A stretch of DNA of 64,000 bases from Thermoproteus uzoniensis 768-20 (GTDB taxonomy: Archaea; Thermoproteota; Thermoprotei; Thermoproteales; Thermoproteaceae), in contig NC_015315.1 of the NCBI RefSeq assembly GCF_000193375.1, positions 752,622 to 816,621 on the forward strand, in the 5' to 3' direction. Of this stretch, positions 1-64,000 are shown one piece after another. The notes under the pieces are model-generated. The model ran no database searches and was not told the origin of the DNA. It saw nothing but the letters and a program-made list of their open reading frames with translations. The position numbers were made by a program, and so were the translations under genes. Positions within the stretch are counted from its first letter, which is position 1; the number at the start of each line of letters is the position of its first letter.

Positions 1-300
1 GCTCGCGGCGTATTCGACCTCCATGTCGGGCGCCAGCCCCGAGAGCGCGGAGGCGCCAGCTAGGCCGAGCAACGCGGCCGAGGCGACGCGGGCGGGGCCT
101 ATCTTGTCGGACAACACGCCCGCCGGTATTTGGACCGCCACGTATCCTGCAAAGAACAGGGCGAAGACTACGCCGTTTTGGTAGACAGTCGGCCGCAAGT
201 CGGAGTAGGCCGACGCTATGCTCCAGGCGAGGCGGGAGAAGTAGCTCATGAAGAAGGAGGCCGAGGCGAGCGCCACCAAGGCGGCCTTTCTTGGGCCCAT
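1..300 (-). CDS. MFS transporter, N-terminal part (cut by window edge)
   Basis: First 100 residues of a major facilitator superfamily permease; the rest lies beyond base 1. The ATG at 300 is followed by a hydrophobic first segment. The family's loop 2-3 signature is visible as GVLSDKIGPAR at residues 61-71, after a helix ending VAVQIPA. A TATA-like AAAATATAC sits about 20 bases upstream (near 314-323), fitting a leaderless start. It is transcribed in the same direction as the ABC exporter operon behind it but has its own promoter. The substrate cannot be told from this fragment; the fold assignment is firm. Confidence 0.8.
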   Translation of the reverse strand, partial: MGPRKAALVALASASFFMSYFSRLAWSIASAYSDLRPTVYQNGVVFALFFAGYVAVQIPAGVLSDKIGPARVASAALLGLAGASALSGLAPDMEVEYAAS

Positions 301-333
301 TCCCCAACCTACCCGTATATTTTTCGATTTCCT

Positions 334-1836
334 CTAGACGTAGCCCTCCTCGGCCAGCTTGTCGGCGACCCAATTCCAGAGAGGCGCGCCCGCCGCAACC
401 GCCACGGCGAGCGACGCGGCTGAGAGCGCCAGAAGCGCGCCGGTCCAGACATCCGCGGCCAGCAACAAGGCGGCGGACAGTTGCGGAAGTCCGGACGCGG
501 CCACCGCCATGGCGAAGGGCGCCATCGTGGCGGCCACGTACGCGAGCCCGGCGGCGCCGATGAGTGTCGCCTTCAACGAAAGGGTCTGTTGCCTCTGCGG
601 AAGCCCCAGCTCTCTGATCTGCGGCACGCCGATATACGCGGCGGCGATCCAGCCCACGAGCGGGTAAAGGAACACGGCCGACGCCAGGCCTGCCGCCAGA
701 TACAGCGAGGGCCCGAAACGGAGGCTCTGCACAGCGTAGGCGGCTATCCAAGGCGCGAGCACAGCCGCGGCCGACGCCGCTCTCGCCAACGATCTGTATC
801 TAAAGTAGGCGTAGGGATCCGCGGAGAGGCTGAGCCAGAGCCGCTCCCCGGCGACTGCCCCAATAGAGAAGCTGGCTATAAGGAACTGTATTATGTAGTA
901 GACAAAGCCCGCGGCGATGGCTAGACCTATCTCGTCGTTGATAAATAGGGTCGCGGCGTAGTACAGAGCCGCAGTGGCCGCCGAGATGTATACCCCCAGC
1001 TTCAAGGCGTTTATGCGCTGAAGCACCTCGACGGAGCCGTAGGGCGTTTTGACCGTCTTGACTCTGGCGCCGAGGGCCGTCGTTGCCCAGACGACCTCCC
1101 ACGGCGTTCTGCCCAGCTTGGGCCGGCCCATCATGACGGCCTCCGCCATCCGTCGAGGATACGGCGGCATCAGCTCCGAGGGCCTCCCGAAAAGCCCGTA
1201 GGCGTTGGTCGCCAGCTCCTCCACGTATTTACGGGGCATCACGACGGCCATAGCGGCGGCCAGCGCGGCCGAATACGCCGCGTATATCGGCGATGGCTCG
1301 ACGAGTCCGTAGAGAGGCGACAGCGGAGGGTCGACGAAGGACAGGGCCGCGGCCGCCGCGAAGTAGGCCAGATAGAGCGACCTGGCCTTCCAGGGAAGGA
1401 GGGGGGCGCCTGCGACTGCCAGCGCAAGGGAGGCCGAGTTGGCCAAGAGCGCCAGGGCGTACCAAGGCGCGTTGGAGAGCGTCGTGAAGGAGAAAGTGAA
1501 GGAGGCAAGCACCAAGGCGAAGCCCAGACCCATTACGGCCGCCCTCATGAGGAGGTACTCCCACGGGCTTATGGGGGCGGCGAAGTAGAAGTCTATCTCG
1601 GACTTAGATACGACGAATCTCCCGCCTATGGCGGAGGACAGAGCCGCCAGCGCCATTAGAAAGCCCAGTAGCTGGACGGCGGCCGCTGGGCCTATCCCGG
1701 CCCCTCCCCTATACACGAAGACGGCCAACGCGACGAGGAAGACGATGGAGGCGATGGAGCCCCGGCCGGCGGACTGTTTGAAATATAGGTAGTACTTCCG
1801 CCAAGCCCTCCTCCACCGCCCGCCCGGCCTAGACAT
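334..1836 (-). CDS. ABC exporter membrane protein, copy A
   Basis: A 500-residue polytopic membrane protein, last gene of a three-gene ABC transporter operon (ATPase, permease B, permease A); it overlaps permease B by 8 bases. Many hydrophobic segments alternate with short Arg-rich loops, and the start MSRPGGRWRRAWRKYYLYF is a basic cytoplasmic N-terminus. It is a paralogue of its neighbour: both share SPLYGLVEPSPIY, a TNAYG motif and a similar ending WNWVADKLAEEGYV / WDRFVNYLSENGYV. The pair resembles ABC-2 type exporter subunits by context and topology, but I do not recognise a named family. The cargo is unknown. Confidence 0.75.
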   Translation of the reverse strand: MSRPGGRWRRAWRKYYLYFKQSAGRGSIASIVFLVALAVFVYRGGAGIGPAAAVQLLGFLMALAALSSAIGGRFVVSKSEIDFYFAAPISPWEYLLMRAAVMGLGFALVLASFTFSFTTLSNAPWYALALLANSASLALAVAGAPLLPWKARSLYLAYFAAAAALSFVDPPLSPLYGLVEPSPIYAAYSAALAAAMAVVMPRKYVEELATNAYGLFGRPSELMPPYPRRMAEAVMMGRPKLGRTPWEVVWATTALGARVKTVKTPYGSVEVLQRINALKLGVYISAATAALYYAATLFINDEIGLAIAAGFVYYIIQFLIASFSIGAVAGERLWLSLSADPYAYFRYRSLARAASAAAVLAPWIAAYAVQSLRFGPSLYLAAGLASAVFLYPLVGWIAAAYIGVPQIRELGLPQRQQTLSLKATLIGAAGLAYVAATMAPFAMAVAASGLPQLSAALLLAADVWTGALLALSAASLAVAVAAGAPLWNWVADKLAEEGYV

Positions 1837-3316
1837 AGCCGTTTTCGGAGAGATAGTTGACGAAGCGGTCCCACACGGCGGAGGCCTTCGGCGAGACGGC
1901 TGTGAGGTAGAAGAATAAGGCCGACAGCGCCAGCAGGATGGCGGCCGCTACGTCGGCGGCTAGGTAGAACACCGGCGCGAGGACTACGAGGCGCGACGCC
2001 GCAACGGCGAGCCCGAAGGGCGTGGCCAACACGGCGAAGAAAGCGATCGCCAAGGCCCCGATCAAGGCGTTGCGTAGAGTCACCTTGAAGGGCGCCGCCG
2101 TGAGGCCCAGCTCCCTGACTTGTGGTATCTTGGAGTAGCCTGAGGCCAGCCAGCTCGCGGCTGGCAGAGTCAAGGCGGCTGAGGCCACGGCGGGGGCTAG
2201 GTAGATCGCGGGCGGGAAGAACGACGACTCTAGAGCATAGGCGGCGGCCCATGGCGCGAGGGCCATCGCCACAACGACAGCCCTTGCGCGCATCCTGAGC
2301 TTGAAGTAGGCCGCCGGCTCGGAGACGACGCTGAGCCAGAGCCTCTCCAAGGCGAGGGTGAACCCCGCTGAGGAGAAGGAGTAGAGGGAAAGCATGTAGA
2401 ACGACATTAGGGTATACGTGAGAAGTATGTCGGGCTCGTGTATGAAATACGCGGCTATGTAGTACGCGGCGGCGCCGCCGGCCGACATGGGCAGAACGAT
2501 CCTGAACACGTTCACCCTCCTCAGAGCCACGAAGCCGCCCTGGGGCGTATTCAACCTATATCTAAACGACGCGTTGACCGAGGTGGCCCAGACAGCCCTC
2601 CAAGGCGTGGGCCCTATCCGTACCCCGTACACGACCGAGGGGGATCTACGGATGGCGGGCTCTCCCGGGAGTCCGAGAACCCCGTAGGCATTCGTCGCTA
2701 TATCGGCCAGAATTCTGCGCGGGGCGGCTAGAAAGGCCGCGGCGGCCAGCGCGCCCGAATAGGCAACGTATATCGGCGATGGCTCGACGAGTCCGTAGAG
2801 AGGCGAGAGCTCCGGCCTCGCCAATAACAACGCGGCCGCAACGCCGGCGGAGATCCCGTAGGCGATCTTAAGCCTCAGCGGGGCCAGGCTGGCGGCCGTC
2901 GCCGTTAGGGCGAAGAATGCCGTGTTGAACAAGAGAGCCGCCGCGTACACGGCCAGGCCGTACGGGTCGGGGCGGAGCAGGGGGGCCGTATACGCCGCGA
3001 AGAGGAAGAGGTAGGGAAGCGCCAGCGCGACGGCCTTCAGGAGGTATATCTCAAGGGGATCCACGGGCGCGGCGAGGGCGAAGTCTACCTCGGACTTGTA
3101 TATGGCCATGGAGCTCGGCACTGTTATGAAGATCAGCGACAAGGTCAAGACCGCCAGCGATGTCGTGACCGCCGCGTATGCTGCGGGCCCTCTGCCGGCC
3201 GCAATGAGCGCGGCCATTGCAACGAAATACGCCGCGAAGATCCCGAGGAACCACTTGCTGTAGAGCTGCTTGACGTAGAGCCTGAAAACCCTCCAAGTCC
3301 TGCCGGCCCGCATCAA
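1829..3316 (-). CDS. ABC exporter membrane protein, copy B
   Basis: A 495-residue polytopic membrane protein and tandem paralogue of the next gene downstream. The start MMRAGRTWRVFRLYVKQLYSKW gives a basic N-terminus; about ten hydrophobic stretches follow. It overlaps the ATPase stop by 4 bases (ATGA) and permease A by 8 bases, so the three should be translationally coupled. The two permeases probably form a heterodimer around an ATPase dimer, which is how two-permease ABC-2 exporters usually work (inference). The segment coding for SPLYGLVEPSPIY is identical at DNA level with permease A over 40 bases, suggesting recent duplication or gene conversion. Confidence 0.75.
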   Translation of the reverse strand: MMRAGRTWRVFRLYVKQLYSKWFLGIFAAYFVAMAALIAAGRGPAAYAAVTTSLAVLTLSLIFITVPSSMAIYKSEVDFALAAPVDPLEIYLLKAVALALPYLFLFAAYTAPLLRPDPYGLAVYAAALLFNTAFFALTATAASLAPLRLKIAYGISAGVAAALLLARPELSPLYGLVEPSPIYVAYSGALAAAAFLAAPRRILADIATNAYGVLGLPGEPAIRRSPSVVYGVRIGPTPWRAVWATSVNASFRYRLNTPQGGFVALRRVNVFRIVLPMSAGGAAAYYIAAYFIHEPDILLTYTLMSFYMLSLYSFSSAGFTLALERLWLSVVSEPAAYFKLRMRARAVVVAMALAPWAAAYALESSFFPPAIYLAPAVASAALTLPAASWLASGYSKIPQVRELGLTAAPFKVTLRNALIGALAIAFFAVLATPFGLAVAASRLVVLAPVFYLAADVAAAILLALSALFFYLTAVSPKASAVWDRFVNYLSENGYV

Positions 3317-4023
3317 CGCATGAGCCTCGCGACGACCTCCTCTATCCTCTCGCCGGCGTCTTGCGCCATGGCCTTGAGCTCCTCCATGGTGCCGCGCCAG
3401 ACTATCCTCCCTCTGTTTATCACGAAGACGTCCCTCGCCAGCCTCTCGGCTATCGCCATTATGTGGGTGGACACGAGCAGGGCGGTCCCTGCGGCGTTCA
3501 TCTCCTTGAGCATCTTTATCACGGACTCCTGGGCAGGTATGTCGAGGTAGTTGAGCGGCTCGTCGAGCAGAAGGACCTTAGGCTTGTGGAATATCGCCAG
3601 CGCGAGGGCCAGCCTCTGCCTATTGCCGCGCGAGAGCGAAGAGGCCAGCTTGCCCTCGACCTCCTCGAGGCCCAGGGCCTTGATGGCCCAGTCTACGGCC
3701 GAGTCGTCTATTCCGCGGAGCGCCGCGACGTACTCGAGGTTCTCCCTCACCGTCAAGTTGAGGAAAGGCACGGCGTCTTCGGGCAGGAAGCCCATACAGG
3801 CCTTGGCCTCCTTGGGCCGGCGCTGGACGTCGTATCCGCAGACCTTGGCCGACCCCTCGTCGGGCTTGAGGAGGCCGGCCAAGATCCTTAAAGTGGTGGA
3901 CTTCCCAGCCCCGTTGGGGCCCAGGAGGGCCGCCGCGCCGCCGCAAGGCACCTCGAACGACACTCCGTCCAGGGCCACGGTCTTGCCGTACCTCTTCTTG
4001 AGGCCCTCGGCGGATATACACAC
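3313..4023 (-). CDS. ABC transporter ATP-binding protein
   Basis: A 236-residue ATPase that powers the two permeases encoded behind it. Walker A is GPNGAGKST (about residues 35-43), Walker B is VLLLDEPLNYLD, and the H-loop is in VSTHIMAIAERL. The signature motif reads LSRGNRQRL instead of the usual LSGGQ, a modest deviation also seen in other exporter ATPases. Size and layout match the CcmA/ABC-2 exporter group. Translation starts at GTG (4023); a strong TATA box, TTTTTAAAAAG on the minus strand near 4041-4051, makes a leaderless mRNA likely and marks this as first gene of the operon. Confidence 0.92.
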   Translation of the reverse strand: MCISAEGLKKRYGKTVALDGVSFEVPCGGAAALLGPNGAGKSTTLRILAGLLKPDEGSAKVCGYDVQRRPKEAKACMGFLPEDAVPFLNLTVRENLEYVAALRGIDDSAVDWAIKALGLEEVEGKLASSLSRGNRQRLALALAIFHKPKVLLLDEPLNYLDIPAQESVIKMLKEMNAAGTALLVSTHIMAIAERLARDVFVINRGRIVWRGTMEELKAMAQDAGERIEEVVARLMR

Positions 4024-4054
4024 GGCAGGAGAAGCGTATGTCTTTTTAAAAACT

Positions 4055-4432
4055 TCAGCAAATTCTGACCCAGACTCTGCCCTCCCGCCTGAAACACCTC
4101 CTGGCCTCTCTGTAGACGGCCAGCGTCTCCTCGAGGAAGGACCTGTCGGCGTACAGCACCACGCCGTCCTCCAAGGCCTCTAGAAGGAGGACGTTGCCCC
4201 TCCTCAACATCTCCAGAAATCTGTCGCTCCTGACGCCGAGCGGTTGCACGGCCGGATGCTCTAGGTCGAAGAGGACTCCGTAGGCCTCTCTGGGATCCGC
4301 CGGCAGGTCGTCGGCGACGACCAAGACGTCGTAGTCGCTCGACTCCGTGTAGTCTCCTCTGGCTCTAGAGCCGAAAAGCACCACGAGCTTAGCCCCGAGC
4401 GATTTATACCTCTCGACCAGCCCCTCCAACAC
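4055..4432 (-). CDS. MNT-type nucleotidyltransferase (partner of HEPN protein)
   Basis: A 125-residue minimal nucleotidyltransferase. The hallmark GSX10DXD is present as GSRARGDYTESSDYDVLVV near residues 21-39, holding the metal-binding Asp pair. The gene starts inside the 3' end of the HEPN gene (29-base overlap), the arrangement typical of HEPN/MNT modules. In the studied HepT-MntA systems (established knowledge) the MNT partner AMPylates and silences the HEPN RNase; here that is only inferred. The Cys/Arg-rich C-terminus (FRREGRVWVRIC) is not recognised. It is the last gene of the Rieske-SWIM-HEPN-MNT string. Confidence 0.85.
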   Translation of the reverse strand: MLEGLVERYKSLGAKLVVLFGSRARGDYTESSDYDVLVVADDLPADPREAYGVLFDLEHPAVQPLGVRSDRFLEMLRRGNVLLLEALEDGVVLYADRSFLEETLAVYREARRCFRREGRVWVRIC

Positions 4433-4805
4433 GGCCCTCGACCCAGCCCAAGACAGCCTCTGCGCATTTTATACAGGTCTCGGCGTCTCTGTCGGTGTAG
4501 TAGTCCATGGGGGCGCCCTCGGCGAAGGCGTCGGGATACCTCGTGGGTATGTACTGTTTGTCCAGATAGAGCAGACATTCCAAGATCTCCTGCGGCGGCT
4601 CGAGCCCCGAATCCCTCGCGAGATACGTCAGGGAGTGCCCCCTCCTCTCCTTGCCCAAGTAGTTGAGGAGGGCCTTGACGGCCTTCTCGGCGGCTTGGTG
4701 CGCCTCGTAGCAGGACTCCTCGTAGAGGCCGGCGCCCCGGTTCAAGCGGGCCGACTCCAAGTTCCTCCTCGCCTGCCTCAGCCAGTCCCTAAACCTCGCC
4801 ACCAC
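4404..4805 (-). CDS. HEPN domain protein
   Basis: A 133-residue all-helical HEPN protein paired with the MNT gene that overlaps its end. The start MVARFRDWLRQARRNLESAR and the helix AAEKAVKALLNYLGKERRGHSL are typical. The usual RNase motif of HEPN toxins, Arg, 4-6 residues, then His, is not obvious: the residues before His are ERRGH. It may therefore be a non-toxic or altered member. Two GTG codons (4805 and 4802) could each serve as start. It follows the SWIM gene by 3 bases and is probably co-transcribed with it. Confidence 0.85.
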   Translation of the reverse strand: MVARFRDWLRQARRNLESARLNRGAGLYEESCYEAHQAAEKAVKALLNYLGKERRGHSLTYLARDSGLEPPQEILECLLYLDKQYIPTRYPDAFAEGAPMDYYTDRDAETCIKCAEAVLGWVEGRVGGAGREV

Positions 4806-4808
4806 GGC

Positions 4809-5378
4809 CTATGTCGGGCCCTTTAAATAATCGACGTACTCCTCGGCCAAAACCCTCGCCTCGCCGTACGCCGCCTCGACGCCGTCCAGCTCGGCTACGG
4901 GCCGCCCGCGGCACGTCACGACGACTCTAGGCCTCCTGGACACCACGGCGACTCTCCACCTAGGCCTCGCGTAGTCCGCTATGCTACGCCCGGCGACCTG
5001 CCTAGCGTACACCTCGCCGTCCGCCGCAGGCCTCTCGGGGCACTCCACGACGGCTGTGGCCAAGTAGTAGCGCCCCTCCCTCGCCTCGACAGATCTGTGG
5101 GCTCTGTAGAGGATAACGGCGGCAACGTGTGTGCATATGTCGCGGGCCCTTCTCTGGCCCCATTCCGTGAGGTAGCAAGTGCAGACCCAGCGCCTCTCAG
5201 CCTCGGACCACCACACGTGGTACTGCGGATACCTATCGCCGAGCTCCGGCCTCCCCCTCACGACGTAGTAGCCGGGCCCCTCCGACACGTCGCCGACTCT
5301 CGCCAAGGCCCTCCTCAGCCACTCCCGGGACTTACCGGGGAACTTCCTCCTCAAGGGCTCGAGGGGGTCGGCCTCCAC
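4809..5378 (-). CDS. SWIM zinc-finger protein
   Basis: A 189-residue protein with a SWIM-type zinc site: C-x-C-x13-C-x-H (CTC...ICTH, about residues 71-89), preceded by WWSEAERRWV. SWIM domains bind nucleic acid or partner proteins. The N-terminus KFPGKSREWLRRALARV looks like a small helical domain, and the C-terminal half is rich in beta strands and Arg. The GTG start at 5378 has a Shine-Dalgarno-like GGAGGT about 11 bases before it, consistent with an internal operon gene behind the Rieske gene (18-base gap). No specific function is recognised. Confidence 0.75.
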   Translation of the reverse strand: MEADPLEPLRRKFPGKSREWLRRALARVGDVSEGPGYYVVRGRPELGDRYPQYHVWWSEAERRWVCTCYLTEWGQRRARDICTHVAAVILYRAHRSVEAREGRYYLATAVVECPERPAADGEVYARQVAGRSIADYARPRWRVAVVSRRPRVVVTCRGRPVAELDGVEAAYGEARVLAEEYVDYLKGPT

Positions 5379-5396
5379 GTAGATGTATACACCTCC

Positions 5397-5735
5397 TTAA
5401 AAATCAGATATGTCCAGGAAGCCGTCGTCGGAGATCCGCGCCTTGTACGTCCTCAACGGAGGCCTCACGTCCTCGAACTCGCACGGGACCTCGGGCCTTA
5501 CGACCGGCCTCTCCACCATCTCGCCGGTCCTTATGTCGTATTTGGCCTTATGGGCGGGACATACGGCGTAGTAGCCGTCCACCTCGGTCAGCAAGGCGCA
5601 ACCCATGTGGGCGCAGACGGCGTCCATGGCGTAGAGGCCCTCCGGCCTCTTGACCACGAGGATCGGCCTCCCCTTGAACCATACGAGTATGTGGTCCCTC
5701 TCCTCGAAGACTTTGGCCAGCACTCTCACCTTCAT
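5397..5735 (-). CDS. Rieske-type [2Fe-2S] ferredoxin
   Basis: A 112-residue soluble Rieske protein. The cluster ligands are C-x-H-x15-C-x2-H (CAH at about 41-43 and CPAH at about 59-62), followed by the usual KYDIRTGE box. There is no signal peptide or membrane segment, so it is a cytoplasmic electron carrier or an oxygenase-type ferredoxin rather than a bc1 subunit. No oxygenase is encoded nearby. It is the first gene of a string with SWIM, HEPN and MNT genes; the functional link, if any, is not clear. Confidence 0.9.
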   Translation of the reverse strand: MKVRVLAKVFEERDHILVWFKGRPILVVKRPEGLYAMDAVCAHMGCALLTEVDGYYAVCPAHKAKYDIRTGEMVERPVVRPEVPCEFEDVRPPLRTYKARISDDGFLDISDF

Positions 5736-5762
5736 ACAGCCGACATATCACGTGTTTTTAAC

Positions 5763-7040
5763 TTATGCGAAGATCTGATCCGCCGTGATGACTCTTGGGT
5801 CTTTTGGGCCGCTCCTGGCGGCTACGTAGTAGTCGCCCTCGCGCCTCCCCAACTTATCCTTGGTCTCCTCCAGTATCCTCTCCACGTCGTCCTCGCCTAG
5901 ATCGCTCCACTTGACCTCCACGGCAGTTATGCGGCCGCCGTCGACGCAGACTATGTCGACCTCCACATCGCCGCTCCAATACCTTCCGCAACGGCCCAGC
6001 CTCTTGACGACGCCGGACTTATGTAGGCGGGGGAGGGCTCTCCTAACGATCTCCTCGAACGCCGACCCCATATAGCTGTCCAGATCTAAGGCGGGCGGAT
6101 TCCCCAGCTCTATCCAGCCTCTCTGGGGATAGACGAAGCGCGTCCAGAACTTCACGTATAGGTCCGACACGACGTATATGGGCCTGGCCTTGCCCAGGAC
6201 GGGCGCCTCGCGTCGGACAATCTCCAGCTTCTCCAGCACGTGTAGGTATTTGGCGAGGGTCTGCGGGCTTATCCTCGCCCTGTCCGCGATTTCTGAGTAG
6301 GTGGAGGCCCCCTCCTCTATCGCCCTCACGATGTTGAGGTATATATGGGGCTCCCGCGCCTCATACCGCAAGAGGTTCTCGGCCTCCTCGTAGAGCGGTC
6401 CCCATCGAGAGAATAGAGCGTTTAAATTCCCCCCGAGGTCCTTGCCTCTGTCGAATAGGGCGAGGTAGTAGGGGATCCCGTTCGTCACCGCATATGCGGC
6501 GGCCAAATCGCGGGGGCTGTAGGCCGGGAGGAAGGACTTGGCGTATCTAGGCTCCAGCGGGCCCAGCCTCATCCTCGCGGTCGCCCTGCCGAAGAGGCCG
6601 CCGCCGTAGGCCACCGCCCTCTCGGCCACCGCGACGGCCGACGAGAGGAGCACCAAGAACGCGCCGCTGTCGCTCAAGTACTCGTCCCACCCCCTCTGGA
6701 TCGCCGAGAGCGTCCCCGGATCTTCGTCGAGCCAGTACCCGAACTCGTCCACTGCCAGCACGAAGCGTCCTGCGTCCCTCAAGGCGGCGAATATGGAGTC
6801 CCAGTCGGGCCTCACGTAGCGGCCCAGAGCCCTACCGAGGCCCTCGGCGAGGTCCGCCAGCTCGTCCCTCAAAGGCCTCCTCCGGGCGTAGAAGTAGAGC
6901 CCTCTCTTCCCCTCCAGAAACTTCTTGACCAGCCAGGTCTTGCCCACGCGCCTCCGCCCGTAGATCAACACCAGGTGGGGCCTCCCCGAGGCGTAGAGGC
7001 GCTCTAGAAGGGCCAGCTCCTCCTCTCTGTCGACAAACAT
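5763..7040 (-). CDS. Archaeal-type AAA ATPase with C-terminal DUF234 nuclease-like domain
   Basis: A 425-residue member of the archaeal ATPase family (PF01637 type). Walker A is GRRRVGKTW (about residues 28-36); a Walker B-like stretch FVLAVDEF follows. The middle (about 250-310) reads as a winged helix: ISPQTLAKYLHVLEKLEIV. The C-terminal part carries a PD-(D/E)XK-like core, VEVDIVCVDGGRITAVEVKW, as in DUF234 proteins. Such ATPases are frequent in hyperthermophilic archaea, often near mobile or TA-like genes; their role is poorly known. The ATG at 7040 follows a TATA-like GATTTTAATAC near 7061, so it is probably transcribed alone. Confidence 0.88.
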   Translation of the reverse strand: MFVDREEELALLERLYASGRPHLVLIYGRRRVGKTWLVKKFLEGKRGLYFYARRRPLRDELADLAEGLGRALGRYVRPDWDSIFAALRDAGRFVLAVDEFGYWLDEDPGTLSAIQRGWDEYLSDSGAFLVLLSSAVAVAERAVAYGGGLFGRATARMRLGPLEPRYAKSFLPAYSPRDLAAAYAVTNGIPYYLALFDRGKDLGGNLNALFSRWGPLYEEAENLLRYEAREPHIYLNIVRAIEEGASTYSEIADRARISPQTLAKYLHVLEKLEIVRREAPVLGKARPIYVVSDLYVKFWTRFVYPQRGWIELGNPPALDLDSYMGSAFEEIVRRALPRLHKSGVVKRLGRCGRYWSGDVEVDIVCVDGGRITAVEVKWSDLGEDDVERILEETKDKLGRREGDYYVAARSGPKDPRVITADQIFA

Positions 7041-7111
7041 AGAAGAACGTAAGATGCAGTATTAAAATCTTGAAGAATAAAATCTTCTATCGCTGGACGG
7101 CCGGTAGCCCC

Positions 7112-7690
7112 CTAAGCCCACTGGACGTCCTCGGCGTATAGGCTCGCGCGTATGGCCTCAATAGTCCTCTGGGGCACTTGCGCCTCGATTTCGGCGGCCG
7201 GATGCCTCACCAACACGCGCAAGCCCTCTAGGCCCGGGAGAGGCGCCTTGAGGTAGTGGATAGATCTGGGCATAGCCCCCTCCGCGTAGTCCTCCGGGAA
7301 GATCGGCTTGGCCTCGGCCGCTCGCCCGCCGGCAACCACGGCGACGGAGCGCTCTATCCCCGCATATTTGGGCAACAACGCCCTAAGCTCGCCCTCGTTG
7401 TACAAGTTCACCATGACAGTCATGGACAGCTCGCCCCGCCTCGGCGCTATCGGCGCGTAGGCCCTCACGGCCTCCCCGACGAGCCTCTCCCCCTCCTCGC
7501 CCTCGGCGTATAGGGCCTCCTCTATTTGGAACCATACAGTCACGGCGTCCTCGAAAAGCACCGTGACTCTATCGGAGAGGTCCAGATACCTCGGCTCCTT
7601 GTACGCCGCGACGGCCTCCAGGACGGAGTCTCTTATCTCGCCGTACTCCTTCGGCCCCAAGATCCTCTTGGCGGCCTCCTTAAGATCCAT
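7112..7690 (-). CDS. DUF3501 family protein
   Basis: A 192-residue protein matching the DUF3501 family by its start [20 protein letters not shown] and the conserved [14 protein letters not shown] and VWFQIEE stretches. DUF3501 genes are commonly found beside rubrerythrin genes, exactly as here; a role in oxidative stress is inferred from that linkage, and no activity is established. The ATG at 7690 overlaps the rubrerythrin stop in an ATGA, so the two are translationally coupled. A longer reading frame extends upstream to 7879 but runs across the rubrerythrin gene and is rejected. Confidence 0.85.
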
Positions 7691-8160
7691 CACTTGACTA
7701 ACACCTCGTCCTCGACCTCTGTCTTCACGCCCTTGGCCTTCAGATACTTCTCCAACGCCTCGTTGAACCTGCCGGCGTGGAACCTCTCTATTTTGGCCAG
7801 AGCCTCGAACCACTGGGCGACCTCGTGGAAGCCCTCCTCTCTGGCCACCTTGGCGAAGCCCGGATACATCTGCGTCCACTCGTACGTCTCGCCGTATATC
7901 GCCGCCCTGAGCGCGTCCTCCACGTCGTTTATCTCTATCTCGGCCACGGGATCCACCCCCAGATGCATCAATATGCCGAACGCGTGCCCCGTCTCGGCGT
8001 TCGCCGTCTTCTCGAAGACCTCGGCTATCTCGTCCAGCCCTCTCTCCCTGGCGAGCCTTGCGTAGTAGAGATACCGCCTGTTGGCCATGGACTCCCCCTG
8101 GAAGCCCGCCTTCAAGTTCTCGTACGTCTTGGTTCCCTTCGGTATTTTTCTCCGATTCAT
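7690..8160 (-). CDS. Rubrerythrin (diiron domain only)
   Basis: A 156-residue ferritin-like diiron protein that reduces peroxide in anaerobes. Iron ligands appear in [20 protein letters not shown], and the C-terminal ERFHAGRF; the internal duplication of E-x-x-H helices is typical. The C-terminal rubredoxin domain of classic rubrerythrin is absent, so it needs an external electron donor, as in sulerythrin-like proteins. The start [21 protein letters not shown] at 8160 is chosen because it matches the family start; the frame continues upstream only into non-conserved sequence. A TATA-like element lies near 8185 in the region shared with the divergent small gene. Confidence 0.92.
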
Positions 8161-8275
8161 GTTCTCTAAAAAAGAAGAACTTAAAACGAATTCTAATTGT
8201 GCAAAATCCGCACAGTACACCTCGCTGAAAGTTTCGAAGTACTTAGGGGAGGTATGCCCTATTTCACCTGAGGGT

Positions 8276-8303
8276 CTTAAATACCCGTATACTTCCCGTA
8301 TAC
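8276..8303 (+). promoter_or_regulatory. TATA box and twin CCCGTATAC repeat before the small gene
   Basis: CTTAAATAC at 8276-8284 is centred about 24 bases before the ATG at 8304, a textbook leaderless archaeal promoter. Between it and the ATG lie two direct copies of CCCGTATAC (8284-8292 and 8295-8303), the second abutting the start codon. They cover the initiation region, so a repressor site is possible but unproven. Confidence 0.6.
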
Positions 8304-8501
8304 ATGTTCCGGGTACTCGTCGACGAGAGGGCTTGGAGGGTCTTAATAACTGGCAGGGAGGAGGATCTCGACCTCCTAGACGAGGGGTGGGAGCTGGCGG
8401 GGGAGTTCGGCAGTTGGAGGGAGGCCTACAAGGTGGCGGCGAGGCTGGCGGACGCCCACGACATGGTCCTGGAGTGGTACGTGGAGGAGGTAGCTCCCTA
8501 A
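8304..8501 (+). CDS. Small conserved-looking hypothetical protein, 65 aa
   Basis: A 65-residue acidic protein starting MFRVLVDERAWRVLITGREE. I do not recognise it. It looks real: strand-helix-like composition, good codon use, and a TATA box at the right distance for a leaderless mRNA. It diverges from rubrerythrin and its last 4 bases overlap the 3' end of the convergent BtpA-family gene. There is no signal peptide or metal motif. Confidence 0.65.
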   Translation: MFRVLVDERAWRVLITGREEDLDLLDEGWELAGEFGSWREAYKVAARLADAHDMVLEWYVEEVAP

Positions 8502-9265
8502 AGGCCCAAGGCCCTTCTAGCCGCCTCGACGTATCTCTTGGCCTTTTCCGGGTCGACGCCCCCGTCGGGCCTCTTGAGGTAGGTCCCCACAATGAGGCCG
8601 TAGGCCCCCCTGAACCTCCCCAGGTTTTCCGGCGTCGTGCCGCTGCCCACGTACACGGGGAGGCCCGCCTTGGAGGCCTCCGCGATGGCCGCGGGGTCGG
8701 GCGGGGAGCCGGTCCTGGCGCCCGAGACTATCAGCGCAGACGCCCCTCCCCTCTCGGCGCAGTCTAGAGCCACCTCCGCGAGAGGCCGCTGGTGCAGAGG
8801 CCAGCCGTGTTTGACGTAGATATCGGCGAGCACCTTGACGTCGGCCCTCAGCCGGGCCAAAACCTCGGCGACCTCCCTCGCCACGGGCTCCAGAAGGCCC
8901 TCAGGCGCCGACACCACCTCGCAGAGGGCGTTTGCCCTCACGAAAGAGCCGCCGGCGGCCGCCGCCACCGCCGCCGCCTCCGGGGCCGAATTGCGCAGTA
9001 TGTTGATGCCTATCTGGGCCGACACGGCGCGCCTGACCTCCCTGGCCACGACGGCCATCGCCGCCACCGTCTCGGGATCTCTAGCCCTGGCCTTGAACGG
9101 GAAGTCGTTGAAGTTCTCCAGGATAATCCCGTCGAAGCCCGCCTCGTCGAGCGCCCTGGCGTTCCTCACGGCGAAATCCACGACCGACTCGAAGCCTCCG
9201 GCGTATCTGGGAGAGCCCGGGAGCGGGGGCAGGTGGACGACCCCGATTAGCCTCGGCAGGCTCAT
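8498..9265 (-). CDS. BtpA family TIM-barrel protein
   Basis: A 255-residue protein of the BtpA/SgcQ family, named after a cyanobacterial photosystem I biogenesis factor; in archaea it is a (beta/alpha)8 barrel of unknown function. Family marks are the start LIGVVHLPPLPGSP, DGIILENFNDFPF, IGINILRN, and the C-terminal VYVGSGTTPENL phosphate-binding-like loop. Start MSLPRL at 9265 overlaps the stop of the preceding zinc-ribbon gene (ATGA), so they form an operon. The barrel and phosphate loop suggest a phosphorylated substrate (inference). Confidence 0.87.
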   Translation of the reverse strand: MSLPRLIGVVHLPPLPGSPRYAGGFESVVDFAVRNARALDEAGFDGIILENFNDFPFKARARDPETVAAMAVVAREVRRAVSAQIGINILRNSAPEAAAVAAAAGGSFVRANALCEVVSAPEGLLEPVAREVAEVLARLRADVKVLADIYVKHGWPLHQRPLAEVALDCAERGGASALIVSGARTGSPPDPAAIAEASKAGLPVYVGSGTTPENLGRFRGAYGLIVGTYLKRPDGGVDPEKAKRYVEAARRALGL

Positions 9266-9402
9266 TTCGCCGCGGCTCCCTTGAGCTCGTACTTGGCGAA
9301 GACGTAGCCGCAGTTGGGGCATTTCTTGACGACGAGGTTGCCCTCCCTCTGGACGACCTCGTCGACGGATTTTCTGCAGACGGGGCAGTACCTCCTGGCC
9401 AT
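9262..9402 (-). CDS. Small zinc-ribbon protein, 46 aa
   Basis: A 46-residue protein with two CxxC knuckles, CPVC at 6-9 and CPNC at 28-31, forming a zinc ribbon like that of RNA-binding or transcription-associated small archaeal proteins. It starts at the ATG at 9402 (MARRYCPVCRKSVDEVV) with a TATA-like GTAAAAAAC about 22 bases upstream. It is coupled by a 4-base overlap to the BtpA-family gene. A longer frame to 9735 runs through the divergent neighbour and is not credible. Confidence 0.8.
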   Translation of the reverse strand: MARRYCPVCRKSVDEVVQREGNLVVKKCPNCGYVFAKYELKGAAAK

Positions 9403-9451
9403 ATGCCCTAGATAGCCCCGTTTTTTACCGGACGCGCATAATATTATTAAA

Positions 9452-9739
9452 ATGCAGGGATATGTCGTGGAGCCGAGGCCCATATACGACGTAACCGACG
9501 AGAGGGATCGGGAAGAGGCCGCGGGATTTCTAGCCGACGGCGTCGACGGCTTCGCCCTGTCGATACCGGAGGACTTAGACCTCACAGAGATAGAGGACCT
9601 CTTCAGGAGGACCGGGGCGGCTAGGGTGACCGTAGACGCCGCGTCGTGGCCCCGCGAGATCTCCGTGGAGACGGACAGAGCCAGATACGTCTTGAGGAAG
9701 ATCGAGGAGGGGGTATACAGAGTCGAGAGGGTCACCTAG
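9452..9739 (+). CDS. Hypothetical protein, 95 aa
   Basis: A 95-residue acidic protein, not recognised. It begins MQGYVVEPRPIYDVTDERD and has a regular alternation of charged and hydrophobic residues through ARVTVDAASWPREIS. It diverges from the zinc-ribbon gene across a 49-base spacer that must hold both promoters: TTTTTTAC at 9420-9428 could act for either strand. Its 3' end overlaps the MFS gene by 8 bases in convergent orientation. GTG at 9467 is an alternative start. Confidence 0.65.
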   Translation: MQGYVVEPRPIYDVTDERDREEAAGFLADGVDGFALSIPEDLDLTEIEDLFRRTGAARVTVDAASWPREISVETDRARYVLRKIEEGVYRVERVT

Positions 9740-10844
9740 CGGCCCGCATAAGCGCCAGGGAGGCCGCCGCGAAGGCGGCGGAGATCAGGGGAGCCACGCC
9801 GGCCGCCCCCACGTCGAGGAGGTAGCCGTATATGGCCCCTCCGGCCAGATAGCCGAGGCCGAACGCGGCGTTGACGGCGCCGAGCGCAGTCGCCTTGGCC
9901 GACCCGCCGAGCTCGACGGCGCGCGCCTTCGCCACTATGTCGGCGTAGGAGGTGGCCGCCGAGTATGCGAGGGCCCCGGCGAAGCCCAAGGCGAGGAGCC
10001 CCGTCGAGAAGGCGGAGGTGGCGGCCAACGCGGCGGCGGGGCCCAGGTACAGAGACCACCGGCGCGCCTCGTACGCGCGGCCCCAGGCCAGGGAGGCCGG
10101 TATCTCGAAGACCATGGCGGCGAGGTATATGGCAGAGCCCACCCACGGCGCCCCCTGCGCCTGGTACATCTCTAGGCTTATGTGCATGAGGGAGGCCCCG
10201 AAGAGCAGTTGGGATAGGGAGAACAAGAGGAGCGGTCTGTCCAGCAATACGCCGGCCTCTCCCCTCCTCCGTCCGGCCGGCCTCACGCCTTGTCTATAGG
10301 CCGCGGAGAGGGCTATCAGAGCCGCGACGCCGGGGACGGCTAGCAGGAGGAAGAGGTCCCCATACCCTATGCCGGCCGCCAAGGCGGCCAGCGCAGTTGC
10401 CGAGCCGGCGACGGCCCCTATCTGGTCCAGAGACGCGTGTAGGCCGAAGGCGAAGCTCTGCCTCCCGCCTCCAGCCGCCGATATTATGGCGTCCCGCGCC
10501 GGCGTCCTCAAGGCCTTGCTCGCCCTCTCCAGCATCACGAGGGCGACAGCCGCCGCGAGCCACGGAGCCAGCGCGAGGCCCGCGATCGCCAGGACCTGTA
10601 GGGCATATCCGGCGAACGTCTCGCCCCAGTACCCGCCTCTCCTATCTGCGAGAGGGCCCGTGGCGAATCTCAAGAGGTATCCCAGCGCGTCGCCCACGCC
10701 GAAGACGAGCCCCACCGCCAGCGCCGACGCGCCGAGGGCCTTGAGGTACTGCGGAAGGGCCGCCCTGGCCCCCTCGTAGAGCCAGTCGGCGAAGAGCGAC
10801 GTCAAGCCCAACAAGACTATTAGCCGGTAGTTGGGCTCCGCCAC
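9732..10844 (-). CDS. MFS transporter
   Basis: A 370-residue major facilitator permease with about twelve hydrophobic segments. The loop 2-3 signature appears as GPLADRRGGYWGE near residue 62. The N-terminal half (LFADWLYEGARAALPQYL) resembles the group of MFS proteins with a DxxYE-like start, often called YfcJ/drug-resistance-like; the substrate is unknown. The start is GTG at 10844 with a minus-strand TATA TTTTTATAGC about 20 bases upstream. It is a compact member (family usual about 400 residues). Confidence 0.85.
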   Translation of the reverse strand: MAEPNYRLIVLLGLTSLFADWLYEGARAALPQYLKALGASALAVGLVFGVGDALGYLLRFATGPLADRRGGYWGETFAGYALQVLAIAGLALAPWLAAAVALVMLERASKALRTPARDAIISAAGGGRQSFAFGLHASLDQIGAVAGSATALAALAAGIGYGDLFLLLAVPGVAALIALSAAYRQGVRPAGRRRGEAGVLLDRPLLLFSLSQLLFGASLMHISLEMYQAQGAPWVGSAIYLAAMVFEIPASLAWGRAYEARRWSLYLGPAAALAATSAFSTGLLALGFAGALAYSAATSYADIVAKARAVELGGSAKATALGAVNAAFGLGYLAGGAIYGYLLDVGAAGVAPLISAAFAAASLALMRAAR

Positions 10845-10892
10845 GGCCCGTCGTTTAGGCCGCTATAAAAATGTGGCCGGGGGACGGCCGAG

Positions 10893-10898
10893 AAAAAA
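10893..10898 (-). terminator. Poly-U terminator after the CC1-like gene
   Basis: A run of six A on the plus strand, TTTTTT on the transcribed minus strand, lies about 18 bases past the stop of the chromatin-protein gene and before the MFS promoter. Archaeal RNA polymerase terminates at such T tracts. There is no strong hairpin. Confidence 0.5.
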
Positions 10899-10915
10899 TT
10901 GGGGGTTTTGTTTGT

Positions 10916-11086
10916 TTATTTCTTCTTGCCGATGAGGCGCCAGACTTTTATGCCGGTGTAGGGCGAGGTGGCTACTGCGAATATCATGGGGCCTCTAGCA
11001 GTATTCTTCTCCACAGTCTCGTACTTATCAGTCTCAAACGCCTGCTTCGCCTTAATGTCGTAGAACTTCAGCTTCTGCTTCGCCAT
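10916..11086 (-). CDS. CC1-like crenarchaeal chromatin protein, 56 aa
   Basis: A 56-residue, very basic protein starting MAKQKLKFYDIKAKQAF and ending KVWRLIGKKK. The sequence and size match my memory of CC1, a small DNA-binding protein described from Thermoproteus tenax and Pyrobaculum that binds single- and double-stranded DNA. It has no Cren7 or Sul7 features. The start at 11086 is preferred over an upstream ATG (11128) because the TATA box lies between them. Its promoter holds a striking inverted repeat around the TATA box, suggesting tight or self-regulated expression (inference). Confidence 0.7.
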   Translation of the reverse strand: MAKQKLKFYDIKAKQAFETDKYETVEKNTARGPMIFAVATSPYTGIKVWRLIGKKK

Positions 11087-11090
11087 GGTC

Positions 11091-11119
11091 GTGGAAAAGC
11101 CTATATTTATATTTTCCAC
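11091..11119 (-). promoter_or_regulatory. CC1-like gene promoter: TATA box inside a perfect inverted repeat
   Basis: GTGGAAAA (11091-11098) and TTTTCCAC (11112-11119) are perfect 8-base inverted repeats. They bracket the AT-rich TATATTTATA (11102-11111), which is the TATA box about 20 bases upstream of the ATG at 11086. A dimeric protein bound here would cover TBP and TFB sites. Confidence 0.7.
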
Positions 11120-11153
11120 GGACAACAATAATATTAGAAGTGTATTCTCCCTG

Positions 11154-11612
11154 TCATCTTTTATAGGTGCCCATGTATTCTGCTTGCGCCAGCACCTTGC
11201 CCTGTAGCGCCTTCAAGAAGTCGCCGCGCGAGGCCTTGGGCTTGAGCCCCAGAGGCGCCGATAGGGCGTAGACCCTGAAGAAGTAGCGGTGGGGGCCGTG
11301 GCCCCTCGGCGGGCAGGGCCCTCCGTATCCGACCCTCCCGAAGTCGTTGACGCCTTGCAGCCCCAGGACCTGCACCTCCGGCTTCTTGGGGACAGCCTCG
11401 GGGAGCTCCCGGACCGACGGCGGGACGTCGTAGAGGATCCAGTGGGTGAACACGCCGATGGGCGCGTCGGGGTCCTCCATCAAGAGCGCGAGCGCCTTGG
11501 CCTCGGGCGGCACGCCGGATATCGCCAGGGGCGGCGAGACGTCGTCGCCGTCGCAGGTATACCTCCGCGGTATGGGCTCGCCGTATTTGAAGGCGGGGCT
11601 GGACACCTCCAT
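11154..11612 (-). CDS. PEBP family (YbhB/Raf-kinase-inhibitor-like) protein
   Basis: A 152-residue phosphatidylethanolamine-binding-protein-like cytosolic protein. Signature motifs are YTCDGDDVSPPL, DPDAPIGVFTHW and GPCPPRGHGPHRYFF, which build the anion-binding pocket. The ATG at 11612 (MEVSSPAFKYG) is chosen over the ATG at 11648: it matches the family start, and AAAGATATTAAGG at 11631-11642 is a TATA box about 24 bases before it. This promoter overlaps the end of the SpoIIM-like gene upstream. The physiological role in archaea is unknown. Confidence 0.88.
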   Translation of the reverse strand: MEVSSPAFKYGEPIPRRYTCDGDDVSPPLAISGVPPEAKALALLMEDPDAPIGVFTHWILYDVPPSVRELPEAVPKKPEVQVLGLQGVNDFGRVGYGGPCPPRGHGPHRYFFRVYALSAPLGLKPKASRGDFLKALQGKVLAQAEYMGTYKR

Positions 11613-11640
11613 ATACCCCACGGCGCCCTCCTTAATATCT

Positions 11641-12174
11641 TTACCCAAGCCGGGAGAGGATGGGGCCTATAGTCTCCAGCTCCCACCACTCCACGTAGGC
11701 CGCGGCGAGGAGCAGGGCGAGGGCCACGGCGTAGTGGATGAGCCAGGTCTTGAGGACGCCGCCGCGTCTGGACAACAACCGCCTCGTGGCGTCTATGGAG
11801 CCCGCCGTGGCGAAGGCGTAGGACGAGAGCTCCAGTATTCCGTGCGGCATGGCGACGGTGGCCAGATAGCCTACGGCCAGCGACAGGAGGCCGAACTGGC
11901 CGGCGGCGTAGCCCACCACGGCCCCCAGCACGAAGCCCGTCGCGCCTAGGGTGACGGCCAGCGCGAAGGGGCCGACGAAGGGTATGGAGTCCGCGGTCAT
12001 TATTACGGCGTTGTGGCCGAAGATGGCGAGAGGCCCCGTCACGACCTCGTGTAGCTGGTCCCTCAACATGTTTATAAACCACGGCGGCACCACGCCGTGG
12101 TATATATAGCCCAACACGGCGAATAGGGCAATGGCCAGGTACTCGGCCAACAACACCAGCAGGACCAGCCTCAC
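11641..12174 (-). CDS. SpoIIM family (DUF95) membrane protein
   Basis: A 177-residue integral membrane protein of the stage II sporulation protein M family, widespread in archaea outside any sporulation context. The hallmark MPHGILELSSYAFATA is near residue 118, with about five hydrophobic segments around it. The start is GTG at 12174; a TATA-like AGTATTTAAAC on the minus strand overlaps the stop of the KaiC-like gene. Homologues often sit beside RDD or MoxR-vWA genes, but not here. Confidence 0.85.
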   Translation of the reverse strand: MRLVLLVLLAEYLAIALFAVLGYIYHGVVPPWFINMLRDQLHEVVTGPLAIFGHNAVIMTADSIPFVGPFALAVTLGATGFVLGAVVGYAAGQFGLLSLAVGYLATVAMPHGILELSSYAFATAGSIDATRRLLSRRGGVLKTWLIHYAVALALLLAAAYVEWWELETIGPILSRLG

Positions 12175-12194
12175 GACGAGGCCCAGCCTCCAGT

Positions 12195-13376
12195 TTAAAT
12201 ACTAGACGGGACGAAGTAGAAAGCCCCCTCTCTCCGCTCCACCTTGAAGTGCCTGACCGGCCAGCCCAGCATCGACTTGACGACCTCGGCCCTTCCCCCC
12301 TCGATCCTCCACACCGTGTTGAACATGTCGAAGAGGCGCGGCGACGGCTCGACCCCCGAGAACACGGCGAGTATAGCTAGGTCGGGGCGCCAGGAGTTGA
12401 GGAAGTCGAGGATCAGCCTCAGCCTCCTCGCGCCGAGCCTGGACACCACTTGCTCCATGCCGTAGAGGAAGGCGACCTTGGCGTCTCCTACCGCGTCCAT
12501 CAAGGTCTCGAGCCCCTTGTCGTCCGAGAGCGCGTCGACAGATATCAAGATCCGCCCTACGTCGCATTTGACGAACCTCTCAATGGTCTTGTTGGTGTAG
12601 ACCAGCGCGGTCTTGGCCGACTCGGCGTAGTCGCAGAGCAGGGCGGCGGCCAGAGCGGCGTCTTCGGGGCCCTGGCCCACGAAGTCGGCGACTCTCGACC
12701 CCTCCGGGAGGCCGGGCCGCGCGTATTCCTGCCTGGCGGCCGCAAGGGCCTTCACAGCCTCCTCGACGAAGACCACGCGCCTCATGGCGAGGGAAGCCGC
12801 CGGGCGGAAAGACGCCTTGCCCTCGTCCCACGGCTCTATCAGCACAGGTCCGCCGCGGACAACGGCGAAGCGGAGCTCCGAGGCTGGCGGCTGGCCGAGG
12901 CGCGACTTGAGGAACCTGGCATACCTGTAGCGGGCTCCGCGGAGGAACTCCTGCCTCACCTCTATCAAGAGGTCTGCCATGTAGGCGAGCGGCCTCTCTC
13001 CCGCCGGCTCCTCCCCTATGGCGAGGGCGGGCACGTCGAATATGCGGTATATCGCCGACGCGGCCTCCCTGTCGTCCGGGAAGTAGTTGACGCCGTCGAG
13101 AACCACCACGTCGGGCGCCTCCTTCACGTAGATCTCGCCGATCATCTCGAGGACCGCTTCATGTTCCGAGATGTTGAGGAAGTCGTATATTCTAAACGCG
13201 TCCTTTCTGAGGCCGAGGTAGTCCAGTTTGGCCTCTACCTTTTCCTTATGCTCATACATACCTACATATAGTATCTTCTTGCCTAACATGCTCGCCAGGC
13301 GTAGGGCAAGAGACGTTTTGCCGGTGCCTGGAGGCCCATATATTAACGTAAATCCGCTAAAGACCGAGATATCCAC
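12195..13376 (-). CDS. KaiC-like RecA-superfamily ATPase, second domain degenerate
   Basis: A 393-residue protein with a RecA/KaiC fold. The first half has Walker A GPPGTGKTS (about residues 14-22) and Walker B VVVLDGVNYF. The second half keeps a RecA-like strand pattern (RILISVDAL, KVAFLYGMEQV, LAILAVFSGV) but has no P-loop, so only one domain should bind ATP. It resembles the double-P-loop protein encoded at 38315-39430 and may be a paralogue. The start is GTG at 13376; TATA GTTTTTATTAG is near 13400. KaiC-like proteins in archaea act in signalling; the partner is unknown. Confidence 0.75.
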   Translation of the reverse strand: MDISVFSGFTLIYGPPGTGKTSLALRLASMLGKKILYVGMYEHKEKVEAKLDYLGLRKDAFRIYDFLNISEHEAVLEMIGEIYVKEAPDVVVLDGVNYFPDDREAASAIYRIFDVPALAIGEEPAGERPLAYMADLLIEVRQEFLRGARYRYARFLKSRLGQPPASELRFAVVRGGPVLIEPWDEGKASFRPAASLAMRRVVFVEEAVKALAAARQEYARPGLPEGSRVADFVGQGPEDAALAAALLCDYAESAKTALVYTNKTIERFVKCDVGRILISVDALSDDKGLETLMDAVGDAKVAFLYGMEQVVSRLGARRLRLILDFLNSWRPDLAILAVFSGVEPSPRLFDMFNTVWRIEGGRAEVVKSMLGWPVRHFKVERREGAFYFVPSSI

Positions 13377-13499
13377 ATCGATCAGTAATCAAACTAATAA
13401 AAACTTTATACACAATACGCCTCCGGTATAATCGATCCGTATTGGAGGAAGGCGGGCTCGGGCCTACGGCGAGGCCGGCGGTCCTCAACTGCGCAGAAA

Positions 13500-13509
13500 T
13501 TTTATATTT
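13500..13509 (+). promoter_or_regulatory. tRNA-Phe promoter TATA box
   Basis: TTTTATATTT is centred about 29 bases before the first base of the tRNA, the normal position for an archaeal tRNA promoter. Confidence 0.6.
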
Positions 13510-13532
13510 GCCCCCGTTCAATACGTCGAGAG

Positions 13533-13607
13533 GCGGCCGTAGCTCAGCGGGAGAGCGCCCGGCTGAAGACCGGGCGGTCCCGGGTTCAAGTCCCGGCGGC
13601 CGCACCA
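13533..13607 (+). tRNA. tRNA-Phe (anticodon GAA)
   Basis: A complete cloverleaf: acceptor GCGGCCG / CGGCCGC, D arm GCTC / GAGC, anticodon stem CCCGG / CCGGG with loop CTGAAGA (anticodon GAA), variable CGGTC, T arm CCGGG / CCCGG with loop TTCAAGT, discriminator A, and encoded CCA at 13605-13607. There is no intron, although tRNA introns are common in Thermoproteales. All stems pair perfectly. Confidence 0.97.
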
Positions 13608-13829
13608 CGACTCTATGTTACATATCACGTGATTTGACGAGAGCTTATCCTAACTCTACACTCTCCGAGCTACAATCGGCGAGCTGGCTCTCTACAGGCG
13701 GCGCGGATCGCGGAGTTTTCACGCAGTGAAAGACGCCGGCGGCTCTTTCACGGCGAGGTGAATACGGTTGCCTCGCCTTCCCGACGTGGCGTGAAGGCAT
13801 TCCTTTTTAACTTGCGGATCCGGGGGGCT
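13608..13829 (+). promoter_or_regulatory. Control region with five GTGAA/TTCAC half-sites upstream of the surface glycoprotein gene
   Basis: TTTCAC-gca-GTGAAA at 13717-13731 is a perfect palindrome. A second inverted pair, TTTCAC at 13746-13751 and GTGAA at 13758-13762, follows, and another GTGAA lies at 13791-13795. A TATA box TTTTTAAC (13804-13811) then precedes the ATG at 13830 by about 22 bases. No gene was seen in this stretch. The repeated half-sites look like a multi-copy operator. Confidence 0.55.
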
Positions 13830-14858
13830 ATGCAGGGCCTAAAAACAATACTGGTCTGGTCCGCCGTACTGATCGCGGCGTTGGCCATAATGGTCTACGC
13901 CGGGCCGACCAACGCCACGGCCGTCAACGCCACTAAGGCCAACGTAACTGCCGTCAACGCCACGACGGTGGCAAACGTAACTCAGACGAGCAACATGACT
14001 GAGGTCTACGTCGTCACTCCGTCCGGGACAATACATCTGGTATACGTCTCCAACGGCACCGTGGTGGTGATAAACTACAATAAGAAGGTGATAACTGCCA
14101 ACCTCAAGACGACTATATACAACGGCACAACTGCCTACTACATACACGTGGTGGGCCACGCGGTGGGCACGTTCAACAGCACTTATGTGTCCCAGCTGCT
14201 CTCCCAGGTGGCGGCTACGCTTAAGGCGGGCAACACCACGCAGGCCTTGTCGTTGCTGAAACAGCTCGCCGGGTACGTGGCCGCGAACAACGGCACTAGG
14301 AAGGCCGAGCTCAACATAATGCTGACGGCCAAGTCGCTGAACTCCACGGCGCCCAACGCCACCTATCTAAAGGCGAAGATCGAATACGAGCTGGAGAGAG
14401 GACTTAGGAAGATCAACGGCACCCGTAGCGAGCTGGAGGTTAAGGCCTTCGTCTCGAACTACTCCGAGATCGCGAAGTTCCTCAACGCAGTCGCCTCCCA
14501 GATAGCCCCGTACAGCCCCAGCGATGCGGCCCAACTCAAGGAGGTCGCCGGCATTCTGGCTAACATAACGGCGCAGATCAAGGAGCTTGAGATAACGCTG
14601 GCAAACGGCACCAAGATAGAGGTGCACAAGACAGGCCACGGATACAAGGTTGAGGTCAGCATAGGCGAGGAGCACCACGGAAAAGGCGGGGAGGAACACC
14701 ACGAGCATCACGAAGAGGGCTCCGCGGCTTCGACAGGCGGGCAGAAGGGCGGAGAGGATCACCACGACCACGGATCTAAGTCTGGCGGCGACCACGAAGA
14801 CCACAAAGGAGGTAGCTCGACGTCAAGCGGTAGCGAAGACGAGGGCGGGGAAGAGTAA
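13830..14858 (+). CDS. Secreted, heavily N-glycosylated protein with His-rich C-terminus
   Basis: A 342-residue exported protein, not recognised. A hydrophobic signal anchor (TILVWSAVLIAALAIMVYAG) is followed by a dense run of N-x-T/S glycosylation sites (NAT, NAT, NVT, NAT, NVT, NMT and more). A helical middle (about 110-270) follows, then a final 65-residue tail of His, Glu, Asp, Gly and Ser (EEHHEHHEEG, EDHHDHG) likely to bind metal ions. The ATG at 13830 fits the TATA box; an upstream in-frame ATG at 13758 lies inside the operator repeats. It is followed by the membrane-bound winged-helix gene, which may regulate it (inference). Confidence 0.8.
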   Translation: MQGLKTILVWSAVLIAALAIMVYAGPTNATAVNATKANVTAVNATTVANVTQTSNMTEVYVVTPSGTIHLVYVSNGTVVVINYNKKVITANLKTTIYNGTTAYYIHVVGHAVGTFNSTYVSQLLSQVAATLKAGNTTQALSLLKQLAGYVAANNGTRKAELNIMLTAKSLNSTAPNATYLKAKIEYELERGLRKINGTRSELEVKAFVSNYSEIAKFLNAVASQIAPYSPSDAAQLKEVAGILANITAQIKELEITLANGTKIEVHKTGHGYKVEVSIGEEHHGKGGEEHHEHHEEGSAASTGGQKGGEDHHDHGSKSGGDHEDHKGGSSTSSGSEDEGGEE

Positions 14859-14909
14859 TCTCCTTTATTCCCTAACGAAACAAATATAGCTTTTTTCCTT
14901 CCGCCTTTC

Positions 14910-15719
14910 GTGATCTGGGTAGTTCTCCTGTTCGCTAACGGGAGCGTCTTGCTGGTGTTTAACCAGACTTTGGCCGGCTCGATATACGGCCTGCCTCTGC
15001 CGTCTCCTCCCCTATCGGCGCCGTTGGTGTTGAACAACGGCACTCCAGTCCCCGCAGTCTTAAACGGGTCGACGCTGGAAGTGCCGGTTTTAGGCAAGGC
15101 CTTAATAACAGTCGAGTACGTGCCTAGAGTATCGGCGTCTGGAGGGGTGATAAGCTTCAACGTAAGCAAGGGCCTATACCTCATATGGGCCCAAGGAGGA
15201 GTACTCCTCCTCCCCACAGTCAAAATACTCAACTACACGAAAACGAACGGGACAGTACTCCTAATAGCAGAAGGGCCAGGCACCATAGCCTACACAATAC
15301 AAGGCACGCCAGCCCCGGCAACTACGCCCGCAAGCAGTCCAAGCAACACGGCTCCAAGCGGCGCCACGCCCGCCAGCGACACGACGCCCGCTAGCCGGAC
15401 GCCCGCGCCGACCGCATCCCCCGGCGGGACGTCCAGCGCCTCTAGCGGCGGCTTGCCGTTTGTTTGGGTTCTGTTGGCTGTAGCCGTCGCGGTTGCGGTT
15501 GCCGTGTTGGCTTCTAGGAGGCGTGTTCCTCAGCTCAACGACACGGATAGGCTTGTCCTCTCGTATTTGAGGAAGACGGGCGGCGCCTACGAGTCGGATA
15601 TAGCCAGAGCGCTCGGCTTGCCGAGAACCACCGTGTTTAAGTCAGTCAGAAGACTAGAACAGACAGGCCTAGCAACCGTCGAGAAAAGAGACGGAAGAAA
15701 CTTCGTAAAGCCTAAGTGA
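14910..15719 (+). CDS. Membrane-anchored winged-helix regulator with extracellular domain
   Basis: A 269-residue protein with four parts: an extracytoplasmic beta-rich domain with N-glycosylation sites (residues about 1-130), a Ser/Thr/Pro stalk (about 131-185), one transmembrane helix (FVWVLLAVAVAVAVAVLA), and a cytoplasmic winged helix (RLVLSYLRKTGGAYESDIAR to VEKRDGRNFVKPK). This order is that of one-component membrane-bound transcription regulators sensing the cell surface. The start is GTG at 14910, 25 bases past a TATA box CAAATATA (14881-14888). It is probably linked to the glycoprotein gene before it; the DNA target is unknown. Confidence 0.8.
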   Translation: MIWVVLLFANGSVLLVFNQTLAGSIYGLPLPSPPLSAPLVLNNGTPVPAVLNGSTLEVPVLGKALITVEYVPRVSASGGVISFNVSKGLYLIWAQGGVLLLPTVKILNYTKTNGTVLLIAEGPGTIAYTIQGTPAPATTPASSPSNTAPSGATPASDTTPASRTPAPTASPGGTSSASSGGLPFVWVLLAVAVAVAVAVLASRRRVPQLNDTDRLVLSYLRKTGGAYESDIARALGLPRTTVFKSVRRLEQTGLATVEKRDGRNFVKPK

Positions 15720-15831
15720 GGGGCCGCAATAAACCTTCGTAGAGGTGTATCGCCTAGAATCTCCGGCCTGGGTATTACTCCGGCCCTCCGCCGCGCCTCG
15801 GAACTCGGCGGCAGACGCCGTTAAGCAAAGG

Positions 15832-15840
15832 TTTAAATAC
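15832..15840 (+). promoter_or_regulatory. TATA box of the TRAM gene
   Basis: TTTAAATAC is centred 23 bases before the ATG at 15859; this decides that start over the longer frame from 15745. Confidence 0.6.
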
Positions 15841-15858
15841 CGGTGTTCATCTGGGCAG

Positions 15859-16098
15859 ATGGAAAGTGAAGGAAGGAGGCCGCGGCGAGGCGGCCGCGGC
15901 GGCCCGAGAGGGCCTAAACCGGTTAAGGAGGGCGACGTGATCGAGGTCGATATCGTCGAGAAGTCGAGGAGGGGCGACGGCGTCGCCAAGGTCGAGGGCT
16001 TCATAGTCTTCGTCCCAGGCGCCGAGCCTGGCCAGCACGTGAAGGTCCAGATAGAGAAGGTAGGTGGGACGTACGCCATCGCTAAAATAGTCGAATAG
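15859..16098 (+). CDS. Small TRAM domain RNA-binding protein
   Basis: A 79-residue protein: an Arg/Gly-rich N-terminus (RRPRRGGRGGPRGPKP, residues 6-21) and a TRAM domain (VKEGDVIEVDIVEKSRRGDG to VGGTYAIAKIVE). Single TRAM proteins of archaea bind RNA and act as chaperones; the known domain otherwise occurs in tRNA methyltransferases. The RGG-like tail adds non-specific RNA affinity. It is monocistronic and leaderless, and ends 5 bases before the end of the convergent TrpRS gene. Confidence 0.88.
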   Translation: MESEGRRPRRGGRGGPRGPKPVKEGDVIEVDIVEKSRRGDGVAKVEGFIVFVPGAEPGQHVKVQIEKVGGTYAIAKIVE

Positions 16099-16103
16099 GT
16101 TTT

Positions 16104-17228
16104 TTACCTCAGCTTGGAGCTGAGCCTGTACTGGTCCACCTTGTCCCTGGCCTTTTCCCTAGCCTCTCTGTGTTGTTTGAGGAAGCGCGATATCTTGTCG
16201 TGTAGCATTAGCTTGCACTCGCCGCAGAGCAACGCGCCGCTTCTGCAGTCCTGCCGTATCTTCTCCACGGACTTGTCGTCGGGGTCGAAGAGCATGTGGT
16301 AGTGGAAGACGGGGCATATGTTGGGGTTGCCCCCCAGCTTCCTCTGCTCCTCGGCGGTGGGCCTCCCGCCGGTGAACGCGTTCATTATCTTGCGCCTCAC
16401 GGTCTTCTCGTCGTCGATCGTGTATATGGCCGAGTCGGGGTTGGAGGCCGACATCTTGCTCTCCCCCGTCAGCGACATTATGAACTTGGAGTAGAGCGTG
16501 GCAGGCTTGGGGTAGCCCAACGACTCGGCTATGTCCCTCGCCAGGCGGAAGTACGGGTCTTGGTCTATGGCGCAGGGTATCAACACGGGAGTCGCCTCCC
16601 CCCTCAGCTCTGTGGGGAGGAAGGCCACGGCTATCTGGAGAGATGGGTAGAATATCAGGCCTATGTTGGTGGAGTCGGTGAAGCCGAAGGTGGCCTTGAC
16701 GGTGTTCCAGGTGAGCTTCTTGGCTGTCTTGACGGCTATGGGGAAGAGGGGCTTTATGTCGAGTGTGTCTATGATCAGGTGTAGCCTGTCCGGCGTGAAG
16801 CCGAGCGCGATGACGTCCAGCGCGTTCTCGTAGGCCCAACGCCTCGTGTCGGCGAGCGACAGCTCGGGGTCGTCGTAGAACTTCTCGTCGTCGGTCATCT
16901 GGAAGTAGACCTCTAGCCCGAACTTGTCGGAGAACCACTTGAGCAGTATCCACGGGACCATATGGCCTATGTGGACAGGCCCGCTCGGCCCCCTTCCCGT
17001 GTAGAGCGCCCAAGGCCTCCCCGATCCGTGCCACCTCAATATCTCGTCGAAGTCTCTATGGGCGTAGAAGAAGCCGCGCCTTATCAAGGGGTGCACCTCG
17101 CCTGCGTATTTCGCGAGGAGCTCTACGTCGGAGGGGGTCAGAGGCCTCGCGCCGAAATGCGCGAGGAGCTTATCGTAGTCGACCTTCCCCCTTACCTCCC
17201 AAGGCGTTACTACGAACTCCTCTCCCAC
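16104..17228 (-). CDS. trpS: Tryptophanyl-tRNA synthetase
   Basis: A 374-residue class I aminoacyl-tRNA synthetase charging tRNA-Trp. The HIGH motif is in GPVHIGHMVPW and the KMSKS loop is KMSASNPDSAIYT. The long N-terminal extension (to about residue 70) and the insertion ICPVFHYHMLFDPDD are features of archaeal/eukaryotic TrpRS. A Cys cluster LLCGECK near the end could bind metal. The start is GTG at 17228; TATA CCTTAAAAAGAG lies about 28 bases upstream on the minus strand. An ATG at 17233 is out of frame. Confidence 0.95.
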   Translation of the reverse strand: MGEEFVVTPWEVRGKVDYDKLLAHFGARPLTPSDVELLAKYAGEVHPLIRRGFFYAHRDFDEILRWHGSGRPWALYTGRGPSGPVHIGHMVPWILLKWFSDKFGLEVYFQMTDDEKFYDDPELSLADTRRWAYENALDVIALGFTPDRLHLIIDTLDIKPLFPIAVKTAKKLTWNTVKATFGFTDSTNIGLIFYPSLQIAVAFLPTELRGEATPVLIPCAIDQDPYFRLARDIAESLGYPKPATLYSKFIMSLTGESKMSASNPDSAIYTIDDEKTVRRKIMNAFTGGRPTAEEQRKLGGNPNICPVFHYHMLFDPDDKSVEKIRQDCRSGALLCGECKLMLHDKISRFLKQHREAREKARDKVDQYRLSSKLR

Positions 17229-17273
17229 CCCATGCCAACCCGCAAACGGAGCTCTTTTTAAGGATGTCGCCGG

Positions 17274-17660
17274 CTAGACGCGGGCGCCGACGCCCAGCTC
17301 CATCAACTTGGCCATCACCCTCGACGTGAGCTCGTAGGTGGCAGATATGTTTGAGTTGAGGACCCTCAGCTGGTTCGAGATGAAGTCCAGCTTGTCCGAG
17401 AGATCCCTACGCACCTCCTCAATCCTCGCGGCTAGATCCTTATGCATATCGTCGATCTTGGCTCCGAGCGCCTTCACCTCTCCGCCCAACGACCTGACCT
17501 CCTCGCGCAAGCCTCTCAGCTCGCCGATGGTGAGGTACGCCAGGATCAGCTGGGCGTCCTCCCTCGATATTTCCCTCTTGCTGAGCAATGTCGGCAACTG
17601 CGACAACACGTAGTCCACGCCCTTGGTCGCGACTAGGCCTAACAATTCTGCGATATCCAT
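17274..17660 (-). CDS. Coiled-coil hypothetical protein
   Basis: A 128-residue protein, not assigned. The N-terminal half is helical (IAELLGLVATKGVDYVLSQL); the middle and C-terminus form a heptad coiled coil (LREEVRSLGGEVKALGAKID, LSDKLDFISNQLRVLNSNI). Small coiled-coil proteins of this type are common in Thermoproteales, often next to DUF3782-like nucleases, but no nuclease is present here. It lies between trpS and an MFS gene on the same strand with 30-45 base gaps. Confidence 0.7.
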   Translation of the reverse strand: MDIAELLGLVATKGVDYVLSQLPTLLSKREISREDAQLILAYLTIGELRGLREEVRSLGGEVKALGAKIDDMHKDLAARIEEVRRDLSDKLDFISNQLRVLNSNISATYELTSRVMAKLMELGVGARV

Positions 17661-17689
17661 AGATGGACGTTATGCCTAGATATTTAGCT

Positions 17690-18985
17690 TTACTGCAACT
17701 CCTCCAGCGTCTTCTTGGCGGACTCCCGGCCCCTCATATGCCATGTCGCGGCCGCAATGACGCCCGCGGCCCAGACGGCGGCGTTCATGGCCATAAACGT
17801 CGGCGCGTCGACGAGGCCCTCGACCGCCACGAGGGCCGTGTTCACGCCCCAGGCGATCGCCGTCACCAGGCCCACGACCGTGGCCCGGACGCCTGTGGGG
17901 AACAGCTCGCTCTCAAGAACGCCGAGAGAGCCCCAGGACCACTCGGCGAAGATCGCGTTGGCGAACAACGCGGCTAGGAAAGGCGCCAGCGGCGCCGCGA
18001 AGGCCAGATACCAGAAGAGGAGGGCGGTGAGGAGCCCGCCGAGGTATGCGGAGGTCAGCGATGCCTTCCTCGACCTATCTATGAGGGGCAGTAGGAGGAA
18101 CGCGCCTATCGAGGCGCCAGCGTTGGCGACAGCCACCACCACGGGCGCCGAGTCCGCGCCGTAGGGGAACCCCGAGGCGTAGGGGAGGTAGTAGGCGGCT
18201 ATGTTGTACGTGGCCACGTTTGCGGCGCTGACCGTCGCCAGGACCGCGAAGCCCAGCGCCTTGGTCCTCAAAACCTCCCTAAGGCCCACGCCCTCCGGCT
18301 GCGGGGGCGGGTCGGCCTCGACTCCCGCGAAGGCGGCCACGACTCTCCTGGCCTCAGCCGCCCTCCCCCGCGCCGCGAGCCATCTAGGGGACTCGGGCAG
18401 GTGTAGCCTCGCCAGGAGCACCACGAGGGCCAGGGCGACGGCCGTGCCGAAAATAGAGAGGACGATGGTGTGGGGGTCGTTGGAGAGAGCTGTGTAGACC
18501 AGCGAGAGGCCGGCGATCACCGCTGCCCCGACGTTCCAGAAGTTGGCGGCCAGCATAAGGGCCTTGCCCCTATGCCTCGCCGGCGAGAACTCGGCGAGTG
18601 CCGAGAAGGCCGGCCCTATCTCGCCCCCCACGCCGAAGTTCATGACGCTGGTGAGGACGAAGGCGGCGACGAGGCCGAGGGCGTTGAGCCAGAAAGCCGC
18701 GGCGAAGGCCGCGGCCGCCGCCGTGTAGAGGACTAGCGACACCACGAGGCCCATCCTCCTGCCGAGGGAGTCAGAGACCTTGCCGAAGGCTAGGGCCCCG
18801 GCCAGATACGCCAAGGAGTTCGCCGCGAATATGTAGGTGGCGTAGGGCTCTAGGTCGGGCAGTAGGTACGCCACGAGGGGGACTAGGCTGAAGAGGACCC
18901 CGTCTAGAAAGAAGCTGAGAGATACTATTGCGAAGAGGACCCAGTGGGCCCTCCCCCAACGGCTCTCGTCGAGGGGATGCGGCAT
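17690..18985 (-). CDS. MFS transporter (sugar/organic-acid porter type)
   Basis: A 431-residue twelve-helix permease. Loop 2-3 signature GKVSDSLGRRMG (about residue 69), a central cytoplasmic loop after LARLHLPESPRWLAARGR (the PESPR-W box of sugar-porter-like and aromatic acid MFS proteins), and a second-half loop IDRSRKAS are visible. The substrate is probably a sugar or organic acid, which is inference from the PESPR box. The ATG at 18985 lies about 22 bases from a minus-strand TATA ATTTTTAATATGG (19002-19012), which overlaps the end of the livF-like gene. Confidence 0.88.
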   Translation of the reverse strand: MPHPLDESRWGRAHWVLFAIVSLSFFLDGVLFSLVPLVAYLLPDLEPYATYIFAANSLAYLAGALAFGKVSDSLGRRMGLVVSLVLYTAAAAAFAAAFWLNALGLVAAFVLTSVMNFGVGGEIGPAFSALAEFSPARHRGKALMLAANFWNVGAAVIAGLSLVYTALSNDPHTIVLSIFGTAVALALVVLLARLHLPESPRWLAARGRAAEARRVVAAFAGVEADPPPQPEGVGLREVLRTKALGFAVLATVSAANVATYNIAAYYLPYASGFPYGADSAPVVVAVANAGASIGAFLLLPLIDRSRKASLTSAYLGGLLTALLFWYLAFAAPLAPFLAALFANAIFAEWSWGSLGVLESELFPTGVRATVVGLVTAIAWGVNTALVAVEGLVDAPTFMAMNAAVWAAGVIAAATWHMRGRESAKKTLEELQ

Positions 18986-19014
18986 AAACCGTTTATCTTT
19001 TCCATATTAAAAAT

Positions 19015-19737
19015 TTATTGGCCCATTATAAGTCTGCCGAGCTTCTCCTCGTCCAGCTCCTTGGCGGGGCCCGAGTACCTAAGCCTGCCCGTAACCATGA
19101 CGAACGCCCTATCGCCTATCTCGAGCGCCTTCCTGGCGTTCTGCTCCACCAGGAGGATCGTGATGCCCATATCCCTAATGGACTTAATTGCGGAGAACAC
19201 GTCGGAGGCTACTTTGGGCGCAAGCCCGGCAGTCGGCTCGTCGAGCATGAGGAGCTTGGGCCTCTTCATCAGCCCCATGGAGATGGCCAACATCTGCCTC
19301 TCGCCGCCCGAGAGGAACTTGCCCTTGCGGTTCTCCAGCTCCTTCAGCTTGGGGAAGAGCTCCAAGACCTCTCTAAGGGCCTTCTCGGCCTCCTCCGGCC
19401 TCACCCCGGCGGCCGCGGCGATTAGGTTCTCCCTAACGGTCAGCTCCGGGAATATGTTGGGCGTCCCGAAGTTGTTGGGGGACTGCATAACGTACCCGAC
19501 GCCAGCCTTCTGGATCTCCCCGGGGCTCTTCCCCGTCACGTCCCTCCCGTCGACCACGATAGAGCCGCTGAATATAGTCGCGAGGCCCGCTATGGCGTTC
19601 AGGAGAGTGGACTTCCCCGCGCCGTTGGGGCCCAGGAGGACGGCTATCTCGCCCTTCTCGACCTCCAGCGACACGCCGTTCAGCACGTGGAACTTGCCGT
19701 AGCCGGCGTTTAGGTCGGAGATCTTGAGGAGCGCCAT
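19015..19737 (-). CDS. livF: Branched-chain amino acid-type ABC transporter ATPase (LivF)
   Basis: A 240-residue ATPase of the LivF group. Walker A GPNGAGKST, Q-loop YVMQSPNNFG, signature LSGGERQML, Walker B LLMLDEPTAGL and switch His/Gln region LLVEQNARKAL are all present. It follows LivG by 1 base and pairs with it to drive LivH/LivM, whose genes lie on the opposite strand. Liv-type systems import branched-chain amino acids, or in some cases amides or urea; the actual cargo here is not shown. Confidence 0.93.
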   Translation of the reverse strand: MALLKISDLNAGYGKFHVLNGVSLEVEKGEIAVLLGPNGAGKSTLLNAIAGLATIFSGSIVVDGRDVTGKSPGEIQKAGVGYVMQSPNNFGTPNIFPELTVRENLIAAAAGVRPEEAEKALREVLELFPKLKELENRKGKFLSGGERQMLAISMGLMKRPKLLMLDEPTAGLAPKVASDVFSAIKSIRDMGITILLVEQNARKALEIGDRAFVMVTGRLRYSGPAKELDEEKLGRLIMGQ

Positions 19738-19738
19738 A

Positions 19739-20497
19739 TCACCCGCCTATGTAGCTCTCTATCACTTTGGGGTCCTTGGCCACGACGTCCGGCGGACCTT
19801 GCGATATGACCCTCCCGCTCGCCATGGCGTAGACGTAGTCCACGTACTTAAACGCTATGTCTATGCGGTGTTCCACGACCCAGAAGGTGACGCCCTTGGC
19901 GTTTATATCGCGGATAGTCTGGAATATGGAGTGGGCCTGCGCTATGGGTATGCCCGCTATCGGCTCGTCGAGGATTATCAGCTTGGCCCCCGCCATGAGG
20001 GCCCTCGCGAGCTCCAACAACTTCATCTGGCCGGCCGAGAGCGAGTAGGCGTAGCGATCCCACACGTCGCCCAGCCCGACCATGTCGAGGATTTTGAAGG
20101 CCCTCTCCGCCAGCTCTCTCTCCTGCCTTATCCACGCGCCCTCCCTCACGGCCTTCAACACGTCCTCGCCTACCTGCCCTCTAGCCACCACGAGGAGGTT
20201 CTCTATCACGGTCATGCGCTGGAAGACTTGCGGTATCTGGAAAGTCCTAACTATCCCCTCGGCGAAAACCTTGTGAGGAGGCCACCCGGTTATGTCGACG
20301 TCCCTCCCGTCGTCGTGGAAAACCACGCGGCCCGCCTCCGGCTTGTAGACCCCCGTCACTACGTTGATCAACGTGGTCTTCCCCGAGCCGTTAGGCCCGA
20401 TAAGCAACGTGACCTTCCCCCTCTCTATGTTCATGTCAACGCCGTCGAGCGCCCTAAATGCGCCGAACTGTTTGACTATACCCCTGATCTCAAGCAC
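19739..20497 (-). CDS. livG: Branched-chain amino acid-type ABC transporter ATPase (LivG)
   Basis: A 252-residue ATPase of the LivG group. Walker A is GPNGSGKTT, signature SLSAGQMKLLELARAL and Walker B LIILDEPIAGI; the LivG-typical insertion TVIENLLVVARGQVGEDVL is present. The start is GTG at 20497, 42 bases behind the stop of the binding-protein gene, with an AT-rich TATA-like stretch in the gap, so it may be both read through and independently started. It works with LivF and the permeases on the plus strand. Confidence 0.93.
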   Translation of the reverse strand: MLEIRGIVKQFGAFRALDGVDMNIERGKVTLLIGPNGSGKTTLINVVTGVYKPEAGRVVFHDDGRDVDITGWPPHKVFAEGIVRTFQIPQVFQRMTVIENLLVVARGQVGEDVLKAVREGAWIRQERELAERAFKILDMVGLGDVWDRYAYSLSAGQMKLLELARALMAGAKLIILDEPIAGIPIAQAHSIFQTIRDINAKGVTFWVVEHRIDIAFKYVDYVYAMASGRVISQGPPDVVAKDPKVIESYIGG

Positions 20498-20532
20498 GTC
20501 GACAAAAAAGGAAAACCTTTTTAAAAATTATG

Positions 20533-20611
20533 AGAGGTTTTACGAGCTGAATAGGGGCTGTCCTTGCGGGAATACTGTTATCTGTCCGGTTGTGCCGTTG
20601 TAGAAGCCGGC
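20533..20611. repeat. Inverted repeat arm A1 (identical to 25417-25495)
   Basis: 79 bases at the 3' end of binding-protein copy 1, reverse-complementary and by my reading identical to 25417-25495 at the 3' end of copy 2. Identity includes the stop codon and about 8 bases beyond it, so it is not due to protein constraint alone. Confidence 0.8.
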
Positions 20612-21916
20612 GTCTATCCATGTCGGCGTGCCGTTGACTATGGCGACGCCCATTATCAGATAGCTGGCGTATATTCTGTCGTGGTACTGGTCGAGGTATA
20701 CCGGCCCGGTGACCCCGACAAACGTGCCGTTTTTGCCCCACTGCTCGAGCACCGAGTTTATGACAGTCGGGTCAGTGGAGCCGGTCTCGGCTATGGCGGT
20801 CATTATGAACATGGCGGCGTCGTAGGCGTAGGGATCGTACGCCACAGGAGGCTGTCCGCAGAACTGCTTATACTCCTGCACAAACTTCTGATAGCGCGGG
20901 TCGTTGGGGTTCGGAGCCGCAATAGTGGCGAGGAACTTGGCGTTAGCCAGAGCCTGGCCAGCTTGTTGCACCATCACGGAGGAGCCCGCTATGCCGTCGG
21001 TCCCCACCCACCTGACCTTGGAGAGCACCGGATCGCTGGCCGCCGCCTGCGCCACAGCGACGCCGTCTTGCTCGAAGGTGACCATTACGAAAGCCGCGTC
21101 GGGGCCTGGAGTGCCTAAGGCGGCTGAGGCTTTCTGCACGGCGGCTTGCTCAGCTGCGGGCATGGCAGAGGGAGACGGGTCGTAGCCGAAGCGGCCCAAC
21201 ACCTGTATGCCGTATTTGGCAGAGGCGTTGGCTATAGCCGCGGAGAGGCCTTGGCCCCAAGTATCGGCCCTATAGACGATCACAATTCTCTTGACGCCTA
21301 GGAAGTGCAGGAGGGCGGCTATGGCGTTTCCTTGGTAGAAGTCGGTCGGGACGAGCCTAAAGATGTAGGGCTTAGGCACGGCGAGCGCCGGCGATGTGGA
21401 GGACTGGCTGACCACAATTATGTGGTTCTGCTCGGCGAAGCTCATTATGGCGGAGACCTCCGAGCTCGCCATAGGCCCGACCACGAACCTAATACCTTGT
21501 GAGTATAGGGTCTGGAGCTTCTGCAGAGCGGTGTTGGGATCGGTCGCGGTGTCCTGCACGACGAGCTGGAATTGTATGCCCTTGTCGGCAAACATCTGGT
21601 TAGCGTTGTGGACGGCCAGCTTTATGGCGCACTGAGAGCCGAGGCCGTAGCTCTCCAACGCGCCGGTTAGAGGAAGCAAGGCACCTATGGTGACGACCTT
21701 GACGGTGGTAGTTGTCGAAGTTGCCGACATCGTCGCGGCCGTGCTTGTTGTTGCCGACATAGTCGCAGTTGCGGCTGTCGTCGAAGTCGTGCTGGCTTGC
21801 GTAGTGGAGGGAGCGGGGGGCGGCGCCGGCTTTTGGGATGCGTAGTACGCAGCTATCGCAGCTATTATTATCACAACTACGACTATTCCTATTATCAGTC
21901 CAGTTCTAGAGGCCAT
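20540..21916 (-). CDS. Liv-type substrate-binding protein, copy 1
   Basis: A 458-residue extracellular solute receptor of the LivJ/LivK type (periplasmic binding fold I). N-terminal membrane anchor LIIGIVVVVIIIAAIAAYYA (no lipobox Cys), then a Thr/Ser stalk (about residues 30-72), then the binding domain starting VVTIGALLPLTGALESYG. It is a close paralogue of the protein encoded at 24154-25488, with stretches of identical DNA. It differs mainly in the ligand-lining segments (SSQSSTSPAL, TDFYQGNAI), so the two receptors probably feed one permease with different ligands (inference). Divergent promoter with livH. Confidence 0.92.
   Translation of the reverse strand: MASRTGLIIGIVVVVIIIAAIAAYYASQKPAPPPAPSTTQASTTSTTAATATMSATTSTAATMSATSTTTTVKVVTIGALLPLTGALESYGLGSQCAIKLAVHNANQMFADKGIQFQLVVQDTATDPNTALQKLQTLYSQGIRFVVGPMASSEVSAIMSFAEQNHIIVVSQSSTSPALAVPKPYIFRLVPTDFYQGNAIAALLHFLGVKRIVIVYRADTWGQGLSAAIANASAKYGIQVLGRFGYDPSPSAMPAAEQAAVQKASAALGTPGPDAAFVMVTFEQDGVAVAQAAASDPVLSKVRWVGTDGIAGSSVMVQQAGQALANAKFLATIAAPNPNDPRYQKFVQEYKQFCGQPPVAYDPYAYDAAMFIMTAIAETGSTDPTVINSVLEQWGKNGTFVGVTGPVYLDQYHDRIYASYLIMGVAIVNGTPTWIDAGFYNGTTGQITVFPQGQPLFSS
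21093..21190. repeat. Inverted repeat arm B1 (nearly identical to 24838-24935)
   Basis: 98 bases in the middle of binding-protein copy 1, reverse-complementary to 24838-24935 with a single difference (a C/T in a synonymous position of the GYDPSPS segment). It encodes the hinge-near AAEQAAVQKASAALGTPG stretch. Confidence 0.75.
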
Positions 21917-21935
21917 GGCGGTCTTAGTTATACGT

Positions 21936-21998
21936 GGTATAAAAGCTTTGAACTATATAGACCTAAATGTACAATATAGCTGGCAATATTTTTAAATT
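21936..21998. promoter_or_regulatory. Divergent promoters of binding-protein copy 1 and livH
   Basis: GCTTTTATACC on the minus strand (21936-21946) lies 25 bases from the ATG at 21916. TTTTTAAATT on the plus strand (21989-21998) lies about 25 bases from the ATG at 22018. Both genes should be leaderless. The plus TATA decides the livH start over an ATG at 21967. Confidence 0.65.
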
Positions 21999-22017
21999 GG
22001 ACAACCTTCTGCGCGCT

Positions 22018-22968
22018 ATGTTCAACACATATGATTTCGTAAATAACGTGTTGGTGCCGGCCATCGTATACTCCAACGTCTACGCGCTGGCGTCCATAGG
22101 GCTGTCCATGACCTACATAACGACGAAGATACCGTCGTTCGCCCACGGCGATCTCGCCGCCGTCGGCGCCTATGCCGCCTTCTACCTCTTGTATTTTCTC
22201 TACGGAGGCCTCTGGCCGGGCTCGGTCTACCTCGCCATGCCGGCCGCGGCGCTTGCGGGCGCAGTCGCGGCGTATCTTTCCTACGTCGGCGTTTTTAGGC
22301 CGCTCATAAGGCGCGGCGCCAGCATAACCGTGTTGATGATCGCCTCGTTCGGCCTCCACTTCTTGATATTCGGCATATTGGCCATACTCGACAGCATCGC
22401 CCAGACGGTCTACGGCTGGAACACCCGCAACTTCTTGTTGAGCCCCGGCGAGATACGGATACCTGGCCTTACACAGAGCCAGACCACAGCCGTCACCTCC
22501 ACAATAGCTCTCGTGCTCGTCCTCGCCGCCCTCTACTACCTCCTTAACAGGACAAAGTTCGGCGTAGTGATGAGGGCCAGCATCGACAACGCCCCTCTGG
22601 CCAAGGCGCTGGGGATAGACGTGGAGAGGGTCTACGCCCTCTCCTGGCTCATAATAGGGGCTGTGACGGGGATAGCCGGGATATACATGGCGATGATATT
22701 CCCCGTCACGGAGGAGCTCGGCTGGCTCAGGCTACCCCTCATATTCGTCGCCGTCGTTGTGGGCGGCCTCGCCAGCATCTACGGCGGGGTTATCGGCGGC
22801 TATATCGTGGGGTTCAGCATGGTGCTGGGCTTCAACTACATCCTGAACCCTCTGGGCCTGCCGTCGGAGTACGAGCTCGCGATACCGTTCGCCATAGTAA
22901 TAGCGACGCTCCTTCTGGCCCCCCAGGGCATAGCCGGCCTAATAGCGGCTAGGAGAGGCAGATCATGA
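22018..22968 (+). CDS. livH: Liv-type ABC permease LivH
   Basis: A 316-residue membrane subunit of the branched-chain amino acid-type ABC importer. Typical features are SIGLSMTYITTKIPSFAHGD near the N-terminus, the GVVMRASIDNAPLAKALGID cytoplasmic loop that contacts the ATPases, and about eight hydrophobic segments. The start at 22018 (MFNTYDFVNNVLVPAIVYSN) fits the TATA box. It overlaps livM by 4 bases. Together with livM and binding-protein copy 2 it forms the plus half of a split operon whose ATPases are on the minus strand. Confidence 0.93.
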   Translation: MFNTYDFVNNVLVPAIVYSNVYALASIGLSMTYITTKIPSFAHGDLAAVGAYAAFYLLYFLYGGLWPGSVYLAMPAAALAGAVAAYLSYVGVFRPLIRRGASITVLMIASFGLHFLIFGILAILDSIAQTVYGWNTRNFLLSPGEIRIPGLTQSQTTAVTSTIALVLVLAALYYLLNRTKFGVVMRASIDNAPLAKALGIDVERVYALSWLIIGAVTGIAGIYMAMIFPVTEELGWLRLPLIFVAVVVGGLASIYGGVIGGYIVGFSMVLGFNYILNPLGLPSEYELAIPFAIVIATLLLAPQGIAGLIAARRGRS

Positions 22969-24131
22969 CGAGAGACGTCACGATTAAGACCATAGCGCTC
23001 GCTGCGATACTCGCCGTCGTGGCGGCGCTTGCCTTCTTCTCTCCGCTTCCCCGCGACGTCAAGGTGCTTCTGCAGAACCTCTCTATATATATTGGTATAT
23101 ACGCTATCTACGTCATCAGCCTAAACCTAGAGGTCGGCTACCTCGGCCTCCCCCAGTTCGGGAAGGTGATGTTCTTAATAATCGGCGCGATAGCGGTGGG
23201 CGGCATCGCCGCGAAGCTCATACTGCTGATATACCAGTCCTACCTCCTCAAGGCCATCGGAGTTGCGCCGTTGAGCAACGTAGGGAACTACTGCATGTTG
23301 TACCAATACTCCGTCGGGTCCCTCGTCAACCAGCAACTGGCCCAGAACCCGGCGCTGGGCTTCGGCTACTTCCTCCTAGGGATAGCGCTGGCCATGGCGC
23401 TGTCCGCAGCCCTCGGCGTGTTGTTCGCCTACCCGGCCATAAGGCTGAGGGAGGACTACCTAGGCATACTCCTGCTCGTCAGCGGCGAGTTCCTGAGAGT
23501 CGTGACCTACTACGCCACGCCTGTCGCCTGCGGCGTCAACGGAGCCGTGATCCCCGACCCGTTCGCCTGGGCCTCCGGCGAGACTAGGACCTTGGTGTTC
23601 TTCGCCATAACTGCCGTGATGCTGGTCGTCACCTACCTCGTCTTCGACACAATAGGCAACTCGCCCTTCGGCAGAACCCTCAGAGCCATACGCGACGCCG
23701 AGACTGCGGCGGCCGTCTTCGGGAAGGACATCGTCAAGTTCAGGATAAGGGTGTTGGCCTTCGCCTCGGCCTTCGCCGGCCTCGCCGGCGCCCTCCTCGC
23801 CTACTACTTCGACTATACCATATTGGGGACCTTCCTGCCGATCTACACGTTCATAGGGTGGACCATGTTGATCTTGGGAGGGCAGGGGAACAACGTGGGC
23901 GCGATTGTGGGCGCCGTGATATACTACGCCATCCAGACCGTCCTAGACATATACAAAAATGCTCTGCAGGCGGTGCTCCACGCCGACCCGACCTATCTAG
24001 CCTATGCGATATTCGGCCTTGCGATAATACTGGTGCTGATGTATAGACCTCAAGGCATAGTTCCAGAGAAGCCTGTAAAAACTGTGGATTTGTATACAAT
24101 AAGAAAGGAAGTGCTAAACAAGAAAGATTAA
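22965..24131 (+). CDS. livM: Liv-type ABC permease LivM
   Basis: A 388-residue membrane subunit. The LivM signature GRTLRAIRDAETAAAVFGKD is near residue 235; about ten hydrophobic segments surround it. An unusual periplasmic loop (residues about 75-130, with NYCMLYQYSVGSLVNQQLAQ) separates the first helices. The short C-terminal tail is basic. It starts in the ATGA overlap with livH and ends 22 bases before binding-protein copy 2, with a small AT-rich spacer that may hold an extra promoter. Confidence 0.93.
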   Translation: MTRDVTIKTIALAAILAVVAALAFFSPLPRDVKVLLQNLSIYIGIYAIYVISLNLEVGYLGLPQFGKVMFLIIGAIAVGGIAAKLILLIYQSYLLKAIGVAPLSNVGNYCMLYQYSVGSLVNQQLAQNPALGFGYFLLGIALAMALSAALGVLFAYPAIRLREDYLGILLLVSGEFLRVVTYYATPVACGVNGAVIPDPFAWASGETRTLVFFAITAVMLVVTYLVFDTIGNSPFGRTLRAIRDAETAAAVFGKDIVKFRIRVLAFASAFAGLAGALLAYYFDYTILGTFLPIYTFIGWTMLILGGQGNNVGAIVGAVIYYAIQTVLDIYKNALQAVLHADPTYLAYAIFGLAIILVLMYRPQGIVPEKPVKTVDLYTIRKEVLNKKD

Positions 24132-24153
24132 ATACAACTTCTTTTCAAGGGCT

Positions 24154-25488
24154 ATGGCCTCCAAAACTGTTTGGATAGCGGTAGCAGTAATTGTCGTGGT
24201 TATAGCGGCGGTAGCCGCGCTCATGTATAAACCAGCCGCGCCGTCCCAGCCAACCGCCACGAGCCCCACGCCGACCAGCGCCGCGCCATCTAGCACGTCG
24301 ACGACCCAAGCAACTACCTCGACCACCGTCAAGGTAATCACCATAGGCGCCGAAGTGCCTCTATCGGGATCGCTCCAGTTCATGGGCACCAGCGGCCAGT
24401 GTGCCATACAGCTGGCTGTCCACGACGCTAACCAGATGTTTGCCGACAAGGGCATACAATTCCAGCTCGTAGTGCAGGACTCCGCCTGCGACCCCAACCT
24501 AGCTCTGCAGAAGCTCCAAACCCTATACTCACAAGGAATTAGGTTCGTCGTGGGCCTCACTTGCAGTAGCGAGCTTTCGGCCGTCATGAACTTCGCCGAG
24601 CAGAACCACATCTTGATTACCAGCATATCCACATCGCCGCTACTGGCAGTGCCCAAGCCCTACATCTTCAGGCTTCCGCCCACCGACAACGCCCAGGCTA
24701 GGGTTCTCGTCGCCCTCATGCATATGTTGGGCATAAAGAGGATTGTGATCGTCTATAGGTCAGACGCTTGGGGCCAGGGCTTGACGCAGGCAATCATCAA
24801 CGACTCTAAGCTGTACGGCATACAAGTCCTCGGCGCGTTCGGCTACGATCCGTCTCCCTCTGCCATGCCCGCAGCTGAGCAAGCCGCCGTGCAGAAAGCC
24901 TCAGCCGCCTTAGGCACTCCAGGCCCCGACGCGGCCCTCGAGATAGTGTCCTTCGACCAAGACGGCGCCGCGGTGGTCCAAGCCGCCATGAACGACCCAG
25001 TCCTCTCCAAAGTCAGGTGGTTCGGCACCGACAGCAACGTGTACGGCACGGCCATAATGCAGGCGGGCGGCAAGGCCCTCGCCGCGGCCAAGTTCATGGG
25101 CGCCGTGGCCTCCCCCAACCCCAACGACCCGCACTACCAGAAATTCGCCCAGGAGTTCAAGCAGTTCTGCGGCCACGCGCCGACCGGCTACGACCCGTAC
25201 TACTACGACACGGCCATGATGGTGCTTAAGGCCATAGCCGAGACTGGCTCCACTGACCCGACTGTCATAAATTCGGTGCTTGAGCAGTGGGGCAAAAACG
25301 GAACTTACGTGGGCGCCACGGGCCCCGTCTACTTCGACCAGTACCACGACCGCGAGTACGCCAGCTACCTAATCGTAGGCGTCGAGATAATAAACGGAAC
25401 CCCCACCTGGGTAGAAGCCGGCTTCTACAACGGCACAACCGGACAGATAACAGTATTCCCGCAAGGACAGCCCCTATTCAGCTCGTAA
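24154..25488 (+). CDS. Liv-type substrate-binding protein, copy 2
   Basis: A 444-residue paralogue of copy 1: N-terminal anchor (WIAVAVIVVVIAAVAALMY), Thr/Ser/Pro stalk, then a receptor domain beginning VITIGAEVPLSGSLQFMG. Extra cysteines (QDSACDPN, LTCSSEL) distinguish it from copy 1 and could form a disulfide. The C-terminal 25 residues, FYNGTTGQITVFPQGQPLF and neighbours, are the same in both. It faces copy 1 across the livHM genes, so the whole block has near dyad symmetry. Ligand specificity is unknown. Confidence 0.92.
   Translation: MASKTVWIAVAVIVVVIAAVAALMYKPAAPSQPTATSPTPTSAAPSSTSTTQATTSTTVKVITIGAEVPLSGSLQFMGTSGQCAIQLAVHDANQMFADKGIQFQLVVQDSACDPNLALQKLQTLYSQGIRFVVGLTCSSELSAVMNFAEQNHILITSISTSPLLAVPKPYIFRLPPTDNAQARVLVALMHMLGIKRIVIVYRSDAWGQGLTQAIINDSKLYGIQVLGAFGYDPSPSAMPAAEQAAVQKASAALGTPGPDAALEIVSFDQDGAAVVQAAMNDPVLSKVRWFGTDSNVYGTAIMQAGGKALAAAKFMGAVASPNPNDPHYQKFAQEFKQFCGHAPTGYDPYYYDTAMMVLKAIAETGSTDPTVINSVLEQWGKNGTYVGATGPVYFDQYHDREYASYLIVGVEIINGTPTWVEAGFYNGTTGQITVFPQGQPLFSS
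24838..24935. repeat. Inverted repeat arm B2
   Basis: Partner of 21093-21190: one mismatch over 98 bases when reverse-complemented. Confidence 0.75.
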
Positions 25489-25495
25489 AACCTCT
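25417..25495. repeat. Inverted repeat arm A2
   Basis: Partner of 20533-20611: identical over 79 bases when reverse-complemented, including the stop codon and the first bases of the 3' flank. Confidence 0.8.
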
Positions 25496-25501
25496 TCTTT
25501 T

Positions 25502-25912
25502 TTATTCCCTTATTCTTATCAGGAAGGCGGCGAGGTCTAGGACGTCCCTAACGCTGAGGATGCCCACCAGCTTCCCCTCCTTGTCCACCACGGGGAGGTG
25601 CCTGACGTTCAGCTCTCTCATCTTCTCCACAGCGTCGAGTAGCGGGGCGTCCTCCGCTATCGTGACGGGGTTCTCGGTCATCACCATCCAGATCGGCGTA
25701 TCGGCCGAAAGCCCCTTGGCGCATACGTAGACGAGATCCCTCTCCGTGACTATGCCCACGGGCCTCCCCGCCTCGTCCACCACGACGACGCTGCCTATCT
25801 TCTTCTCGTACATGGAGTTGGCCACCTCCTTAACCGGCGTGTTCTTGCCGGCAGTGACGACCTCCCTAACCATTACGTCCGAGACCCGGAGCGGCACGGC
25901 CCTCCTGGGCAT
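25502..25912 (-). CDS. CBS-domain pair protein
   Basis: A 136-residue protein made of two CBS domains (about residues 10-62 and 75-130), seen as MVREVVTAGKNTPVKEVANS with IGSVVVVDEAGRPVGIVTERD, and VRHLPVVDKEGKLVGILSVRD. Such Bateman modules bind adenosyl nucleotides and sense energy charge. The ATG at 25912 has a minus-strand TATA AGATATAATAG about 25 bases upstream (25932-25942). It converges on binding-protein copy 2 with a 13-base gap. The target is unknown. Confidence 0.92.
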   Translation of the reverse strand: MPRRAVPLRVSDVMVREVVTAGKNTPVKEVANSMYEKKIGSVVVVDEAGRPVGIVTERDLVYVCAKGLSADTPIWMVMTENPVTIAEDAPLLDAVEKMRELNVRHLPVVDKEGKLVGILSVRDVLDLAAFLIRIRE

Positions 25913-25963
25913 AGAGGATAGGACGAACGTACTATTATATCTTATTACACCCGGCCGAGTAGC

Positions 25964-28678
25964 CTAGATAACGGGCCGGCGCCTGCGGCGCCTTACTGCG
26001 TATATTACGACGCCGGCCGGCACGCCGTAGGCCGCCGAAGTTAATAGCCAGTCCACCGACCACTTGACCTCCAGGTCGAGCGGGCCGTGGACGAACGCGA
26101 CGTAGCCGGGCTCTTTGAGGAAGACGCCGCGGAAGATCTCGGCGGGGGCCACCGCGACGGTCGCGCCTGGGGCCAGCCACGCCGTGTAGTTCATCTGCTC
26201 CGAGCCGTTCACCGCTACGGGATATTCGCTGTGTATACGGACCAGATACTGTAGCGACCAGACAGCTGTGGCGTTGACGGGCCCGCGCACAGCCAGAGAC
26301 AGCTCGGTCGAGTTGGCCGCCACCGCTCTAGTGCCGTTGCCGAAGTAGTAGATCGGCGGGATTCTGACGACGACAACGGCCGACTCGTTGAGCCACGCTG
26401 TGTATCTAGTAGCCGCGGTGCCGTTGACGTATATCGGTATCGGCGAGCTTATGGTGACTAGGTACTGCGGGATCCAGTAGACCTTCACGACGATCGGCCC
26501 GACGACAGCCACGGCCGAGGACGAGTTGAGGGAGGCGAGGCGCGAGCCGTTGCCGGTGTAGACGTAGCGCGGTATAGTCAGATTCAGCACAGCGCCGGCC
26601 GGGACCCACTGGGAGAAGTTGAGGGCGGGCGCGCCGTCGATATAGACGGGGGCCTCGCTGTAGATCTGGACTAGGTACTGCCTCTCGAACGCCACGGTCA
26701 GGTTGAGGGGCCTCTCGACGGCCAGGACCTCGGAGCCGTTGAGCGCGGCCAGCCTCGTGCCGTTCCCCAGATATACGTACCTCGGTATCTCGATGTCGAG
26801 GGAGGAGCCCGCGTCGGCCCACAGGGAGAGCTTGGCTGCGTTGATGCCGTTCACTACGATGGGCGCCGGCGAGCTTATGGAGACTAGGTACTGCTTGATA
26901 TAGGACGCCTCTATCCTCAGAGGCGACGACACGGCCAACGTGACGTTGCCCCGGTAGGCCGCCCCGTTTACGGATATCCCGGAGAAGGCCAGCCGGGTGC
27001 CGTTGCCGAGATAGAGGACCTCAGGCGCCAGGACAGCGAGCACCGACCCCTCGCCGACCCACTCCGTGAGGTTCTCGGCCTCGATCCCGTTGACGTATAT
27101 CGGCACAGGCGATTCTACGGAGACCAGATACTGCCTCTCCCACAAGACACGGACCTCGGTCGAGCCGTGGAGGGCGACCGACAACTCGGTCCCGTTGGAG
27201 GCGAGGGTCCCGTTGACAGAATAGCCGAGGAGGACGTACCTCGTCCCGTTGGGCAGATACACGTAGCGCGGCCTCGTCAAGTTGAGGACGTAGCCGGGCG
27301 CCTCGAGGGACGCGTTCGCCCCGCCGGCCAACGGGTCGTATATCGTCAGGAGCACGAAGGCCGTGCGCAGAAACGCCGGCCTCTCCAAGCCGGCCGACAC
27401 GTAGACCTCGCCGGGCCCCACTGCGGTCGCGTTGGCGCCCAGTGCGGCTTCGGCGGTATGGACGCCGAAACTCCAGACGAAGGGCACGGGCACGAGGTAG
27501 TCGCCGCGCTTGAAATACAGCGCGAGGTCCGCCGACATAGAGCGCACGTAGGTGCACTCGGAGCTCCACGGCCCAGCCACCACGAGCTCTGCATCGGCCA
27601 GCGGATTTCCCGGCGGCTTTACGACGAGCCTCGCGTAGGTCGCGGGCACCCTTATCGTGACGTTGTCGTACCAAGTTATGTGGGCCCCGTCCAGCGAGTA
27701 GCCGAAGGCGGCCCACGGAAGCCCCTCTGCAGAGAGGCCGGACTTCACCACGAGGTAGATCTGTTGCGGAGCGGGCCGAGGCGGCCGCAAGCTCGATGCC
27801 GAGTAGAAGCCTCCCGCCACGCGCCCCGAGCCGGCGATTAGGCCCGGCGAGAGGGCAGCAGAGCTCTCCGTGTCGTTCCAGACGTTGTCCCAGATCTCTA
27901 CGATCCCTTTAGAGGAGTTGTAGCTAGCTATATCCTGGAGCCAGTAGTACTGCGTCCCGCCGTCCGCGGTCCTCACCTCCATCTCCACGTTGAGCTGTAC
28001 GCTGAACCACCTGCTCCCCGGCTCCGCCGACAGCGTGGGGCAGTAGCCCGGCTCCTCGGTATCTGCGCCATATACGGCGACTCTGCCCACGAACATGTCC
28101 GTGGAGTAGCTGTACGCGACGAGCCTCCCGCCGGCGAGGCCTATGCCGTAGTCGGCCGCACCCACGGCGACGGCGGGCCCCTCGGGCTTCGGCGAGGCCG
28201 ATACGGCGAGGAAGACTAGGGCCGGCTCGTCGGTCGAGTTGTTGTAGGCCACGACGTAGTAGACGCGCCCAGCTGGCAACTCCTCGGAGAGGTAGACCTC
28301 GCCGCCGTAGGCCTCGGCCAGATACCGCGCGGAGCCCCCCTCGCTGAAGGCGAGGTACTGCTCTCTATCCATTATATAGATTAGGACCGGCGAACTCGAC
28401 CACGCATAGACCTCCACATAGGAGGCGGGCGGCCCGGTCAAGTTCAGCGTCACCGGGAGGAAGTAGCCAGGCTTGAGGAGAGAGAAGTACGCGTAGCTGT
28501 AGTTGGCGCCGAAACCCGCCGAGGTCTCGACGAGGGACAAATTTAGGGGGTTGAGGTAGGTGAACATGGAGGGCTCCGGCTGGACTACGTTGAGGCCCAG
28601 CACCGAGTAGCCGGCGACAAAGCCGGCGGCCAGCAGAACGAGGAGTAGAGCCGGCTCCGCGCCACGCGGCTCGCGCAT
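25964..28678 (-). CDS. Thermopsin-like surface protein with five C-terminal repeats
   Basis: A 904-residue cell-surface protein. Signal segment ALLLVLLAAGFVAGYSVLG; an N-terminal beta domain (VLIYIMDREQYLAFSEGG); then a region resembling the thermopsin acid-protease family A5 (about residues 190-440: VEMEVRTADGGTQYYWLQDI, VEIWDNVWNDT, FGYSLDGAHITWYDNV). From about residue 511 come five repeats of roughly 66-82 residues, each of the form QYLV-I-S-P-IYVNG ... W ... P-YVYLGNGTRLA, similar to InlB B-type repeats. A C-terminal helix and RRRRRR tail anchor it. Many N-glycosylation sites. The ATG at 28678 (MREPRGAEP) is preferred over an upstream ATG. The active protease state is inferred only. Confidence 0.75.
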   Translation of the reverse strand: MREPRGAEPALLLVLLAAGFVAGYSVLGLNVVQPEPSMFTYLNPLNLSLVETSAGFGANYSYAYFSLLKPGYFLPVTLNLTGPPASYVEVYAWSSSPVLIYIMDREQYLAFSEGGSARYLAEAYGGEVYLSEELPAGRVYYVVAYNNSTDEPALVFLAVSASPKPEGPAVAVGAADYGIGLAGGRLVAYSYSTDMFVGRVAVYGADTEEPGYCPTLSAEPGSRWFSVQLNVEMEVRTADGGTQYYWLQDIASYNSSKGIVEIWDNVWNDTESSAALSPGLIAGSGRVAGGFYSASSLRPPRPAPQQIYLVVKSGLSAEGLPWAAFGYSLDGAHITWYDNVTIRVPATYARLVVKPPGNPLADAELVVAGPWSSECTYVRSMSADLALYFKRGDYLVPVPFVWSFGVHTAEAALGANATAVGPGEVYVSAGLERPAFLRTAFVLLTIYDPLAGGANASLEAPGYVLNLTRPRYVYLPNGTRYVLLGYSVNGTLASNGTELSVALHGSTEVRVLWERQYLVSVESPVPIYVNGIEAENLTEWVGEGSVLAVLAPEVLYLGNGTRLAFSGISVNGAAYRGNVTLAVSSPLRIEASYIKQYLVSISSPAPIVVNGINAAKLSLWADAGSSLDIEIPRYVYLGNGTRLAALNGSEVLAVERPLNLTVAFERQYLVQIYSEAPVYIDGAPALNFSQWVPAGAVLNLTIPRYVYTGNGSRLASLNSSSAVAVVGPIVVKVYWIPQYLVTISSPIPIYVNGTAATRYTAWLNESAVVVVRIPPIYYFGNGTRAVAANSTELSLAVRGPVNATAVWSLQYLVRIHSEYPVAVNGSEQMNYTAWLAPGATVAVAPAEIFRGVFLKEPGYVAFVHGPLDLEVKWSVDWLLTSAAYGVPAGVVIYAVRRRRRRPVI

Positions 28679-28698
28679 GTCGCATCTCGGCGGGCCAA

Positions 28699-28709
28699 TT
28701 TTTAAATTT
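28699..28709 (+). promoter_or_regulatory. TATA box of the aminotransferase gene
   Basis: TTTTTAAATTT. Its centre is only 6 bases before the ATG at 28710 but 24 bases before an in-frame GTG at 28728, which therefore may be the true start. Confidence 0.55.
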
Positions 28710-29696
28710 ATGTTGGGCTTGGCGGCGGTGGTCGAGACCTTCAAATGGCTCAGGGAGCGCCAGGCGCGTTGGGATCTCGCGAACAGCGGGGTCTGGCCCC
28801 TGGACTATAGGGAGTATCTGGCCGAGCCGGGGGCCGACCTCGCCGGGCTGGTGTCGGAGCTCTACGGGGTCGACAGGCGGTCGGTCGCGCTTACGTCGGG
28901 GGCCCAGGAGGGCAATTTCCTGGCCCTCTGGGTCCTCAGGAAGAGGGCCGAGAAGGTCGTGGTCTTCCCGCCCGAGTACGAGCCCCTCGCCCTCCTGCCG
29001 GAGGAGTTCGGCCTGCGGAGAGTCGAGGGCTCCGGCGACCCCTTCAGCTACGTGGAGAGGGGCGCGGTCCTCCTATTCTCCAACCCCAACAACCCCACGG
29101 GCAGATACCTCGCCCCGCGCGCCTTGTCGGAGCTGGCCGACGAGGCCAGGAGGAAGGGCGCCTACGTGGTCGCCGATATAATATTCATAGACTTCGTCGA
29201 CGGGAGGCCGAGGGGCTTCCCCGCCGAGAACGCCGTGTTCAACTACAGCACCGACAAGTTCTTCACGAGCTCGGTGAGGGTCGGCTGGAGCTTCGGCGAT
29301 AGGGCAATCGTCGAGGCCATGTCTGAGGCCAAGGATCTCTTCAACCCAGGCCCCAAGGAGCTGGAGGCGAGGGCCGGCTACGGCTTCTTGTCGAGGAGGG
29401 AGGAGGTCAGGGCGAGAAACGCCGCCTGGATCTCCGCCAACTGGGCCGCGCTCAAGAAGGCGCTGGGCGGGGCTGCCGTCGACTACGCGGAGCACATGCC
29501 GGTGGCCTTCCTGCATCTGCAGTGCGACGGCGTGGAGGCCGCCGAGAGGCTTCTGGCCAGAGGCGTCTCGACAGTCCCAGGCCGCTTTTTCGGCGTCGAC
29601 AAGGCGTTGAGGGTCGGGCTAGCCAGAGTGAGGCCTGAGGAATTCGCCGAGCCCCTCTCGGCGCTGTCGGAAGGGCTGGCCGACTGCCTAGGATAG
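28710..29696 (+). CDS. PLP-dependent aminotransferase, class I/II
   Basis: A roughly 325-residue fold-type I aminotransferase. Visible marks: LTSGAQEGNFLAL (cofactor phosphate side), SNPNNPTGRYL, VADIIFIDFVDG (Asp and aromatic residues over PLP), STDKFFTSSVRVGW (the Lys forms the Schiff base) and LRVGLARV (substrate-carboxylate Arg). Shorter than the usual 370-400 residues, mainly at the N-terminus. The amino donor is not evident; the gene is alone and diverges from the thermopsin-like gene. The start is ATG 28710, or GTG 28728 by promoter spacing. Confidence 0.85.
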   Translation: MLGLAAVVETFKWLRERQARWDLANSGVWPLDYREYLAEPGADLAGLVSELYGVDRRSVALTSGAQEGNFLALWVLRKRAEKVVVFPPEYEPLALLPEEFGLRRVEGSGDPFSYVERGAVLLFSNPNNPTGRYLAPRALSELADEARRKGAYVVADIIFIDFVDGRPRGFPAENAVFNYSTDKFFTSSVRVGWSFGDRAIVEAMSEAKDLFNPGPKELEARAGYGFLSRREEVRARNAAWISANWAALKKALGGAAVDYAEHMPVAFLHLQCDGVEAAERLLARGVSTVPGRFFGVDKALRVGLARVRPEEFAEPLSALSEGLADCLG

Positions 29697-29701
29697 GCAT
29701 C

Positions 29702-29745
29702 GGGGGCGGATTCCCTCCCCTGCCTGGGGGGACATATCCGCCCCC
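29702..29745. other. Strong GC-rich stem-loop
   Basis: GGGGGCGGAT (29702-29711) and ATCCGCCCCC (29736-29745) are perfect 10-base inverted repeats; the 24-base loop contains a further CCCC-TGCCT-GGGG pairing. It starts 5 bases after the aminotransferase stop codon and before the DUF3800 promoter. It may be a 3' mRNA structure or a terminator element, although archaeal termination rarely needs such hairpins. Confidence 0.6.
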
Positions 29746-29788
29746 CACCGTACCTTCTTTATTCCTAGATTTAAAAATTTTCGTGATA

Positions 29789-30250
29789 ATGTTCGTCGAC
29801 GAGAGCGGGGCCAAGTCGCCGTGCAACTGCGTGGCGCTCGGCGCCGTGGCCTTCGAGGCGCGGTACGGGACCACCTACATGGAGCTGGGCCTACACTTGG
29901 TGGAGCGGATAAAACGCATGGCGAGGGCGGGCGGAGAGCTTAAGTGGTCCGACGTGAGGAGGAGGGCCGACGTCGGTGCCGTCTTGAGGCTCATATCGGA
30001 AGCCGCCGAGGTGAGGCACGCGGTCTTCCACTACAGGTCGGCGGAGGACGTGGAGAGGGCCCTCGCGGGCCTCGTTAAAGGCGCCGTCTTGGTGGTGGCC
30101 GACAACCAGCTACTCGCCGGGCGTCCCCGCCTAGGCGTCAGGCTTATAGAGAGGGGCTCGCGCAAGGTGCCGGGGCTCCAGCTCGCCGACGTGGTCGCCG
30201 GGTTCGCCAGATGGAGCTCGTGCGGTCAGCGGCGCGGCCTCCGCAGATAG
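29789..30250 (+). CDS. DUF3800 family protein
   Basis: A 153-residue protein whose FVDESG start and C-terminal GLQLADVVAGFARW box match DUF3800, a family with an RNase H-like fold and conserved acidic residues, often near mobile elements or defence genes. Further acid residues are in VVADNQ. The ATG at 29789 or an in-frame GTG at 29783 may start translation; TATA TTTAAAAATTT is at 29770-29780. The last 25 bases overlap the convergent surface-protein gene. No mobile element is visible nearby. Confidence 0.75.
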   Translation: MFVDESGAKSPCNCVALGAVAFEARYGTTYMELGLHLVERIKRMARAGGELKWSDVRRRADVGAVLRLISEAAEVRHAVFHYRSAEDVERALAGLVKGAVLVVADNQLLAGRPRLGVRLIERGSRKVPGLQLADVVAGFARWSSCGQRRGLRR

Positions 30251-32046
30251 AGCCAGTAGACGGCCGCCGCGGCGGCGACGGCAACTGCGGCCGCGATCGA
30301 CGCGAGCGGCGTTAGGTCTAGGACCCAGACTGCCTCGGCGCGGACGGGGCCGGACACGGCGAATTGAGTGGAGATCGCCCCGCTGACGTTCCAGCCCACG
30401 AACACGTAGCGGAGCGGGAATGGCGCCCACACCGCCGTTGGCTCCACCGACGGGGACAAGACGGAGCCGACACGCGCCCAGCTGGGCGCGTTGACGACCA
30501 CGCCGTATTTCGTGTAGAGCACGACGGAGCACTCTTCGACGAAATTCGCCGAGGCGTAGACGGGGCCCGACACGCGCACGGTGGCGTTAGGGGACGTCGC
30601 GTTGATGCCGGACCAGCCCGCGAAGACATATCTGCAGCCGGGAGGCGCCTGGGGCGGGGCCGCCCTTATGGAGACGTAGGACCCGGCAGGGTAGTAGCCG
30701 TTGCCGCCCTCCACAAACGCCGGCGGCTCCGCTGCGACGTAGTAGTACCTCACCACGACGTAGGAAGGCCTCTGCGGCCACACGACAGTCCTCTCGCTGG
30801 TCAAGACGTAGACCGCGGTCGAGTTGCCGAGGGTCCCGTTCACCAGCGGGACGACCTCGTAGACAGCCGAGGCGTTTACGGGCCCCAGCACGGTCAAGGA
30901 CCTCACGAGCCTCCCGCCCACCTCCCACCCCAGGGGAGCCAGCTCCACGTAGCCGAGCTCCAGAGGCGGAGGAGGCGGGATCGCAGAGCCGGCGGACATC
31001 CAGCCGGAGAAAGGCGCGGGCGAGGCGAGGGAGACGTAGTACTGCCTCACGTACGTCGCCAGGACGGTCTGGCCGACGGTGTAGTTCGCCGAGAGGACGC
31101 ACCTGGTGCCGTTGGGGAACTGGACCGCTGAGGGGGGAGCTATGGGGGAGCCGGCGGGGATCAAGCGGGACCAATTGCCGCAGTTCGAGACCACGGTGTA
31201 GTTGACTAGGACGAGGGGCCGCGCCCCCGTAGGGGTCTCGTAGACTATGTTGAGCCCGGCCGAGGACACCGACAGCACGGGCGCCCCCACGTCTGTCGCG
31301 TAGACGAGCCTCCCGCCCACGTAGACCTCAAGCAATCCGGTCGACGTGCCGTATATGGTGTAGGGCCCGTCCACGGCGACGGCCGTCCCCTTATCGCCCT
31401 TGGCGAGGGCCAGACGGCAGCCGGGCCCCACCGCGAAGGAATACGCCAGGCCTACCCTCGCCGGCCTCGACCCTATCAACGTAGGCGTCCCCCCGTCGAC
31501 CCTATAGAAGTACTGGGTCCCGCCCCTCACGACGGAGGCCACGACGCAGTCGACGCTGGCCGCTAGGCCGGCCGGATAGCCCCCTACGGCGATGGTCGAC
31601 GCGCCGGAGGGCCCAGCCGCCACGACGTCGCCGTCCATGTCGAGGATGTAGCCGACTCCGTTCAGGAAGGCGGCGGAGTAGGGAGGGGCAACCAGCTTGA
31701 AGGAGTAGGAGCCCGAGGGCGATATGTAGACCCCCGACGTCTGGTTCGCCGCGACGACGGCCCTACAGTCGGCGGCCAGCACCGTGGGCGTGAAGTTGAG
31801 CGGGTAGAACGCCTTCAGCGCCCCTCTGAAGCTCAAGATAGAGATCCCTCCGCCCGTGTAGAAGGCGATGCAGGTAGGCCCGACATAGGCTGGGGCCCCG
31901 CCGGCGTAGAGGAACTTTCCGTCTATGGAATATACCGAGAAGCCTGAGGGGCCCAACACGGCGTAGCCCGAGCCGTCGGTGAAGACCACCACCTCCGCCG
32001 ATGCGGCTACCGCCAGGGCGAGTAGCAGAAGGGCCGCTATCCTCAT
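30226..32046 (-). CDS. Secreted propeller/InlB-repeat surface protein of the first filament operon
   Basis: A 606-residue exported protein: signal peptide IAALLLLALAVAASA, a beta-rich N-terminal half reading as propeller blades (GSGYAVLGPSGFSVYSIDG, GVGYILDMDGDVVAAGPSG), and a C-terminal half with InlB B-like repeats (CRYVFAGWSGINATSPNATV, LRYVFVGWNVSGAISTQFAV). It ends in a membrane helix and LRRPRR tail. ATG 32046 overlaps the PA14 protein stop (ATGA), so it is the last gene of a three-gene operon with two pilin-like proteins. It shares the repeat type with the thermopsin-like protein nearby. Probably an adhesin or assembly partner (inference). Confidence 0.75.
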   Translation of the reverse strand: MRIAALLLLALAVAASAEVVVFTDGSGYAVLGPSGFSVYSIDGKFLYAGGAPAYVGPTCIAFYTGGGISILSFRGALKAFYPLNFTPTVLAADCRAVVAANQTSGVYISPSGSYSFKLVAPPYSAAFLNGVGYILDMDGDVVAAGPSGASTIAVGGYPAGLAASVDCVVASVVRGGTQYFYRVDGGTPTLIGSRPARVGLAYSFAVGPGCRLALAKGDKGTAVAVDGPYTIYGTSTGLLEVYVGGRLVYATDVGAPVLSVSSAGLNIVYETPTGARPLVLVNYTVVSNCGNWSRLIPAGSPIAPPSAVQFPNGTRCVLSANYTVGQTVLATYVRQYYVSLASPAPFSGWMSAGSAIPPPPPLELGYVELAPLGWEVGGRLVRSLTVLGPVNASAVYEVVPLVNGTLGNSTAVYVLTSERTVVWPQRPSYVVVRYYYVAAEPPAFVEGGNGYYPAGSYVSIRAAPPQAPPGCRYVFAGWSGINATSPNATVRVSGPVYASANFVEECSVVLYTKYGVVVNAPSWARVGSVLSPSVEPTAVWAPFPLRYVFVGWNVSGAISTQFAVSGPVRAEAVWVLDLTPLASIAAAVAVAAAAAVYWLYLRRPRR

Positions 32047-33941
32047 GGCGACGGGACGCCTGCCCCGTCCTTGGAACCCGGCGAGTACTTGTTGACAATC
32101 CAGTACGGCGGCTGGTTCTGTTGCGAGTTCCACGGCACGAAAGTCCACGCCGTGTTGCAAGTCCCCGCGCCGCTACCGTAAATGCCGGCGCCCCAGTTGA
32201 AGTTGCTACAGTACCAAGCCCCGTCTATGGTCGGCATATACGCCACATTTTTGTCCTTAGGCCCTACGACGAACATCAAGACGGACTCCACGTACCCCTC
32301 GAAGTACTGCACCTCCACGTCTATCTTGTTGGAGCTACACCTAACCTTACCGGAATCGAAACGCGGCGACGTGGGATTCCAGTAGTCGATCGCCAAGTTG
32401 CCACAGACGTATACCCGCACCCCATCGTCGTGCCACACGCCGACTCTGAACTCGTTCCACGGCACGTAGAGCGTGCCGGTGTAGTCCAGCGACCAGTCGT
32501 CCCATCGGGAGGCCGTGGGGTTGAGCAAGGCGGCGGCCCACTGAGGCGCGCTGTCTAGGTAGTCCCCTATGGTGAAGTAGGGTGACTGGGCCGAGAGAGG
32601 CGGCTGTCTGTAAGTCAGCCAGAAGTATATGCTCCCGACGGACCAAGTGCCAGCGTACGTGTTGAGGTTCGTGCCCTGGTAGACCTTGACGGGTATGCCC
32701 CAGTCCGTCCACTGGGGTATCTCGAAGGCGATGGGGTACGAATAGGAGCCGCACGATAGATAGAGGGAGGCGGTGGAGCCGGGCGCCGCGTTGGGGGACG
32801 CCCTCACGTCGACGTATATGGTGTAGGTCCCCGGCTGGAGTTGCACCGCTTGGCCGCTCCCGTTCACGTAGAGCGTGCCGGCGGACGTATATACCTTCAA
32901 CGATGAGAGGAAGGCCGGCATGGGGCCCGATATTTGGACGGCCGCAGGCGCCTGTGAGACGATCAGCGACCCTATCTCTACGTGGCTGAGCTGTACGTAG
33001 TAGAAGCCCGAGCCGCCGGTGGCGTACGCCGGCACGAGAAGGCCCGGCCTTACGGCCACGACGTAGCCGCCAGGTCCGCCGCCCCACGCCCCGATCCACC
33101 CGTTCATCTGGTTGAAGCCGCTCAGCTGGGACCCGTTGACTGGGGTGAAGGAGCAGACGCCCGACGGAGGAGGCGATGTCGAGGCGGCGAGCGAGGAGGA
33201 GTTGACCAGCTCGACCACCACCGCCGCGGCCCCGCTCCAGCTGTAGGCGCCGTAGCTCTGGACCACGACGGCCTTGATGGTGGTCCCATTGAAGGCGCCC
33301 ACAGCCCTACAGCTCGCGACGCCTAGGTATATAGGCCTCTGCTCTCCAGGACTCAGCGCGGTGGGCCCTACGGAAAACGTCGAGGGGTTGCAGACGACCT
33401 TCGAGGAGTCGTAGAGGAGCGCCACGTTGTAGGTTGCGGGGAGCCAGCCGGTGGAGTTGTTGTAGACGTTGAGGTACAGCTGGATCGCCACGCCGTCCCC
33501 GACCTTGGAGACGTAGGCAACAGTCCCGTTGGCGGCTACCCAAGCCACAGAGGGGCCCACGTATACGTAGAGATACGCCAGTTGCCCGTTCTGCCTAACC
33601 CCTATATATTTATAGAGGCCGGGGCCCGGCGGACAAGAGATCTCGAAAGCGCCTGCAAGCGACGGATAAACCCGCGAGCTGGTCAGCGCTTGGCCTGTGG
33701 GGGCGGCCACCTCCAGGTAGTATGCAAACGGCGACCCGGATCCCGCGGCGGAGAAGACGCAAGTGCCGTTGTAGATCAGAGCGCCTTGCTGGTCGGGCGG
33801 GAGCGCGGCGGATCTCACCTCCTGCACGGCCTGGGTCGTCGTCTGCCGCAACAGCTGGTAGTAGTAGATGGCGGTCGCCACGAATATGGCGAAGACGACG
33901 ATGAATATAGCGAACGCCGCGACGGTGGATAGGCCTCTCAT
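32043..33941 (-). CDS. Large pilin-like protein with PA14-type domain
   Basis: A 632-residue protein with a pilin-like start (MRGLSTVAAFAIFIVVFAIF, hydrophobic to about residue 28, then polar helix). Long beta-rich region with Ser/Pro linker, and a C-terminal PA14-like domain at about residues 412-565: SLDYTGTLYVPWNEFRVGVW then HDDGVRVYVCGNLAIDYW (504-521), the DDG-containing core that binds Ca and sugars in PA14 adhesins. The ATG at 33941 overlaps the small pilin-like gene (ATGA). I infer a filament-tip adhesin. Many cysteines in the last 120 residues suggest disulfides. Confidence 0.78.
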   Translation of the reverse strand: MRGLSTVAAFAIFIVVFAIFVATAIYYYQLLRQTTTQAVQEVRSAALPPDQQGALIYNGTCVFSAAGSGSPFAYYLEVAAPTGQALTSSRVYPSLAGAFEISCPPGPGLYKYIGVRQNGQLAYLYVYVGPSVAWVAANGTVAYVSKVGDGVAIQLYLNVYNNSTGWLPATYNVALLYDSSKVVCNPSTFSVGPTALSPGEQRPIYLGVASCRAVGAFNGTTIKAVVVQSYGAYSWSGAAAVVVELVNSSSLAASTSPPPSGVCSFTPVNGSQLSGFNQMNGWIGAWGGGPGGYVVAVRPGLLVPAYATGGSGFYYVQLSHVEIGSLIVSQAPAAVQISGPMPAFLSSLKVYTSAGTLYVNGSGQAVQLQPGTYTIYVDVRASPNAAPGSTASLYLSCGSYSYPIAFEIPQWTDWGIPVKVYQGTNLNTYAGTWSVGSIYFWLTYRQPPLSAQSPYFTIGDYLDSAPQWAAALLNPTASRWDDWSLDYTGTLYVPWNEFRVGVWHDDGVRVYVCGNLAIDYWNPTSPRFDSGKVRCSSNKIDVEVQYFEGYVESVLMFVVGPKDKNVAYMPTIDGAWYCSNFNWGAGIYGSGAGTCNTAWTFVPWNSQQNQPPYWIVNKYSPGSKDGAGVPSP

Positions 33942-34336
33942 TGCCCCCACCAGTCCACTGTCTGGCCGTTGTTCGTCGCGAGCCTGTAGCCGGGGTAGCC
34001 GTAGGGCAATGTGGTGTTTATCGCGGCCAAGGCGCCGGGCGCCACAGACGCCGAGATCTGAGCGGCGGCGGACACCCCGCCGGAGAGGTCCAGCGCGTAG
34101 GCGGCCGTGAAGGCGCATGACGTCTGGCCGAAGTTGTAGACCCAGATCGAGGCGGCCCCGCTGGAGTTGAAGACGGCCACTATCCTCACCTGACAGTACC
34201 TGCTCGCCTGCGCGAGGGCCAACTCGCCTTGCTGTTGTGTATATATGTTGTAGAAGACTGCCACTAAAAAGGCCAAGAGGGCTACTGTGATGGCCAGCAG
34301 AAGGGCCGACGCGACTATCTCAGAGACGCCGCCCAT
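33938..34336 (-). CDS. Small pilin-like protein, first gene of the minus filament operon
   Basis: A 132-residue archaeal pilin-like protein: MGGVSEIVASALLLAITVAL, a class III prepilin-type N-terminus with the hydrophobic helix directly after the short leader, then a beta-rich C-terminal domain with two Cys (YCQV, TSCAF) and N-glycosylation sites. ATG at 34336; TATA on the minus strand at 34352-34367. It is coupled by ATGA overlap to the PA14 protein and is probably a minor pilin that joins the PA14 protein to the filament (inference). Confidence 0.78.
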   Translation of the reverse strand: MGGVSEIVASALLLAITVALLAFLVAVFYNIYTQQQGELALAQASRYCQVRIVAVFNSSGAASIWVYNFGQTSCAFTAAYALDLSGGVSAAAQISASVAPGALAAINTTLPYGYPGYRLATNNGQTVDWWGQ

Positions 34337-34351
34337 GAAGATATCGCGGAC

Positions 34352-34418
34352 CCAATATTTAAAATTTAGTGACAGATAGACGAGAGAAGAGCCGGAGTTG
34401 AGCGATAGGTATATATAC
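34352..34418. promoter_or_regulatory. Divergent promoters of the first type IV filament locus
   Basis: CCAATATTTAAAATTT (34352-34367, read on minus) lies about 25 bases from the ATG at 34336; GGTATATATAC (34408-34418, plus) lies about 24 bases from the ATG at 34438. Minor-pilin and major-pilin operons are thus driven from one 101-base spacer. Confidence 0.65.
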
Positions 34419-34437
34419 AGCTAATATCCTCCGCCTT

Positions 34438-34926
34438 ATGAAGATGAAGGGAATCGAGCCGATAGTGGCCGCCGTGTTGTTAATAGTGCTCGCCGTAATA
34501 GGCGCGGTCCTGCTGTACCTCTGGTTCGCTGGCTACGTGACACAGGCCACCACACAAGCGAGCCAGATATCGACAACCGAGAGGCTCAGCATCGAGGCGG
34601 CCAATCTTACCTATACTACCACGAGGGGGACGTACTCCTACCTCTATATTAGAAATATAGGCGGGACTAACGTAACGCTCGCCACGGCATATCTCCTCCA
34701 GCCGGGCTCCACGAACCCGATCTGCGCCATCTCCAGCAACGGCATCACGATCTACAACGGCCTCTCCACAACAGCGACTCAAGTAACAACGCTCTACCCC
34801 GGCCAAGACCAGCTTGTTTATGTGAACTTCGGCACCGGTTGCGCAATATCTCACGGATATACCTACGTGATCAAGCTTGTGACGCAACAAGGCACCCAGT
34901 TCTCCGTCACAGTTACAGCCAGCTGA
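34438..34926 (+). CDS. Archaeal type IV pilin (probable major subunit)
   Basis: A 162-residue class III prepilin: short basic leader MKMKG, cleavage expected after Gly5, then IEPIVAAVLLIVLAVIGAVL, the hydrophobic assembly helix. The rest is Thr/Ser/Tyr-rich beta sheet with N-glycosylation sites (NLT, NVT) and two Cys. This composition fits the major filament subunit of thermophilic crenarchaeal pili. It has its own strong TATA box, and the platform gene behind it also has a separate promoter, as expected for a subunit needed in excess. Confidence 0.88.
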   Translation: MKMKGIEPIVAAVLLIVLAVIGAVLLYLWFAGYVTQATTQASQISTTERLSIEAANLTYTTTRGTYSYLYIRNIGGTNVTLATAYLLQPGSTNPICAISSNGITIYNGLSTTATQVTTLYPGQDQLVYVNFGTGCAISHGYTYVIKLVTQQGTQFSVTVTAS

Positions 34927-34937
34927 TAGGCGCCGCC

Positions 34938-34946
34938 TATTTAAAC
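34938..34946 (+). promoter_or_regulatory. TATA box of the platform-ATPase operon
   Basis: TATTTAAAC centred 23 bases before the ATG at 34965; it separates the assembly genes from the major pilin gene and decides the start of the platform protein over a frame opening at 34839. Confidence 0.6.
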
Positions 34947-34964
34947 AGATCCCCCTCTTTTTCC

Positions 34965-35717
34965 ATGTTGCCTGAGTCTTGGTTGCCCTTTCTGGCCGCG
35001 TCTGCCTCTCTCCTCTTCTTCGTATTGGGCTACAGGCCCTACCGCCGGGCCGTTTTCAGAGCTAGGCTGGAGTCCCAGATCCCAGACGCGCTCCGGGCCA
35101 TAGCCGACGCAGTCTCGGGCGGCCTCGATCTGAGGAGCGCCTTCGAGGTTGTCTCCACGCTCGGCCTATCGCCGATAGCCGACGTCTTCCGCAGAGTGGT
35201 GGCGCTCAGCTCTGTGGGTGGGGCGACGGCTCCCGACGCTTTGTGGTCTGTGGCGGAGGAGCTGGGGGTCCCCAACTTCAAGCGCTTCGCCCTCATAGTG
35301 GTGGAGGCCGCGAGGTCCGGCGCCAAGTTGCCCGAGGTCCTCGGCACGGCCGCGAGGACTTTCGCCACAGTCGTCGAGTTCAGGCGGGATCTCTCGGCCC
35401 AGTTGAGGCCCTACGTCCTCCTCTACTACGCCGTGGTCGGCGTCTTCGCCGCGCTGTCGGACGTGTTGGTCTACTTCATGTTGCCGCGCCTCGCGCAACT
35501 GACGGCTCAAGTGTCCAACGCGGCTATCCGGCCTGCCACGATCAGCACACCGGACGCTCTGGCCGTCCTCCTCCTCACGGCAATACTCCAAGCCTTAGTC
35601 GGGGGGCTCGTAGTGGGCCGCGTGACGTACTTCAGCGCTAGGGCCGGCCTCGTCCACGCCTCCCTCGCCACGGCGATATCGGGGGCCGCCCTCCTCGCGC
35701 CGCTATGGCTGAGGTAG
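34965..35717 (+). CDS. Type IV filament platform protein, first half (T2SSF/TadB-like)
   Basis: A 250-residue integral membrane protein with one T2SSF domain: LESQIPDALRAIADAVSGGL, DLRSAFEVVSTLGLSPIADV, and the conserved ALIVVEAARSGAKLPEVL stretch, followed by three C-terminal hydrophobic segments. Most archaeal TadC/PilC-like platforms carry two such domains; here they are split over this gene and the one at 37171. It overlaps the ATPase gene by 13 bases and is leaderless. Confidence 0.85.
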   Translation: MLPESWLPFLAASASLLFFVLGYRPYRRAVFRARLESQIPDALRAIADAVSGGLDLRSAFEVVSTLGLSPIADVFRRVVALSSVGGATAPDALWSVAEELGVPNFKRFALIVVEAARSGAKLPEVLGTAARTFATVVEFRRDLSAQLRPYVLLYYAVVGVFAALSDVLVYFMLPRLAQLTAQVSNAAIRPATISTPDALAVLLLTAILQALVGGLVVGRVTYFSARAGLVHASLATAISGAALLAPLWLR

Positions 35718-37174
35718 CGAAGCTCTTGGACGAGTACGAGATTTCGGAGTACGTCCACGCGATGATATTCGTCGATAGGCAGGGCTTCAGGATCTACAGG
35801 GCGGTGGAGCCGCCGCTCAGCGAAGAGGAGAGGGCCCAGCTGGCCCGCCTCAAGAACGCCATACAGAACGTGGGCGACGTGAAGGACGGCGTGTTGAGGC
35901 TGACGAGGGAGGGCAGGAGGGAGTACCTCGAGGAGCTTGTGAGGAGGGCCTCCGAGGAGTTCAAGCTAAGGCTCGACGAGAGGACTAGGGGCAAGATGAT
36001 GTACTACCTCACCAGAGACCTCCTGGGCTACGGCCCCCTCGACCCTCTCTTCAGGGATCCCTATATAGAGGACATCCACATGGACGGCCCCGGGCTGCCC
36101 GTCTACGTCTGGCACAGCCGCTGGGAGTCGCTCAAGACCGAGCTGGTCCTCTCGCCGGCCGAGGCCGACGCGTACGCCCAGAAGTTCTCGGCGGTTGTGG
36201 GCAAGCCGGTGTCCTACGCAGACCCTATCCTGGAGGGGATGTTGCCGGAGGGCTTCCGCATAGAGCTCGTCATACCGCCGGCCTCCCCGAGAGGCCCCTC
36301 CTTCGTCGTGAGGAAGTTCTTCGTGGAGCCCATAACCCTAGTCGACTTGGTGAGGATGGGCACTATCTCCACGGCGGCCGTGGCCTATCTTTGGCTCATG
36401 CTGGACTACGGGCGGAATATAATAATCGTCGGCCCGACGGGCGCCGGCAAGACCACGCTCCTCAACGCCTTGCTGTACATGGTGAGGCCCGACGCCAAGA
36501 TCCTCACCATAGAGGACACCAGGGAGATAAACCTCGTCCACGACCACTGGCAAGCGCTCTTGACGAGGCCCAGCCGCTCCGAGGCCGTCCGCGACGTCTC
36601 TGCATTCGATCTGTTGACCGTGGCCATGAGGTCTAGGCCGGACTACGTCGTCGTGGGCGAGGTGAGGGGGGAGGAGGCGTACGTGCTTTTCCAGGCCTTC
36701 GGCTCCGGCCACGCAGGCGCAACCACCATACACGCCGAGACGGTCGAGGACGCCATAAGGAGGCTCCTCTCCCGGCCCATGAGCGTGCCCCCCATGTTGC
36801 TCGGCCTCGCCCACGTCTTCGTCCGCATCGCCAGGGTCAAGGTAGGCGACCAGGTGGCGAGGAGAGTCGTCGAGGTCGTGGAGAACTTGGGGATGGCCAG
36901 AGGGAGGAGGCCGAGGCTCCACACCGTCTTCAGATGGAGCCCCGAGAAGGACGCCTTGGAGCAGGTAGACGACAGCAGGCACTTCGAGGCCATATCCAGA
37001 ACCCGCTTTGTGTCGATGGACTACCTCCGACAGGAGTACGAGCGGCGGAGGAGGCTGGTGGAGCTCATGGCCAAGCAAGGCTTCACCTCGCCCTACGTCG
37101 TCGCGAGGGTGTTCTCCCTATACGCCACGGACCCCGACGGGGCGCTCAAGGCGGTCGAGGAGGGCAAGATATGA
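35705..37174 (+). CDS. Type IV filament assembly ATPase (GspE/TadA type)
   Basis: A 489-residue secretion ATPase. The N-terminal domain contains the family box LLGYGPLDPLFRDPYIEDI; Walker A is GPTGAGKTT (about residue 240), the Asp box EDTREINLVHDH, Walker B VVVGEVRGEEAYV and the His box GHAGATTIHAETVEDA. It is a cytoplasmic hexamer driving pilin assembly. Operon order platform, ATPase, platform, with 13- and 4-base overlaps. No FHA domain, unlike the second ATPase at 59455. Confidence 0.93.
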   Translation: MAEVAKLLDEYEISEYVHAMIFVDRQGFRIYRAVEPPLSEEERAQLARLKNAIQNVGDVKDGVLRLTREGRREYLEELVRRASEEFKLRLDERTRGKMMYYLTRDLLGYGPLDPLFRDPYIEDIHMDGPGLPVYVWHSRWESLKTELVLSPAEADAYAQKFSAVVGKPVSYADPILEGMLPEGFRIELVIPPASPRGPSFVVRKFFVEPITLVDLVRMGTISTAAVAYLWLMLDYGRNIIIVGPTGAGKTTLLNALLYMVRPDAKILTIEDTREINLVHDHWQALLTRPSRSEAVRDVSAFDLLTVAMRSRPDYVVVGEVRGEEAYVLFQAFGSGHAGATTIHAETVEDAIRRLLSRPMSVPPMLLGLAHVFVRIARVKVGDQVARRVVEVVENLGMARGRRPRLHTVFRWSPEKDALEQVDDSRHFEAISRTRFVSMDYLRQEYERRRRLVELMAKQGFTSPYVVARVFSLYATDPDGALKAVEEGKI

Positions 37175-37869
37175 CCTTCTTCGAGCTCTACAAGCTGAGC
37201 GGTATGGCCTACCCGTACCGGCGCTACATGACGCTGTTGGCGGCCGTGCCCCCCGCGTCCGCCGCCATGGTGCTCTACCCCCTCCACCTGATCTCGGCGA
37301 GGAGGACGCATTTCGAGAACAACTTCCCCTATACTCTCGGCGTCCTACTGCCTCTGCTGACTGCGGGGGTGCCCTTGGGGAGGGCCGTGGCGAGGCTCGC
37401 CGAGGTGGAGGACGATAAGTACATCGCCCGGGAGCTCTCGCTGGTGGTGAGGGATATGGTCGTCATGGGGTCTAGCCCTATAGACGCCCTGGTGCACAGC
37501 GCCGAGAGGGTGCCGAGCCAGAACTACAGAGAGACCGTTAGCGTCTTGGCACGCTCCTCCCGGATAACCGAGAGGCTCGACGCCGTCCTCATGGCGAGGC
37601 TCGACTGGATGTTGAGGCAGAAGCAGATGAGGGCGGCGTCGCTGGTCAGATCCATCGCCGTCCTCTTCGAGATCTACGTCATAGCGGCCCAGCTTCTCCC
37701 TATCCTGCTCTTCATAATTGCTCTCTCCCTAAGCCCCCTCGGCACTCTCCGGATCGGAGGAATCTCGCTGGATCCCCTCACAGTCATGGTGCTGGCCGGA
37801 CTTATATACAGCCCGCTGATAGGCCTTGTGTTCTATATAATATTCGATTCGTCAATAAAAAATATATAG
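37171..37869 (+). CDS. Type IV filament platform protein, second half (T2SSF/TadC-like)
   Basis: A 232-residue membrane protein with the second T2SSF domain: THFENNFPYTLGVLLPLLTAG, VPLGRAVARLAEVED and the C-terminal hydrophobic pair ending LVFYIIFDSSIKNI. The ATG overlaps the ATPase stop (ATGA). Together with the 34965 product it should make one inner-membrane platform. It ends the operon; an AT-rich spacer follows. Confidence 0.85.
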   Translation: MTFFELYKLSGMAYPYRRYMTLLAAVPPASAAMVLYPLHLISARRTHFENNFPYTLGVLLPLLTAGVPLGRAVARLAEVEDDKYIARELSLVVRDMVVMGSSPIDALVHSAERVPSQNYRETVSVLARSSRITERLDAVLMARLDWMLRQKQMRAASLVRSIAVLFEIYVIAAQLLPILLFIIALSLSPLGTLRIGGISLDPLTVMVLAGLIYSPLIGLVFYIIFDSSIKNI

Positions 37870-38021
37870 AATTATCAACATCTCTCCATCGAAACATTCT
37901 TTCAATTCTACATAATAATTATAAATAATTTTATTTAAATATTAGATTATAGTTATAATATTATTATTTCTTTCTTAAGTTCTCTTCGAATTAGAATATA
38001 ATATCTTACGTAAAGTTTTTA
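37870..38021. other. AT-rich intergenic spacer
   Basis: About 150 bases of very AT-rich sequence (runs such as AATAATTATAAATAATTTTATT) in a GC-rich neighbourhood. It holds probable T-rich terminators of the filament operon and the promoter of the next gene. I see no gene or RNA in it. Confidence 0.6.
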
Positions 38022-38327
38022 TTGCAATGCGGTCCATATCTCATGTGCCTTACTCGGTCTTTGTTGGCGCGTTTTTATGGTTCTTTGGATTTTTCTCTTA
38101 GGGGTCTTCTTCATTTTAAGTCTCTTGCGGCTTTGGGCTATCCCTTTGATAAGGTTCTTGTGGAAGAGCCTTGGAAGACATACGACGTATTGACGTCGCT
38201 AGTGGGCAGACACAACGCAGAGCTAATACTGACAATGCTCCACAAATGGCTAAACAACAACGGATGCACAATAGACCCAGAAACGCTGAGAAAATACCTA
38301 ACGACGAGGGAGCTATGGACGAGTTAA
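38022..38327 (+). CDS. Small hypothetical protein, about 94-101 aa
   Basis: Not recognised. The frame opens with TTG at 38022, with an in-frame ATG at 38043 (MCLTRSLLARFYGSLDFS). The C-terminal part, VLVEEPWKTYDVLTSLVGRH to IDPETLRKYLTTRELW, has a credible helical protein pattern. Codon use is more AT-rich and less biased than that of its neighbours. It overlaps the following double RecA ATPase gene by 13 bases, which supports co-expression. An out-of-frame ATG at 38027 gives only 24 codons. Confidence 0.5.
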   Translation: MQCGPYLMCLTRSLLARFYGSLDFSLRGLLHFKSLAALGYPFDKVLVEEPWKTYDVLTSLVGRHNAELILTMLHKWLNNNGCTIDPETLRKYLTTRELWTS

Positions 38328-39430
38328 AGCTTAGAGGGGTCACGTTGGTCTACGGCCCCGCAGGGGCCGGCAAGACCACGTTCGCCGCCTGGTACGCCTA
38401 CGGCAATTACTCCAAGACCTTGTGGGTCTCCGTCTTCGAGGACGAGGCGACGTTTAGGTCGAACATGTCGAGGCTGGGCTACGACTTCGGCGATAGGCTG
38501 GCCTACTGGGAGGCTCCCCTCGTGGACGACGTGGAGGCTCTGCTTAACTCCCTCATGGAGACTGTCGTGGCGGCCAAGCCGGAGCTCCTCGTCGTGGATT
38601 CCGTGAGCGAGCTTATCTACCGCGATCCCGAGGTGGGGGCTAAGGCTATGCACAACATGCTCTACAAGCTGAGCAAGACGGTCGGCGTGGACGTGATAGT
38701 AACCGCCGAGAGGCAGGTGGCGGAGCGGCTGACCTACATCGCCGACAATGTGGTGGAGCTTAGGTACGAGGTCTTCCCCTACGGAACGGTCAGGGAGATG
38801 GTCGTCAGGAAGGTTAGGGGCGGCAAGGCCGGCTACGCGGTGCCCTTCGCCATAGCAGAAGGCCTCGGCTTCGTGCCCATAAGGGCCGTGACGGCGGCGG
38901 CCCCCGGCGGCGTGTTGAAGACAGGCGTGCCGTGTCTCGACGAGACCCTCGGCGGGCTGGTAGGCGGCGCCGTCTCCGCGTTGATAGGGCCCACGGGCTC
39001 GGGCAAATCGACGGTGATGCTGAAGGCGGCCGAGAATTTAAAGAAGGCGGGGAAGAGGGCGTACTACCTCAGCTTCCTCGGCGACGCCGACCTCCTACGG
39101 CTTAGATACGACGTGGAGTCCATAAATGCGCCGCTAGACGCGGAGTCCCTCCTCCTCCAGCTCTACATCCTCGCGGTGAAGCTGAAGGCCGACGCGGTGT
39201 TCATAGACGGCGTCGACCTCCTCGCCCGCTTCTTCGAGGAGAAGGTGTTCAACACGGTCCTCCTCAACCTCATAAGGCTCGTCAAGGCCTCGGGCGTGCC
39301 TGTTATGGTGTCGCTGACGCGGGACTGGGGAATTGCGAACTACCTAGACGCCGTGGCCCACATATCCGAGAGGCGGGTGACTGCCGTCAAGACCCCGACA
39401 GGCGCCGTGGGCACGGCCCACAGCTGTTGA
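38315..39430 (+). CDS. Double-domain KaiC/RecA-type ATPase
   Basis: A 371-residue protein with two RecA-like domains, each with its own P-loop: GPAGAGKTT (about residues 13-21) and GPTGSGKST (about residue 223), with Walker B strands LLVVDSVSEL and AVFIDGVDLL. The first domain's RDW/ER-rich sensor strand ends VTAERQVAER. The ATG at 38315 (MDELKLRGVTLVYGP) is chosen because the family begins with the strand before the P-loop. It lies behind the filament operon; a regulator role like that of ArlH/FlaH in archaella is possible but unproven. It has no DNA-binding HhH domain, so it is not RadA. Confidence 0.82.
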   Translation: MDELKLRGVTLVYGPAGAGKTTFAAWYAYGNYSKTLWVSVFEDEATFRSNMSRLGYDFGDRLAYWEAPLVDDVEALLNSLMETVVAAKPELLVVDSVSELIYRDPEVGAKAMHNMLYKLSKTVGVDVIVTAERQVAERLTYIADNVVELRYEVFPYGTVREMVVRKVRGGKAGYAVPFAIAEGLGFVPIRAVTAAAPGGVLKTGVPCLDETLGGLVGGAVSALIGPTGSGKSTVMLKAAENLKKAGKRAYYLSFLGDADLLRLRYDVESINAPLDAESLLLQLYILAVKLKADAVFIDGVDLLARFFEEKVFNTVLLNLIRLVKASGVPVMVSLTRDWGIANYLDAVAHISERRVTAVKTPTGAVGTAHSC

Positions 39431-39603
39431 CCTCTCTATAGACTTCGCCGAATATATATAGATTGTCTGTATAAGAATTTACTTAACAAGGTTAACTAGC
39501 CTATACTTAAACAACCAGAGATATAGGGACAAGTTACATAATATATCGACATTTTCCGGATTTTTGCCGTAGCTGAACGGTATTATATAGTATATATTCG
39601 TAC
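39431..39603 (+). promoter_or_regulatory. amt control region with TTAAC-GTTAA dyad and TATA box
   Basis: AT-rich spacer. TTAAC (39483-39487) and GTTAA (39491-39495) form a short inverted repeat about 95 bases before the TATA box TATTATATAG (39581-39590), which precedes the ATG at 39604 by about 20 bases. A nitrogen-control site is a reasonable guess. Confidence 0.45.
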
Positions 39604-40905
39604 ATGACGGAGGGCCTTATGTTTATTGTCTCTGCGATTTATTTAGAATCCGCAGATCCCGTCGTCATGCAAGTCGATCTGGCCTCGACGATCTGGACCG
39701 CGGTGGGCGGGATATTGGTGTTCTTAATGATACCCGCCATAGGCTTTCTCGAGGCGGGTCTGGTGAGGCGCTCTAACGTGATCAACGCCATGATGAAGGG
39801 CATGTTGGCCTTCATGGTGTTCTTCCCGATTTGGTTCCTCGTCTTCCCGTACTACTTCTCCGGCGCGTTGCAGGACGGCTACTTCCCCACCGGACAAGGC
39901 GTGGGGGTCCCCGAGTACGTCTACGCCTTCTTCCTAGGGGCCTTCGGCGCCGTGACGCTCGCCTTGATATTCGCGGGCGCTCCCGAGCGGCTCAAGTTCG
40001 GCGGCTGGCTGGCGTTCGCGGTCTTCTTCTCGGCGGTCCAGTGGCCTCTCGTGGCCTCCTGGATATGGGGCAACGGCTTCCTCTACAACCTAGGCCAGTA
40101 CCTCGGCCTGCCGGGATACGGCGTGAGGGACTTCGCGGGCGGGACAGTGGTGCACGCCTACGCCGGCCTCGCCGGCGCCGTCGCCACGTGGTTGTTGGGC
40201 CTCTCGATGGCCAAGAGGGCCCGCGCCAACGGGGAGGACCACGCCATGGCCTATAAGGAGGCTGTGGAGTACAGGAGGGCCGAGTTGCCCTACGCCATAG
40301 TGGGGACCGCACTGCTCTTCTTCGGCTGGTTCGGCTTCAACGGAGGCTCCACAATATCCGTGTCTGAGCAGACCGGCTACGCGATAGCCAACACGGCCAC
40401 CGCAGGCTCTCTCGCCGGCTTGGTCTCGCTCCTGCTGGCGAGGAGGGAGGAGGGCCTCTGGGGCCCCGTCGCGGCGATTGGCGGCGTGATAGGCGGTCTC
40501 GTGATGATTACCCCGCTCGCCGGCTTCATAGAGCCGTGGGCGGCCGTGCTCGTCGGCGTCTTGGCCGGCCTCGTCACGTACTACGGTACTAAGCTCGTGG
40601 AGCGGTACATACCCATCGACGACCCTGTGGGCGGCCTGCCGGCGCACGGCTTCAACGGCGTGATAGGCAGCGCCCTGGTGCCGGTGCTCTCGTCTCCGAG
40701 CGTCGGAGGGCTGGCCGGCCTCATATACGGCGGCCCGCCGCTCTGGATCGCCGTCCAGCTACTCGGCATGGCAATCGCCCTAGGCTTCGTGGTGGCCACC
40801 ACCGCGGCCGCCTTCTGGGTATTAGTGAAGCTGGGCTTCCGCGCCTCTGCCGAGGAGGAGCTGGTTGGCCTAGACGCGGTGGACCACGGCGTCTTGAGGC
40901 CATGA
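39604..40905 (+). CDS. amt: Ammonium transporter Amt
   Basis: A 433-residue channel of the Amt/Mep/Rh family, eleven membrane segments. The N-terminal signature GFLEAGLVRRSNVINAMMKG, the first pore His in GGTVVHAYAGLAGAV, FGFNGGSTIS, and the second pore His in LPAHGFNGVIG are in place. It imports ammonium and is gated by the PII protein encoded next, which it overlaps by 4 bases. Leaderless ATG at 39604. An acidic C-terminal tail EEELVGLDAVDHG is the PII-docking side. Confidence 0.95.
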   Translation: MTEGLMFIVSAIYLESADPVVMQVDLASTIWTAVGGILVFLMIPAIGFLEAGLVRRSNVINAMMKGMLAFMVFFPIWFLVFPYYFSGALQDGYFPTGQGVGVPEYVYAFFLGAFGAVTLALIFAGAPERLKFGGWLAFAVFFSAVQWPLVASWIWGNGFLYNLGQYLGLPGYGVRDFAGGTVVHAYAGLAGAVATWLLGLSMAKRARANGEDHAMAYKEAVEYRRAELPYAIVGTALLFFGWFGFNGGSTISVSEQTGYAIANTATAGSLAGLVSLLLARREEGLWGPVAAIGGVIGGLVMITPLAGFIEPWAAVLVGVLAGLVTYYGTKLVERYIPIDDPVGGLPAHGFNGVIGSALVPVLSSPSVGGLAGLIYGGPPLWIAVQLLGMAIALGFVVATTAAAFWVLVKLGFRASAEEELVGLDAVDHGVLRP

Positions 40906-41231
40906 AGCTGGTGAGGGCCGTCATAAGGGAGGATAAGGTCAACGACGTCTTGGAGGCCTTGGTCGCCGCCGGCTTCACAGGCGCCACGGTGTATAGGGAC
41001 GTCGGCGGCATGGGCGGGGAGAGCGGCGTCGTGAAGATAAGGGGGAGGAGGTACGAGGCCCTCCTCCCGAGGATAGTCGTCGAGGTCGTCGCCGAGGACG
41101 AGGAAGTGGAGAAGCTGATAGGCGTTATCATGTCGTCTGCACGGACCGGCCGGCTCGGCGACGGCCGCATCTTCGTGTTGCCGGTCCTCGAGGCCTGGCG
41201 GATCAGGAACGGAGAGAAGCTAAGCAAATAA
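40902..41231 (+). CDS. glnK: PII nitrogen regulatory protein (GlnK type)
   Basis: A 109-residue PII protein that senses 2-oxoglutarate and ATP/ADP and plugs Amt. It starts MKLVRAVIREDKVNDVLEAL; the C-terminal signature TGRLGDGRIFVLPV is intact. The T-loop differs from the classic form: the uridylylation Tyr of the ELYRGAEY region is replaced (VKIRGRRYEALLPR), so regulation by uridylylation is unlikely, as expected for archaea. It is coupled to amt by an ATGA overlap. Confidence 0.92.
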   Translation: MKLVRAVIREDKVNDVLEALVAAGFTGATVYRDVGGMGGESGVVKIRGRRYEALLPRIVVEVVAEDEEVEKLIGVIMSSARTGRLGDGRIFVLPVLEAWRIRNGEKLSK

Positions 41232-41247
41232 ACCCCCTCCTTTTCTC

Positions 41248-42075
41248 ATGATCACTCTGGCCGACGTCGTGGGGGCCGTCGACTACAGCAGAGCCAGAGA
41301 CGAGATCGTCGGCTTTCTCTCGGACTATTTCTCCCAGTCTAGGGCTAAGGGAGCAGTCGTGGGGGTCAGCGGCGGCGTCGACTCCTGCACTACTCTGGCT
41401 CTGGCCGCAACTGCGCTGGGGCCTAAGAGGGTGACCGCGCTTGTGCTCCCCAGCGGGTTCACGCCGAGGCAGGACGTGGAGGACGCGGTCGCCGTCGCGA
41501 AGGCCTTCGGCGTCAAGCACTACGTGGTGTCTATAGACCAGTTCCTGGCCCCCTACGCCGCCCTCCCGTTCTATGAGGAGAACGACGTGGTGGCCCGCGG
41601 CAATCTGATGGCCAGGATAAGGATGTCCATACTCTACTACTACGCCAACAGGCACAACCTGCTCGTGGTCGGCACCGGCGACAAGAGCGAGTTGATGTTG
41701 GGCTACTTCACTAAGTACGGCGACGGCGGCGTCGACATACTCCCCATAGGGGATCTATACAAGACGCAGGTGAGGGAGATGGCCAGATTCCTCGGGCTCC
41801 CCGAAGGGATCGCGTTGAAGCCCTCGAGCCCCCGTCTCTGGGCCGGGCAGACGGCCGAGGGGGAGCTCGGCATGAAGTACGGAGAGATAGACCTGGTCCT
41901 CTACGCCTTCGAGATCGGCATCCCCAAGGAGGACATACCTAGGGAGACCGGCGTGGGCAGGTCCAAAGTCTCGGCCATACTGAGGAAGGTCCAGGAAAAC
42001 GCCCACAAGAGGGCCCCGCCGCCCATAGCGAAGTTGAAGGCCGCGCGCCTCTACACCGCCAGGCGCGCTCTCTAG
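41248..42075 (+). CDS. nadE: NH3-dependent NAD+ synthetase
   Basis: A 275-residue enzyme that amidates nicotinic acid adenine dinucleotide to NAD with ammonia and ATP. The PP-loop motif GVSGGVDSCTT lies near residue 35; LVVGTGDKSELMLGYFTKYG is the typical second box. There is no glutaminase domain, so free ammonia is the nitrogen donor, which fits its position 16 bases behind amt-glnK. Family length is 250-280, so it is complete. Confidence 0.95.
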   Translation: MITLADVVGAVDYSRARDEIVGFLSDYFSQSRAKGAVVGVSGGVDSCTTLALAATALGPKRVTALVLPSGFTPRQDVEDAVAVAKAFGVKHYVVSIDQFLAPYAALPFYEENDVVARGNLMARIRMSILYYYANRHNLLVVGTGDKSELMLGYFTKYGDGGVDILPIGDLYKTQVREMARFLGLPEGIALKPSSPRLWAGQTAEGELGMKYGEIDLVLYAFEIGIPKEDIPRETGVGRSKVSAILRKVQENAHKRAPPPIAKLKAARLYTARRAL

Positions 42076-42171
42076 GCCTGCCGCCGAGTTGCGGCGTAGC
42101 GGCGGGCGTCCGGCGCAGTCGCGAGCCGGCAAGGGCCGCATCGCGGAGGACGGCAGGGCGCAATCAACAGG

Positions 42172-42182
42172 CATAAATATAG
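42172..42182 (+). promoter_or_regulatory. TATA box of the AAA ATPase gene
   Basis: CATAAATATAG centred about 22 bases before the GTG at 42199; it decides this GTG as a leaderless start. The 120-base spacer behind nadE shows nothing else. Confidence 0.55.
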
Positions 42183-42198
42183 AGGCGCAGAGCTCGGC

Positions 42199-43215
42199 GT
42201 GGGGCGGATTAGGCTGGATCTCGCCAGGGGCCTCGCAGTCGTGTTCGCAGACCGCGAGGCTGCGCTGAGGCGCGTGGAGGAGTGGGCTGAGAGGGGCACG
42301 CGCCTCGTGAAGCTGGTTTTCGGGCCGGAGGGCTGTGGGAAGTCTGCTTGGCTTAGGCAGTCGGCGGAGCTCCTTAGGGAGCTGGGCTTCGACGTCCTAT
42401 ACGTAAATCCCCTCCAGAGGGAGTTCTTGGCTGAGGTGGGCGTGTCGGACGTAAGGAGCCGCCTCGTAGAGATCCTTAGGGAGGCGACGGCGGAGGCTTG
42501 GGGCAGGGCGGCCTGGGCCCTTATAGATCTGGCGAGGGAGCTCATAAAGGCCGGCAGGAGGAGGGTGGCGTTGCTGGCGGACGACATATTCCAAGCCATC
42601 GGCCTAGACAAGGCCGCTATCTACGTCAAGGGCATGCTCGGCGTGATTGAGTATCCGCCTAGGAGCTACGACGCGGTCGTCGCCGTCGTTGCGGCTGGCG
42701 AGGGCGTCGCCAGGAGGGAGATCGGGAGGCATATGTGGGCCGACCAATACCCCATGTGGAACATGTCGAGGGATGGCTTCAAGCAACTATACGACCAAAT
42801 ACCGGGGGACAAGCCCCCATTCGAGGATGTCTGGAGGCTGACGGGAGGAAATCCCAGATTGCTAGGCCAGCTGTACGAGGCGGGGTGGGACGTGGATAAG
42901 GTTGTCGAGATGTTTATGAGGGGGAAGGAGTTGAACTCCCCGGATTTGTTTAGGTGGAGGGGTTGGCTTGAGAAGGCTGTCGAGGACCCCGACGTGCTCT
43001 GGACGGTCGAGGCGCCTGAGGGGCTCCTCGACATACTCGTCGAGAGGAATCTGGTGGTCCACAACCTACACGACAGAGATCCCAGATTCTGGGTCGACGC
43101 GCCTCCGCCGGAGAGAGATCCCGAGCTGGGCGTGGGGAAGTACGTCGCGTGGCAGACGCCGCTCCACAGAGAGGCTGTCAGGAAAGCGCTGGGGTACGGC
43201 CTCCGCCCGATATAG
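42199..43215 (+). CDS. Archaeal AAA-type ATPase
   Basis: A 338-residue P-loop ATPase of the archaeal ATPase / STAND-like group. Walker A is GPEGCGKSA (about residue 42), Walker B VALLADDIFQAI. A helical C-terminal part carries WRLTGGNPRLLGQLYEAGWD, the GGNP sensor box of this family. Starts with GTG at 42199. Its 3' end overlaps the acetyl-CoA synthetase gene by 38 bases in convergent orientation, an unusually long antisense overlap. The role is unknown. Confidence 0.82.
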   Translation: MGRIRLDLARGLAVVFADREAALRRVEEWAERGTRLVKLVFGPEGCGKSAWLRQSAELLRELGFDVLYVNPLQREFLAEVGVSDVRSRLVEILREATAEAWGRAAWALIDLARELIKAGRRRVALLADDIFQAIGLDKAAIYVKGMLGVIEYPPRSYDAVVAVVAAGEGVARREIGRHMWADQYPMWNMSRDGFKQLYDQIPGDKPPFEDVWRLTGGNPRLLGQLYEAGWDVDKVVEMFMRGKELNSPDLFRWRGWLEKAVEDPDVLWTVEAPEGLLDILVERNLVVHNLHDRDPRFWVDAPPPERDPELGVGKYVAWQTPLHREAVRKALGYGLRPI

Positions 43216-45094
43216 CTTTCTTGAGCTCCTCCACGCTCTCCTCGTCCTCTATCGTGCTGAGGTCGCCCAGCGGCTGTCCGGCCGCCATGGCTCTCAGAAC
43301 CCTCCTCATCACCTTGCCCGTCCTCGTCTTGGGCAGTCTGCCCAATATGGCTATCTTCCCCACGACCGCCACGGGGCCTAAAGCCCTCTTGAGGTGGGCC
43401 GCGACCTCCTCCTCGGTTATCTTGGCCCCGTCCTTGGGCACTACGAAAACGCCCAATACCTCGCCGCGGACGGGGTCGGGGACGCCTACGACGGCGGCCT
43501 CCGCCACGGCGGGATGCGACGTCAAGAGGTCCTCGACCTCCCTCGTCGAGAGCCTGTGGCCCGCCACCTTAATGACGTCGTCGGAGCGGCCCAATATGTG
43601 GAGGTGCCCCTCCTCGTCTATATAGCCCACGTCGCCCGTGTGGTAGTAGCCGGGGAACCTCGACCAGTAGGAGCGGACGTACCTGTCGGGGTCGCCCCAG
43701 AGGCTGTGGAGGAAGGCGGGGGGCAACGGCGGCTTCGCGACCACGTGCCCCTTCTGCCCAGGCGGGAGGGGCCTCCCCTCGTCGTCCAGTATCTCTATCC
43801 TCAAAGTGGGGTAGGGCAGCCCCACAGACCCGTACTTGTACCTGAACCCCCCTAGGTTCATGGAGCCCGGCGCCGTGACGAAGCAAGCTGTCTCTGTCTG
43901 GCCCCAAATATCGGCTATCTGGCAGCTGGGCCTCCCCCCGCAGACTACGTCCCTCAGCCACTTGTAGGCCTCCTCGTTGAGGACCTCGCCGGTGGGGTAT
44001 AGGGCCATCAAGCGGCTTAGGTCGTACCTCCTGGGCCACTCGTCCCCGTACTTCATCAAGAGCCTTACGGCGGTCGGCGAGAAGAGCATGTGGGTCACGC
44101 CGTAGGTCTCGGCCAGCTCCCACCATATGCCGGGGTGGGGGTAGTCCGGCGCGTCCTCGTACCAGAGCACAGTCAGCCCGTTCAAGAGCGGGCCGTGGAC
44201 CCCGTAGTGGTGGCCCGATATCCAGCCTACATCGGCCGTGGAGAAGAAGACTATGTCGTCTCTGAACTCCCTCTCGGCCCCCACGAGGTGGTTGAAGGCG
44301 TACCATATCCAGACCATGTAGGAGCCGTGGAGGTGCAGTATCCCCTTGGGCTTCCCCGTGGTGCCCGAGGTGTAGAGGATGAAGAGGGGGGCGTCCCCGC
44401 CGACCCATTCAGGCTCAGCGTACGCGCCGGGGGGTATACGCCTCAGCGCCTCGTGCCACCAGAGATCTCTCCCCTCCCTCATGGCCACGTCCATCCCCAG
44501 CCTTCTGTAGACCAAGACGGCCGCGTCGGCCCCGGCTATCCCTAGCGCCTCGTCCACCACCGGCTTTAGGGGGATCGCCCTCCCCCTCCTCGTCATGCCG
44601 TCGGCCGTGATCACCAGAGAGGCCTTGGCGTCCGATATTCTGTCGGCCAGCGCCTGGGCGCCGAAGCCCGAGAAGACGACTGTGTGGACCGCGCCTATCC
44701 TGTTTACGGCCAACATGGCTATCATGGCCTCCGGCACCATGGGCATATATATGGCGACCCTATCGCCCCTCCCCACGCCGAGGCCCCTCAAGAGGGCAGC
44801 CAGCCTGTTCACCTCCCTGTAGAGATCCCAGTAGCGGAGCACCCTATACTCGCCGGACGCCGAGGCCCATATCAGCGCCGCCTTATTGCCCCTGCCAGAC
44901 ATCACGTGTCTGTCGAGGGCGTTGTAGGATATGTTCGTCCTCCCGCCGACGAACCACTTATAGAACGGCGGGTTGGAGTCGTCGTACGTCTTGACCCACC
45001 GCTCCTTCCAGTACAGCCTCCCCGCCTGCTCCTCCCAGAACCCCACTGGATCCTCCAACGACTTCCTGTACACCTCCAGGAATTCCGAAGACAT
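43178..45094 (-). CDS. acs: Acetyl-CoA synthetase, AMP-forming
   Basis: A 638-residue acyl-adenylate enzyme making acetyl-CoA from acetate, ATP and CoA. The start VGFWEEQAGRLYWKERW is typical of Acs; adenylation motifs YTSGTTGKPKGILH, DIWGQTETACF and YYHTGDVGYIDEEGHLH are present, as is the catalytic C-terminal Lys in KTRTGKVMRR. The ATG at 45094 (MSSEFLEVYRKSLED) is chosen because TATA AAAAATTTTTAATTAT (45111-45126, minus) lies 24 bases upstream; a second ATG at 45109 overlaps that promoter. In these archaea acetate or propionate may both be substrates. Confidence 0.93.
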   Translation of the reverse strand: MSSEFLEVYRKSLEDPVGFWEEQAGRLYWKERWVKTYDDSNPPFYKWFVGGRTNISYNALDRHVMSGRGNKAALIWASASGEYRVLRYWDLYREVNRLAALLRGLGVGRGDRVAIYMPMVPEAMIAMLAVNRIGAVHTVVFSGFGAQALADRISDAKASLVITADGMTRRGRAIPLKPVVDEALGIAGADAAVLVYRRLGMDVAMREGRDLWWHEALRRIPPGAYAEPEWVGGDAPLFILYTSGTTGKPKGILHLHGSYMVWIWYAFNHLVGAEREFRDDIVFFSTADVGWISGHHYGVHGPLLNGLTVLWYEDAPDYPHPGIWWELAETYGVTHMLFSPTAVRLLMKYGDEWPRRYDLSRLMALYPTGEVLNEEAYKWLRDVVCGGRPSCQIADIWGQTETACFVTAPGSMNLGGFRYKYGSVGLPYPTLRIEILDDEGRPLPPGQKGHVVAKPPLPPAFLHSLWGDPDRYVRSYWSRFPGYYHTGDVGYIDEEGHLHILGRSDDVIKVAGHRLSTREVEDLLTSHPAVAEAAVVGVPDPVRGEVLGVFVVPKDGAKITEEEVAAHLKRALGPVAVVGKIAILGRLPKTRTGKVMRRVLRAMAAGQPLGDLSTIEDEESVEELKKAISGGGRTPALS

Positions 45095-45110
45095 AAAGGC
45101 AAATTTCATA

Positions 45111-45126
45111 ATAATTAAAAATTTTT
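45111..45126 (-). promoter_or_regulatory. acs promoter TATA box
   Basis: AAAAATTTTTAATTAT read on the minus strand, about 24 bases from the ATG at 45094. Upstream (45127-45180) is a further AT-rich stretch without a gene. Confidence 0.55.
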
Positions 45127-45180
45127 CCCAAATTAATTTAAATATAGAATTATTATAATTTAATATAATGATGAATAAAT

Positions 45181-45610
45181 AGAGTGGATGGAAGGCGGGC
45201 TGACGGCTACGCTGAGGCGTCTCCGGCTGACCCCAGCCTGACGCCGTTCCTTCCCGGCGACCTCAAGGCGCCCGCATCTAGGCTCCCCGAAGCGGCTGAC
45301 GTACGGGGCCTTACGCGCCGCAAATCCGGCAACCGGAAAGTTGAGGCCTCGGCGTAGTGTTGCTGGCAGCAAGCCCCTAACAAGCCCGGCCTCTTCAACT
45401 CGACGCCTGCGCCGTGCCTTAATCGGCCGAAATACGCGGCGCCGCCGACCTCCACCGCGCCGCGGGGGCTACGGATCTCCGGCGAGTTTGGGACGAGCGC
45501 CGCGCGAGCTCACGTGCGAGGCCGCCGGCAGTTGCTGTGGGGTGTTGAGGAATCAACTCGCCGGATCCTAGACGCGGTGTGCCCGTACGCCGGACGCGCC
45601 GCCGGCGACC
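45181..45610 (+). other. Gene-free GC-rich stretch, possibly decayed coding sequence
   Basis: About 430 bases with no credible intact gene on either strand. One plus frame (45207-45356) reads DPSLTPFLPGDLKAPASRLP, and a following frame reads LNRPKYAAPPTSTAPRGL and LRISGEFGTS before joining the methyltransferase remnant. These look like eroded protein segments, but I cannot name the parent gene, and GC-rich DNA gives long open frames by chance. Confidence 0.4.
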
Positions 45611-46240
45611 CCCTGTCCTGTTCGCTCCAGGACTGGGAGAAGCTCGTGATGTAGGCGCTGGATGACGTGTGTCAAGGAGTAGCCGGGCCTATACCGGATG
45701 CCGAGAGGAGGGTAGAATATGCCCCGTTCCTCAATACGCCGCCCTATTGGCAGTACGACAGCCGCTCCATGCCCGCTCCTGGCGCCTCTTATTAGAGGAG
45801 ACGCCGAGACAATTCTGTCGGTCGGCGCGGGCTTGGCGGAGCTCCTAGACATCATGGAGACTTTAAAGAGCGGGGGCTCGCTGCCCAGATAGTTGCCCAA
45901 TAAGTCGACCCCGCCGTGGCCGAGGCCTCGTCGGCGGCCGGCTTCAACGTGTTTCTGGGGAGCTGTGGCCGTGTAACGAGAGGGCGGACTTTGCCATTGT
46001 CCAGTCGGTTCTCTACTGAGTCGACGACCCGCTACATCTGTTGAAGGCTACCGCCGAGAGGGCCAAGTACGTGGCCGTCAACGAATATGTAGATGGCGTA
46101 GCGTGCGGGCCGTGGCTCTGATTGCCGCAGTAGGCGCCCGCAAGCTCTTCCACACTTGGAAGGAGATAGAGGCCATGATGAGGGAGGTGGGTCTGAGACC
46201 TGGGAATTCCGCATATAAACGCGCCGAGTCCTCGAGCTAC
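45611..46240 (+). pseudogene. Decayed SAM-dependent methyltransferase gene
   Basis: Conceptual translation with frameshifts and stops recovers a class I methyltransferase: LNTPPYWQYDS, then in another frame LIRGDAETILSVGAGLAELL (motif I), a TAG at 45889, DPAVAEASSAAGFNVFLGSC, ADFAIVQSVLY, a TGA at 46017-46019 where Trp is expected, VDDPLHLLKATAERAKYVAV, a further shift, then LFHTWKEIEAMMREVGLRP. The second half aligns with the intact gene at 46540 (FHTLYWMSDPLTELSCLKKAL, VFRWKDVESLLEAAGF). At least two frameshifts and several stops show it is dead. Confidence 0.75.
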
Positions 46241-46264
46241 GCAGATAGGCCTCCATTGCGTAAG

Positions 46265-46275
46265 TTTTTTTAAAC
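46265..46275 (+). promoter_or_regulatory. TATA box of the small gene before the methyltransferase
   Basis: TTTTTTTAAAC centred 23 bases before the ATG at 46294, favouring that start over the ATG at 46276 that almost touches the box. Confidence 0.6.
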
Positions 46276-46293
46276 ATGTATGCGCGAAGTTGC

Positions 46294-46503
46294 ATGTCCT
46301 TTCAGGAAAGGGTAAGGAAGGAGGCCGCAACGGCACAACCCGTCGCCAACTGCGAGGTCAACGACTTCGACGCCTTCTCGTCCTTAGTGCCGCCGGCTCT
46401 CCAAAACGCCGTGCTCGACGCCTTGAGGGCCGGCTCGATCCCGCCGGAGCTCCAGCCGCTCCTCAGGAGGCTGAGGGAGGCCGGGATACTCGTCTGCACT
46501 TGA
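46294..46503 (+). CDS. Small hypothetical protein, 69 aa
   Basis: A 69-residue protein, MSFQERVRKEAATAQPVANC to LRRLREAGILVCT, not recognised. It is helical, with two Cys and a Pro-rich turn (SIPPELQPLL). Leaderless by TATA position. It lies 36 bases before the methyltransferase-like gene and is likely co-transcribed with it, so it may be a partner or regulator of that protein. Confidence 0.65.
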   Translation: MSFQERVRKEAATAQPVANCEVNDFDAFSSLVPPALQNAVLDALRAGSIPPELQPLLRRLREAGILVCT

Positions 46504-46539
46504 CATGGCGCCGGCTCGCAGGCGGAGGCTGGGAGCGCC

Positions 46540-47499
46540 ATGAGCTTCTCCCTAGACGACCTCAACGCCCTTAGGCACTACGGCCGCTTCATAAAGGCGA
46601 ACGGCGGGATAGACGAGGTGAGGAAGGCGCTGGCCTGGAGCCTCTGGTACGCCGTCAAGTGGTGGGACGAGCTGAGGCGTGAGCTCGGCGTAGACGCTGG
46701 CGGAGGCATCTTCGGCAAGGCCCTCTACATGGCGTTGAGGGCCCGGGGCGTCGTCGACGACGAGGGCGAGATAGTCAAGAAGGTGGAGAGGCCGGAGAGG
46801 CCGGTCAACCCCTACGCGGCGGAGTTCGTAGAGCTGCACGAGGCATTCGACGCGCTTGGAGCCGCGAGCGTGGCCCGGGGGATCGTCGACCGCGAGAGGC
46901 TGAGGGTCCTCTACTCCTCCATGCTGGCCCAGGGTTGGTACAACATAATGAGGGACACCTTCCCAGACGTCGTCAAGGTCGAGAAGTTCGGCAAGATAGT
47001 GGAGCCCCACTGCAAGGAGGGGCAGATGGCCTACGCCGTGTTGAGGCGCCACTCGCCCGACAAGTACTTCGCCTACGACCCCGAGCCCGACGACGTGGAG
47101 GCCGCTGCGGCCCTTCTCGGCGCCTCCCCCAATACGTGCGGCGAGAGGATATGCGTGGTTCAGACGCCCACCATCTGCGACCCCCACGCCGCCGAGACGG
47201 CGAGGAAGTTCGCCGGCCAGTTCGACGCCGCGTTGATCTTCCACACGCTGTACTGGATGTCCGACCCCCTCACGGAGCTCTCCTGCCTCAAGAAGGCCTT
47301 GAAGCCCGGCGCCGCGGTCCTCGTAGGCCAGCAGGTGGTCGAGTCGACGCCGGGCCTCCTCGCCATAGTGGTCTCCTTCGGCGCCAAGCACGTATTCCGC
47401 TGGAAGGACGTGGAGTCTCTGCTGGAGGCCGCCGGCTTCAAGAAAGAGAAGAGGTACACGAGGTACTCGCCCTACTACATCGCGGTCTGGCGGGCCTAA
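46540..47499 (+). CDS. Methyltransferase-like protein, atypical motif I
   Basis: A 319-residue protein. The N-terminal 130 residues are helical and dimerisation-like (KALAWSLWYAVKWWDELRRE), followed by a Rossmann methyltransferase core. The glycine loop is unusual: VEPHCKEGQMAYAVL replaces the GxGxG motif I, with AYDPEPDDVEAA as the acidic strand that should hold the SAM ribose. Later motifs AALIFHTLYWMSDP and HVFRWKDVESLLEAAGF are ordinary. The layout recalls O-methyltransferases acting on small molecules. The decayed relative just upstream has a normal motif I. Substrate unknown; SAM use is inferred. Confidence 0.7.
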   Translation: MSFSLDDLNALRHYGRFIKANGGIDEVRKALAWSLWYAVKWWDELRRELGVDAGGGIFGKALYMALRARGVVDDEGEIVKKVERPERPVNPYAAEFVELHEAFDALGAASVARGIVDRERLRVLYSSMLAQGWYNIMRDTFPDVVKVEKFGKIVEPHCKEGQMAYAVLRRHSPDKYFAYDPEPDDVEAAAALLGASPNTCGERICVVQTPTICDPHAAETARKFAGQFDAALIFHTLYWMSDPLTELSCLKKALKPGAAVLVGQQVVESTPGLLAIVVSFGAKHVFRWKDVESLLEAAGFKKEKRYTRYSPYYIAVWRA

Positions 47500-47526
47500 C
47501 GCGCCCCATCGCCCCTCCAGCCCCTA

Positions 47527-49650
47527 TTAATCTCTGCCCTCTTCTTCTCTCTTCTGCGTCCCCCATGTTCTTGTCTCTTCTCCTTCTAGCGGCTCTAGTC
47601 TTATTACTTTTCTACGTTTTCTGACAGCTAACACAGCGGCGAGGACGGCTACAGAAGCCGCGACGGCAATCACAAACAAAGGAGCTTCACCAGACAGCAA
47701 AGTAGAAGACGACGAAGCGATAATAGTCCTAGTAACCACAGAAGAAACAGTAACAGTGGATACAGAAGGCGAAGAAGCAACGACAGAAGTAACCGTCAAG
47801 ACTGCCGTGGTGGTGACTGTAGCGGCGGTACCCGTAGGCACCGCACTCGTGGTCGATGACTCGATCCCTGTTGGGACAACTATCTTTACGGTTTTCACTT
47901 CCCCTGGCTTTAGCTCTATCTGTTCGGTTATGTTTTTCCCCTCCGTTAAGATCTCCACGGTGTAGTTTCCGGCGAGTAGCTCCAGCCCGGCAGGCGGCTT
48001 CTGGAAGCTCATGGAGATTGGACCCTCTAGCAGAACCTCGCTGGGCTGTATCTGCCGGCCTGAGCTGTTCACAACCACTATGCTGAGATTTGCCGTGGGT
48101 ATCTGGACGACGGCGTTAACGACCTCGCCTGCCTCGACAACGACGGCCTTTTCGAACTTCTTCCCGAAAGCCTTTGCCGCAACCACGTAGTTGCCGGCCA
48201 AAACCTCTAGAGGCCCTACAGTTCCGTTGCCAGAAGCCACCCCGACGATCTCGACAGGCCAGCTATCCACCACTCTCCCGAAGCTATCCACCACTCTCGC
48301 CGATAGCCGGCCGGTCGGTACCCGCACCACAATCTCGCTACCGTTAACAACAAACGTAGTGCTGTAAAAGAAGCCCGGCCCGTAGATCCTCGCTATATAC
48401 CTCGTTCCCTGGAGCAACTTAGCTTTCGCCACACCGTCGCCACTGGCCACAAGCACATTGGTGCTCGGATACACCACGTCTATGTGCCAATCCTCAACAG
48501 AGCCAAAACCATCGACCACGCTGACAGAAACCGGAACGGCAGGCAGAGGAATAGAAATCGAGAAATAAATAACTCCGGTTACATTAACAGCAGGTGCCCA
48601 GTGAACATCGGGCCCGGGCATAGCGGTTCCGATCGCATATATATTAAGCCCATCAGAGGCAGTAGTAATAATTTTGCCGAATCCATTTATTATTTTAAGA
48701 CCATAATATTCATTCTGAATATTGTTTAATATTAATGGCTCTAAGTCAATAACATTTATCTTATTTAAATTTAAATCTAGTATCAATAGTTTATAGTCAG
48801 CAGTAACTACATATAATAGGTTACCTGCATATACTACTCCTACTATAGTAAAGTTTCCGGTGAAGCTGGCCAGTTCTGTGCCGTTCGGGCTGTACTTTAC
48901 TATGCCCCCTCTGCCGTATACGTAGGCGTCGCCCGCGTCGTCGAATGCGACTCCGAGGGCTCTTCCCGGTAGGCCCGGCTTCAATACCGTTGGCTTGGTC
49001 AGATTCCTATTCAAGACCAATATAGCCCACGTCGCGTTGCCACCTGAAATTGTATCCCCAACGACCCAAAGCTGGCCAGTGACTGGGTCAATGCCGACGT
49101 ACTGCGGTATGCCAATCATATTTGGTGAAGTATACTCAGCAATAAGATCCAGATTGAGATCTCTCTTCTCAATATGCCAATATGAATAATTCCCAAAAAT
49201 TTCTGAACCAACTACGTAAATATATTCATAATCAGATGTCACAAAATAAGCTCGACCCTTTATATAACTAACTTTACCGGTTGGTGCAAATGGATATATC
49301 GGAGTACTAATTAGAAATCCCCAGTATCCACCGGCCTCGCCCACTGCGTACAGCTTACCGTTAACAACGATGCAACTAGATAAAGTATTAGCATTTTTGA
49401 AGGAAGATAGACGCATACCAATACTAGCCCCGCCGCTTCCGTTTACTTTAAGAAATGAGAAAATACTCCATTCCATATCGGTGGTGTTTGCGATCCATTC
49501 ATAACCTACAATGTAACCGTATCGATCTCCCAAACATATACCGTACGATTGACCAGGCATAACAATAAATCCAACCCATGGAACTTGTGCGAAGATAAAA
49601 ATAGCCAACGACGAAAAGACTAGTATCAGTATAGATATGGTCCTGATCAT
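47527..49650 (-). CDS. Membrane-anchored surface protein with cytoplasmic EET tail
   Basis: A 707-residue protein: signal segment (ISILILVFSSLAIFIFA), a beta-propeller-like N-terminal domain (about 25-380, repeats such as AFDDAGDAYVYGRGGIVKYS), then Ig/carboxypeptidase-regulatory-like modules (FGRVVDSWPVEIVG, GNYVVAAKAFGKKF). A Ser/Thr/Val stalk (about 595-645), one membrane helix (LFVIAVAASVAVLAAVLAV) and a 38-residue charged cytoplasmic tail with EETRTW (Thr 693, 695) complete it. The first half is coded by clearly more AT-rich DNA than the second. It borders the FHA genes, and the tail could be a phosphothreonine docking site (inference). Confidence 0.75.
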   Translation of the reverse strand: MIRTISILILVFSSLAIFIFAQVPWVGFIVMPGQSYGICLGDRYGYIVGYEWIANTTDMEWSIFSFLKVNGSGGASIGMRLSSFKNANTLSSCIVVNGKLYAVGEAGGYWGFLISTPIYPFAPTGKVSYIKGRAYFVTSDYEYIYVVGSEIFGNYSYWHIEKRDLNLDLIAEYTSPNMIGIPQYVGIDPVTGQLWVVGDTISGGNATWAILVLNRNLTKPTVLKPGLPGRALGVAFDDAGDAYVYGRGGIVKYSPNGTELASFTGNFTIVGVVYAGNLLYVVTADYKLLILDLNLNKINVIDLEPLILNNIQNEYYGLKIINGFGKIITTASDGLNIYAIGTAMPGPDVHWAPAVNVTGVIYFSISIPLPAVPVSVSVVDGFGSVEDWHIDVVYPSTNVLVASGDGVAKAKLLQGTRYIARIYGPGFFYSTTFVVNGSEIVVRVPTGRLSARVVDSFGRVVDSWPVEIVGVASGNGTVGPLEVLAGNYVVAAKAFGKKFEKAVVVEAGEVVNAVVQIPTANLSIVVVNSSGRQIQPSEVLLEGPISMSFQKPPAGLELLAGNYTVEILTEGKNITEQIELKPGEVKTVKIVVPTGIESSTTSAVPTGTAATVTTTAVLTVTSVVASSPSVSTVTVSSVVTRTIIASSSSTLLSGEAPLFVIAVAASVAVLAAVLAVRKRRKVIRLEPLEGEETRTWGTQKREEEGRD

Positions 49651-49845
49651 ACAAGGACTATAGATAGCGCTTAAAAACCTTCTTACTACGTTTGGTAGAT
49701 TGCCATAATGTGTTAGAATGATGTAATCTAAGAAAAATCATAAATCTAACTAATTCTTTTAGTATAGAGTTTGATTTATTGTTAGTTTAGTTAAATTATA
49801 TAATAAAGACGAGAATCGAGAGGGATATGAAGAAAGACAGTGGCC
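49651..49845. other. AT-rich intergenic spacer
   Basis: About 195 bases, strongly AT-rich, between two minus-strand genes. A minus-strand TATA-like element close to 49670 should serve the surface-protein gene. No gene or RNA seen. Confidence 0.5.
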
Positions 49846-50655
49846 CTACTTAAACTTGCCTGTTACGAACTTTATGCTGAGGATCTGGGCGACGGTGATT
49901 ATGTCGCCGGGGTTGAGGACTTGGGCGCCGAGGCCCTTTATGGGGCGCCCGTTGAGGAACGTGCCGTTTTTAGAGCCGAGATCCTCTATGTAGTAGCGCC
50001 CGCCGACGTAAGATATGGCGAAGTGCGACCTGCTTATGTACCTCAACAAGTCAGAGGGGACGCCGAGCCGCGCGAAGAAGTCCCGGCCGTACACCATATA
50101 CGGCTTGTCCACCTTAATCCTCACGCCGGCCGGGAGGTAGAGGTAGTAGACCGGAGGAGCAGGCGGCAGGGCCTCCGGCTTGCCGCGTAGCGCCAGATAC
50201 AGCGCGATTGCGGCTACGGCGGCCGCGCCCGACGCAGAAATCGCCGAGTAGGGAGGCGCCAACAACAACGCGCTTGCTACTGCAACTGTCGCGGCGGCGG
50301 CCGCGACGGCGTACGGCAGGGGGAAAACCCGCCTGGAGGCAGGCCCTATGACGAGCGTGAAGACGTAAGGGGTACCTGCGTGGTCTACATACACTCTGTA
50401 GTTGCCGGGGGTCGTCAGAGGCGAGGTCCTCCAGAGGAGATACTTGCCCGCCTCCCCCGCCTCGAGCGACTTCTCCGATACCAACACGCCCGTGGATAGG
50501 TCCACTATTCTGACCGAGATCTTCCCGGCGCCGCCTACCTGCAGGTAGATGTCCTCCCCCGGGAGGAAGCGGAGCCGCTCTCTGCCGGCGGCATCCACTA
50601 TCGAGACGCCCCACTGAGGCGGCGAGGGGGGCCCGGCGTTTGGTGCGGCGGCCAC
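49846..50655 (-). CDS. Membrane protein with cytoplasmic FHA domain
   Basis: A 269-residue protein: extracytoplasmic beta domain (residues about 15-105, RERLRFLPGEDIYLQVGGAG), two membrane helices (about 106-155), a short linker, and a C-terminal FHA domain with the full phosphothreonine site: YGRDFF, ISRSHFAI, IEDLGSKNGTFLNG. FHA domains bind pThr peptides, so this looks like a surface-linked signalling receptor or docking protein. Starts with GTG at 50655; divergent from the vWA-FHA gene with only 29 bases between them. Analogous in parts to ArnA of the Sulfolobus archaellum regulators, but with a different architecture. Confidence 0.88.
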   Translation of the reverse strand: MAAAPNAGPPSPPQWGVSIVDAAGRERLRFLPGEDIYLQVGGAGKISVRIVDLSTGVLVSEKSLEAGEAGKYLLWRTSPLTTPGNYRVYVDHAGTPYVFTLVIGPASRRVFPLPYAVAAAAATVAVASALLLAPPYSAISASGAAAVAAIALYLALRGKPEALPPAPPVYYLYLPAGVRIKVDKPYMVYGRDFFARLGVPSDLLRYISRSHFAISYVGGRYYIEDLGSKNGTFLNGRPIKGLGAQVLNPGDIITVAQILSIKFVTGKFK

Positions 50656-50684
50656 AAATTAATTAATAGTCCTATTTATAAATC
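50656..50684. promoter_or_regulatory. Compact divergent promoter of the two FHA genes
   Basis: The whole spacer is 29 bases. AATTAATTAATAG (50656-50668) is about 23 bases before the ATG at 50685; TTATAAATAGG on the minus strand (about 50669-50681) is about 20 bases before the GTG at 50655. The two TATA boxes are adjacent, so the two polymerases would compete. Confidence 0.6.
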
Positions 50685-52214
50685 ATGGTCCGTTTAGGAG
50701 ATTTAGAGGTCGACCTATACGCCAACAATACCCCCGACGGCTATTTAGATGTCGAGGTCAGGCTGAGCGCAAGGGGCCGGGGGCCTGCGCCCGAGACCAA
50801 CACCGCCTTCGCCATATTGATAGACAAGTCGAAGTCTATGGCCGACTTCGACAAGCTGGCGCACGCCATAGAGGCCGCGAAGGGGCTCGTCGAGAGCATG
50901 GCGCCGGAGGACATAGTCGCCGTCTACGTCTTCGACGAGAAGGTCAAGGCCTTGGTCCCGCCAACCCCAGTCGAGAAGGCCAGGAAGATGTTGGGCAAGA
51001 TAGAGAAGATAAAGCCGGGGACCTACACCCTGCTCTACCAAGCCCTCCTCCAAGTCATAGACGACTTGAGGGGGATCAAGCGGGGCCTCCCGCTCATGCC
51101 GAGGAGGGCCGTCCCCGAGAACATCCCCAAGAGGATAGTGGTGATAACCGACGGGGAGCCCTGGCCCTACTACACCGAGGAGAGGTGGTACGAGCACCTC
51201 GGCAAGGCCGCGGCGAGGTACGGCATAACCATATCGGCTATAGGCATCGGCGACGACTACAACGAGAAGATACTCTACGCCCTAGCCAACAGCTCGGGCG
51301 GCGCCTGGTACCACATATCGCAGATACGCGACATATCGCAAGTGCTTGCCAACGAGCTCAGGAGGGCGAAGACCGTCGTGGCGAGGAGGCCCAAGATAGC
51401 GGTGGAGCCTTCGGGGGCCGAGCTCGTCGACGTGAGGAAGATAGGCGCCGTCGTGTCGCGGCTACCGGTATCCAAGGAGGTGGAGCTGGAGGACGTGGCG
51501 GCCGGCGACGTGATCAGCGCGGTCTTCAGATTCAAGACCACCTCGCCCGACTACCGCGTCGAGGTCTCAGTCACGACAGACGCCGGCACCTACCGCGACG
51601 TGGTGACGAGCGACAAGCTGACCCCCGACAGGACCGCCACGCTGACCCTATCCATGGCCCAAGAGCTGGAGAAGCTGGCGGAAGGCGGCGTCGTGAGCGT
51701 GGAGGTGCTTAGGGCCGTCTCGGAGACCCCCACGGCGCCCGAGCCCTTGAGGAGGAAGGCGCAGAGGCTCCTCGAGGCCGCGCCGTCGGGCGAGGGCAAG
51801 GAGGCCTTCTGGGAGGCCACAGTGACCCTCACACTGCCCGTCGAGGAGCAACAGCTCGAGGCCACCGCAGAGAAGCCGGCCCCCCAGACGCCCGCCCCGC
51901 AACAAGCGGGGAAATGCGTCTTGACCTGTATAGAGACTGGGAAGAGCATGGAGGTGCCGATCCCGGCCCTACTCGGCCGCGAGGACCTCCAACAGATAAT
52001 ACCGCCGGAGAAGGTCCCCTACATATCGCGCCGCGTCGGCGAGAGGGCCCACCTGGCGATCTATAGAGGAGAAGACGGGATATATATCAAAGACGCCGGC
52101 AGCAAAGGCGGGGTATACGTCGAGGGCAAAAAGGTGGCGGAGCCCCTGAGGCTGGCGCAAGGCGCCGTGGTGAACCTAGCCGGTGTCGTCAACATAAGAA
52201 TTGAATGTAGCTGA
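50685..52214 (+). CDS. vWA-FHA protein
   Basis: A 509-residue cytoplasmic protein. The N-terminal von Willebrand A domain (about residues 35-220) carries the MIDAS start DKSKSM and the later ITDGEPW. A beta-sandwich and helical middle (about 225-370) and a Pro/Gln linker (KPAPQTPAPQQAG) lead to a C-terminal FHA-like domain: LLGREDLQQIIPPEKVPYIS, then GERAHLAIY, and DAGSKGGVYVEG. In the latter, the Asn of the usual SxNG is Gly, so pThr binding may be weakened. vWA plus FHA partners are known from ArnB/ArnA, which control archaella in Sulfolobus; here control of the neighbouring filament machine is inferred. Confidence 0.88.
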   Translation: MVRLGDLEVDLYANNTPDGYLDVEVRLSARGRGPAPETNTAFAILIDKSKSMADFDKLAHAIEAAKGLVESMAPEDIVAVYVFDEKVKALVPPTPVEKARKMLGKIEKIKPGTYTLLYQALLQVIDDLRGIKRGLPLMPRRAVPENIPKRIVVITDGEPWPYYTEERWYEHLGKAAARYGITISAIGIGDDYNEKILYALANSSGGAWYHISQIRDISQVLANELRRAKTVVARRPKIAVEPSGAELVDVRKIGAVVSRLPVSKEVELEDVAAGDVISAVFRFKTTSPDYRVEVSVTTDAGTYRDVVTSDKLTPDRTATLTLSMAQELEKLAEGGVVSVEVLRAVSETPTAPEPLRRKAQRLLEAAPSGEGKEAFWEATVTLTLPVEEQQLEATAEKPAPQTPAPQQAGKCVLTCIETGKSMEVPIPALLGREDLQQIIPPEKVPYISRRVGERAHLAIYRGEDGIYIKDAGSKGGVYVEGKKVAEPLRLAQGAVVNLAGVVNIRIECS

Positions 52215-52269
52215 GCCTGCGTCGTCTGTCATAGAGCAAAATTAAAAAATTGCGCTCTAGCGAATCACT

Positions 52270-55200
52270 ATGTCTAATACTATAAAAGTGGCGGTTATAG
52301 TTCTATTACTGCTACTCGCCGCAACGCGTATATCGGCCGCCCAATCCACAAGCCAGCCAGTGGTCCAAGTCATAGAGCTACCCGGCACAATAGAGAACTG
52401 GATAGACACTACGTCATACAACTTCGTCCTCGGCCGCAACGCAGAGTATTGGTTGATGTTCGTGCTACCGAGCATAGACCAACAGACATTTGACAATGGC
52501 TTGATAAATGTCATAGCAATAGCAATACCGTACAGCCCTGATGACGAAAAAGTATTAGATAGTCTTATATCAACATTAGTTAATGATTTAGCGAATCAAC
52601 AATGGGATAATAATAAAATAGCATATGATCTGAATCAATTAAAAAGTTTTAGAAATATATTTTACCCATATGAAGCATTTAAAATAAAATTAATATTCAT
52701 AATACTTGTACATACACAAGGTCTATTTGATATATTTAGCGATGTATTAAACACGCTAGCACAGAGTAAACCAGGGGCTGCCGCTGCGCCGTATACCTTA
52801 ACAATCCTTGAATATTTACATAAAAAATTAAATAATTGGTATAAAACATATCAAGATACTTTAAAATATGAATTACAAAATGAATTAAAAAATATTAATC
52901 TTTATGTAGAAAGTAAAAACAACATTGATGGTTATTACACTCTTAAGTATGGTATTGACATAAATAATCAACAAAATAATATTGACATAAATAATCAACA
53001 AAATAATCCATATATCTATGTTTATATTAATGTAAAATACACAGGACAATATCAGTGTACAGTGACCAGCTTTGAAATTGATAATTTTGACCAAATCGAT
53101 GGTTATTATCTTGATGATATAATAACTTCACTTTCTAATAATGTGATTCTTGCTAATGATAAATTTATCGATTCAGTTTTTGCTACAGTCGATCCAAAGA
53201 TTATTCCAAATATAATCAATGACATAAATTATAATCTTAAAAATTATTATGAAAATCTCTATAAATCGTATATTCTTTATAAGCTAATCCACAATGTCCA
53301 GTCAGATGAATCTAGTCAATTAACTGCTTCTGGAAACTCAATTGATGATTGTATAAATTCCTTAAATCAAAATTTACCAAATTATATCAAAAATTATATC
53401 CAAAATATAATTCTTTCTCAATTTGAACATATATACAGTAACTTGGATAATCAATTAAATACTTCTCCTCTGCAAAATTCTCTAAGTCAAACCTTTAGTA
53501 AAACAATTTCTTCTAAGTTATCTAATGATGTTGCGAATGAACTTAATAATATGCTTTCTACCGATTTAAATATTAATGTTGATAACACTATTGCTTCATA
53601 TATTAGTGGTACTGCTTCTAGTTGTATTTCTAAATATGTCGATAAATTCTTTAAAGAATCTGTAAAAGAATCTGTAACTGAGTTTTTTGCCACATTGCCT
53701 GGCGCTAATGTGGTGCTGATATTGGCAAACGGAATTGTGGGCGCTTTAAGTAACGAGATAACGATTAGCGGCAACATAAAAGTCTCTAAACTATGGACTC
53801 CAGATGAATCAATAGGTAAGTCAATAAGCATACCTGTCTTCAATGTTACAGATAGTGCGACATGTAGAGCCCAGTACGAGCCGCTTTCGGCATCTTTTGT
53901 GAGTAGCCCGTCTTTAGGCGAGGCGCTTTTCGCCGGCGTTAAGGGATTCTTGAGTGCGGTGGCCGATATGTTTGTGCCAGGTAGTAAAGGGATAATTGAT
54001 ATGATCCCAATAGTCCGCGAGATTAATCTACCAGAGGATAATCTACAGAATAATCCACCCGAAAGGTATTACTTCGCAGTTCCTGCGGTTCCGGGAATAT
54101 ACAATATTACGATCACTTACGACGCTACCAGTCTATTGCAGAGCTTTATAGACAGTTTTAAAAAGAGTGTAGCTAATGAACTAGAAGGATTAAGTTATAC
54201 TAGCGATATTCAAAAAATTATAAATGATACAATATCTAGATATATAAATAAGGGTGAAATAAAATTCAATTCCCTTTCTATTAATAGTAATCAAGAAGGT
54301 AAATTAAGTATCTATATTGTTTCGGTGCCTCCATATGTTATCGGCAGCAAATATAATGATGATAAGTCTAATATAAACTATTTTAATTACAATCTTACCT
54401 TCGATTTCTGGTCGCTTGGAAGAGTATATATCTACGGTACGACGTTAGATAAATTAGGGAGTATCATAAGCAGTCTATGCACGCCACAGAGTTCCTCGCA
54501 GACAGCGGCAGGCCAGCCGTTGAGCAATCAGCCGCAATCATGCTCATCACAAAGTTCTGCATCCGGCGATATTTTATATAGCATATGTTCTAGTGCTGTG
54601 AACAGTTTATCCTGCCAGATTTCGCCAATATTATCGTCGAGCTTGGAAAGCTCAACAGGCGGCCTAACGGGCGGATCGTCTTCGTCTGAAGGCCCGACGG
54701 GCGAATCGTCTTCACTTAAATGCTCCATTGATCCCGGTAAGTTGGCCACGTTGGTTAGCAACACGATTGCCTCAAATATAATAAACCAAGTTACGAATTT
54801 CATACAGAATTCTATAAATAATATAGGAAATTATATTTGTGAGCAAATAGATGACTATGTTAATAATAAATTATCTGATACAGCAATGGAGATAGTAAAA
54901 CAGTTGTTTGGTCAGTATAGTATATTCAATGGGCTGGTAACCGAAAACCAAGTTCCAGATTCCATAAAAGGTCAACTATGTAGCTTGTCTATTATAGGTT
55001 ATTCCAAATTATATTTAATAAATCTATATCAAAGTATTACTGATGCTATGTATATACCTACATATTTCTTATCTATGTATCCCTTGACTACGCCTATACC
55101 CTCGCCGACGCAACGGCTTTGCTACGGCGTAAATGTTCCTTCCGGCTTTATATATTACAATATATCATCCGATAATCCCGAGCCAAATCTCTATAAAAAC

Positions 55201-55434
55201 ATAACTTTGCCTGTCCTCTTAGGCTTCAACGAATACTTCACCGCGTTGCGGGTGTACCCTGTGTTTGTGGTCAACGACAGCAAGTCGCTGAATCCCTATT
55301 ACGTCATTGTGCCATACTCGGCGCCGGCTAGAGAGCTCTTTGTGTTGGGGACTGTTGGCAATACAATAATATATAGTGATACTAATATTGTAAATGAAAT
55401 AAATAAACCATTTATATATATTAATATACATTAA
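52270..55434 (+). CDS. Giant AT-rich secreted protein
   Basis: A 1054-residue exported protein, not recognised. Signal peptide VAVIVLLLLLAATRISA; then very Asn-, Gln-, Ile-, Ser- and Tyr-rich sequence with long helical stretches, a GC-richer Ser/Gly/Thr linker (GGLTGGSSSSEGPTGESSS), and a C-terminal beta-rich part (LYKNITLPVLLGFNEYF). No membrane anchor at the end. Base composition differs sharply from the neighbours: 52801-52860 has 11 G/C in 60, against 38 in 60 at 51481-51540; the first 250 bases and parts of the last third are GC-normal. It contains a 27-base tandem repeat. Probable secreted substrate or sheath of the second filament machine (inference from position). Confidence 0.75.
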   Translation: MSNTIKVAVIVLLLLLAATRISAAQSTSQPVVQVIELPGTIENWIDTTSYNFVLGRNAEYWLMFVLPSIDQQTFDNGLINVIAIAIPYSPDDEKVLDSLISTLVNDLANQQWDNNKIAYDLNQLKSFRNIFYPYEAFKIKLIFIILVHTQGLFDIFSDVLNTLAQSKPGAAAAPYTLTILEYLHKKLNNWYKTYQDTLKYELQNELKNINLYVESKNNIDGYYTLKYGIDINNQQNNIDINNQQNNPYIYVYINVKYTGQYQCTVTSFEIDNFDQIDGYYLDDIITSLSNNVILANDKFIDSVFATVDPKIIPNIINDINYNLKNYYENLYKSYILYKLIHNVQSDESSQLTASGNSIDDCINSLNQNLPNYIKNYIQNIILSQFEHIYSNLDNQLNTSPLQNSLSQTFSKTISSKLSNDVANELNNMLSTDLNINVDNTIASYISGTASSCISKYVDKFFKESVKESVTEFFATLPGANVVLILANGIVGALSNEITISGNIKVSKLWTPDESIGKSISIPVFNVTDSATCRAQYEPLSASFVSSPSLGEALFAGVKGFLSAVADMFVPGSKGIIDMIPIVREINLPEDNLQNNPPERYYFAVPAVPGIYNITITYDATSLLQSFIDSFKKSVANELEGLSYTSDIQKIINDTISRYINKGEIKFNSLSINSNQEGKLSIYIVSVPPYVIGSKYNDDKSNINYFNYNLTFDFWSLGRVYIYGTTLDKLGSIISSLCTPQSSSQTAAGQPLSNQPQSCSSQSSASGDILYSICSSAVNSLSCQISPILSSSLESSTGGLTGGSSSSEGPTGESSSLKCSIDPGKLATLVSNTIASNIINQVTNFIQNSINNIGNYICEQIDDYVNNKLSDTAMEIVKQLFGQYSIFNGLVTENQVPDSIKGQLCSLSIIGYSKLYLINLYQSITDAMYIPTYFLSMYPLTTPIPSPTQRLCYGVNVPSGFIYYNISSDNPEPNLYKNITLPVLLGFNEYFTALRVYPVFVVNDSKSLNPYYVIVPYSAPARELFVLGTVGNTIIYSDTNIVNEINKPFIYINIH
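52954..53007 (+). repeat. 27-base tandem repeat, two copies
   Basis: ATTGACATAAATAATCAACA plus 7 more bases, repeated perfectly at 52954-52980 and 52981-53007, encoding twice a nine-residue IDINNQQNN unit. A copy-number change would keep the frame. Confidence 0.85.
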
Positions 55435-55435
55435 A

Positions 55436-56047
55436 TTAAGAAATTTTTAATATTATTTTTTCTGTACAATAAGTTTTCCAGAGCACGTAGGGCGTATTTC
55501 CCAATGTGCCGCATATCTGTTGCGAAATAGCTAGGCCTACTTGGCTAAGTGCTTGACATATACTAGAGGATTGTAGAGCGGACTCGGCGCTTGCTAATAA
55601 AAGATAGCCCAGCGTGCACTCGCTCACCTTTTCGGGGCTCGGCATGACGGCCCATGCCTTTATTGTGTAGACTCCGGGGGTCAGCGACGTGCAGCTCTGC
55701 GCGCCTGCCGACGTAACGACCTCGACGGATACGTCGGCCGTCACTACGCGGAGGCCGGCCGGGGTGAATATGGCTATACAAGTCGCGGCGTTGCACTGCG
55801 GGAGCGCGACGGAGGCGCACGTGGGCGGTGATGTGGGGCTGTATATGTACATCTGATAGCCTTGGGGCAACACGAGCACGGCTTCCCTCTCGGCTCCTAT
55901 GGGGGTGGCCAGTAGGTATTTCAGAGCGATGTCGACGTTTTCGGCGAAGACGGATCTTATGTTGTTCATGAGGTAGAGGTAGGTGCCGTATATCGCCAGA
56001 GTTACGGCGACCAGCAACGCCACTAGGAGGACGTAGGAGACGTTCAT
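55436..56047 (-). CDS. Pilin-like membrane protein 7 (last gene of minus operon)
   Basis: A 203-residue protein with an N-terminal hydrophobic helix (YVLLVALLVAVTLAIYGTYL), then an extracytoplasmic domain with at least eight Cys (TCASVALPQC, TCIAIF, SICQALSQ, QQICGTL), which suggests several disulfides. TadE/minor-pilin-like by topology only; no clear prepilin leader. It overlaps its upstream neighbour by 4 bases and ends 1 base from the end of the giant protein gene on the other strand. Confidence 0.65.
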   Translation of the reverse strand: MNVSYVLLVALLVAVTLAIYGTYLYLMNNIRSVFAENVDIALKYLLATPIGAEREAVLVLPQGYQMYIYSPTSPPTCASVALPQCNAATCIAIFTPAGLRVVTADVSVEVVTSAGAQSCTSLTPGVYTIKAWAVMPSPEKVSECTLGYLLLASAESALQSSSICQALSQVGLAISQQICGTLGNTPYVLWKTYCTEKIILKIS

Positions 56048-56853
56048 TGCCCGACGTTACAGGGAGCCATTATTATGGTGCCCGCTCCTTGCCCCACCGA
56101 TGCGACGGCTATCACGAGCTCGCACGTGCTCTGTTGGGCGAATTCGGGCGGGACGGCGATCTTTATCTCGTGTATCCCCGTGACGTTGAAGTACCATATG
56201 GCTTGGTCGGGGCTGAAGCCGCCGAGTGCTGGGAAGATCACCACGGTGGGCTGGCTCTCAGCCGACTGGCTCCCGGTCGATTCGCTCCCGGTCGACTGGC
56301 TTCCAGCAGACTGGCTCTCGATCAGGAAGGCGGCTCCGTACGTTATCAGCTTGACGGGGCGGTTGCCCGCGATCAGCTGGACCGTGGCCTTGACTCCGCC
56401 GAAAAAGCCGAGGCTCTTCGTCTCGACGGACACGTCTGCCTGCGAGTACGTGTAGGCGGTTATCCCGTCGTCGCATTTAACAGCGGCGTATATGCTCTTT
56501 ATGTACACCACACTAGACCCGGTCACATCTACATTCAATTCGGCTAGATCGCACCTTATGTTTCTGATCAACGCGTACTCGCCTGCCTTCTCCGTAAATA
56601 TGGCATTGAAGGTGTCTGTAAAGGCTTGCTTTATTGAATCGGCGTCCATGCTAGGGTTGCTTATCATCTGTGCTGTGGCGAGTATGGACTCCTCTACGGC
56701 GTTGTTCAGCATCTGCTGCACCTCCAGCTTGCGTATGGCGTAGTCCTCGATGGCGACCTCCGGCCCGAGGGTCCGTTTCGGCAACGTGATCAGCATAATC
56801 AGAGTGATGGCGAGGATCGTCGCCACTACCGCTATTGCTACTTGCCCCCTCAT
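56044..56853 (-). CDS. Pilin-like protein 6 with Ser-Gln repeat linker
   Basis: A 269-residue protein. Class III-like start MRGQVAIAVVATILAITLIM, a helix (IRKLEVQQMLNNAVEESIL), a first beta domain, then a flexible linker of five SQSAG/SQSTG-type units, then a second beta domain (AIWYFNVTGIHEIKIAVPPE). The N-terminus would be cleaved after Gly3 by a prepilin peptidase. Coupled by 4-base overlaps on both sides. The linker length may vary because its DNA is a 15-base tandem repeat. Confidence 0.72.
   Translation of the reverse strand: MRGQVAIAVVATILAITLIMLITLPKRTLGPEVAIEDYAIRKLEVQQMLNNAVEESILATAQMISNPSMDADSIKQAFTDTFNAIFTEKAGEYALIRNIRCDLAELNVDVTGSSVVYIKSIYAAVKCDDGITAYTYSQADVSVETKSLGFFGGVKATVQLIAGNRPVKLITYGAAFLIESQSAGSQSTGSESTGSQSAESQPTVVIFPALGGFSPDQAIWYFNVTGIHEIKIAVPPEFAQQSTCELVIAVASVGQGAGTIIMAPCNVGQ
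56249..56323 (-). repeat. 15-base tandem repeat, five units
   Basis: Units at 56249, 56264, 56279, 56294 and 56309, each close to GACTGGCTCCCGGTC on the plus strand, encode the SQSxG linker of the pilin-like protein. Imperfect copies. Confidence 0.8.
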
Positions 56854-57245
56854 GTCGACAACATCAAGACGACTATTCTGCCGTCGCCTCTGAGTATCAC
56901 GATTGAGGCGCCGTCGGCCGTCGAGGGGTTGAAGCCTCTCGTTATGGTGAATATCTTGCCGCCGGTCAGCGAAATGACGGTGAGGTTGTAGCCTATGTTG
57001 GGCGGTATAAGCGTCTCCAGCGCCGCGCGGGCGTACTGCGGATCGCCGCTGCCGCCTATGCCGTAGGCTATGGCGTATATCACCCCGCTCTCCGTCCAGT
57101 TCATCAGTATCCTCTGCGCGTCTAGCCTCAACGCGTAGTTCCCGCTGGTGTACTGGACCTTGAAGAGGTACTGGCTTAGGACGAGCGTCAGCACCAACGC
57201 TATGGCGATTAGGGCGGCCTCCAGCAACGCCGCCTGTCCCTTCAT
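56850..57245 (-). CDS. Pilin-like protein 5
   Basis: A 131-residue class III prepilin-like protein: MKGQAALLEAALIAIALVLT, with cleavage expected after Gly3 and a long hydrophobic helix, then RLDAQRILMNWTESGVIYAI and a compact beta domain ending in VVLMLST. The KGQ start is that of archaeal pilins. ATGA overlaps with both neighbours. Confidence 0.75.
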   Translation of the reverse strand: MKGQAALLEAALIAIALVLTLVLSQYLFKVQYTSGNYALRLDAQRILMNWTESGVIYAIAYGIGGSGDPQYARAALETLIPPNIGYNLTVISLTGGKIFTITRGFNPSTADGASIVILRGDGRIVVLMLST

Positions 57246-57727
57246 GGCCTCTCCAAAGTCGCCAGGACTGTGCCGTTGGGGAGGACTAGGAAGGCCTTGG
57301 CCGGCTCATTGACCAACTGCGACTGGCTGAGGCAGGGGAGCTGGCCGGTTGCGGCCGTCAAGGCGCTTGCCGGGATGACGTACGACGGAGAGGGCACCAG
57401 GAAGTAGTAGCCCCTGGGGTAGCCGAAGTACGTGGCGTTTATTAGGAGGGCCGGGAACCCCTCGGCTCTGTAGAGCTTGGCGTCCAGATTCGTGCACAGC
57501 ATGTAGTACGGCGTGAGCTGGACGGTGCCCCCCGGCAGATTAACGACGTAGAAATGGCTCGGCATGAAGTAGACTTTCTGGCCTGCGGCCATGGCGTCTT
57601 TCAAGACCTCGTATCTGCTCTTGAGCACGTCTAGGTACCCGTCTACGGTGGAGAGGAAGTTCGAAACGGTTAGGTATATCGCTACGATAAAAACAATGAC
57701 GAGGACGGTGGCTTCCACCACATTCAT
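57242..57727 (-). CDS. Pilin-like membrane protein 4
   Basis: A 161-residue protein: N-terminal helix VVEATVLVIVFIVAIYLTVS, helical neck, then a beta domain with two Cys (MLCTNLD, QLPCLSQ). The Glu at position 5 matches the Glu5 of many type IV pilins. No basic leader. 4-base overlap with the next gene; 27 bases from the gene before it, with an AT-rich gap. Confidence 0.68.
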   Translation of the reverse strand: MNVVEATVLVIVFIVAIYLTVSNFLSTVDGYLDVLKSRYEVLKDAMAAGQKVYFMPSHFYVVNLPGGTVQLTPYYMLCTNLDAKLYRAEGFPALLINATYFGYPRGYYFLVPSPSYVIPASALTAATGQLPCLSQSQLVNEPAKAFLVLPNGTVLATLERP

Positions 57728-57754
57728 GCAGTAAATAAGACAGCTATATTTAAA

Positions 57755-58282
57755 CTATTTTAGGTATATCTCTATAGTGGAGTCCTCTACCATTTCTCCC
57801 GCCTTGCAGTAGGTCGAGACGTAGTATACGTACTCGCCGTTGTCGACCTGGGCCTTTATCAGCCTCGGCGCCGGTAGGGCGAGGCCTTCCCCGCACGGCT
57901 TCCAGCCGACCACTCTCTTCAACGCCACTATCTCGGTGCCGGTGCCCGGCAGAATCGATATCTGGCGGGCCCACTGGCCTAGCTCAGTTGTGTTGAAGGA
58001 GCATTGAGCCGGCTCCCTGGTGTCGGTGCCCACAGTTATAACCACGACGTCTCCTCTGAGGTTAACCACGATTGGGTAGTAGAAATCCACGTAGCCTGTG
58101 TAGTTGCCCGGCTCGGCCCACGCAGACTGGGCCAGCACTTGCAGAAGCGTCTCGACCTCCCTACACGCCTCGTAGTTTATCTGGAAAACCGCGCCGTTAT
58201 ATACCGTAAATACATATAGGGCCGCCGCGATGCCTCCCAGGGCGAGGAGGACGTAGAGGAGGACTACCGAGGGGATCTCCAT
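57755..58282 (-). CDS. Pilin-like membrane protein 3
   Basis: A 175-residue single-helix membrane protein (SVVLLYVLLALGGIAAALYV) with an extracytoplasmic domain carrying four Cys (EACREVE, AQCSFNT, KPCGEG, TYCKAGE) and glycosylation sites. It starts MEIPSV, one base behind the previous stop. Not recognised beyond pilin/TadE-like topology and operon membership. Confidence 0.66.
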   Translation of the reverse strand: MEIPSVVLLYVLLALGGIAAALYVFTVYNGAVFQINYEACREVETLLQVLAQSAWAEPGNYTGYVDFYYPIVVNLRGDVVVITVGTDTREPAQCSFNTTELGQWARQISILPGTGTEIVALKRVVGWKPCGEGLALPAPRLIKAQVDNGEYVYYVSTYCKAGEMVEDSTIEIYLK

Positions 58283-58283
58283 A

Positions 58284-58856
58284 TCACTTAACTACGGCAG
58301 TCCTCACGTATATCTCCACGAACGCGGCGCTACCTCGATAGATCACGCCGCCGTTATATTTCACCTCGACCGTACAGGAATCGCCGTTCTGGGGCGTCAG
58401 CGTAGTCTCCGCCATAGACACAGTCTCGATAGTTACGGGGGAGCCGTAAATATATCCGGGCTTCAAGTTCGTTATGTCGGTGAAGGTCAGCGTTATGTAG
58501 TTTACTCCGTAGAGGACGCCGGTCGATATATACGCGCCGACGGGCTCTGCGGTGGTTTTTTGAAATATGGCGGAGAGGTCGGGCTCTATCTTGACCAAAT
58601 TACCCGGGTAGTCCGGCGTGAAGTACCATACAGGGTACTGCTGGGACCAGCGGCAGTTCGGCGAGGTCACCTCGACATAGATCTCCGTGGCGTAGAGGGA
58701 CTGCCTGAAGTTGTAGGTGTTGGCTACCTTGAGCAGTTGCCAGGACGGCTGGATGTAGTTAGCCGATTTGAGAAGAGGGAAAACTATGGAGGCGACGAAG
58801 TACGTAAGCCCGATTATCAAGAAGAAAAAAAGGAGCGTGGGTACTATTTCTTCCAT
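58284..58856 (-). CDS. Pilin-like membrane protein 2
   Basis: A 190-residue single-helix membrane protein: MEEIVPTLLFFFLIIGLTYF, then an extracytoplasmic beta domain (QQYPVWYFTPDYPGNLVKIE) with two Cys. Its start overlaps the previous stop by one base (TGATG). Topology and operon position suggest a minor pilin or a filament-anchoring subunit; the family is not recognised. Confidence 0.66.
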   Translation of the reverse strand: MEEIVPTLLFFFLIIGLTYFVASIVFPLLKSANYIQPSWQLLKVANTYNFRQSLYATEIYVEVTSPNCRWSQQYPVWYFTPDYPGNLVKIEPDLSAIFQKTTAEPVGAYISTGVLYGVNYITLTFTDITNLKPGYIYGSPVTIETVSMAETTLTPQNGDSCTVEVKYNGGVIYRGSAAFVEIYVRTAVVK

Positions 58857-59347
58857 CAGTGTACCGTTACGGGGTAGAGATCGGACCTGACGTTGCTAGA
58901 GCCGGAAGTATAATAGACGGCTAGGTAATATGTCTGGCCCGGGATAAGGTTACCGCTATAAGTGCAATAGAACGTGACTTCCTGGCCGGCTCCTACAGGT
59001 ATACTGAAGCTCTGAGACGAAGAGGAGGCCGAGCTGCTCGAGCTACTCTGAGATTGGCCAGGAGGATTACATTGTAGCTGAGGTGGTTGGCTACTAGATT
59101 GACTGCCAGTACCGTAAATTACTGCGCCCGTTATCTGGGTTGAGGCGCCCCCGACCTCTCTAACCGTGATGGATACGTCGTACTGCCCCGGCGAAAGCTG
59201 AGTCACCTCGGCGCTTTCTATGATTATCTTAGGATGTGGGTTGAAGAACCCGGAGAACATGGCCCAGAACATTAAGACGGCGACAATGCCTATAACAGTC
59301 AGCAACACTGTCACCACCACACCGCTTATTCCGGCTACTGCCCGCAT
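58856..59347 (-). CDS. Pilin-like protein 1 (first gene of minus operon)
   Basis: A 163-residue archaeal pilin: MRAVAGISGVVVTVLLTVIG, leader cleaved probably after Gly6, long hydrophobic helix, a beta strand domain (VTQLSPGQYDVSITVREVGG), a Ser/Gln-rich flexible insert (SQSSSSSSASSSSQS) and a final strand set. The ATG at 59347 is chosen over an upstream frame because a TATA box lies 24 bases before it. As first and best-promoted gene it may be the main subunit of the second filament. Confidence 0.8.
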   Translation of the reverse strand: MRAVAGISGVVVTVLLTVIGIVAVLMFWAMFSGFFNPHPKIIIESAEVTQLSPGQYDVSITVREVGGASTQITGAVIYGTGSQSSSQPPQLQCNPPGQSQSSSSSSASSSSQSFSIPVGAGQEVTFYCTYSGNLIPGQTYYLAVYYTSGSSNVRSDLYPVTVH

Positions 59348-59364
59348 ATCTCCTATATTTTGTT

Positions 59365-59435
59365 CCTTTATATAGTTTCTCCCGAGGCGGCACGACATAT
59401 GGGGTCTATTGATGTCTTAAAAAAGCATAAAAACC
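59365..59435. promoter_or_regulatory. Divergent promoters of the second filament locus
   Basis: CCTTTATATAG (59365-59375, read on minus) lies 24 bases from the ATG at 59347; CATAAAAACC (59426-59435, plus) lies about 25 bases from the ATG at 59455. The pilin-like operon and the ATPase-platform operon are thus set up as in the first filament locus. Confidence 0.6.
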
Positions 59436-59454
59436 AATTACCATTAAAAAGATT

Positions 59455-61674
59455 ATGCGCATCCTTGGGCGCCTCATCAAAGGCGGCGGTTCCGAGGAGG
59501 AAGAGGAAGGCGGTGGTGAGGTTTCTGTTAAGACGTGGCGCGGCGGCGTTTCTGGGCCTGTGGTGTCCACCTATAATGTGGGGATCTCCACTATCAAGAT
59601 AGTGGATACGGGCGCCTCCTATATGTATGTGGTCGAGGATCCGCCTGTCCCCGAGAAGTCGCTCAAGAAGTTGGGGGCCGCTCTCGCCAAGATCTCGGAG
59701 GAGGTGGAGGATCCTGGGCTCTTTCTCGATCTCAGTAGGAGGGAGGAGGCCTCCAAATATCTGAGGGGGAGGCTGGCGAAGTTGGGCATCAAGGACGCCA
59801 CTTTGGTCGCCCTTGCCGAGAGGGAGCTCTTGGGCTTCGGCCCGCTGGATCCCGTCCTCCGCGATAAGAAGCTGGAGAACGTAGAATGTAAGGGACCCGA
59901 CCTGCCGCTCAACGTAGTGCATACCGAGTATGGGAGGCTTGAGACGAACATGAAGTTCTCCAAGGGGGAGCTGGACAAATTGATCCAGCGCCTTGTCTTC
60001 CTCACGGGGAAGACCATAAGCGTCTCGAACCCCAAGATCGACAACGCCTTTCTCCAAGGCGTGGGGCGTCTTACGGCGACGTTCGGCGAGGAGATATCTA
60101 GGGGCTCCTCCTTCGTGGTGCGTATCTTCCCCGAGAAGCCGTGGACTGTGTTGGGCCTCCTGGAGAGAGGCACCGTGTCGCCCGAGCTCCTGGCGTATCT
60201 CTGGCTCGCTGTAGAGTACAAGATGCCGATATTGATAGCGGGGGAGATGGGCTCGGGGAAGACCAGCTACGCCAACGCGATACTGGGCCTCGCGCCTCCA
60301 GACAAACGCATAGGCACTGCTGAGGATATTCCGGAGTTCCGCATCCCCCACAAGAACTGGCAGGCCTACTACACCGACGACAAGAGAGGCATCGGCTTGA
60401 TGGACCTCGTCGCGTTGCTTCTGCGCGCCAACGTGGACTACGTCGTGATTAACGAGATAAGGGGGGCCAGGAACCAGAAGGGCGAGGTAGACGCAGCCGC
60501 GTGGTTTCAAGCTGTGGCGACGGGCCATGGCGGCGTCACGACCATACACGCAGACACCGTGGAGGACGTGTTTAACAGGCTCGACCACATGGGCATACCT
60601 CCGGCCTATCTGACGTCTCTGGCTCTCGTGGTCTATATAGGTAGGTTCAAGATAGGCGGGAGGATACAGCGCAGGACCCAGTACGTCTTCGATATAATAG
60701 ATCCCTCTAAAAGGCTGTACAACGTCTTGTTCGAGTACGACAGAGAGGGCGATCGGTACGTGGCCAAGGGCCTAGAGACGGCGAGGACTACGCAGAGGAT
60801 TATGGAGCTCGCCAAGTGGGACTTGGAGAAGTTCAAGAGCGAGTACGCCAAGCGCGTCGACTTTCTCGGCAGGCTTATGTGCCTTAACAGAAAGAAGCCT
60901 ATCCAGACCCTCGACGAACTGGCCGATCTGTTCGCCAGGTTCTACAGAGGATATGTGCCCGAGGTGTCGGACTGCCCGCCTCCCAAACAACAAGAGGCCC
61001 GGAAGGCCGAAGGCGTCGCCGCGGACTGGATCCTCAAGTTTAAGCTGCCGCGCGGGAGGAAAGTTATATATTTCGAGCCGTCGCCTGGCTTGACCCTTTT
61101 AAACGTGGAGGGTACCTCGAAGGTCGTCGAGGAGGAGGTGTTCGAGCTGAAGGCTAGGGGTAGCGGCGAGTTGAGGTACCGGGTCGAGCTGGACGGGAAG
61201 GTAATAGATCAAAAGGCGATCCCGTTGTTGAAGAGCGACGCCAGATTGACGGCGCCGACGCAGAAGGTCGACGCCTTGGAGGTGCCGCGGATGCCGGCGC
61301 CGCCTGCTCCCCAGCCGGGCGGCGAGCGGCTACAGAGCGAGGAGACGGTGGTCTGGGAGGAGACGCGGTTGTTAGAGGAGACCCTCGTGGCCTCCGACAT
61401 GTGTATTAAGTTCGGTGGAGGGGTCTTGAAGCTCGTCGACGGGAAGATCTATGGGAGGGCCGACTTCGCCTTTCTGGGCGATCTGTCTTCATACGTCTCC
61501 CGCCAACACTTCAAGGCGCTTCTTAAGGAGGGCCGTTGGTATCTCGAGGATCTTGGCTCCAGAAACGGCCTCTACATAAACGGCGTCAGGGCCAGCCCGG
61601 GGACACCTGTCGAGATAGCGTATGGGGCGAAGATCAAGGTAGGCAAGGCCGAAGGCGTTGTTGAGCCATGTTGA
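59455..61674 (+). CDS. Type IV filament ATPase with C-terminal FHA domain
   Basis: A 739-residue fusion. Residues about 90-480 are a GspE/TadA secretion ATPase: LLGFGPLDPVLRDKKLENV, Walker A GEMGSGKTS, the Asp box AEDIPEFRIPHKNW, VVINEIRGARNQ and the His box GHGGVTTIHADTVEDV. A beta region (about 520-600) follows, then three hexapeptides EETVVW-EETRLL-EETLVA (Thr 631, 637, 643), then an FHA domain: YGRADF, VSRQHFKALL, LEDLGSRNGLYINGV. An FHA domain on a filament ATPase, with likely phosphothreonine motifs just before it, suggests self-binding control as in mycobacterial GarA (analogy). It overlaps the platform gene by 7 bases. Confidence 0.92.
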   Translation: MRILGRLIKGGGSEEEEEGGGEVSVKTWRGGVSGPVVSTYNVGISTIKIVDTGASYMYVVEDPPVPEKSLKKLGAALAKISEEVEDPGLFLDLSRREEASKYLRGRLAKLGIKDATLVALAERELLGFGPLDPVLRDKKLENVECKGPDLPLNVVHTEYGRLETNMKFSKGELDKLIQRLVFLTGKTISVSNPKIDNAFLQGVGRLTATFGEEISRGSSFVVRIFPEKPWTVLGLLERGTVSPELLAYLWLAVEYKMPILIAGEMGSGKTSYANAILGLAPPDKRIGTAEDIPEFRIPHKNWQAYYTDDKRGIGLMDLVALLLRANVDYVVINEIRGARNQKGEVDAAAWFQAVATGHGGVTTIHADTVEDVFNRLDHMGIPPAYLTSLALVVYIGRFKIGGRIQRRTQYVFDIIDPSKRLYNVLFEYDREGDRYVAKGLETARTTQRIMELAKWDLEKFKSEYAKRVDFLGRLMCLNRKKPIQTLDELADLFARFYRGYVPEVSDCPPPKQQEARKAEGVAADWILKFKLPRGRKVIYFEPSPGLTLLNVEGTSKVVEEEVFELKARGSGELRYRVELDGKVIDQKAIPLLKSDARLTAPTQKVDALEVPRMPAPPAPQPGGERLQSEETVVWEETRLLEETLVASDMCIKFGGGVLKLVDGKIYGRADFAFLGDLSSYVSRQHFKALLKEGRWYLEDLGSRNGLYINGVRASPGTPVEIAYGAKIKVGKAEGVVEPC

Positions 61675-63359
61675 AGAGGCTTTCTCCGAACCAGGAACTC
61701 GCGTTTGTTTTAGGAGTCAAGCTGGAAGAGCTACGGAAGACGGGCCTTCTCTTGGCTGGAGCCATGGCAGGCCTCGGCGCGGCCATCGCCGCCTTCGGGA
61801 TACTGATACACCAGACTATGTTCCTCATGGCGTCTCTGGCGGTATTCCTGATGGCTCCCATCCTATACCTCTACCCGATCTTCGAGCTCAAGAGCAGAGT
61901 CGGGAGGCTTGAAGGCGAGATGTTGCCTGCCGCCGTCTACGCCACCATATACGCAGCGGCCGAGAGGGATATGTCCGAGGGGTTCTTCGCCGTGGCCAAC
62001 AATCCCGGCGTGGCGCCTACCCTAGCCTCTCTTGTGAAGGGCGTCGAGAGGCTCCAGATCAAACGCCTCATCCCGACTCCCTACGAGGCGTTGGGCGAGG
62101 CCGCGCGCCTATTCGAGGGGAGCAAAGTCGCCGACTTCCTGGTAACTATCTCGGTGGCCCGCACAATTGGCCTCAGCCAATACATACAGGCGAGGGATCT
62201 CTTAAGAAGCGTTCTCTTCGAGCTCAAGACCGCGTATGCCCGCCTCGCCGAGAACCTAAAGGTGTTGGGCGAGGTTATCCTGGTGTTCTTCGGAGTTCTG
62301 CCCCTCATGCTGTTCATCATGACGTCGATCTTCTACGGCCCCAATACGTCGATCCAGCTCCCGGCCTACACCTTCGTAGCCATACCCCTAATGACGCTCG
62401 CGCTGGCTCTTCTTGTGGATTCGGCCTATCCCAAAACGCCGGAGAAGTTCACTAGATTATACCGGCTCTACGGCATCGGCGCGGGCATAGGCGCCGTTGT
62501 CGGGGTAGCCTCCTACTTCCTCCTCTCAGCACTGCCATTGCCCATACACGTGAGTTCTCAGCAAGGCGCTATTTTCCTCCCCGACATCAAGAACGCCTAC
62601 GTAATTGCGATAGCCCTCGGCTTGGGCTCCATGGCAGCTACCGCCTTCGTAATTCCCAAGTATCTGGCCGAGTCCAGCCGTCGGTGGAACATCACCGCAG
62701 CCCTTCCCTTCTTCACCAGAGATCTCTCGGAGCTCGTCAAGACCGGCCTCTCGCCGGCGCAAGCGGTCGTCAGAATCATGGAGCGGAAGACCTACAACAA
62801 GCAGTTCGATAGGTTCATGAAAGGCGTCATGAGACAGATAGCGTCGGGGAAGACGTTCTACGAGGCCATGATGGCCGAGGGGTCCAAGGCCCCCTGGTTC
62901 GCCCGGGTTGTCCTATCGGCGACCGCCGAGGCGGAAAGGCTGGGGGCCCGCCACGAGATATTCGCAGAGCTGGCCGACACCTCGCGGGAGTTGGTTGACA
63001 TCCTCAAGGCTGCCCGCTCGAACGTAAGAGGCGCCGTCATATTCGGCTTGATGACTATAGCGATTATCGCGGTTATGCTTGGGGGAGTCGTGAAGACGTT
63101 GCTCTTCCAAGTCGCCGACTACGCCTCCGGCATAACCACAACCGTTGCGAGCAACATACCGGCGAATATCCAGCTCATAACGTGGAACGAGGTGCCGGCG
63201 GTTCTGAGGTACAGTCTATTAGGCGTGGTCATAAACTCCGTGGCTCTGGGCATTCTGGTCGGCAAGACGGGCGAGGGCAACTTCCTGGCCAGCTCTCTCT
63301 ACGGCTTCATAGCCGCACTCATAGCCACGGCCTCCGTGATCGCGTCTATGTTTATCTAA
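61668..63359 (+). CDS. Type IV filament platform protein, fused two-domain form
   Basis: A 563-residue membrane protein with two T2SSF domains: GEMLPAAVYATIYAAAERDM with GFFAVANNPGVAPTL, and later ALPFFTRDLSELVKTGLSPA with MKGVMRQIASGKTFYEAMMA, with hydrophobic segments after each. It is the inner-membrane platform for the FHA-ATPase. The equivalent of the first locus is split into two genes. Start in the 7-base overlap with the ATPase; its end overlaps the convergent phosphatase gene by 4 bases. Confidence 0.9.
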   Translation: MLKRLSPNQELAFVLGVKLEELRKTGLLLAGAMAGLGAAIAAFGILIHQTMFLMASLAVFLMAPILYLYPIFELKSRVGRLEGEMLPAAVYATIYAAAERDMSEGFFAVANNPGVAPTLASLVKGVERLQIKRLIPTPYEALGEAARLFEGSKVADFLVTISVARTIGLSQYIQARDLLRSVLFELKTAYARLAENLKVLGEVILVFFGVLPLMLFIMTSIFYGPNTSIQLPAYTFVAIPLMTLALALLVDSAYPKTPEKFTRLYRLYGIGAGIGAVVGVASYFLLSALPLPIHVSSQQGAIFLPDIKNAYVIAIALGLGSMAATAFVIPKYLAESSRRWNITAALPFFTRDLSELVKTGLSPAQAVVRIMERKTYNKQFDRFMKGVMRQIASGKTFYEAMMAEGSKAPWFARVVLSATAEAERLGARHEIFAELADTSRELVDILKAARSNVRGAVIFGLMTIAIIAVMLGGVVKTLLFQVADYASGITTTVASNIPANIQLITWNEVPAVLRYSLLGVVINSVALGILVGKTGEGNFLASSLYGFIAALIATASVIASMFI

Positions 63360-64000
63360 ATACGGAAGAGCCGCCAGAGCGAGCTCCGCGAGGTCTTGAA
63401 GTAAAGGGCAACCGCGGTCGCGTTGTCCTTGGTCTTGTTCTCGACGGCTTTTATCAGCTCATTAACATGCCGATCGGGCCCTCGTAGATACGCTGCGTAT
63501 AACCTCTTGTCTGGGAGAAAGTCGTCGATTCCGTCTGTAACGGCCAGCAACGCTCCGCGCGCCCCAATCGGGATCTTGAGTATGTGGGGTCCTACATAGC
63601 TCTTGTGGCCTACTGCCTGTACTATGTAGCGGGCACGTTCATCCCTATTAGGGGTTAAATCCGTCACAGTCCCCTTCTCGAAATCCACGAGGTACATAGG
63701 GCTGTCGCCCACATTGCCCGCCACGACTGTCTGCGAGTTGACGTCGACTAACGCCACAGAGAGCGTCGTGGCTCCCTTCCCCAATCTGGATACGGCCTCA
63801 TGGGCCTTGGAGAATAGATCCGCCAGCCAGCTCTCGTCGTAGTGGTCCGCCTTCGCGAAATTTGCGATCACGGCGCATATGGCCGTAGAGCTCGCCGCGT
63901 CGCCGTAGCTTAAGCCCCCTACGCCGTCGGCAACAGCCACGAGTCCACGTCCCTCTTCCTCCTTCACAGCCACGGCGGCCGAATCCTCGTTCAACTCACG
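63356..64000 (-). CDS. PP2C-type Ser/Thr protein phosphatase (N-terminus beyond window)
   Basis: At least 214 residues of a PPM/PP2C phosphatase; the frame continues through the right edge as RELNEDS, which is the R-x-x-NED metal-binding motif near the N-terminus of the family. Further motifs: VAVADGVGGLSYGD, VAGNVGDSPMYLVD and LLAVTDGIDDFLP, with the Asp residues that hold two metal ions. It removes phosphate from Ser/Thr and would reverse the marks read by the three FHA proteins encoded nearby (inference). A TTG at 63994 is not needed as start. Slightly short for the family. Confidence 0.88.
   Translation of the reverse strand, partial: RELNEDSAAVAVKEEEGRGLVAVADGVGGLSYGDAASSTAICAVIANFAKADHYDESWLADLFSKAHEAVSRLGKGATTLSVALVDVNSQTVVAGNVGDSPMYLVDFEKGTVTDLTPNRDERARYIVQAVGHKSYVGPHILKIPIGARGALLAVTDGIDDFLPDKRLYAAYLRGPDRHVNELIKAVENKTKDNATAVALYFKTSRSSLWRLFRI

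Follow-up and report, generated by a model that had tools for sequence, protein, structure and literature searches.

Can two receptor genes exchange DNA repeatedly and still remain two receptors, and can the same exchange turn over the genes that lie between them? This question is raised by a transporter locus of Thermoproteus uzoniensis 768-20 (genome G000, here T0; a single contig of 1,936,063 bases), located in the window, i.e. the whole stretch of 64,000 nucleotides that was analysed. A sequence-only reading of the locus had taken two receptor genes around livH and livM for a mosaic made by gene conversion. It had also proposed that the livHM segment could be inverted and thereby moved between two promoters. 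Here, the locus was compared across the genus.

The locus and the genomes compared

Both receptors, named A and B, passed the Pfam cut-offs as type I binding proteins of the Peripla_BP_6/ANF_receptor kind. Two BPD_transp_2 permeases and two ABC ATPases were also identified with Pfam, corresponding to livH, livM, livG and livF (Table 1). From these domains, the locus is a LIV-type (HAAT) ABC transporter, livHMGF, predicted to be of the branched-chain amino acid type. An AlphaFold2 model of A, obtained from an alignment of seven sequences (mean pLDDT 76) and used solely for fold comparison, resembles the amino-acid binding proteins 3ip5, 4q6b, 3td9 and 2lbp. A and B are the sole close copies in the T0 genome, the next matches being short or about 26% identical.

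The receptor genes had been described as facing each other. This was not confirmed: A runs along the minus strand from its start at 21916 to its stop at 20540, B along the plus strand from its start at 24154 to its stop at 25488, and they diverge. Their starts lie 2.2 kb apart in inverted orientation and their 3′ ends point outwards, with livHM in between; livH, livM and B are on one strand, A, livG and livF on the other. The true start of livH is likely the downstream ATG at about 22020, located 3′ of a TATA-like box that is visible by eye in the upstream sequence.

Table 1. Genes and shared tracts of the livHMGF locus (positions in the window).
Feature	Position	Strand	Evidence
livF ATPase, outside the inverting block	19015..19737	-	ABC_tran (E 6e-33)
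livG ATPase, outside the inverting block	19739..20497	-	ABC_tran and BCA_ABC_TP_C
79-nt identical 3′ tract, A copy, within the candidate crossover interval 20533-20650	20533..20611	-	Alignment
Receptor A, substrate-binding protein of ancestral pocket type	20540..21916	-	458 aa; Pfam ANF_receptor (E 1.8e-54), Peripla_BP_6 (E 1.4e-40); tree and pocket residues
26-nt exact tract, A copy	20757..20782	-	Exact-run listing
98-nt tract with one difference, A copy	21093..21190	-	Alignment
46-nt exact tract, A copy	21561..21606	-	Exact-run listing
livH permease	21967..22968	+	BPD_transp_2 (E 4.3e-42)
livM permease	22965..24131	+	BPD_transp_2 (E 3.3e-35)
Receptor B, duplicate confined to the genus, pocket altered	24154..25488	+	444 aa; Pfam ANF_receptor (E 1.3e-45); clade of five B
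46-nt exact tract, B copy	24425..24470	+	Exact-run listing
98-nt tract with one difference, B copy	24838..24935	+	Alignment
26-nt exact tract, B copy	25246..25271	+	Exact-run listing
79-nt identical 3′ tract, B copy, inside candidate crossover interval 25378-25495	25417..25495	+	Alignment
CBS-domain protein, convergent gene flanking the B end of the block	25502..25912	-	CBS (E 8.2e-36)

The genus set consisted of six Thermoproteus genomes, T0 to T5 (G000 to G005). T1 was taken as Thermoproteus sp. UBA157, T4 as AZ2 and T5 as CP80; T2 is probably T. tenax (single contig of 1,841,542 bases). T3 is a single contig as well, and T1 and T5 are draft assemblies. The complete livHMGF is present at the locus in four of the five relatives of T0. 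In the fifth, T4, the locus is cut by contig ends and shows A only, and T4 was omitted from the A/B pair counts. A search of T4 for livM, behind which B would lie, gave no match, and the lack of B in this genome is therefore uninformative. AU tests on segments were done with T0, T5, T1 and T2 only, T3 being omitted. The housekeeping tree was based on TrpRS, EF-2 and RpoB, with no RpoB match in T1. Locus trees were built without the livF of seven genomes, in which the wrong livF paralogue had been matched. Outgroup genomes are called Pyrobaculum-like, a genus name of our own assignment. No relative was found in the viral contigs searched.

Identical tracts alternate with diverged segments

In T0, the inverted arms comprise 20533-21400/24628-25495 (868 nt, 77% identity) and 21477-21709/24322-24554 (82%), and A and B share 1000 of 1335 codon-aligned nucleotides. 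The 79-base tract reported to run past the stop is exact, with 72 nt through the stop codon and 7 nt further. The reported 98-base tract with one difference consists of an exact run of 86 nt (21093-21178/24850-24935), one mismatch and 11 matches. Shorter near-identical tracts were found as exact runs of 46, 26, 21 and 20 nt. Between the tracts identity drops to about 60%, in agreement with the claimed alternation with diverged segments.

The clustering of identical sites is not due to chance, because the longest concordant run in T0 (35, over 730 variable sites) exceeds the maximum of 26 obtained in 5000 permutations (mean 10.2; p = 0.0002). Clustering persists on third positions alone (p = 0.0004), and run lengths beyond permutation were also obtained for the other four genomes with both receptors (p = 0.0002 each). 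Eight orthologue pairs were submitted to the same permutation as controls; five gave p > 0.05 and three p = 0.0015 to 0.035, with longest runs of 11-27.

Within-genome homogenisation by gene conversion

Alignment of orthologous pairs, which had been proposed as a check for concerted evolution, clearly showed that A and B are alike within genomes and that orthologues differ, in patches. In the mid tract (alignment codons 257-284), A and B are identical at 80/80 four-fold sites (T0, T5, T1 and T2 pooled), whereas orthologues of different species agree at 149/362 (T3 included). From the ATG onward, A and B of the same genome have identical leaders (216 nt in T1, 255 nt in T2, 96 nt in T5), and the leader sequence is a different one in each species. 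The T0 leaders are unlike each other, that of A resembling T5's and that of B the type of T1, which suggests that conversion between A and B has run both ways. Homogenisation is weakest in T3, with A and B identical at 4/17 four-fold sites of the leader and 4/14 of the mid tract; exact runs of 67, 45 and 38 bases occur elsewhere in this pair.

Grouping by class was rejected in AU tests for the leader (5.7e-6), the mid tract (2.8e-4) and the 3′ tract (1.4e-57), and grouping by species was rejected for the class-specific segments (1.7e-5). Over 10 genome pairs, which are not mutually independent, quartet sites amounted to 1056 concerted, 932 orthologous and 89 crossed, segregated by segment. Class-specific segments and residues are common across species, placing the duplication before the species splits. 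Species-specific identity at silent sites and the topology tests on segments bear out the earlier claim that the mosaic results from gene conversion. Taken together, the class-grouping segments around the pocket and the species-grouping tracts strongly support a conversion process that homogenises the scaffold while the ligand pockets stay apart.

Class-specific residues and the origin of receptor B

The alignment of T0, T5, T1, T2 and T3 contains 48 columns without any residue common to A and B. Within two residues of the aligned LBP/LivJ contacts, which were transferred by distant alignment and yield columns that are not mutually independent, 11 sites were concerted and 245 orthologous, against 697 and 674 elsewhere. 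Under the same restriction, class-diagnostic columns make up 15/40 near contacts and 33/345 elsewhere (Fisher p = 1.3e-5). Residues that are invariant within each class (A in 6/6, B in 5/5) were identified at LBP positions 18 (Y in A, M in B), 53 (T/C), 77 (M/T), 78 (A/C) and 100 (S/I). For LivJ, docking gave contact positions 18, 77-79, 100-103, 150, 202 and 276 (PMC6983066).

Cysteine is present at both 53 and 78 in all five B and at neither position in all six A. In LBP, position 53 is the disulphide partner of 78; position 226, likewise a ligand contact, was added to the docking positions in the contact set. Neither A nor the outgroup receptors examined have the cysteine pair that B carries at the places of LBP 53 and 78, and this pair may represent either a regained disulphide or convergence. 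The overall pattern points to probable selection against conversion of the pocket, and A and B may bind different ligands.

In the receptor tree, the five B sequences cluster together with support 100 and branch from within the Thermoproteus A sequences, with weak support for the exact branching point. In Pyrobaculum-like genomes, the livG-adjacent receptors display A's residues at most class-diagnostic pocket places. Both observations argue for B as the derived copy: by this evidence A is the ancestral type, and B was duplicated within Thermoproteus and has an altered pocket.

The block between the receptor ends is inverted between species

The proposed inversion of the livHM segment was found as a difference between species, affecting the whole A-livH-livM-B block, which is flipped in T1 and T2 relative to T0, T3 and T5 with breakpoints at the receptor 3′ ends. 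Gene order is A-livG and B-CBS in T0, T5 and T3, and B-livG and A-CBS in T2 and T1; on the cut contig of T4 only A-livG is visible. All genes and reading frames are intact in either orientation. The 60 nt 3′ of the stop track the flank gene and not the receptor (mean 0.70 over 25 pairs vs 0.58 over 14 pairs). Each flank, on the livG side as on the CBS side, has its characteristic sequence up to a few bases from the receptor stop codon, and class-diagnostic columns continue up to column 433. The last two observations point to a crossover in the last about 118 bases, i.e. within 20533-20650 with 25378-25495 (the last 36 codons, the stop and 7 nt), unless later conversion has blurred the limits.

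In Pyrobaculum-like genomes, 8/8 loci display A-livG with livHM running divergently, and livM is not followed by a B-type gene; in one of them a 41%-identical receptor lies further along. The unflipped order was therefore taken as ancestral. In the livHM and MFS trees, the flipped T1 is closer to the unflipped T0/T5 than to the flipped T2 (AU p = 0.004 for livHM, 0.025 for livHMG and 0.028 combined; MFS support 98), a topology that calls for two flips. B-specific segments favour T1 and T2 as sisters (AU p = 0.051 for the alternative), in which case one flip is enough, and housekeeping genes do not discriminate between one and two flips (p = 0.585). The data thus fit one or two inversions.

No tyrosine recombinase was detected with Pfam in five of the six genus genomes, T0 and T2 included, and ordinary homologous recombination is therefore the presumed process, with a RadA-type system as its probable agent. 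A resolvase-family gene is present in five of the six genomes; the sole one of T0 lies about 0.67 Mb from the locus.

Promoters and consequence of the inversion

The proposal that the flip moves livHM between two promoters is not supported by the sequence, as the A/livH promoter region lies inside the inverted block and would travel along. TATA-like stretches, defined as at least 7 A/T out of 8 bases between -18 and -38, were found upstream of A in 6/6, B in 4/5 and livG in 6/6 genomes, that of livG being just outside the breakpoint. Such stretches occur at 14.4% of 3000 random window positions; intergenic DNA is A/T-richer anyway, and the enrichment is modest evidence. Initiation signals should thus stay with their own genes after a flip. 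What the flip would alter, judging from this arrangement, is which receptor gene precedes livGF and can read through into it, and not the promoter of livHM. A regulatory role of the flip appears unlikely.

Explanations compared

The whole of the evidence makes it highly probable that two interchangeable receptors serve livHMGF, and that they undergo ectopic conversion sparing the pocket and at least one crossover inverting the block. According to this scheme, the LIV-type livHMGF would serve both A and B; B would derive from a duplication of A that took place at or close to the base of Thermoproteus, and would have gained a different pocket. The inverted copies would engage in ectopic recombination, in which short conversion tracts, non-reciprocal and with exact runs of about 25-255 nt, overwrite the signal/anchor, linker and scaffold as well as the 3′ end, from A to B and from B to A. 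Tracts erasing class-specific residues, ligand contacts above all, are absent and would presumably have been purged by selection, and docking to the shared permease may be the reason why conversion of the scaffold is tolerated. At least once, the same homology would have led to a crossover within the terminal stretch of about 118 nt, turning the A-livH-livM-B block relative to livGF. We give little credence to the further idea that the block flips to and fro in living populations, placing the ATPase genes behind either receptor, and that scaffold conversion swaps pockets as modules.

The tracts encode well conserved residues, as would be expected if they were merely the parts most constrained by purifying selection or codon bias, with no DNA transfer. 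Such constraint hardly accounts for the four-fold sites of the mid tract (80/80 within genomes vs 149/362 between orthologues), nor for the fast-evolving Thr/Ser-rich leader, which in T1 and T2 belongs to the parts homogenised most strongly, and grouping by class was rejected for the tracts. Species-specific silent identity refutes this explanation, which we regard as barely credible. The high identity of leader and tracts within genomes could also be produced by a recent and independent A/B duplication in each species, with the pockets alone diverging. This is just as remote, since class-specific residues are common to all A (6/6) and all B (5/5) and the B sequences group in a single clade (support 100). 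It is refuted by the class-specific segments being monophyletic.

Doubt could also be cast on the flipped order itself, as assembly artefacts at the repeats. T1 is a draft with an N gap near the locus and 3′-end repeats that reach 102 nt, across which its orientation could in principle be a misjoin. T2, however, is a single contig with a 3′ tract of 48 nt plus 3, and the flanking sequence is consistent on both sides. For T. tenax Kra1, the genome paper describes shotgun clones with inserts of 2.5 and 5 kb and gap closure by primer walking (PMC3189178); if T2 is this strain, such inserts should span the 3′ tract. An artefact is accordingly held to be very unlikely. The inversion might also be a working switch, similar to phase variation, in which livGF would be co-transcribed with A or B. 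Both orientations exist within the genus, every reading frame survives the flip, and the livHM and MFS trees require two flips. Against this stand the TATA-like box of livG itself outside the breakpoint in 6/6 genomes, the failure to find an invertase gene near the locus, and the B-specific segments, by which one flip may suffice, with indecisive housekeeping genes (p = 0.585). A switch of this kind is considered improbable.

Comparison with known systems

In E. coli, LivJ and LivK share LivHMGF. The LIV-I/LS system resembles the present one in having two related type I binding proteins for one permease/ATPase set, with matching Pfam domains, and solved structures related to the receptors described here include those of LBP and LivJ. 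It differs in that the Thermoproteus receptors are inverted around livHM, carry strong conversion tracts and are part of a block flipped between species.

A survey of long-lasting concerted evolution in prokaryotes lists, in its main text, 26 genes, of which seven are archaeal and all of these from methanogens (PMC6053082). It shares with our case the recurrent homogenisation of paralogues within genomes; the words transporter and binding protein are absent from that text, and here a receptor pair of Thermoproteota is homogenised in patches and not as a whole. Divergence islands persisting under ongoing gene conversion are described in the abstract on GOT1p1/GOT1p2 of Tigriopus copepods (PMC3728101), which concerns a eukaryote and mentions no inversion. 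Chromosome inversions of Thermococcales, as presented in the abstract of PMC5495485, likewise affect hyperthermophilic archaea and involve recombination on segments as short as 104 bp. They are made by a plasmid integrase, in contrast to T0 and T2 with no detected tyrosine recombinase.

No literature joining livJ, livK and gene conversion was found, nor does the main text of the T. tenax genome paper (PMC3189178) contain 'gene conversion' or 'inversion'. The searches gave no paper on this locus. Each element has precedents, namely LIV transporters, divergence islands under concerted evolution and archaeal inversions, and their combination was not found in the literature searched.

The locus offers a natural record of gene conversion opposing functional divergence residue by residue, with the scaffold rewritten in each lineage and the pocket kept, and hence a route to the residues that distinguish two receptors without structures. 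For a crenarchaeal lineage, it also documents ectopic recombination that involves tracts between some tens and about 250 bases long, and it is a concrete case of paralogues acting as inversion sites around their own operon. Trees and orthology calls of such receptors need caution, as they are mosaic.

Other genes of the window

Next to the CBS gene lies a gene (25964-28744, minus strand) for a protein of 926 aa, in which a Thermopsin domain (Pfam E 8e-53) is followed by repeated segments starting with QYLV. In T1, the CBS gene contains an N gap and aligns as several fragments (4281-4551 of the T1 locus piece), indicating that it is either broken or badly assembled. Further away in the window, two genes encode proteins of 707 aa (47527-49650, minus strand) and 1054 aa (52270-55434, plus strand). 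Neither of them has a Pfam match, and at E ≤ 1e-50 neither has a relative among the five other genomes of the genus. The same stretch contains a VWA protein with an FHA domain (50685-52214, plus strand) and a type II/IV secretion ATPase that also carries an FHA domain (59455-61674, plus strand).

Follow-up and report, generated by a model that had tools for sequence, protein, structure and literature searches.

The window analyzed here is a stretch of 64,000 nucleotides from Thermoproteus uzoniensis 768-20, whose genome is a single contig of 1,936,063 bases. An island of ~20.45 kb (C1:800121-820569) starts at position 47500 of the window and ends ~3.9 kb beyond it. The genes of the island and its two flanks are as follows.

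46540..47499 (+): methyltransferase (Pfam Methyltransf_23), left flank, outside the island; the orthologue adjoins a Rad51-like gene in three other Thermoproteus genomes, G013, G014 and G015
47500..64000 (no strand): part of the island within the window, from the empty-site comparison
47527..49650 (-): surface protein of 707 aa that has a signal sequence, is anchored in the membrane at its C-terminus and bears Thr in its cytoplasmic tail, as read from sequence; GC3 0.48
49846..50655 (-): membrane protein ending in an FHA domain (Pfam FHA 5.7e-15); orthologues in G010, a Pyrobaculum genome of the same family, and in the draft genome G008
50685..52214 (+): vWA-FHA protein (Pfam VWA 6.6e-16, FHA 1.7e-7); 65% identity to G010, 51% to G008
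52270..55434 (+): giant AT-rich protein of 1054 aa, predicted to be secreted, between the vWA-FHA gene and seven convergent pilin-like genes
55436..56047 (-): pilin-like protein 1, hydrophobic at the N-terminus (from sequence); 46% orthologue in G010
56044..56853 (-): pilin-like protein 2, class III-like with MRGQVAIAVV at its N-terminus (from sequence); orthologue in G010
56850..57245 (-): pilin-like protein 3, MKGQAALLEA, class III-like; 73% identity to G010
57242..57727 (-): pilin-like protein 4, by synteny with G010
57755..58282 (-): pilin-like protein 5, by synteny with G010
58284..58856 (-): pilin-like protein 6, by synteny with G010
58856..59398 (-): pilin-like protein 7, AGISGVVV motif, start probably at 59347 (NCBIfam UpsA E 0.0013, below cut-off)
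59455..61674 (+): T2SSE/VirB11-type ATPase that carries an FHA domain at its C-terminus, joined by a linker with conserved EET repeats (Pfam T2SSE 4.9e-23, FHA 1.1e-11)
61668..63359 (+): T2SSF/TadC-type membrane platform, UpsF-related (Pfam T2SSF 4.7e-13; NCBIfam UpsF 2.4e-24, below cut-off)
63356..63994 (-): PP2C phosphatase, running beyond the window as L076:3977-4900 (Pfam PP2C_2 1.3e-11)
L076:4774-5958 (-), past the window: kinase-FHA protein (Pfam Pkinase 9.7e-36, FHA 2.9e-8)
L076:6096-8498 (-): 800-aa surface protein, last gene of the island
C1:820573-821511: Rad51-family gene, right flank

The locus contains a T2SSE/VirB11 secretion ATPase and a TadC/FlaJ (T2SSF) platform, both expected of an archaeal type IV pilus-like system. 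By eye, a class III-type RG/KG motif precedes the hydrophobic stretch in three of the seven pilin-like proteins, and the other four have an N-terminal hydrophobic segment without that motif. The island encodes anchored surface proteins, a phosphothreonine module and the machinery of a type-IV-pilus-like system, whose filament is predicted from the genes. A second T2SSE-type ATPase gene is present in the window at 35705-37174 (G000:C1:788389-789669) and is followed by a short AT-rich stretch (~37501-38250, GC 0.37-0.46).

FHA domains are carried by three proteins in the window part of the island, namely the vWA-FHA protein, a membrane protein and the ATPase. The PP2C protein and the kinase-FHA protein encoded past the window complete a phosphothreonine module. 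The ATPase linker that leads directly into the FHA domain has three EET motifs in both T. uzoniensis and G010 (SEETVVWEETRLLEETLVA, GEETLVAEETKVVEETLVA), while the rest of the linker is divergent. This suggests that the motifs may be phosphorylated by a kinase and then recognized by the FHA domain next to them, as a switch within the same ATPase. C-terminally anchored surface proteins with short acidic/Thr cytoplasmic tails are encoded at 47527-49650, L076:6096-8498, L039:3851-6250 and L119:4863-7259, and the tail motifs listed for the anchored island proteins are EGEETRTWG, VDKTHTWVAG, KEDSDTKVRETRG and YDETKTRTG. The island kinase and FHA domains may act on these tails. We also considered an antiphage defense island and rejected it, the matches being to generic kinase models only.

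The two flank genes lie 5 bp apart in G015 and G013 and ~40 bp apart in G014, and therefore ~20.45 kb was either inserted in T. uzoniensis or cleanly lost from three relatives. The G010 island occupies another site, between spt4 and a gene coding for a 126-aa protein, and that site is empty in T. uzoniensis. Insertion is favored over loss because the G010 cluster sits elsewhere and its flank genes adjoin in T. uzoniensis. Both insertion sites are tight convergent gene ends. We found no terminal repeat of 11 bp common to both island ends and no tRNA near the right end, and saw no recombinase or integrase among the island ORFs. Synteny with G010 holds gene for gene over the giant gene, the seven pilin-like genes, the ATPase and the T2SSF gene. 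The favored reading of these gene orders is that the locus was gained horizontally as a genomic island, with separate points of entry into the Thermoproteus and Pyrobaculum chromosomes.

The giant protein occurs in 2 of 398 genomes of the phylum, T. uzoniensis and G010, which are exactly those with close relatives of the ATPase and T2SSF, a co-occurrence of giant and filament genes that rests on n = 2 genomes. Close T2SSF relatives are confined to the same two genomes except for one 32% relative in another order, and the full-length relative of the FHA-fused ATPase within the order is that of G010. In the G008 draft, contig C27 (L119 1-8563, 8.6 kb) carries genes for kinase-FHA, PP2C, membrane FHA, vWA-FHA, FHA and surface proteins consecutively. 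On that contig there are no giant, pilin, ATPase or T2SSF genes. As it holds the signaling half without filament genes or giant gene, the latter is to be grouped with the filament half.

The product of the giant gene starts with a Sec-type hydrophobic signal sequence at residues 1-25 and has no C-terminal anchor, in agreement with the original prediction of a secreted, probably surface-exposed protein. It is rich in Asn, Gln and Ile, as had also been proposed (107 N, 48 Q and 117 I of 1054 residues), and its eight Cys are aligned and conserved in the G010 orthologue. We obtained no significant domain-database match for it (including Pfam above cut-off, NCBIfam and PHROG), no match among viral and plasmid sequences, and none in the genome-contig sequence set, whether the query was the protein or the two-row alignment. 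Thus, the search against viral and archaeal proteins suggested with the original prediction returned nothing viral and, among the 398 genomes of the phylum, only the G010 orthologue. A viral, plasmid or phage origin was rejected for lack of any match to the window protein. PHROG tape-measure matches (E 3e-5) were obtained with the G010 orthologue only, and being long and poorly collinear, they were put down to chance or helical bias. No fold or binding domain was recognized in the protein. Residues ~800-900 gave a single weak profile match to BPI (1bp1; E 0.015), in which one conserved Cys falls on a BPI disulfide Cys column; this likeness to the BPI/TULIP fold is a lead only. AlphaFold2 run without relatives yielded pLDDT values of 34.7 and 42.3 and an unusable model. 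Internal domain duplication was rejected, as the hhalign matches were shared overlaps of adjacent segments, and there was no excess of N-glycosylation sequons (8 found versus 17.5 expected). UpsX of the Ups pili is predicted to be cytoplasmic and is conserved across Sulfolobales (PMC3892339); the giant protein is not UpsX, since it has a signal sequence and its matches are in T. uzoniensis and G010 only, of 398 Thermoproteota genomes. It appears to represent a new family of secreted proteins with a narrow distribution.

The gene is uninterrupted over 1054 aa, with 93 and 136 stops in the other two forward frames. Its composition is strongly AT-rich, as first noted, with GC 0.348, GC3 0.32 and GC4 0.41 against mean values of 0.598, 0.756 (sd 0.12) and 0.78, respectively, for genes in a ~0.5-Mb sample of the 1.94-Mb genome. 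The four lowest in GC among the 4947 1-kb windows of that sample all fall in this gene, with a minimum of 0.248 versus a mean of 0.593 (sd 0.062). The base counts given with the original prediction were exact on recount: the 60 bases at 52801-52860 include 11 G/C, and the 60 at 51481-51540 include 38. Recoding the protein with genome codon usage gave GC 0.486 and GC3 0.71, showing that amino acid composition alone is insufficient for the low GC; codon choice thus accounts for ~59% of the deficit and amino acid composition for the rest. The codon usage agrees with that of a second AT-rich island in the genome, where consecutive glycosyltransferase and methyltransferase genes have a GC3 of 0.25-0.47 (L041:570-9665; C1:10570-19665), with r = 0.89 for the glycosyltransferase island.

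Composition is also patchy along the gene, as had been noted too, GC4 ranging by segment from 0.20 (codons 101-450) to 0.64 (codons 951-1054; chi-square p = 4e-7). The ends had been described as GC-normal but are less AT-rich only, with GC 0.43-0.48 in codons 1-100 and 0.38-0.43 in the last 100. A perfect in-frame tandem duplication of 27 bp at 52953-53006 (+), where the protein is least conserved, encodes IDINNQQNN twice and shows that there has been some recent local length change.

AT-richness is not a trait of secreted genes generally, as GC4 shows no difference between the secreted and cytosolic sets, nor of pilus loci generally, as it was found in none of 20 loci of the family. In those 20 other loci, none of the secreted proteins with 200 aa or more lies 0.2 under the local GC4 median, and none of the 31 secreted proteins of at least 400 aa is AT-rich; several secreted proteins there are 1,170-1,210 aa long. 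Because none of these 31 large proteins is AT-rich, there is no functional explanation for the composition of the giant gene.

The single orthologue found for the giant protein, encoded by G010 at L039:11531-15166, has 1211 aa and 34-36% identity to it, and is collinear along its full length apart from insertions. Identity is 37-51% in the center (codons 451-700), also strong in codons 901-1053, and weakest in codons 201-450 (16-27%). The orthologue is AT-rich as well, with GC 0.41 and GC3 0.41 versus a mean GC3 of 0.72 in the G010 genome. Smoothed GC along the alignment of the two genes is correlated with r = 0.65, a value matched by no circular shift, to which shared amino acids contribute partly; for third positions only, r is 0.45, which 3.5% of circular shifts attain. 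Fourfold-site identity at conserved sites is 0.33 for the giant pair (chance 0.25) and 0.31 for the flanking ATPase pair (chance 0.30), i.e., synonymous sites between the two islands are saturated or near saturation. As both orthologues are nonetheless AT-rich, the AT bias has outlived synonymous turnover. Among 136 sampled orthologue pairs, a set that omits the giant pair because its aligned pieces are split, none had GC3 below 0.45 in both genomes. The AT-rich orthologue, the parallel profiles and the saturated synonymous sites together indicate that low GC is a lasting property of this gene. Its odd composition is stable, gene specific and long held, and is probably neither a remnant of recent acquisition nor the mark of cassette exchange. 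A further AT-rich gene in the G010 island, L039:6198-6803 (GC 0.37), has as its product a membrane-anchored extracellular coiled-coil protein rich in Asn; no counterpart was seen in the T. uzoniensis island.

Several explanations of the composition were weighed against this reading. The original prediction was that of acquired or recombining central cassettes in a surface protein, as in variable adhesins. The patchiness (p = 4e-7), the low conservation in the most AT-rich part (codons 201-450) and the 27-bp duplication within that part fit such a gene, but its expected pattern of conserved ends and a variable middle is not what comparison with the only orthologue gave, the center being conserved, collinear and AT-rich in G010 too. 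No candidate cassette donor was found either, the gene being single copy in the genome and without match in the phylum beyond the orthologue, or in viruses or plasmids. We therefore regard this explanation as very unlikely; what survives of it is that the locus was acquired, at the scale of the whole island as judged from the empty sites in three congeners; recombining cassettes find no support in the two genomes compared. Recent acquisition of the island or the gene from an AT-rich donor, before amelioration, would agree with the island being an insertion and with other AT-rich genes occurring in accessory-type loci, such as the glycosyltransferase genes of L041 with their similar codon usage (r = 0.89). 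However, the ATPase, T2SSF, vWA-FHA and most pilin-like genes of the island have a host-like GC3 of 0.75-0.84, and both orthologues are AT-rich with synonymous sites near saturation, so that this origin would require two separate recent donors sharing one profile, and we consider it unlikely. Low GC could also simply result from rapid evolution under weak constraint, with mutation biased toward AT, given that the giant gene is the most diverged of the cluster (36%) and that identity correlates with GC3 within the cluster (rho 0.68). Yet identity scarcely predicts GC3 in the 136 orthologue pairs (rho 0.17 and 0.04), and many genes at 30-40% identity keep GC3 above 0.75, which makes this explanation rather doubtful. 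Weak codon selection, selection at the nucleic acid level and origin in an AT-rich gene pool are candidate causes of the composition.

As for the function of the protein, several Thermoproteales pilus loci encode a large signal-peptide protein proposed to be an adhesin, and the T. uzoniensis pilus locus has been described as having at least six unique components (PMC4858521, Makarova et al. 2016). The giant protein is probably a secreted adhesin or a tip/anchor partner of the type-IV-pilus-like filament; we regard this role as the likeliest because the gene tracks the filament half and because of the signal sequence, the size and the eight conserved Cys. Alternatively, the protein could be secreted cargo, or form an S-layer-like sheath, and depend on the island without being located on the filament; the large size, the conserved Cys and the missing C-terminal anchor would be consistent with this, and S-layer-like proteins are often encoded in archaeal pilus loci (PMC4858521). 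But the giant gene is absent from G008, which has the anchored surface protein and the signaling module without filament genes on the contig concerned, and such a role seems somewhat improbable.

Starting from the observed island, synteny, co-occurrence and conserved composition, secretion, an adhesin role and a phospho-switch can be proposed as follows. The giant, disulfide-bearing protein would leave the cell through Sec and be displayed on the filament or the cell envelope, where it would work alongside the type-IV-pilus-like filament as adhesin or tip/anchor partner. The island kinase and PP2C would set phosphothreonines, to be read by the FHA domains of the three proteins named above (ATPase, vWA-FHA and membrane FHA), and this reading would switch filament assembly on or off. 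Filament genes, giant gene, phosphothreonine module and anchored surface proteins would move jointly as a 20-22 kb island. The boldest form of this proposal, which we put forward tentatively as a possibility, is a mobile island whose pilus ATPase is directly FHA/phosphothreonine-switched and which carries a new-family gene actively held at GC ~0.35-0.41 by a gene-specific selective or mutational force in GC-rich hosts.

The island resembles the archaeal type IV pili of Thermoproteales and Sulfolobales (ATPase subclades 4A/4I, including Ups) in its T2SSE ATPase, UpsF-related T2SSF protein, pilin-like proteins and large signal-peptide protein. It differs from them by the FHA domains on the ATPase and other parts, by the kinase and PP2C in the locus, and by a large protein without relatives outside this island type. 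The combination of FHA, vWA, Ser/Thr kinase and protein phosphatase, known here from genes, recalls the regulation of the Sulfolobus archaellum by ArnA/ArnB; in the island, however, vWA and FHA are fused and inside a filament locus, FHA is on the ATPase itself, and the phosphatase is PP2C instead of PP2A. As the FHA/vWA regulators ArnA/ArnB are reported never to lie within T4P loci (PMC4858521), this arrangement is unusual. If the phosphothreonine module is tied to the pilus ATPase, direct posttranslational control of an archaeal filament becomes testable. The locus also suggests that archaeal pilus systems can pass between genera as a complete 20-kb unit carrying its own signaling kit. It provides a clean case of deviant base composition kept past synonymous turnover, and hence a caution against calling AT-rich islands recent acquisitions.

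PilY1-type tip adhesins of bacteria are very large secreted proteins encoded beside minor pilin genes. Likewise, the gene of the giant secreted protein adjoins a block of minor-pilin-like genes, but unlike PilY1 the protein has no detected vWA or beta-propeller domain, and the two have no sequence relation. In the pilus locus of G131, from another order, a 1482-aa secreted protein is encoded by a gene that is not AT-rich, and its neighbor, a gene for a 518-aa pilin-like protein beside the T2SSF gene (L120:13375-14931), is AT-rich, with GC 0.44 in a region of 0.60.
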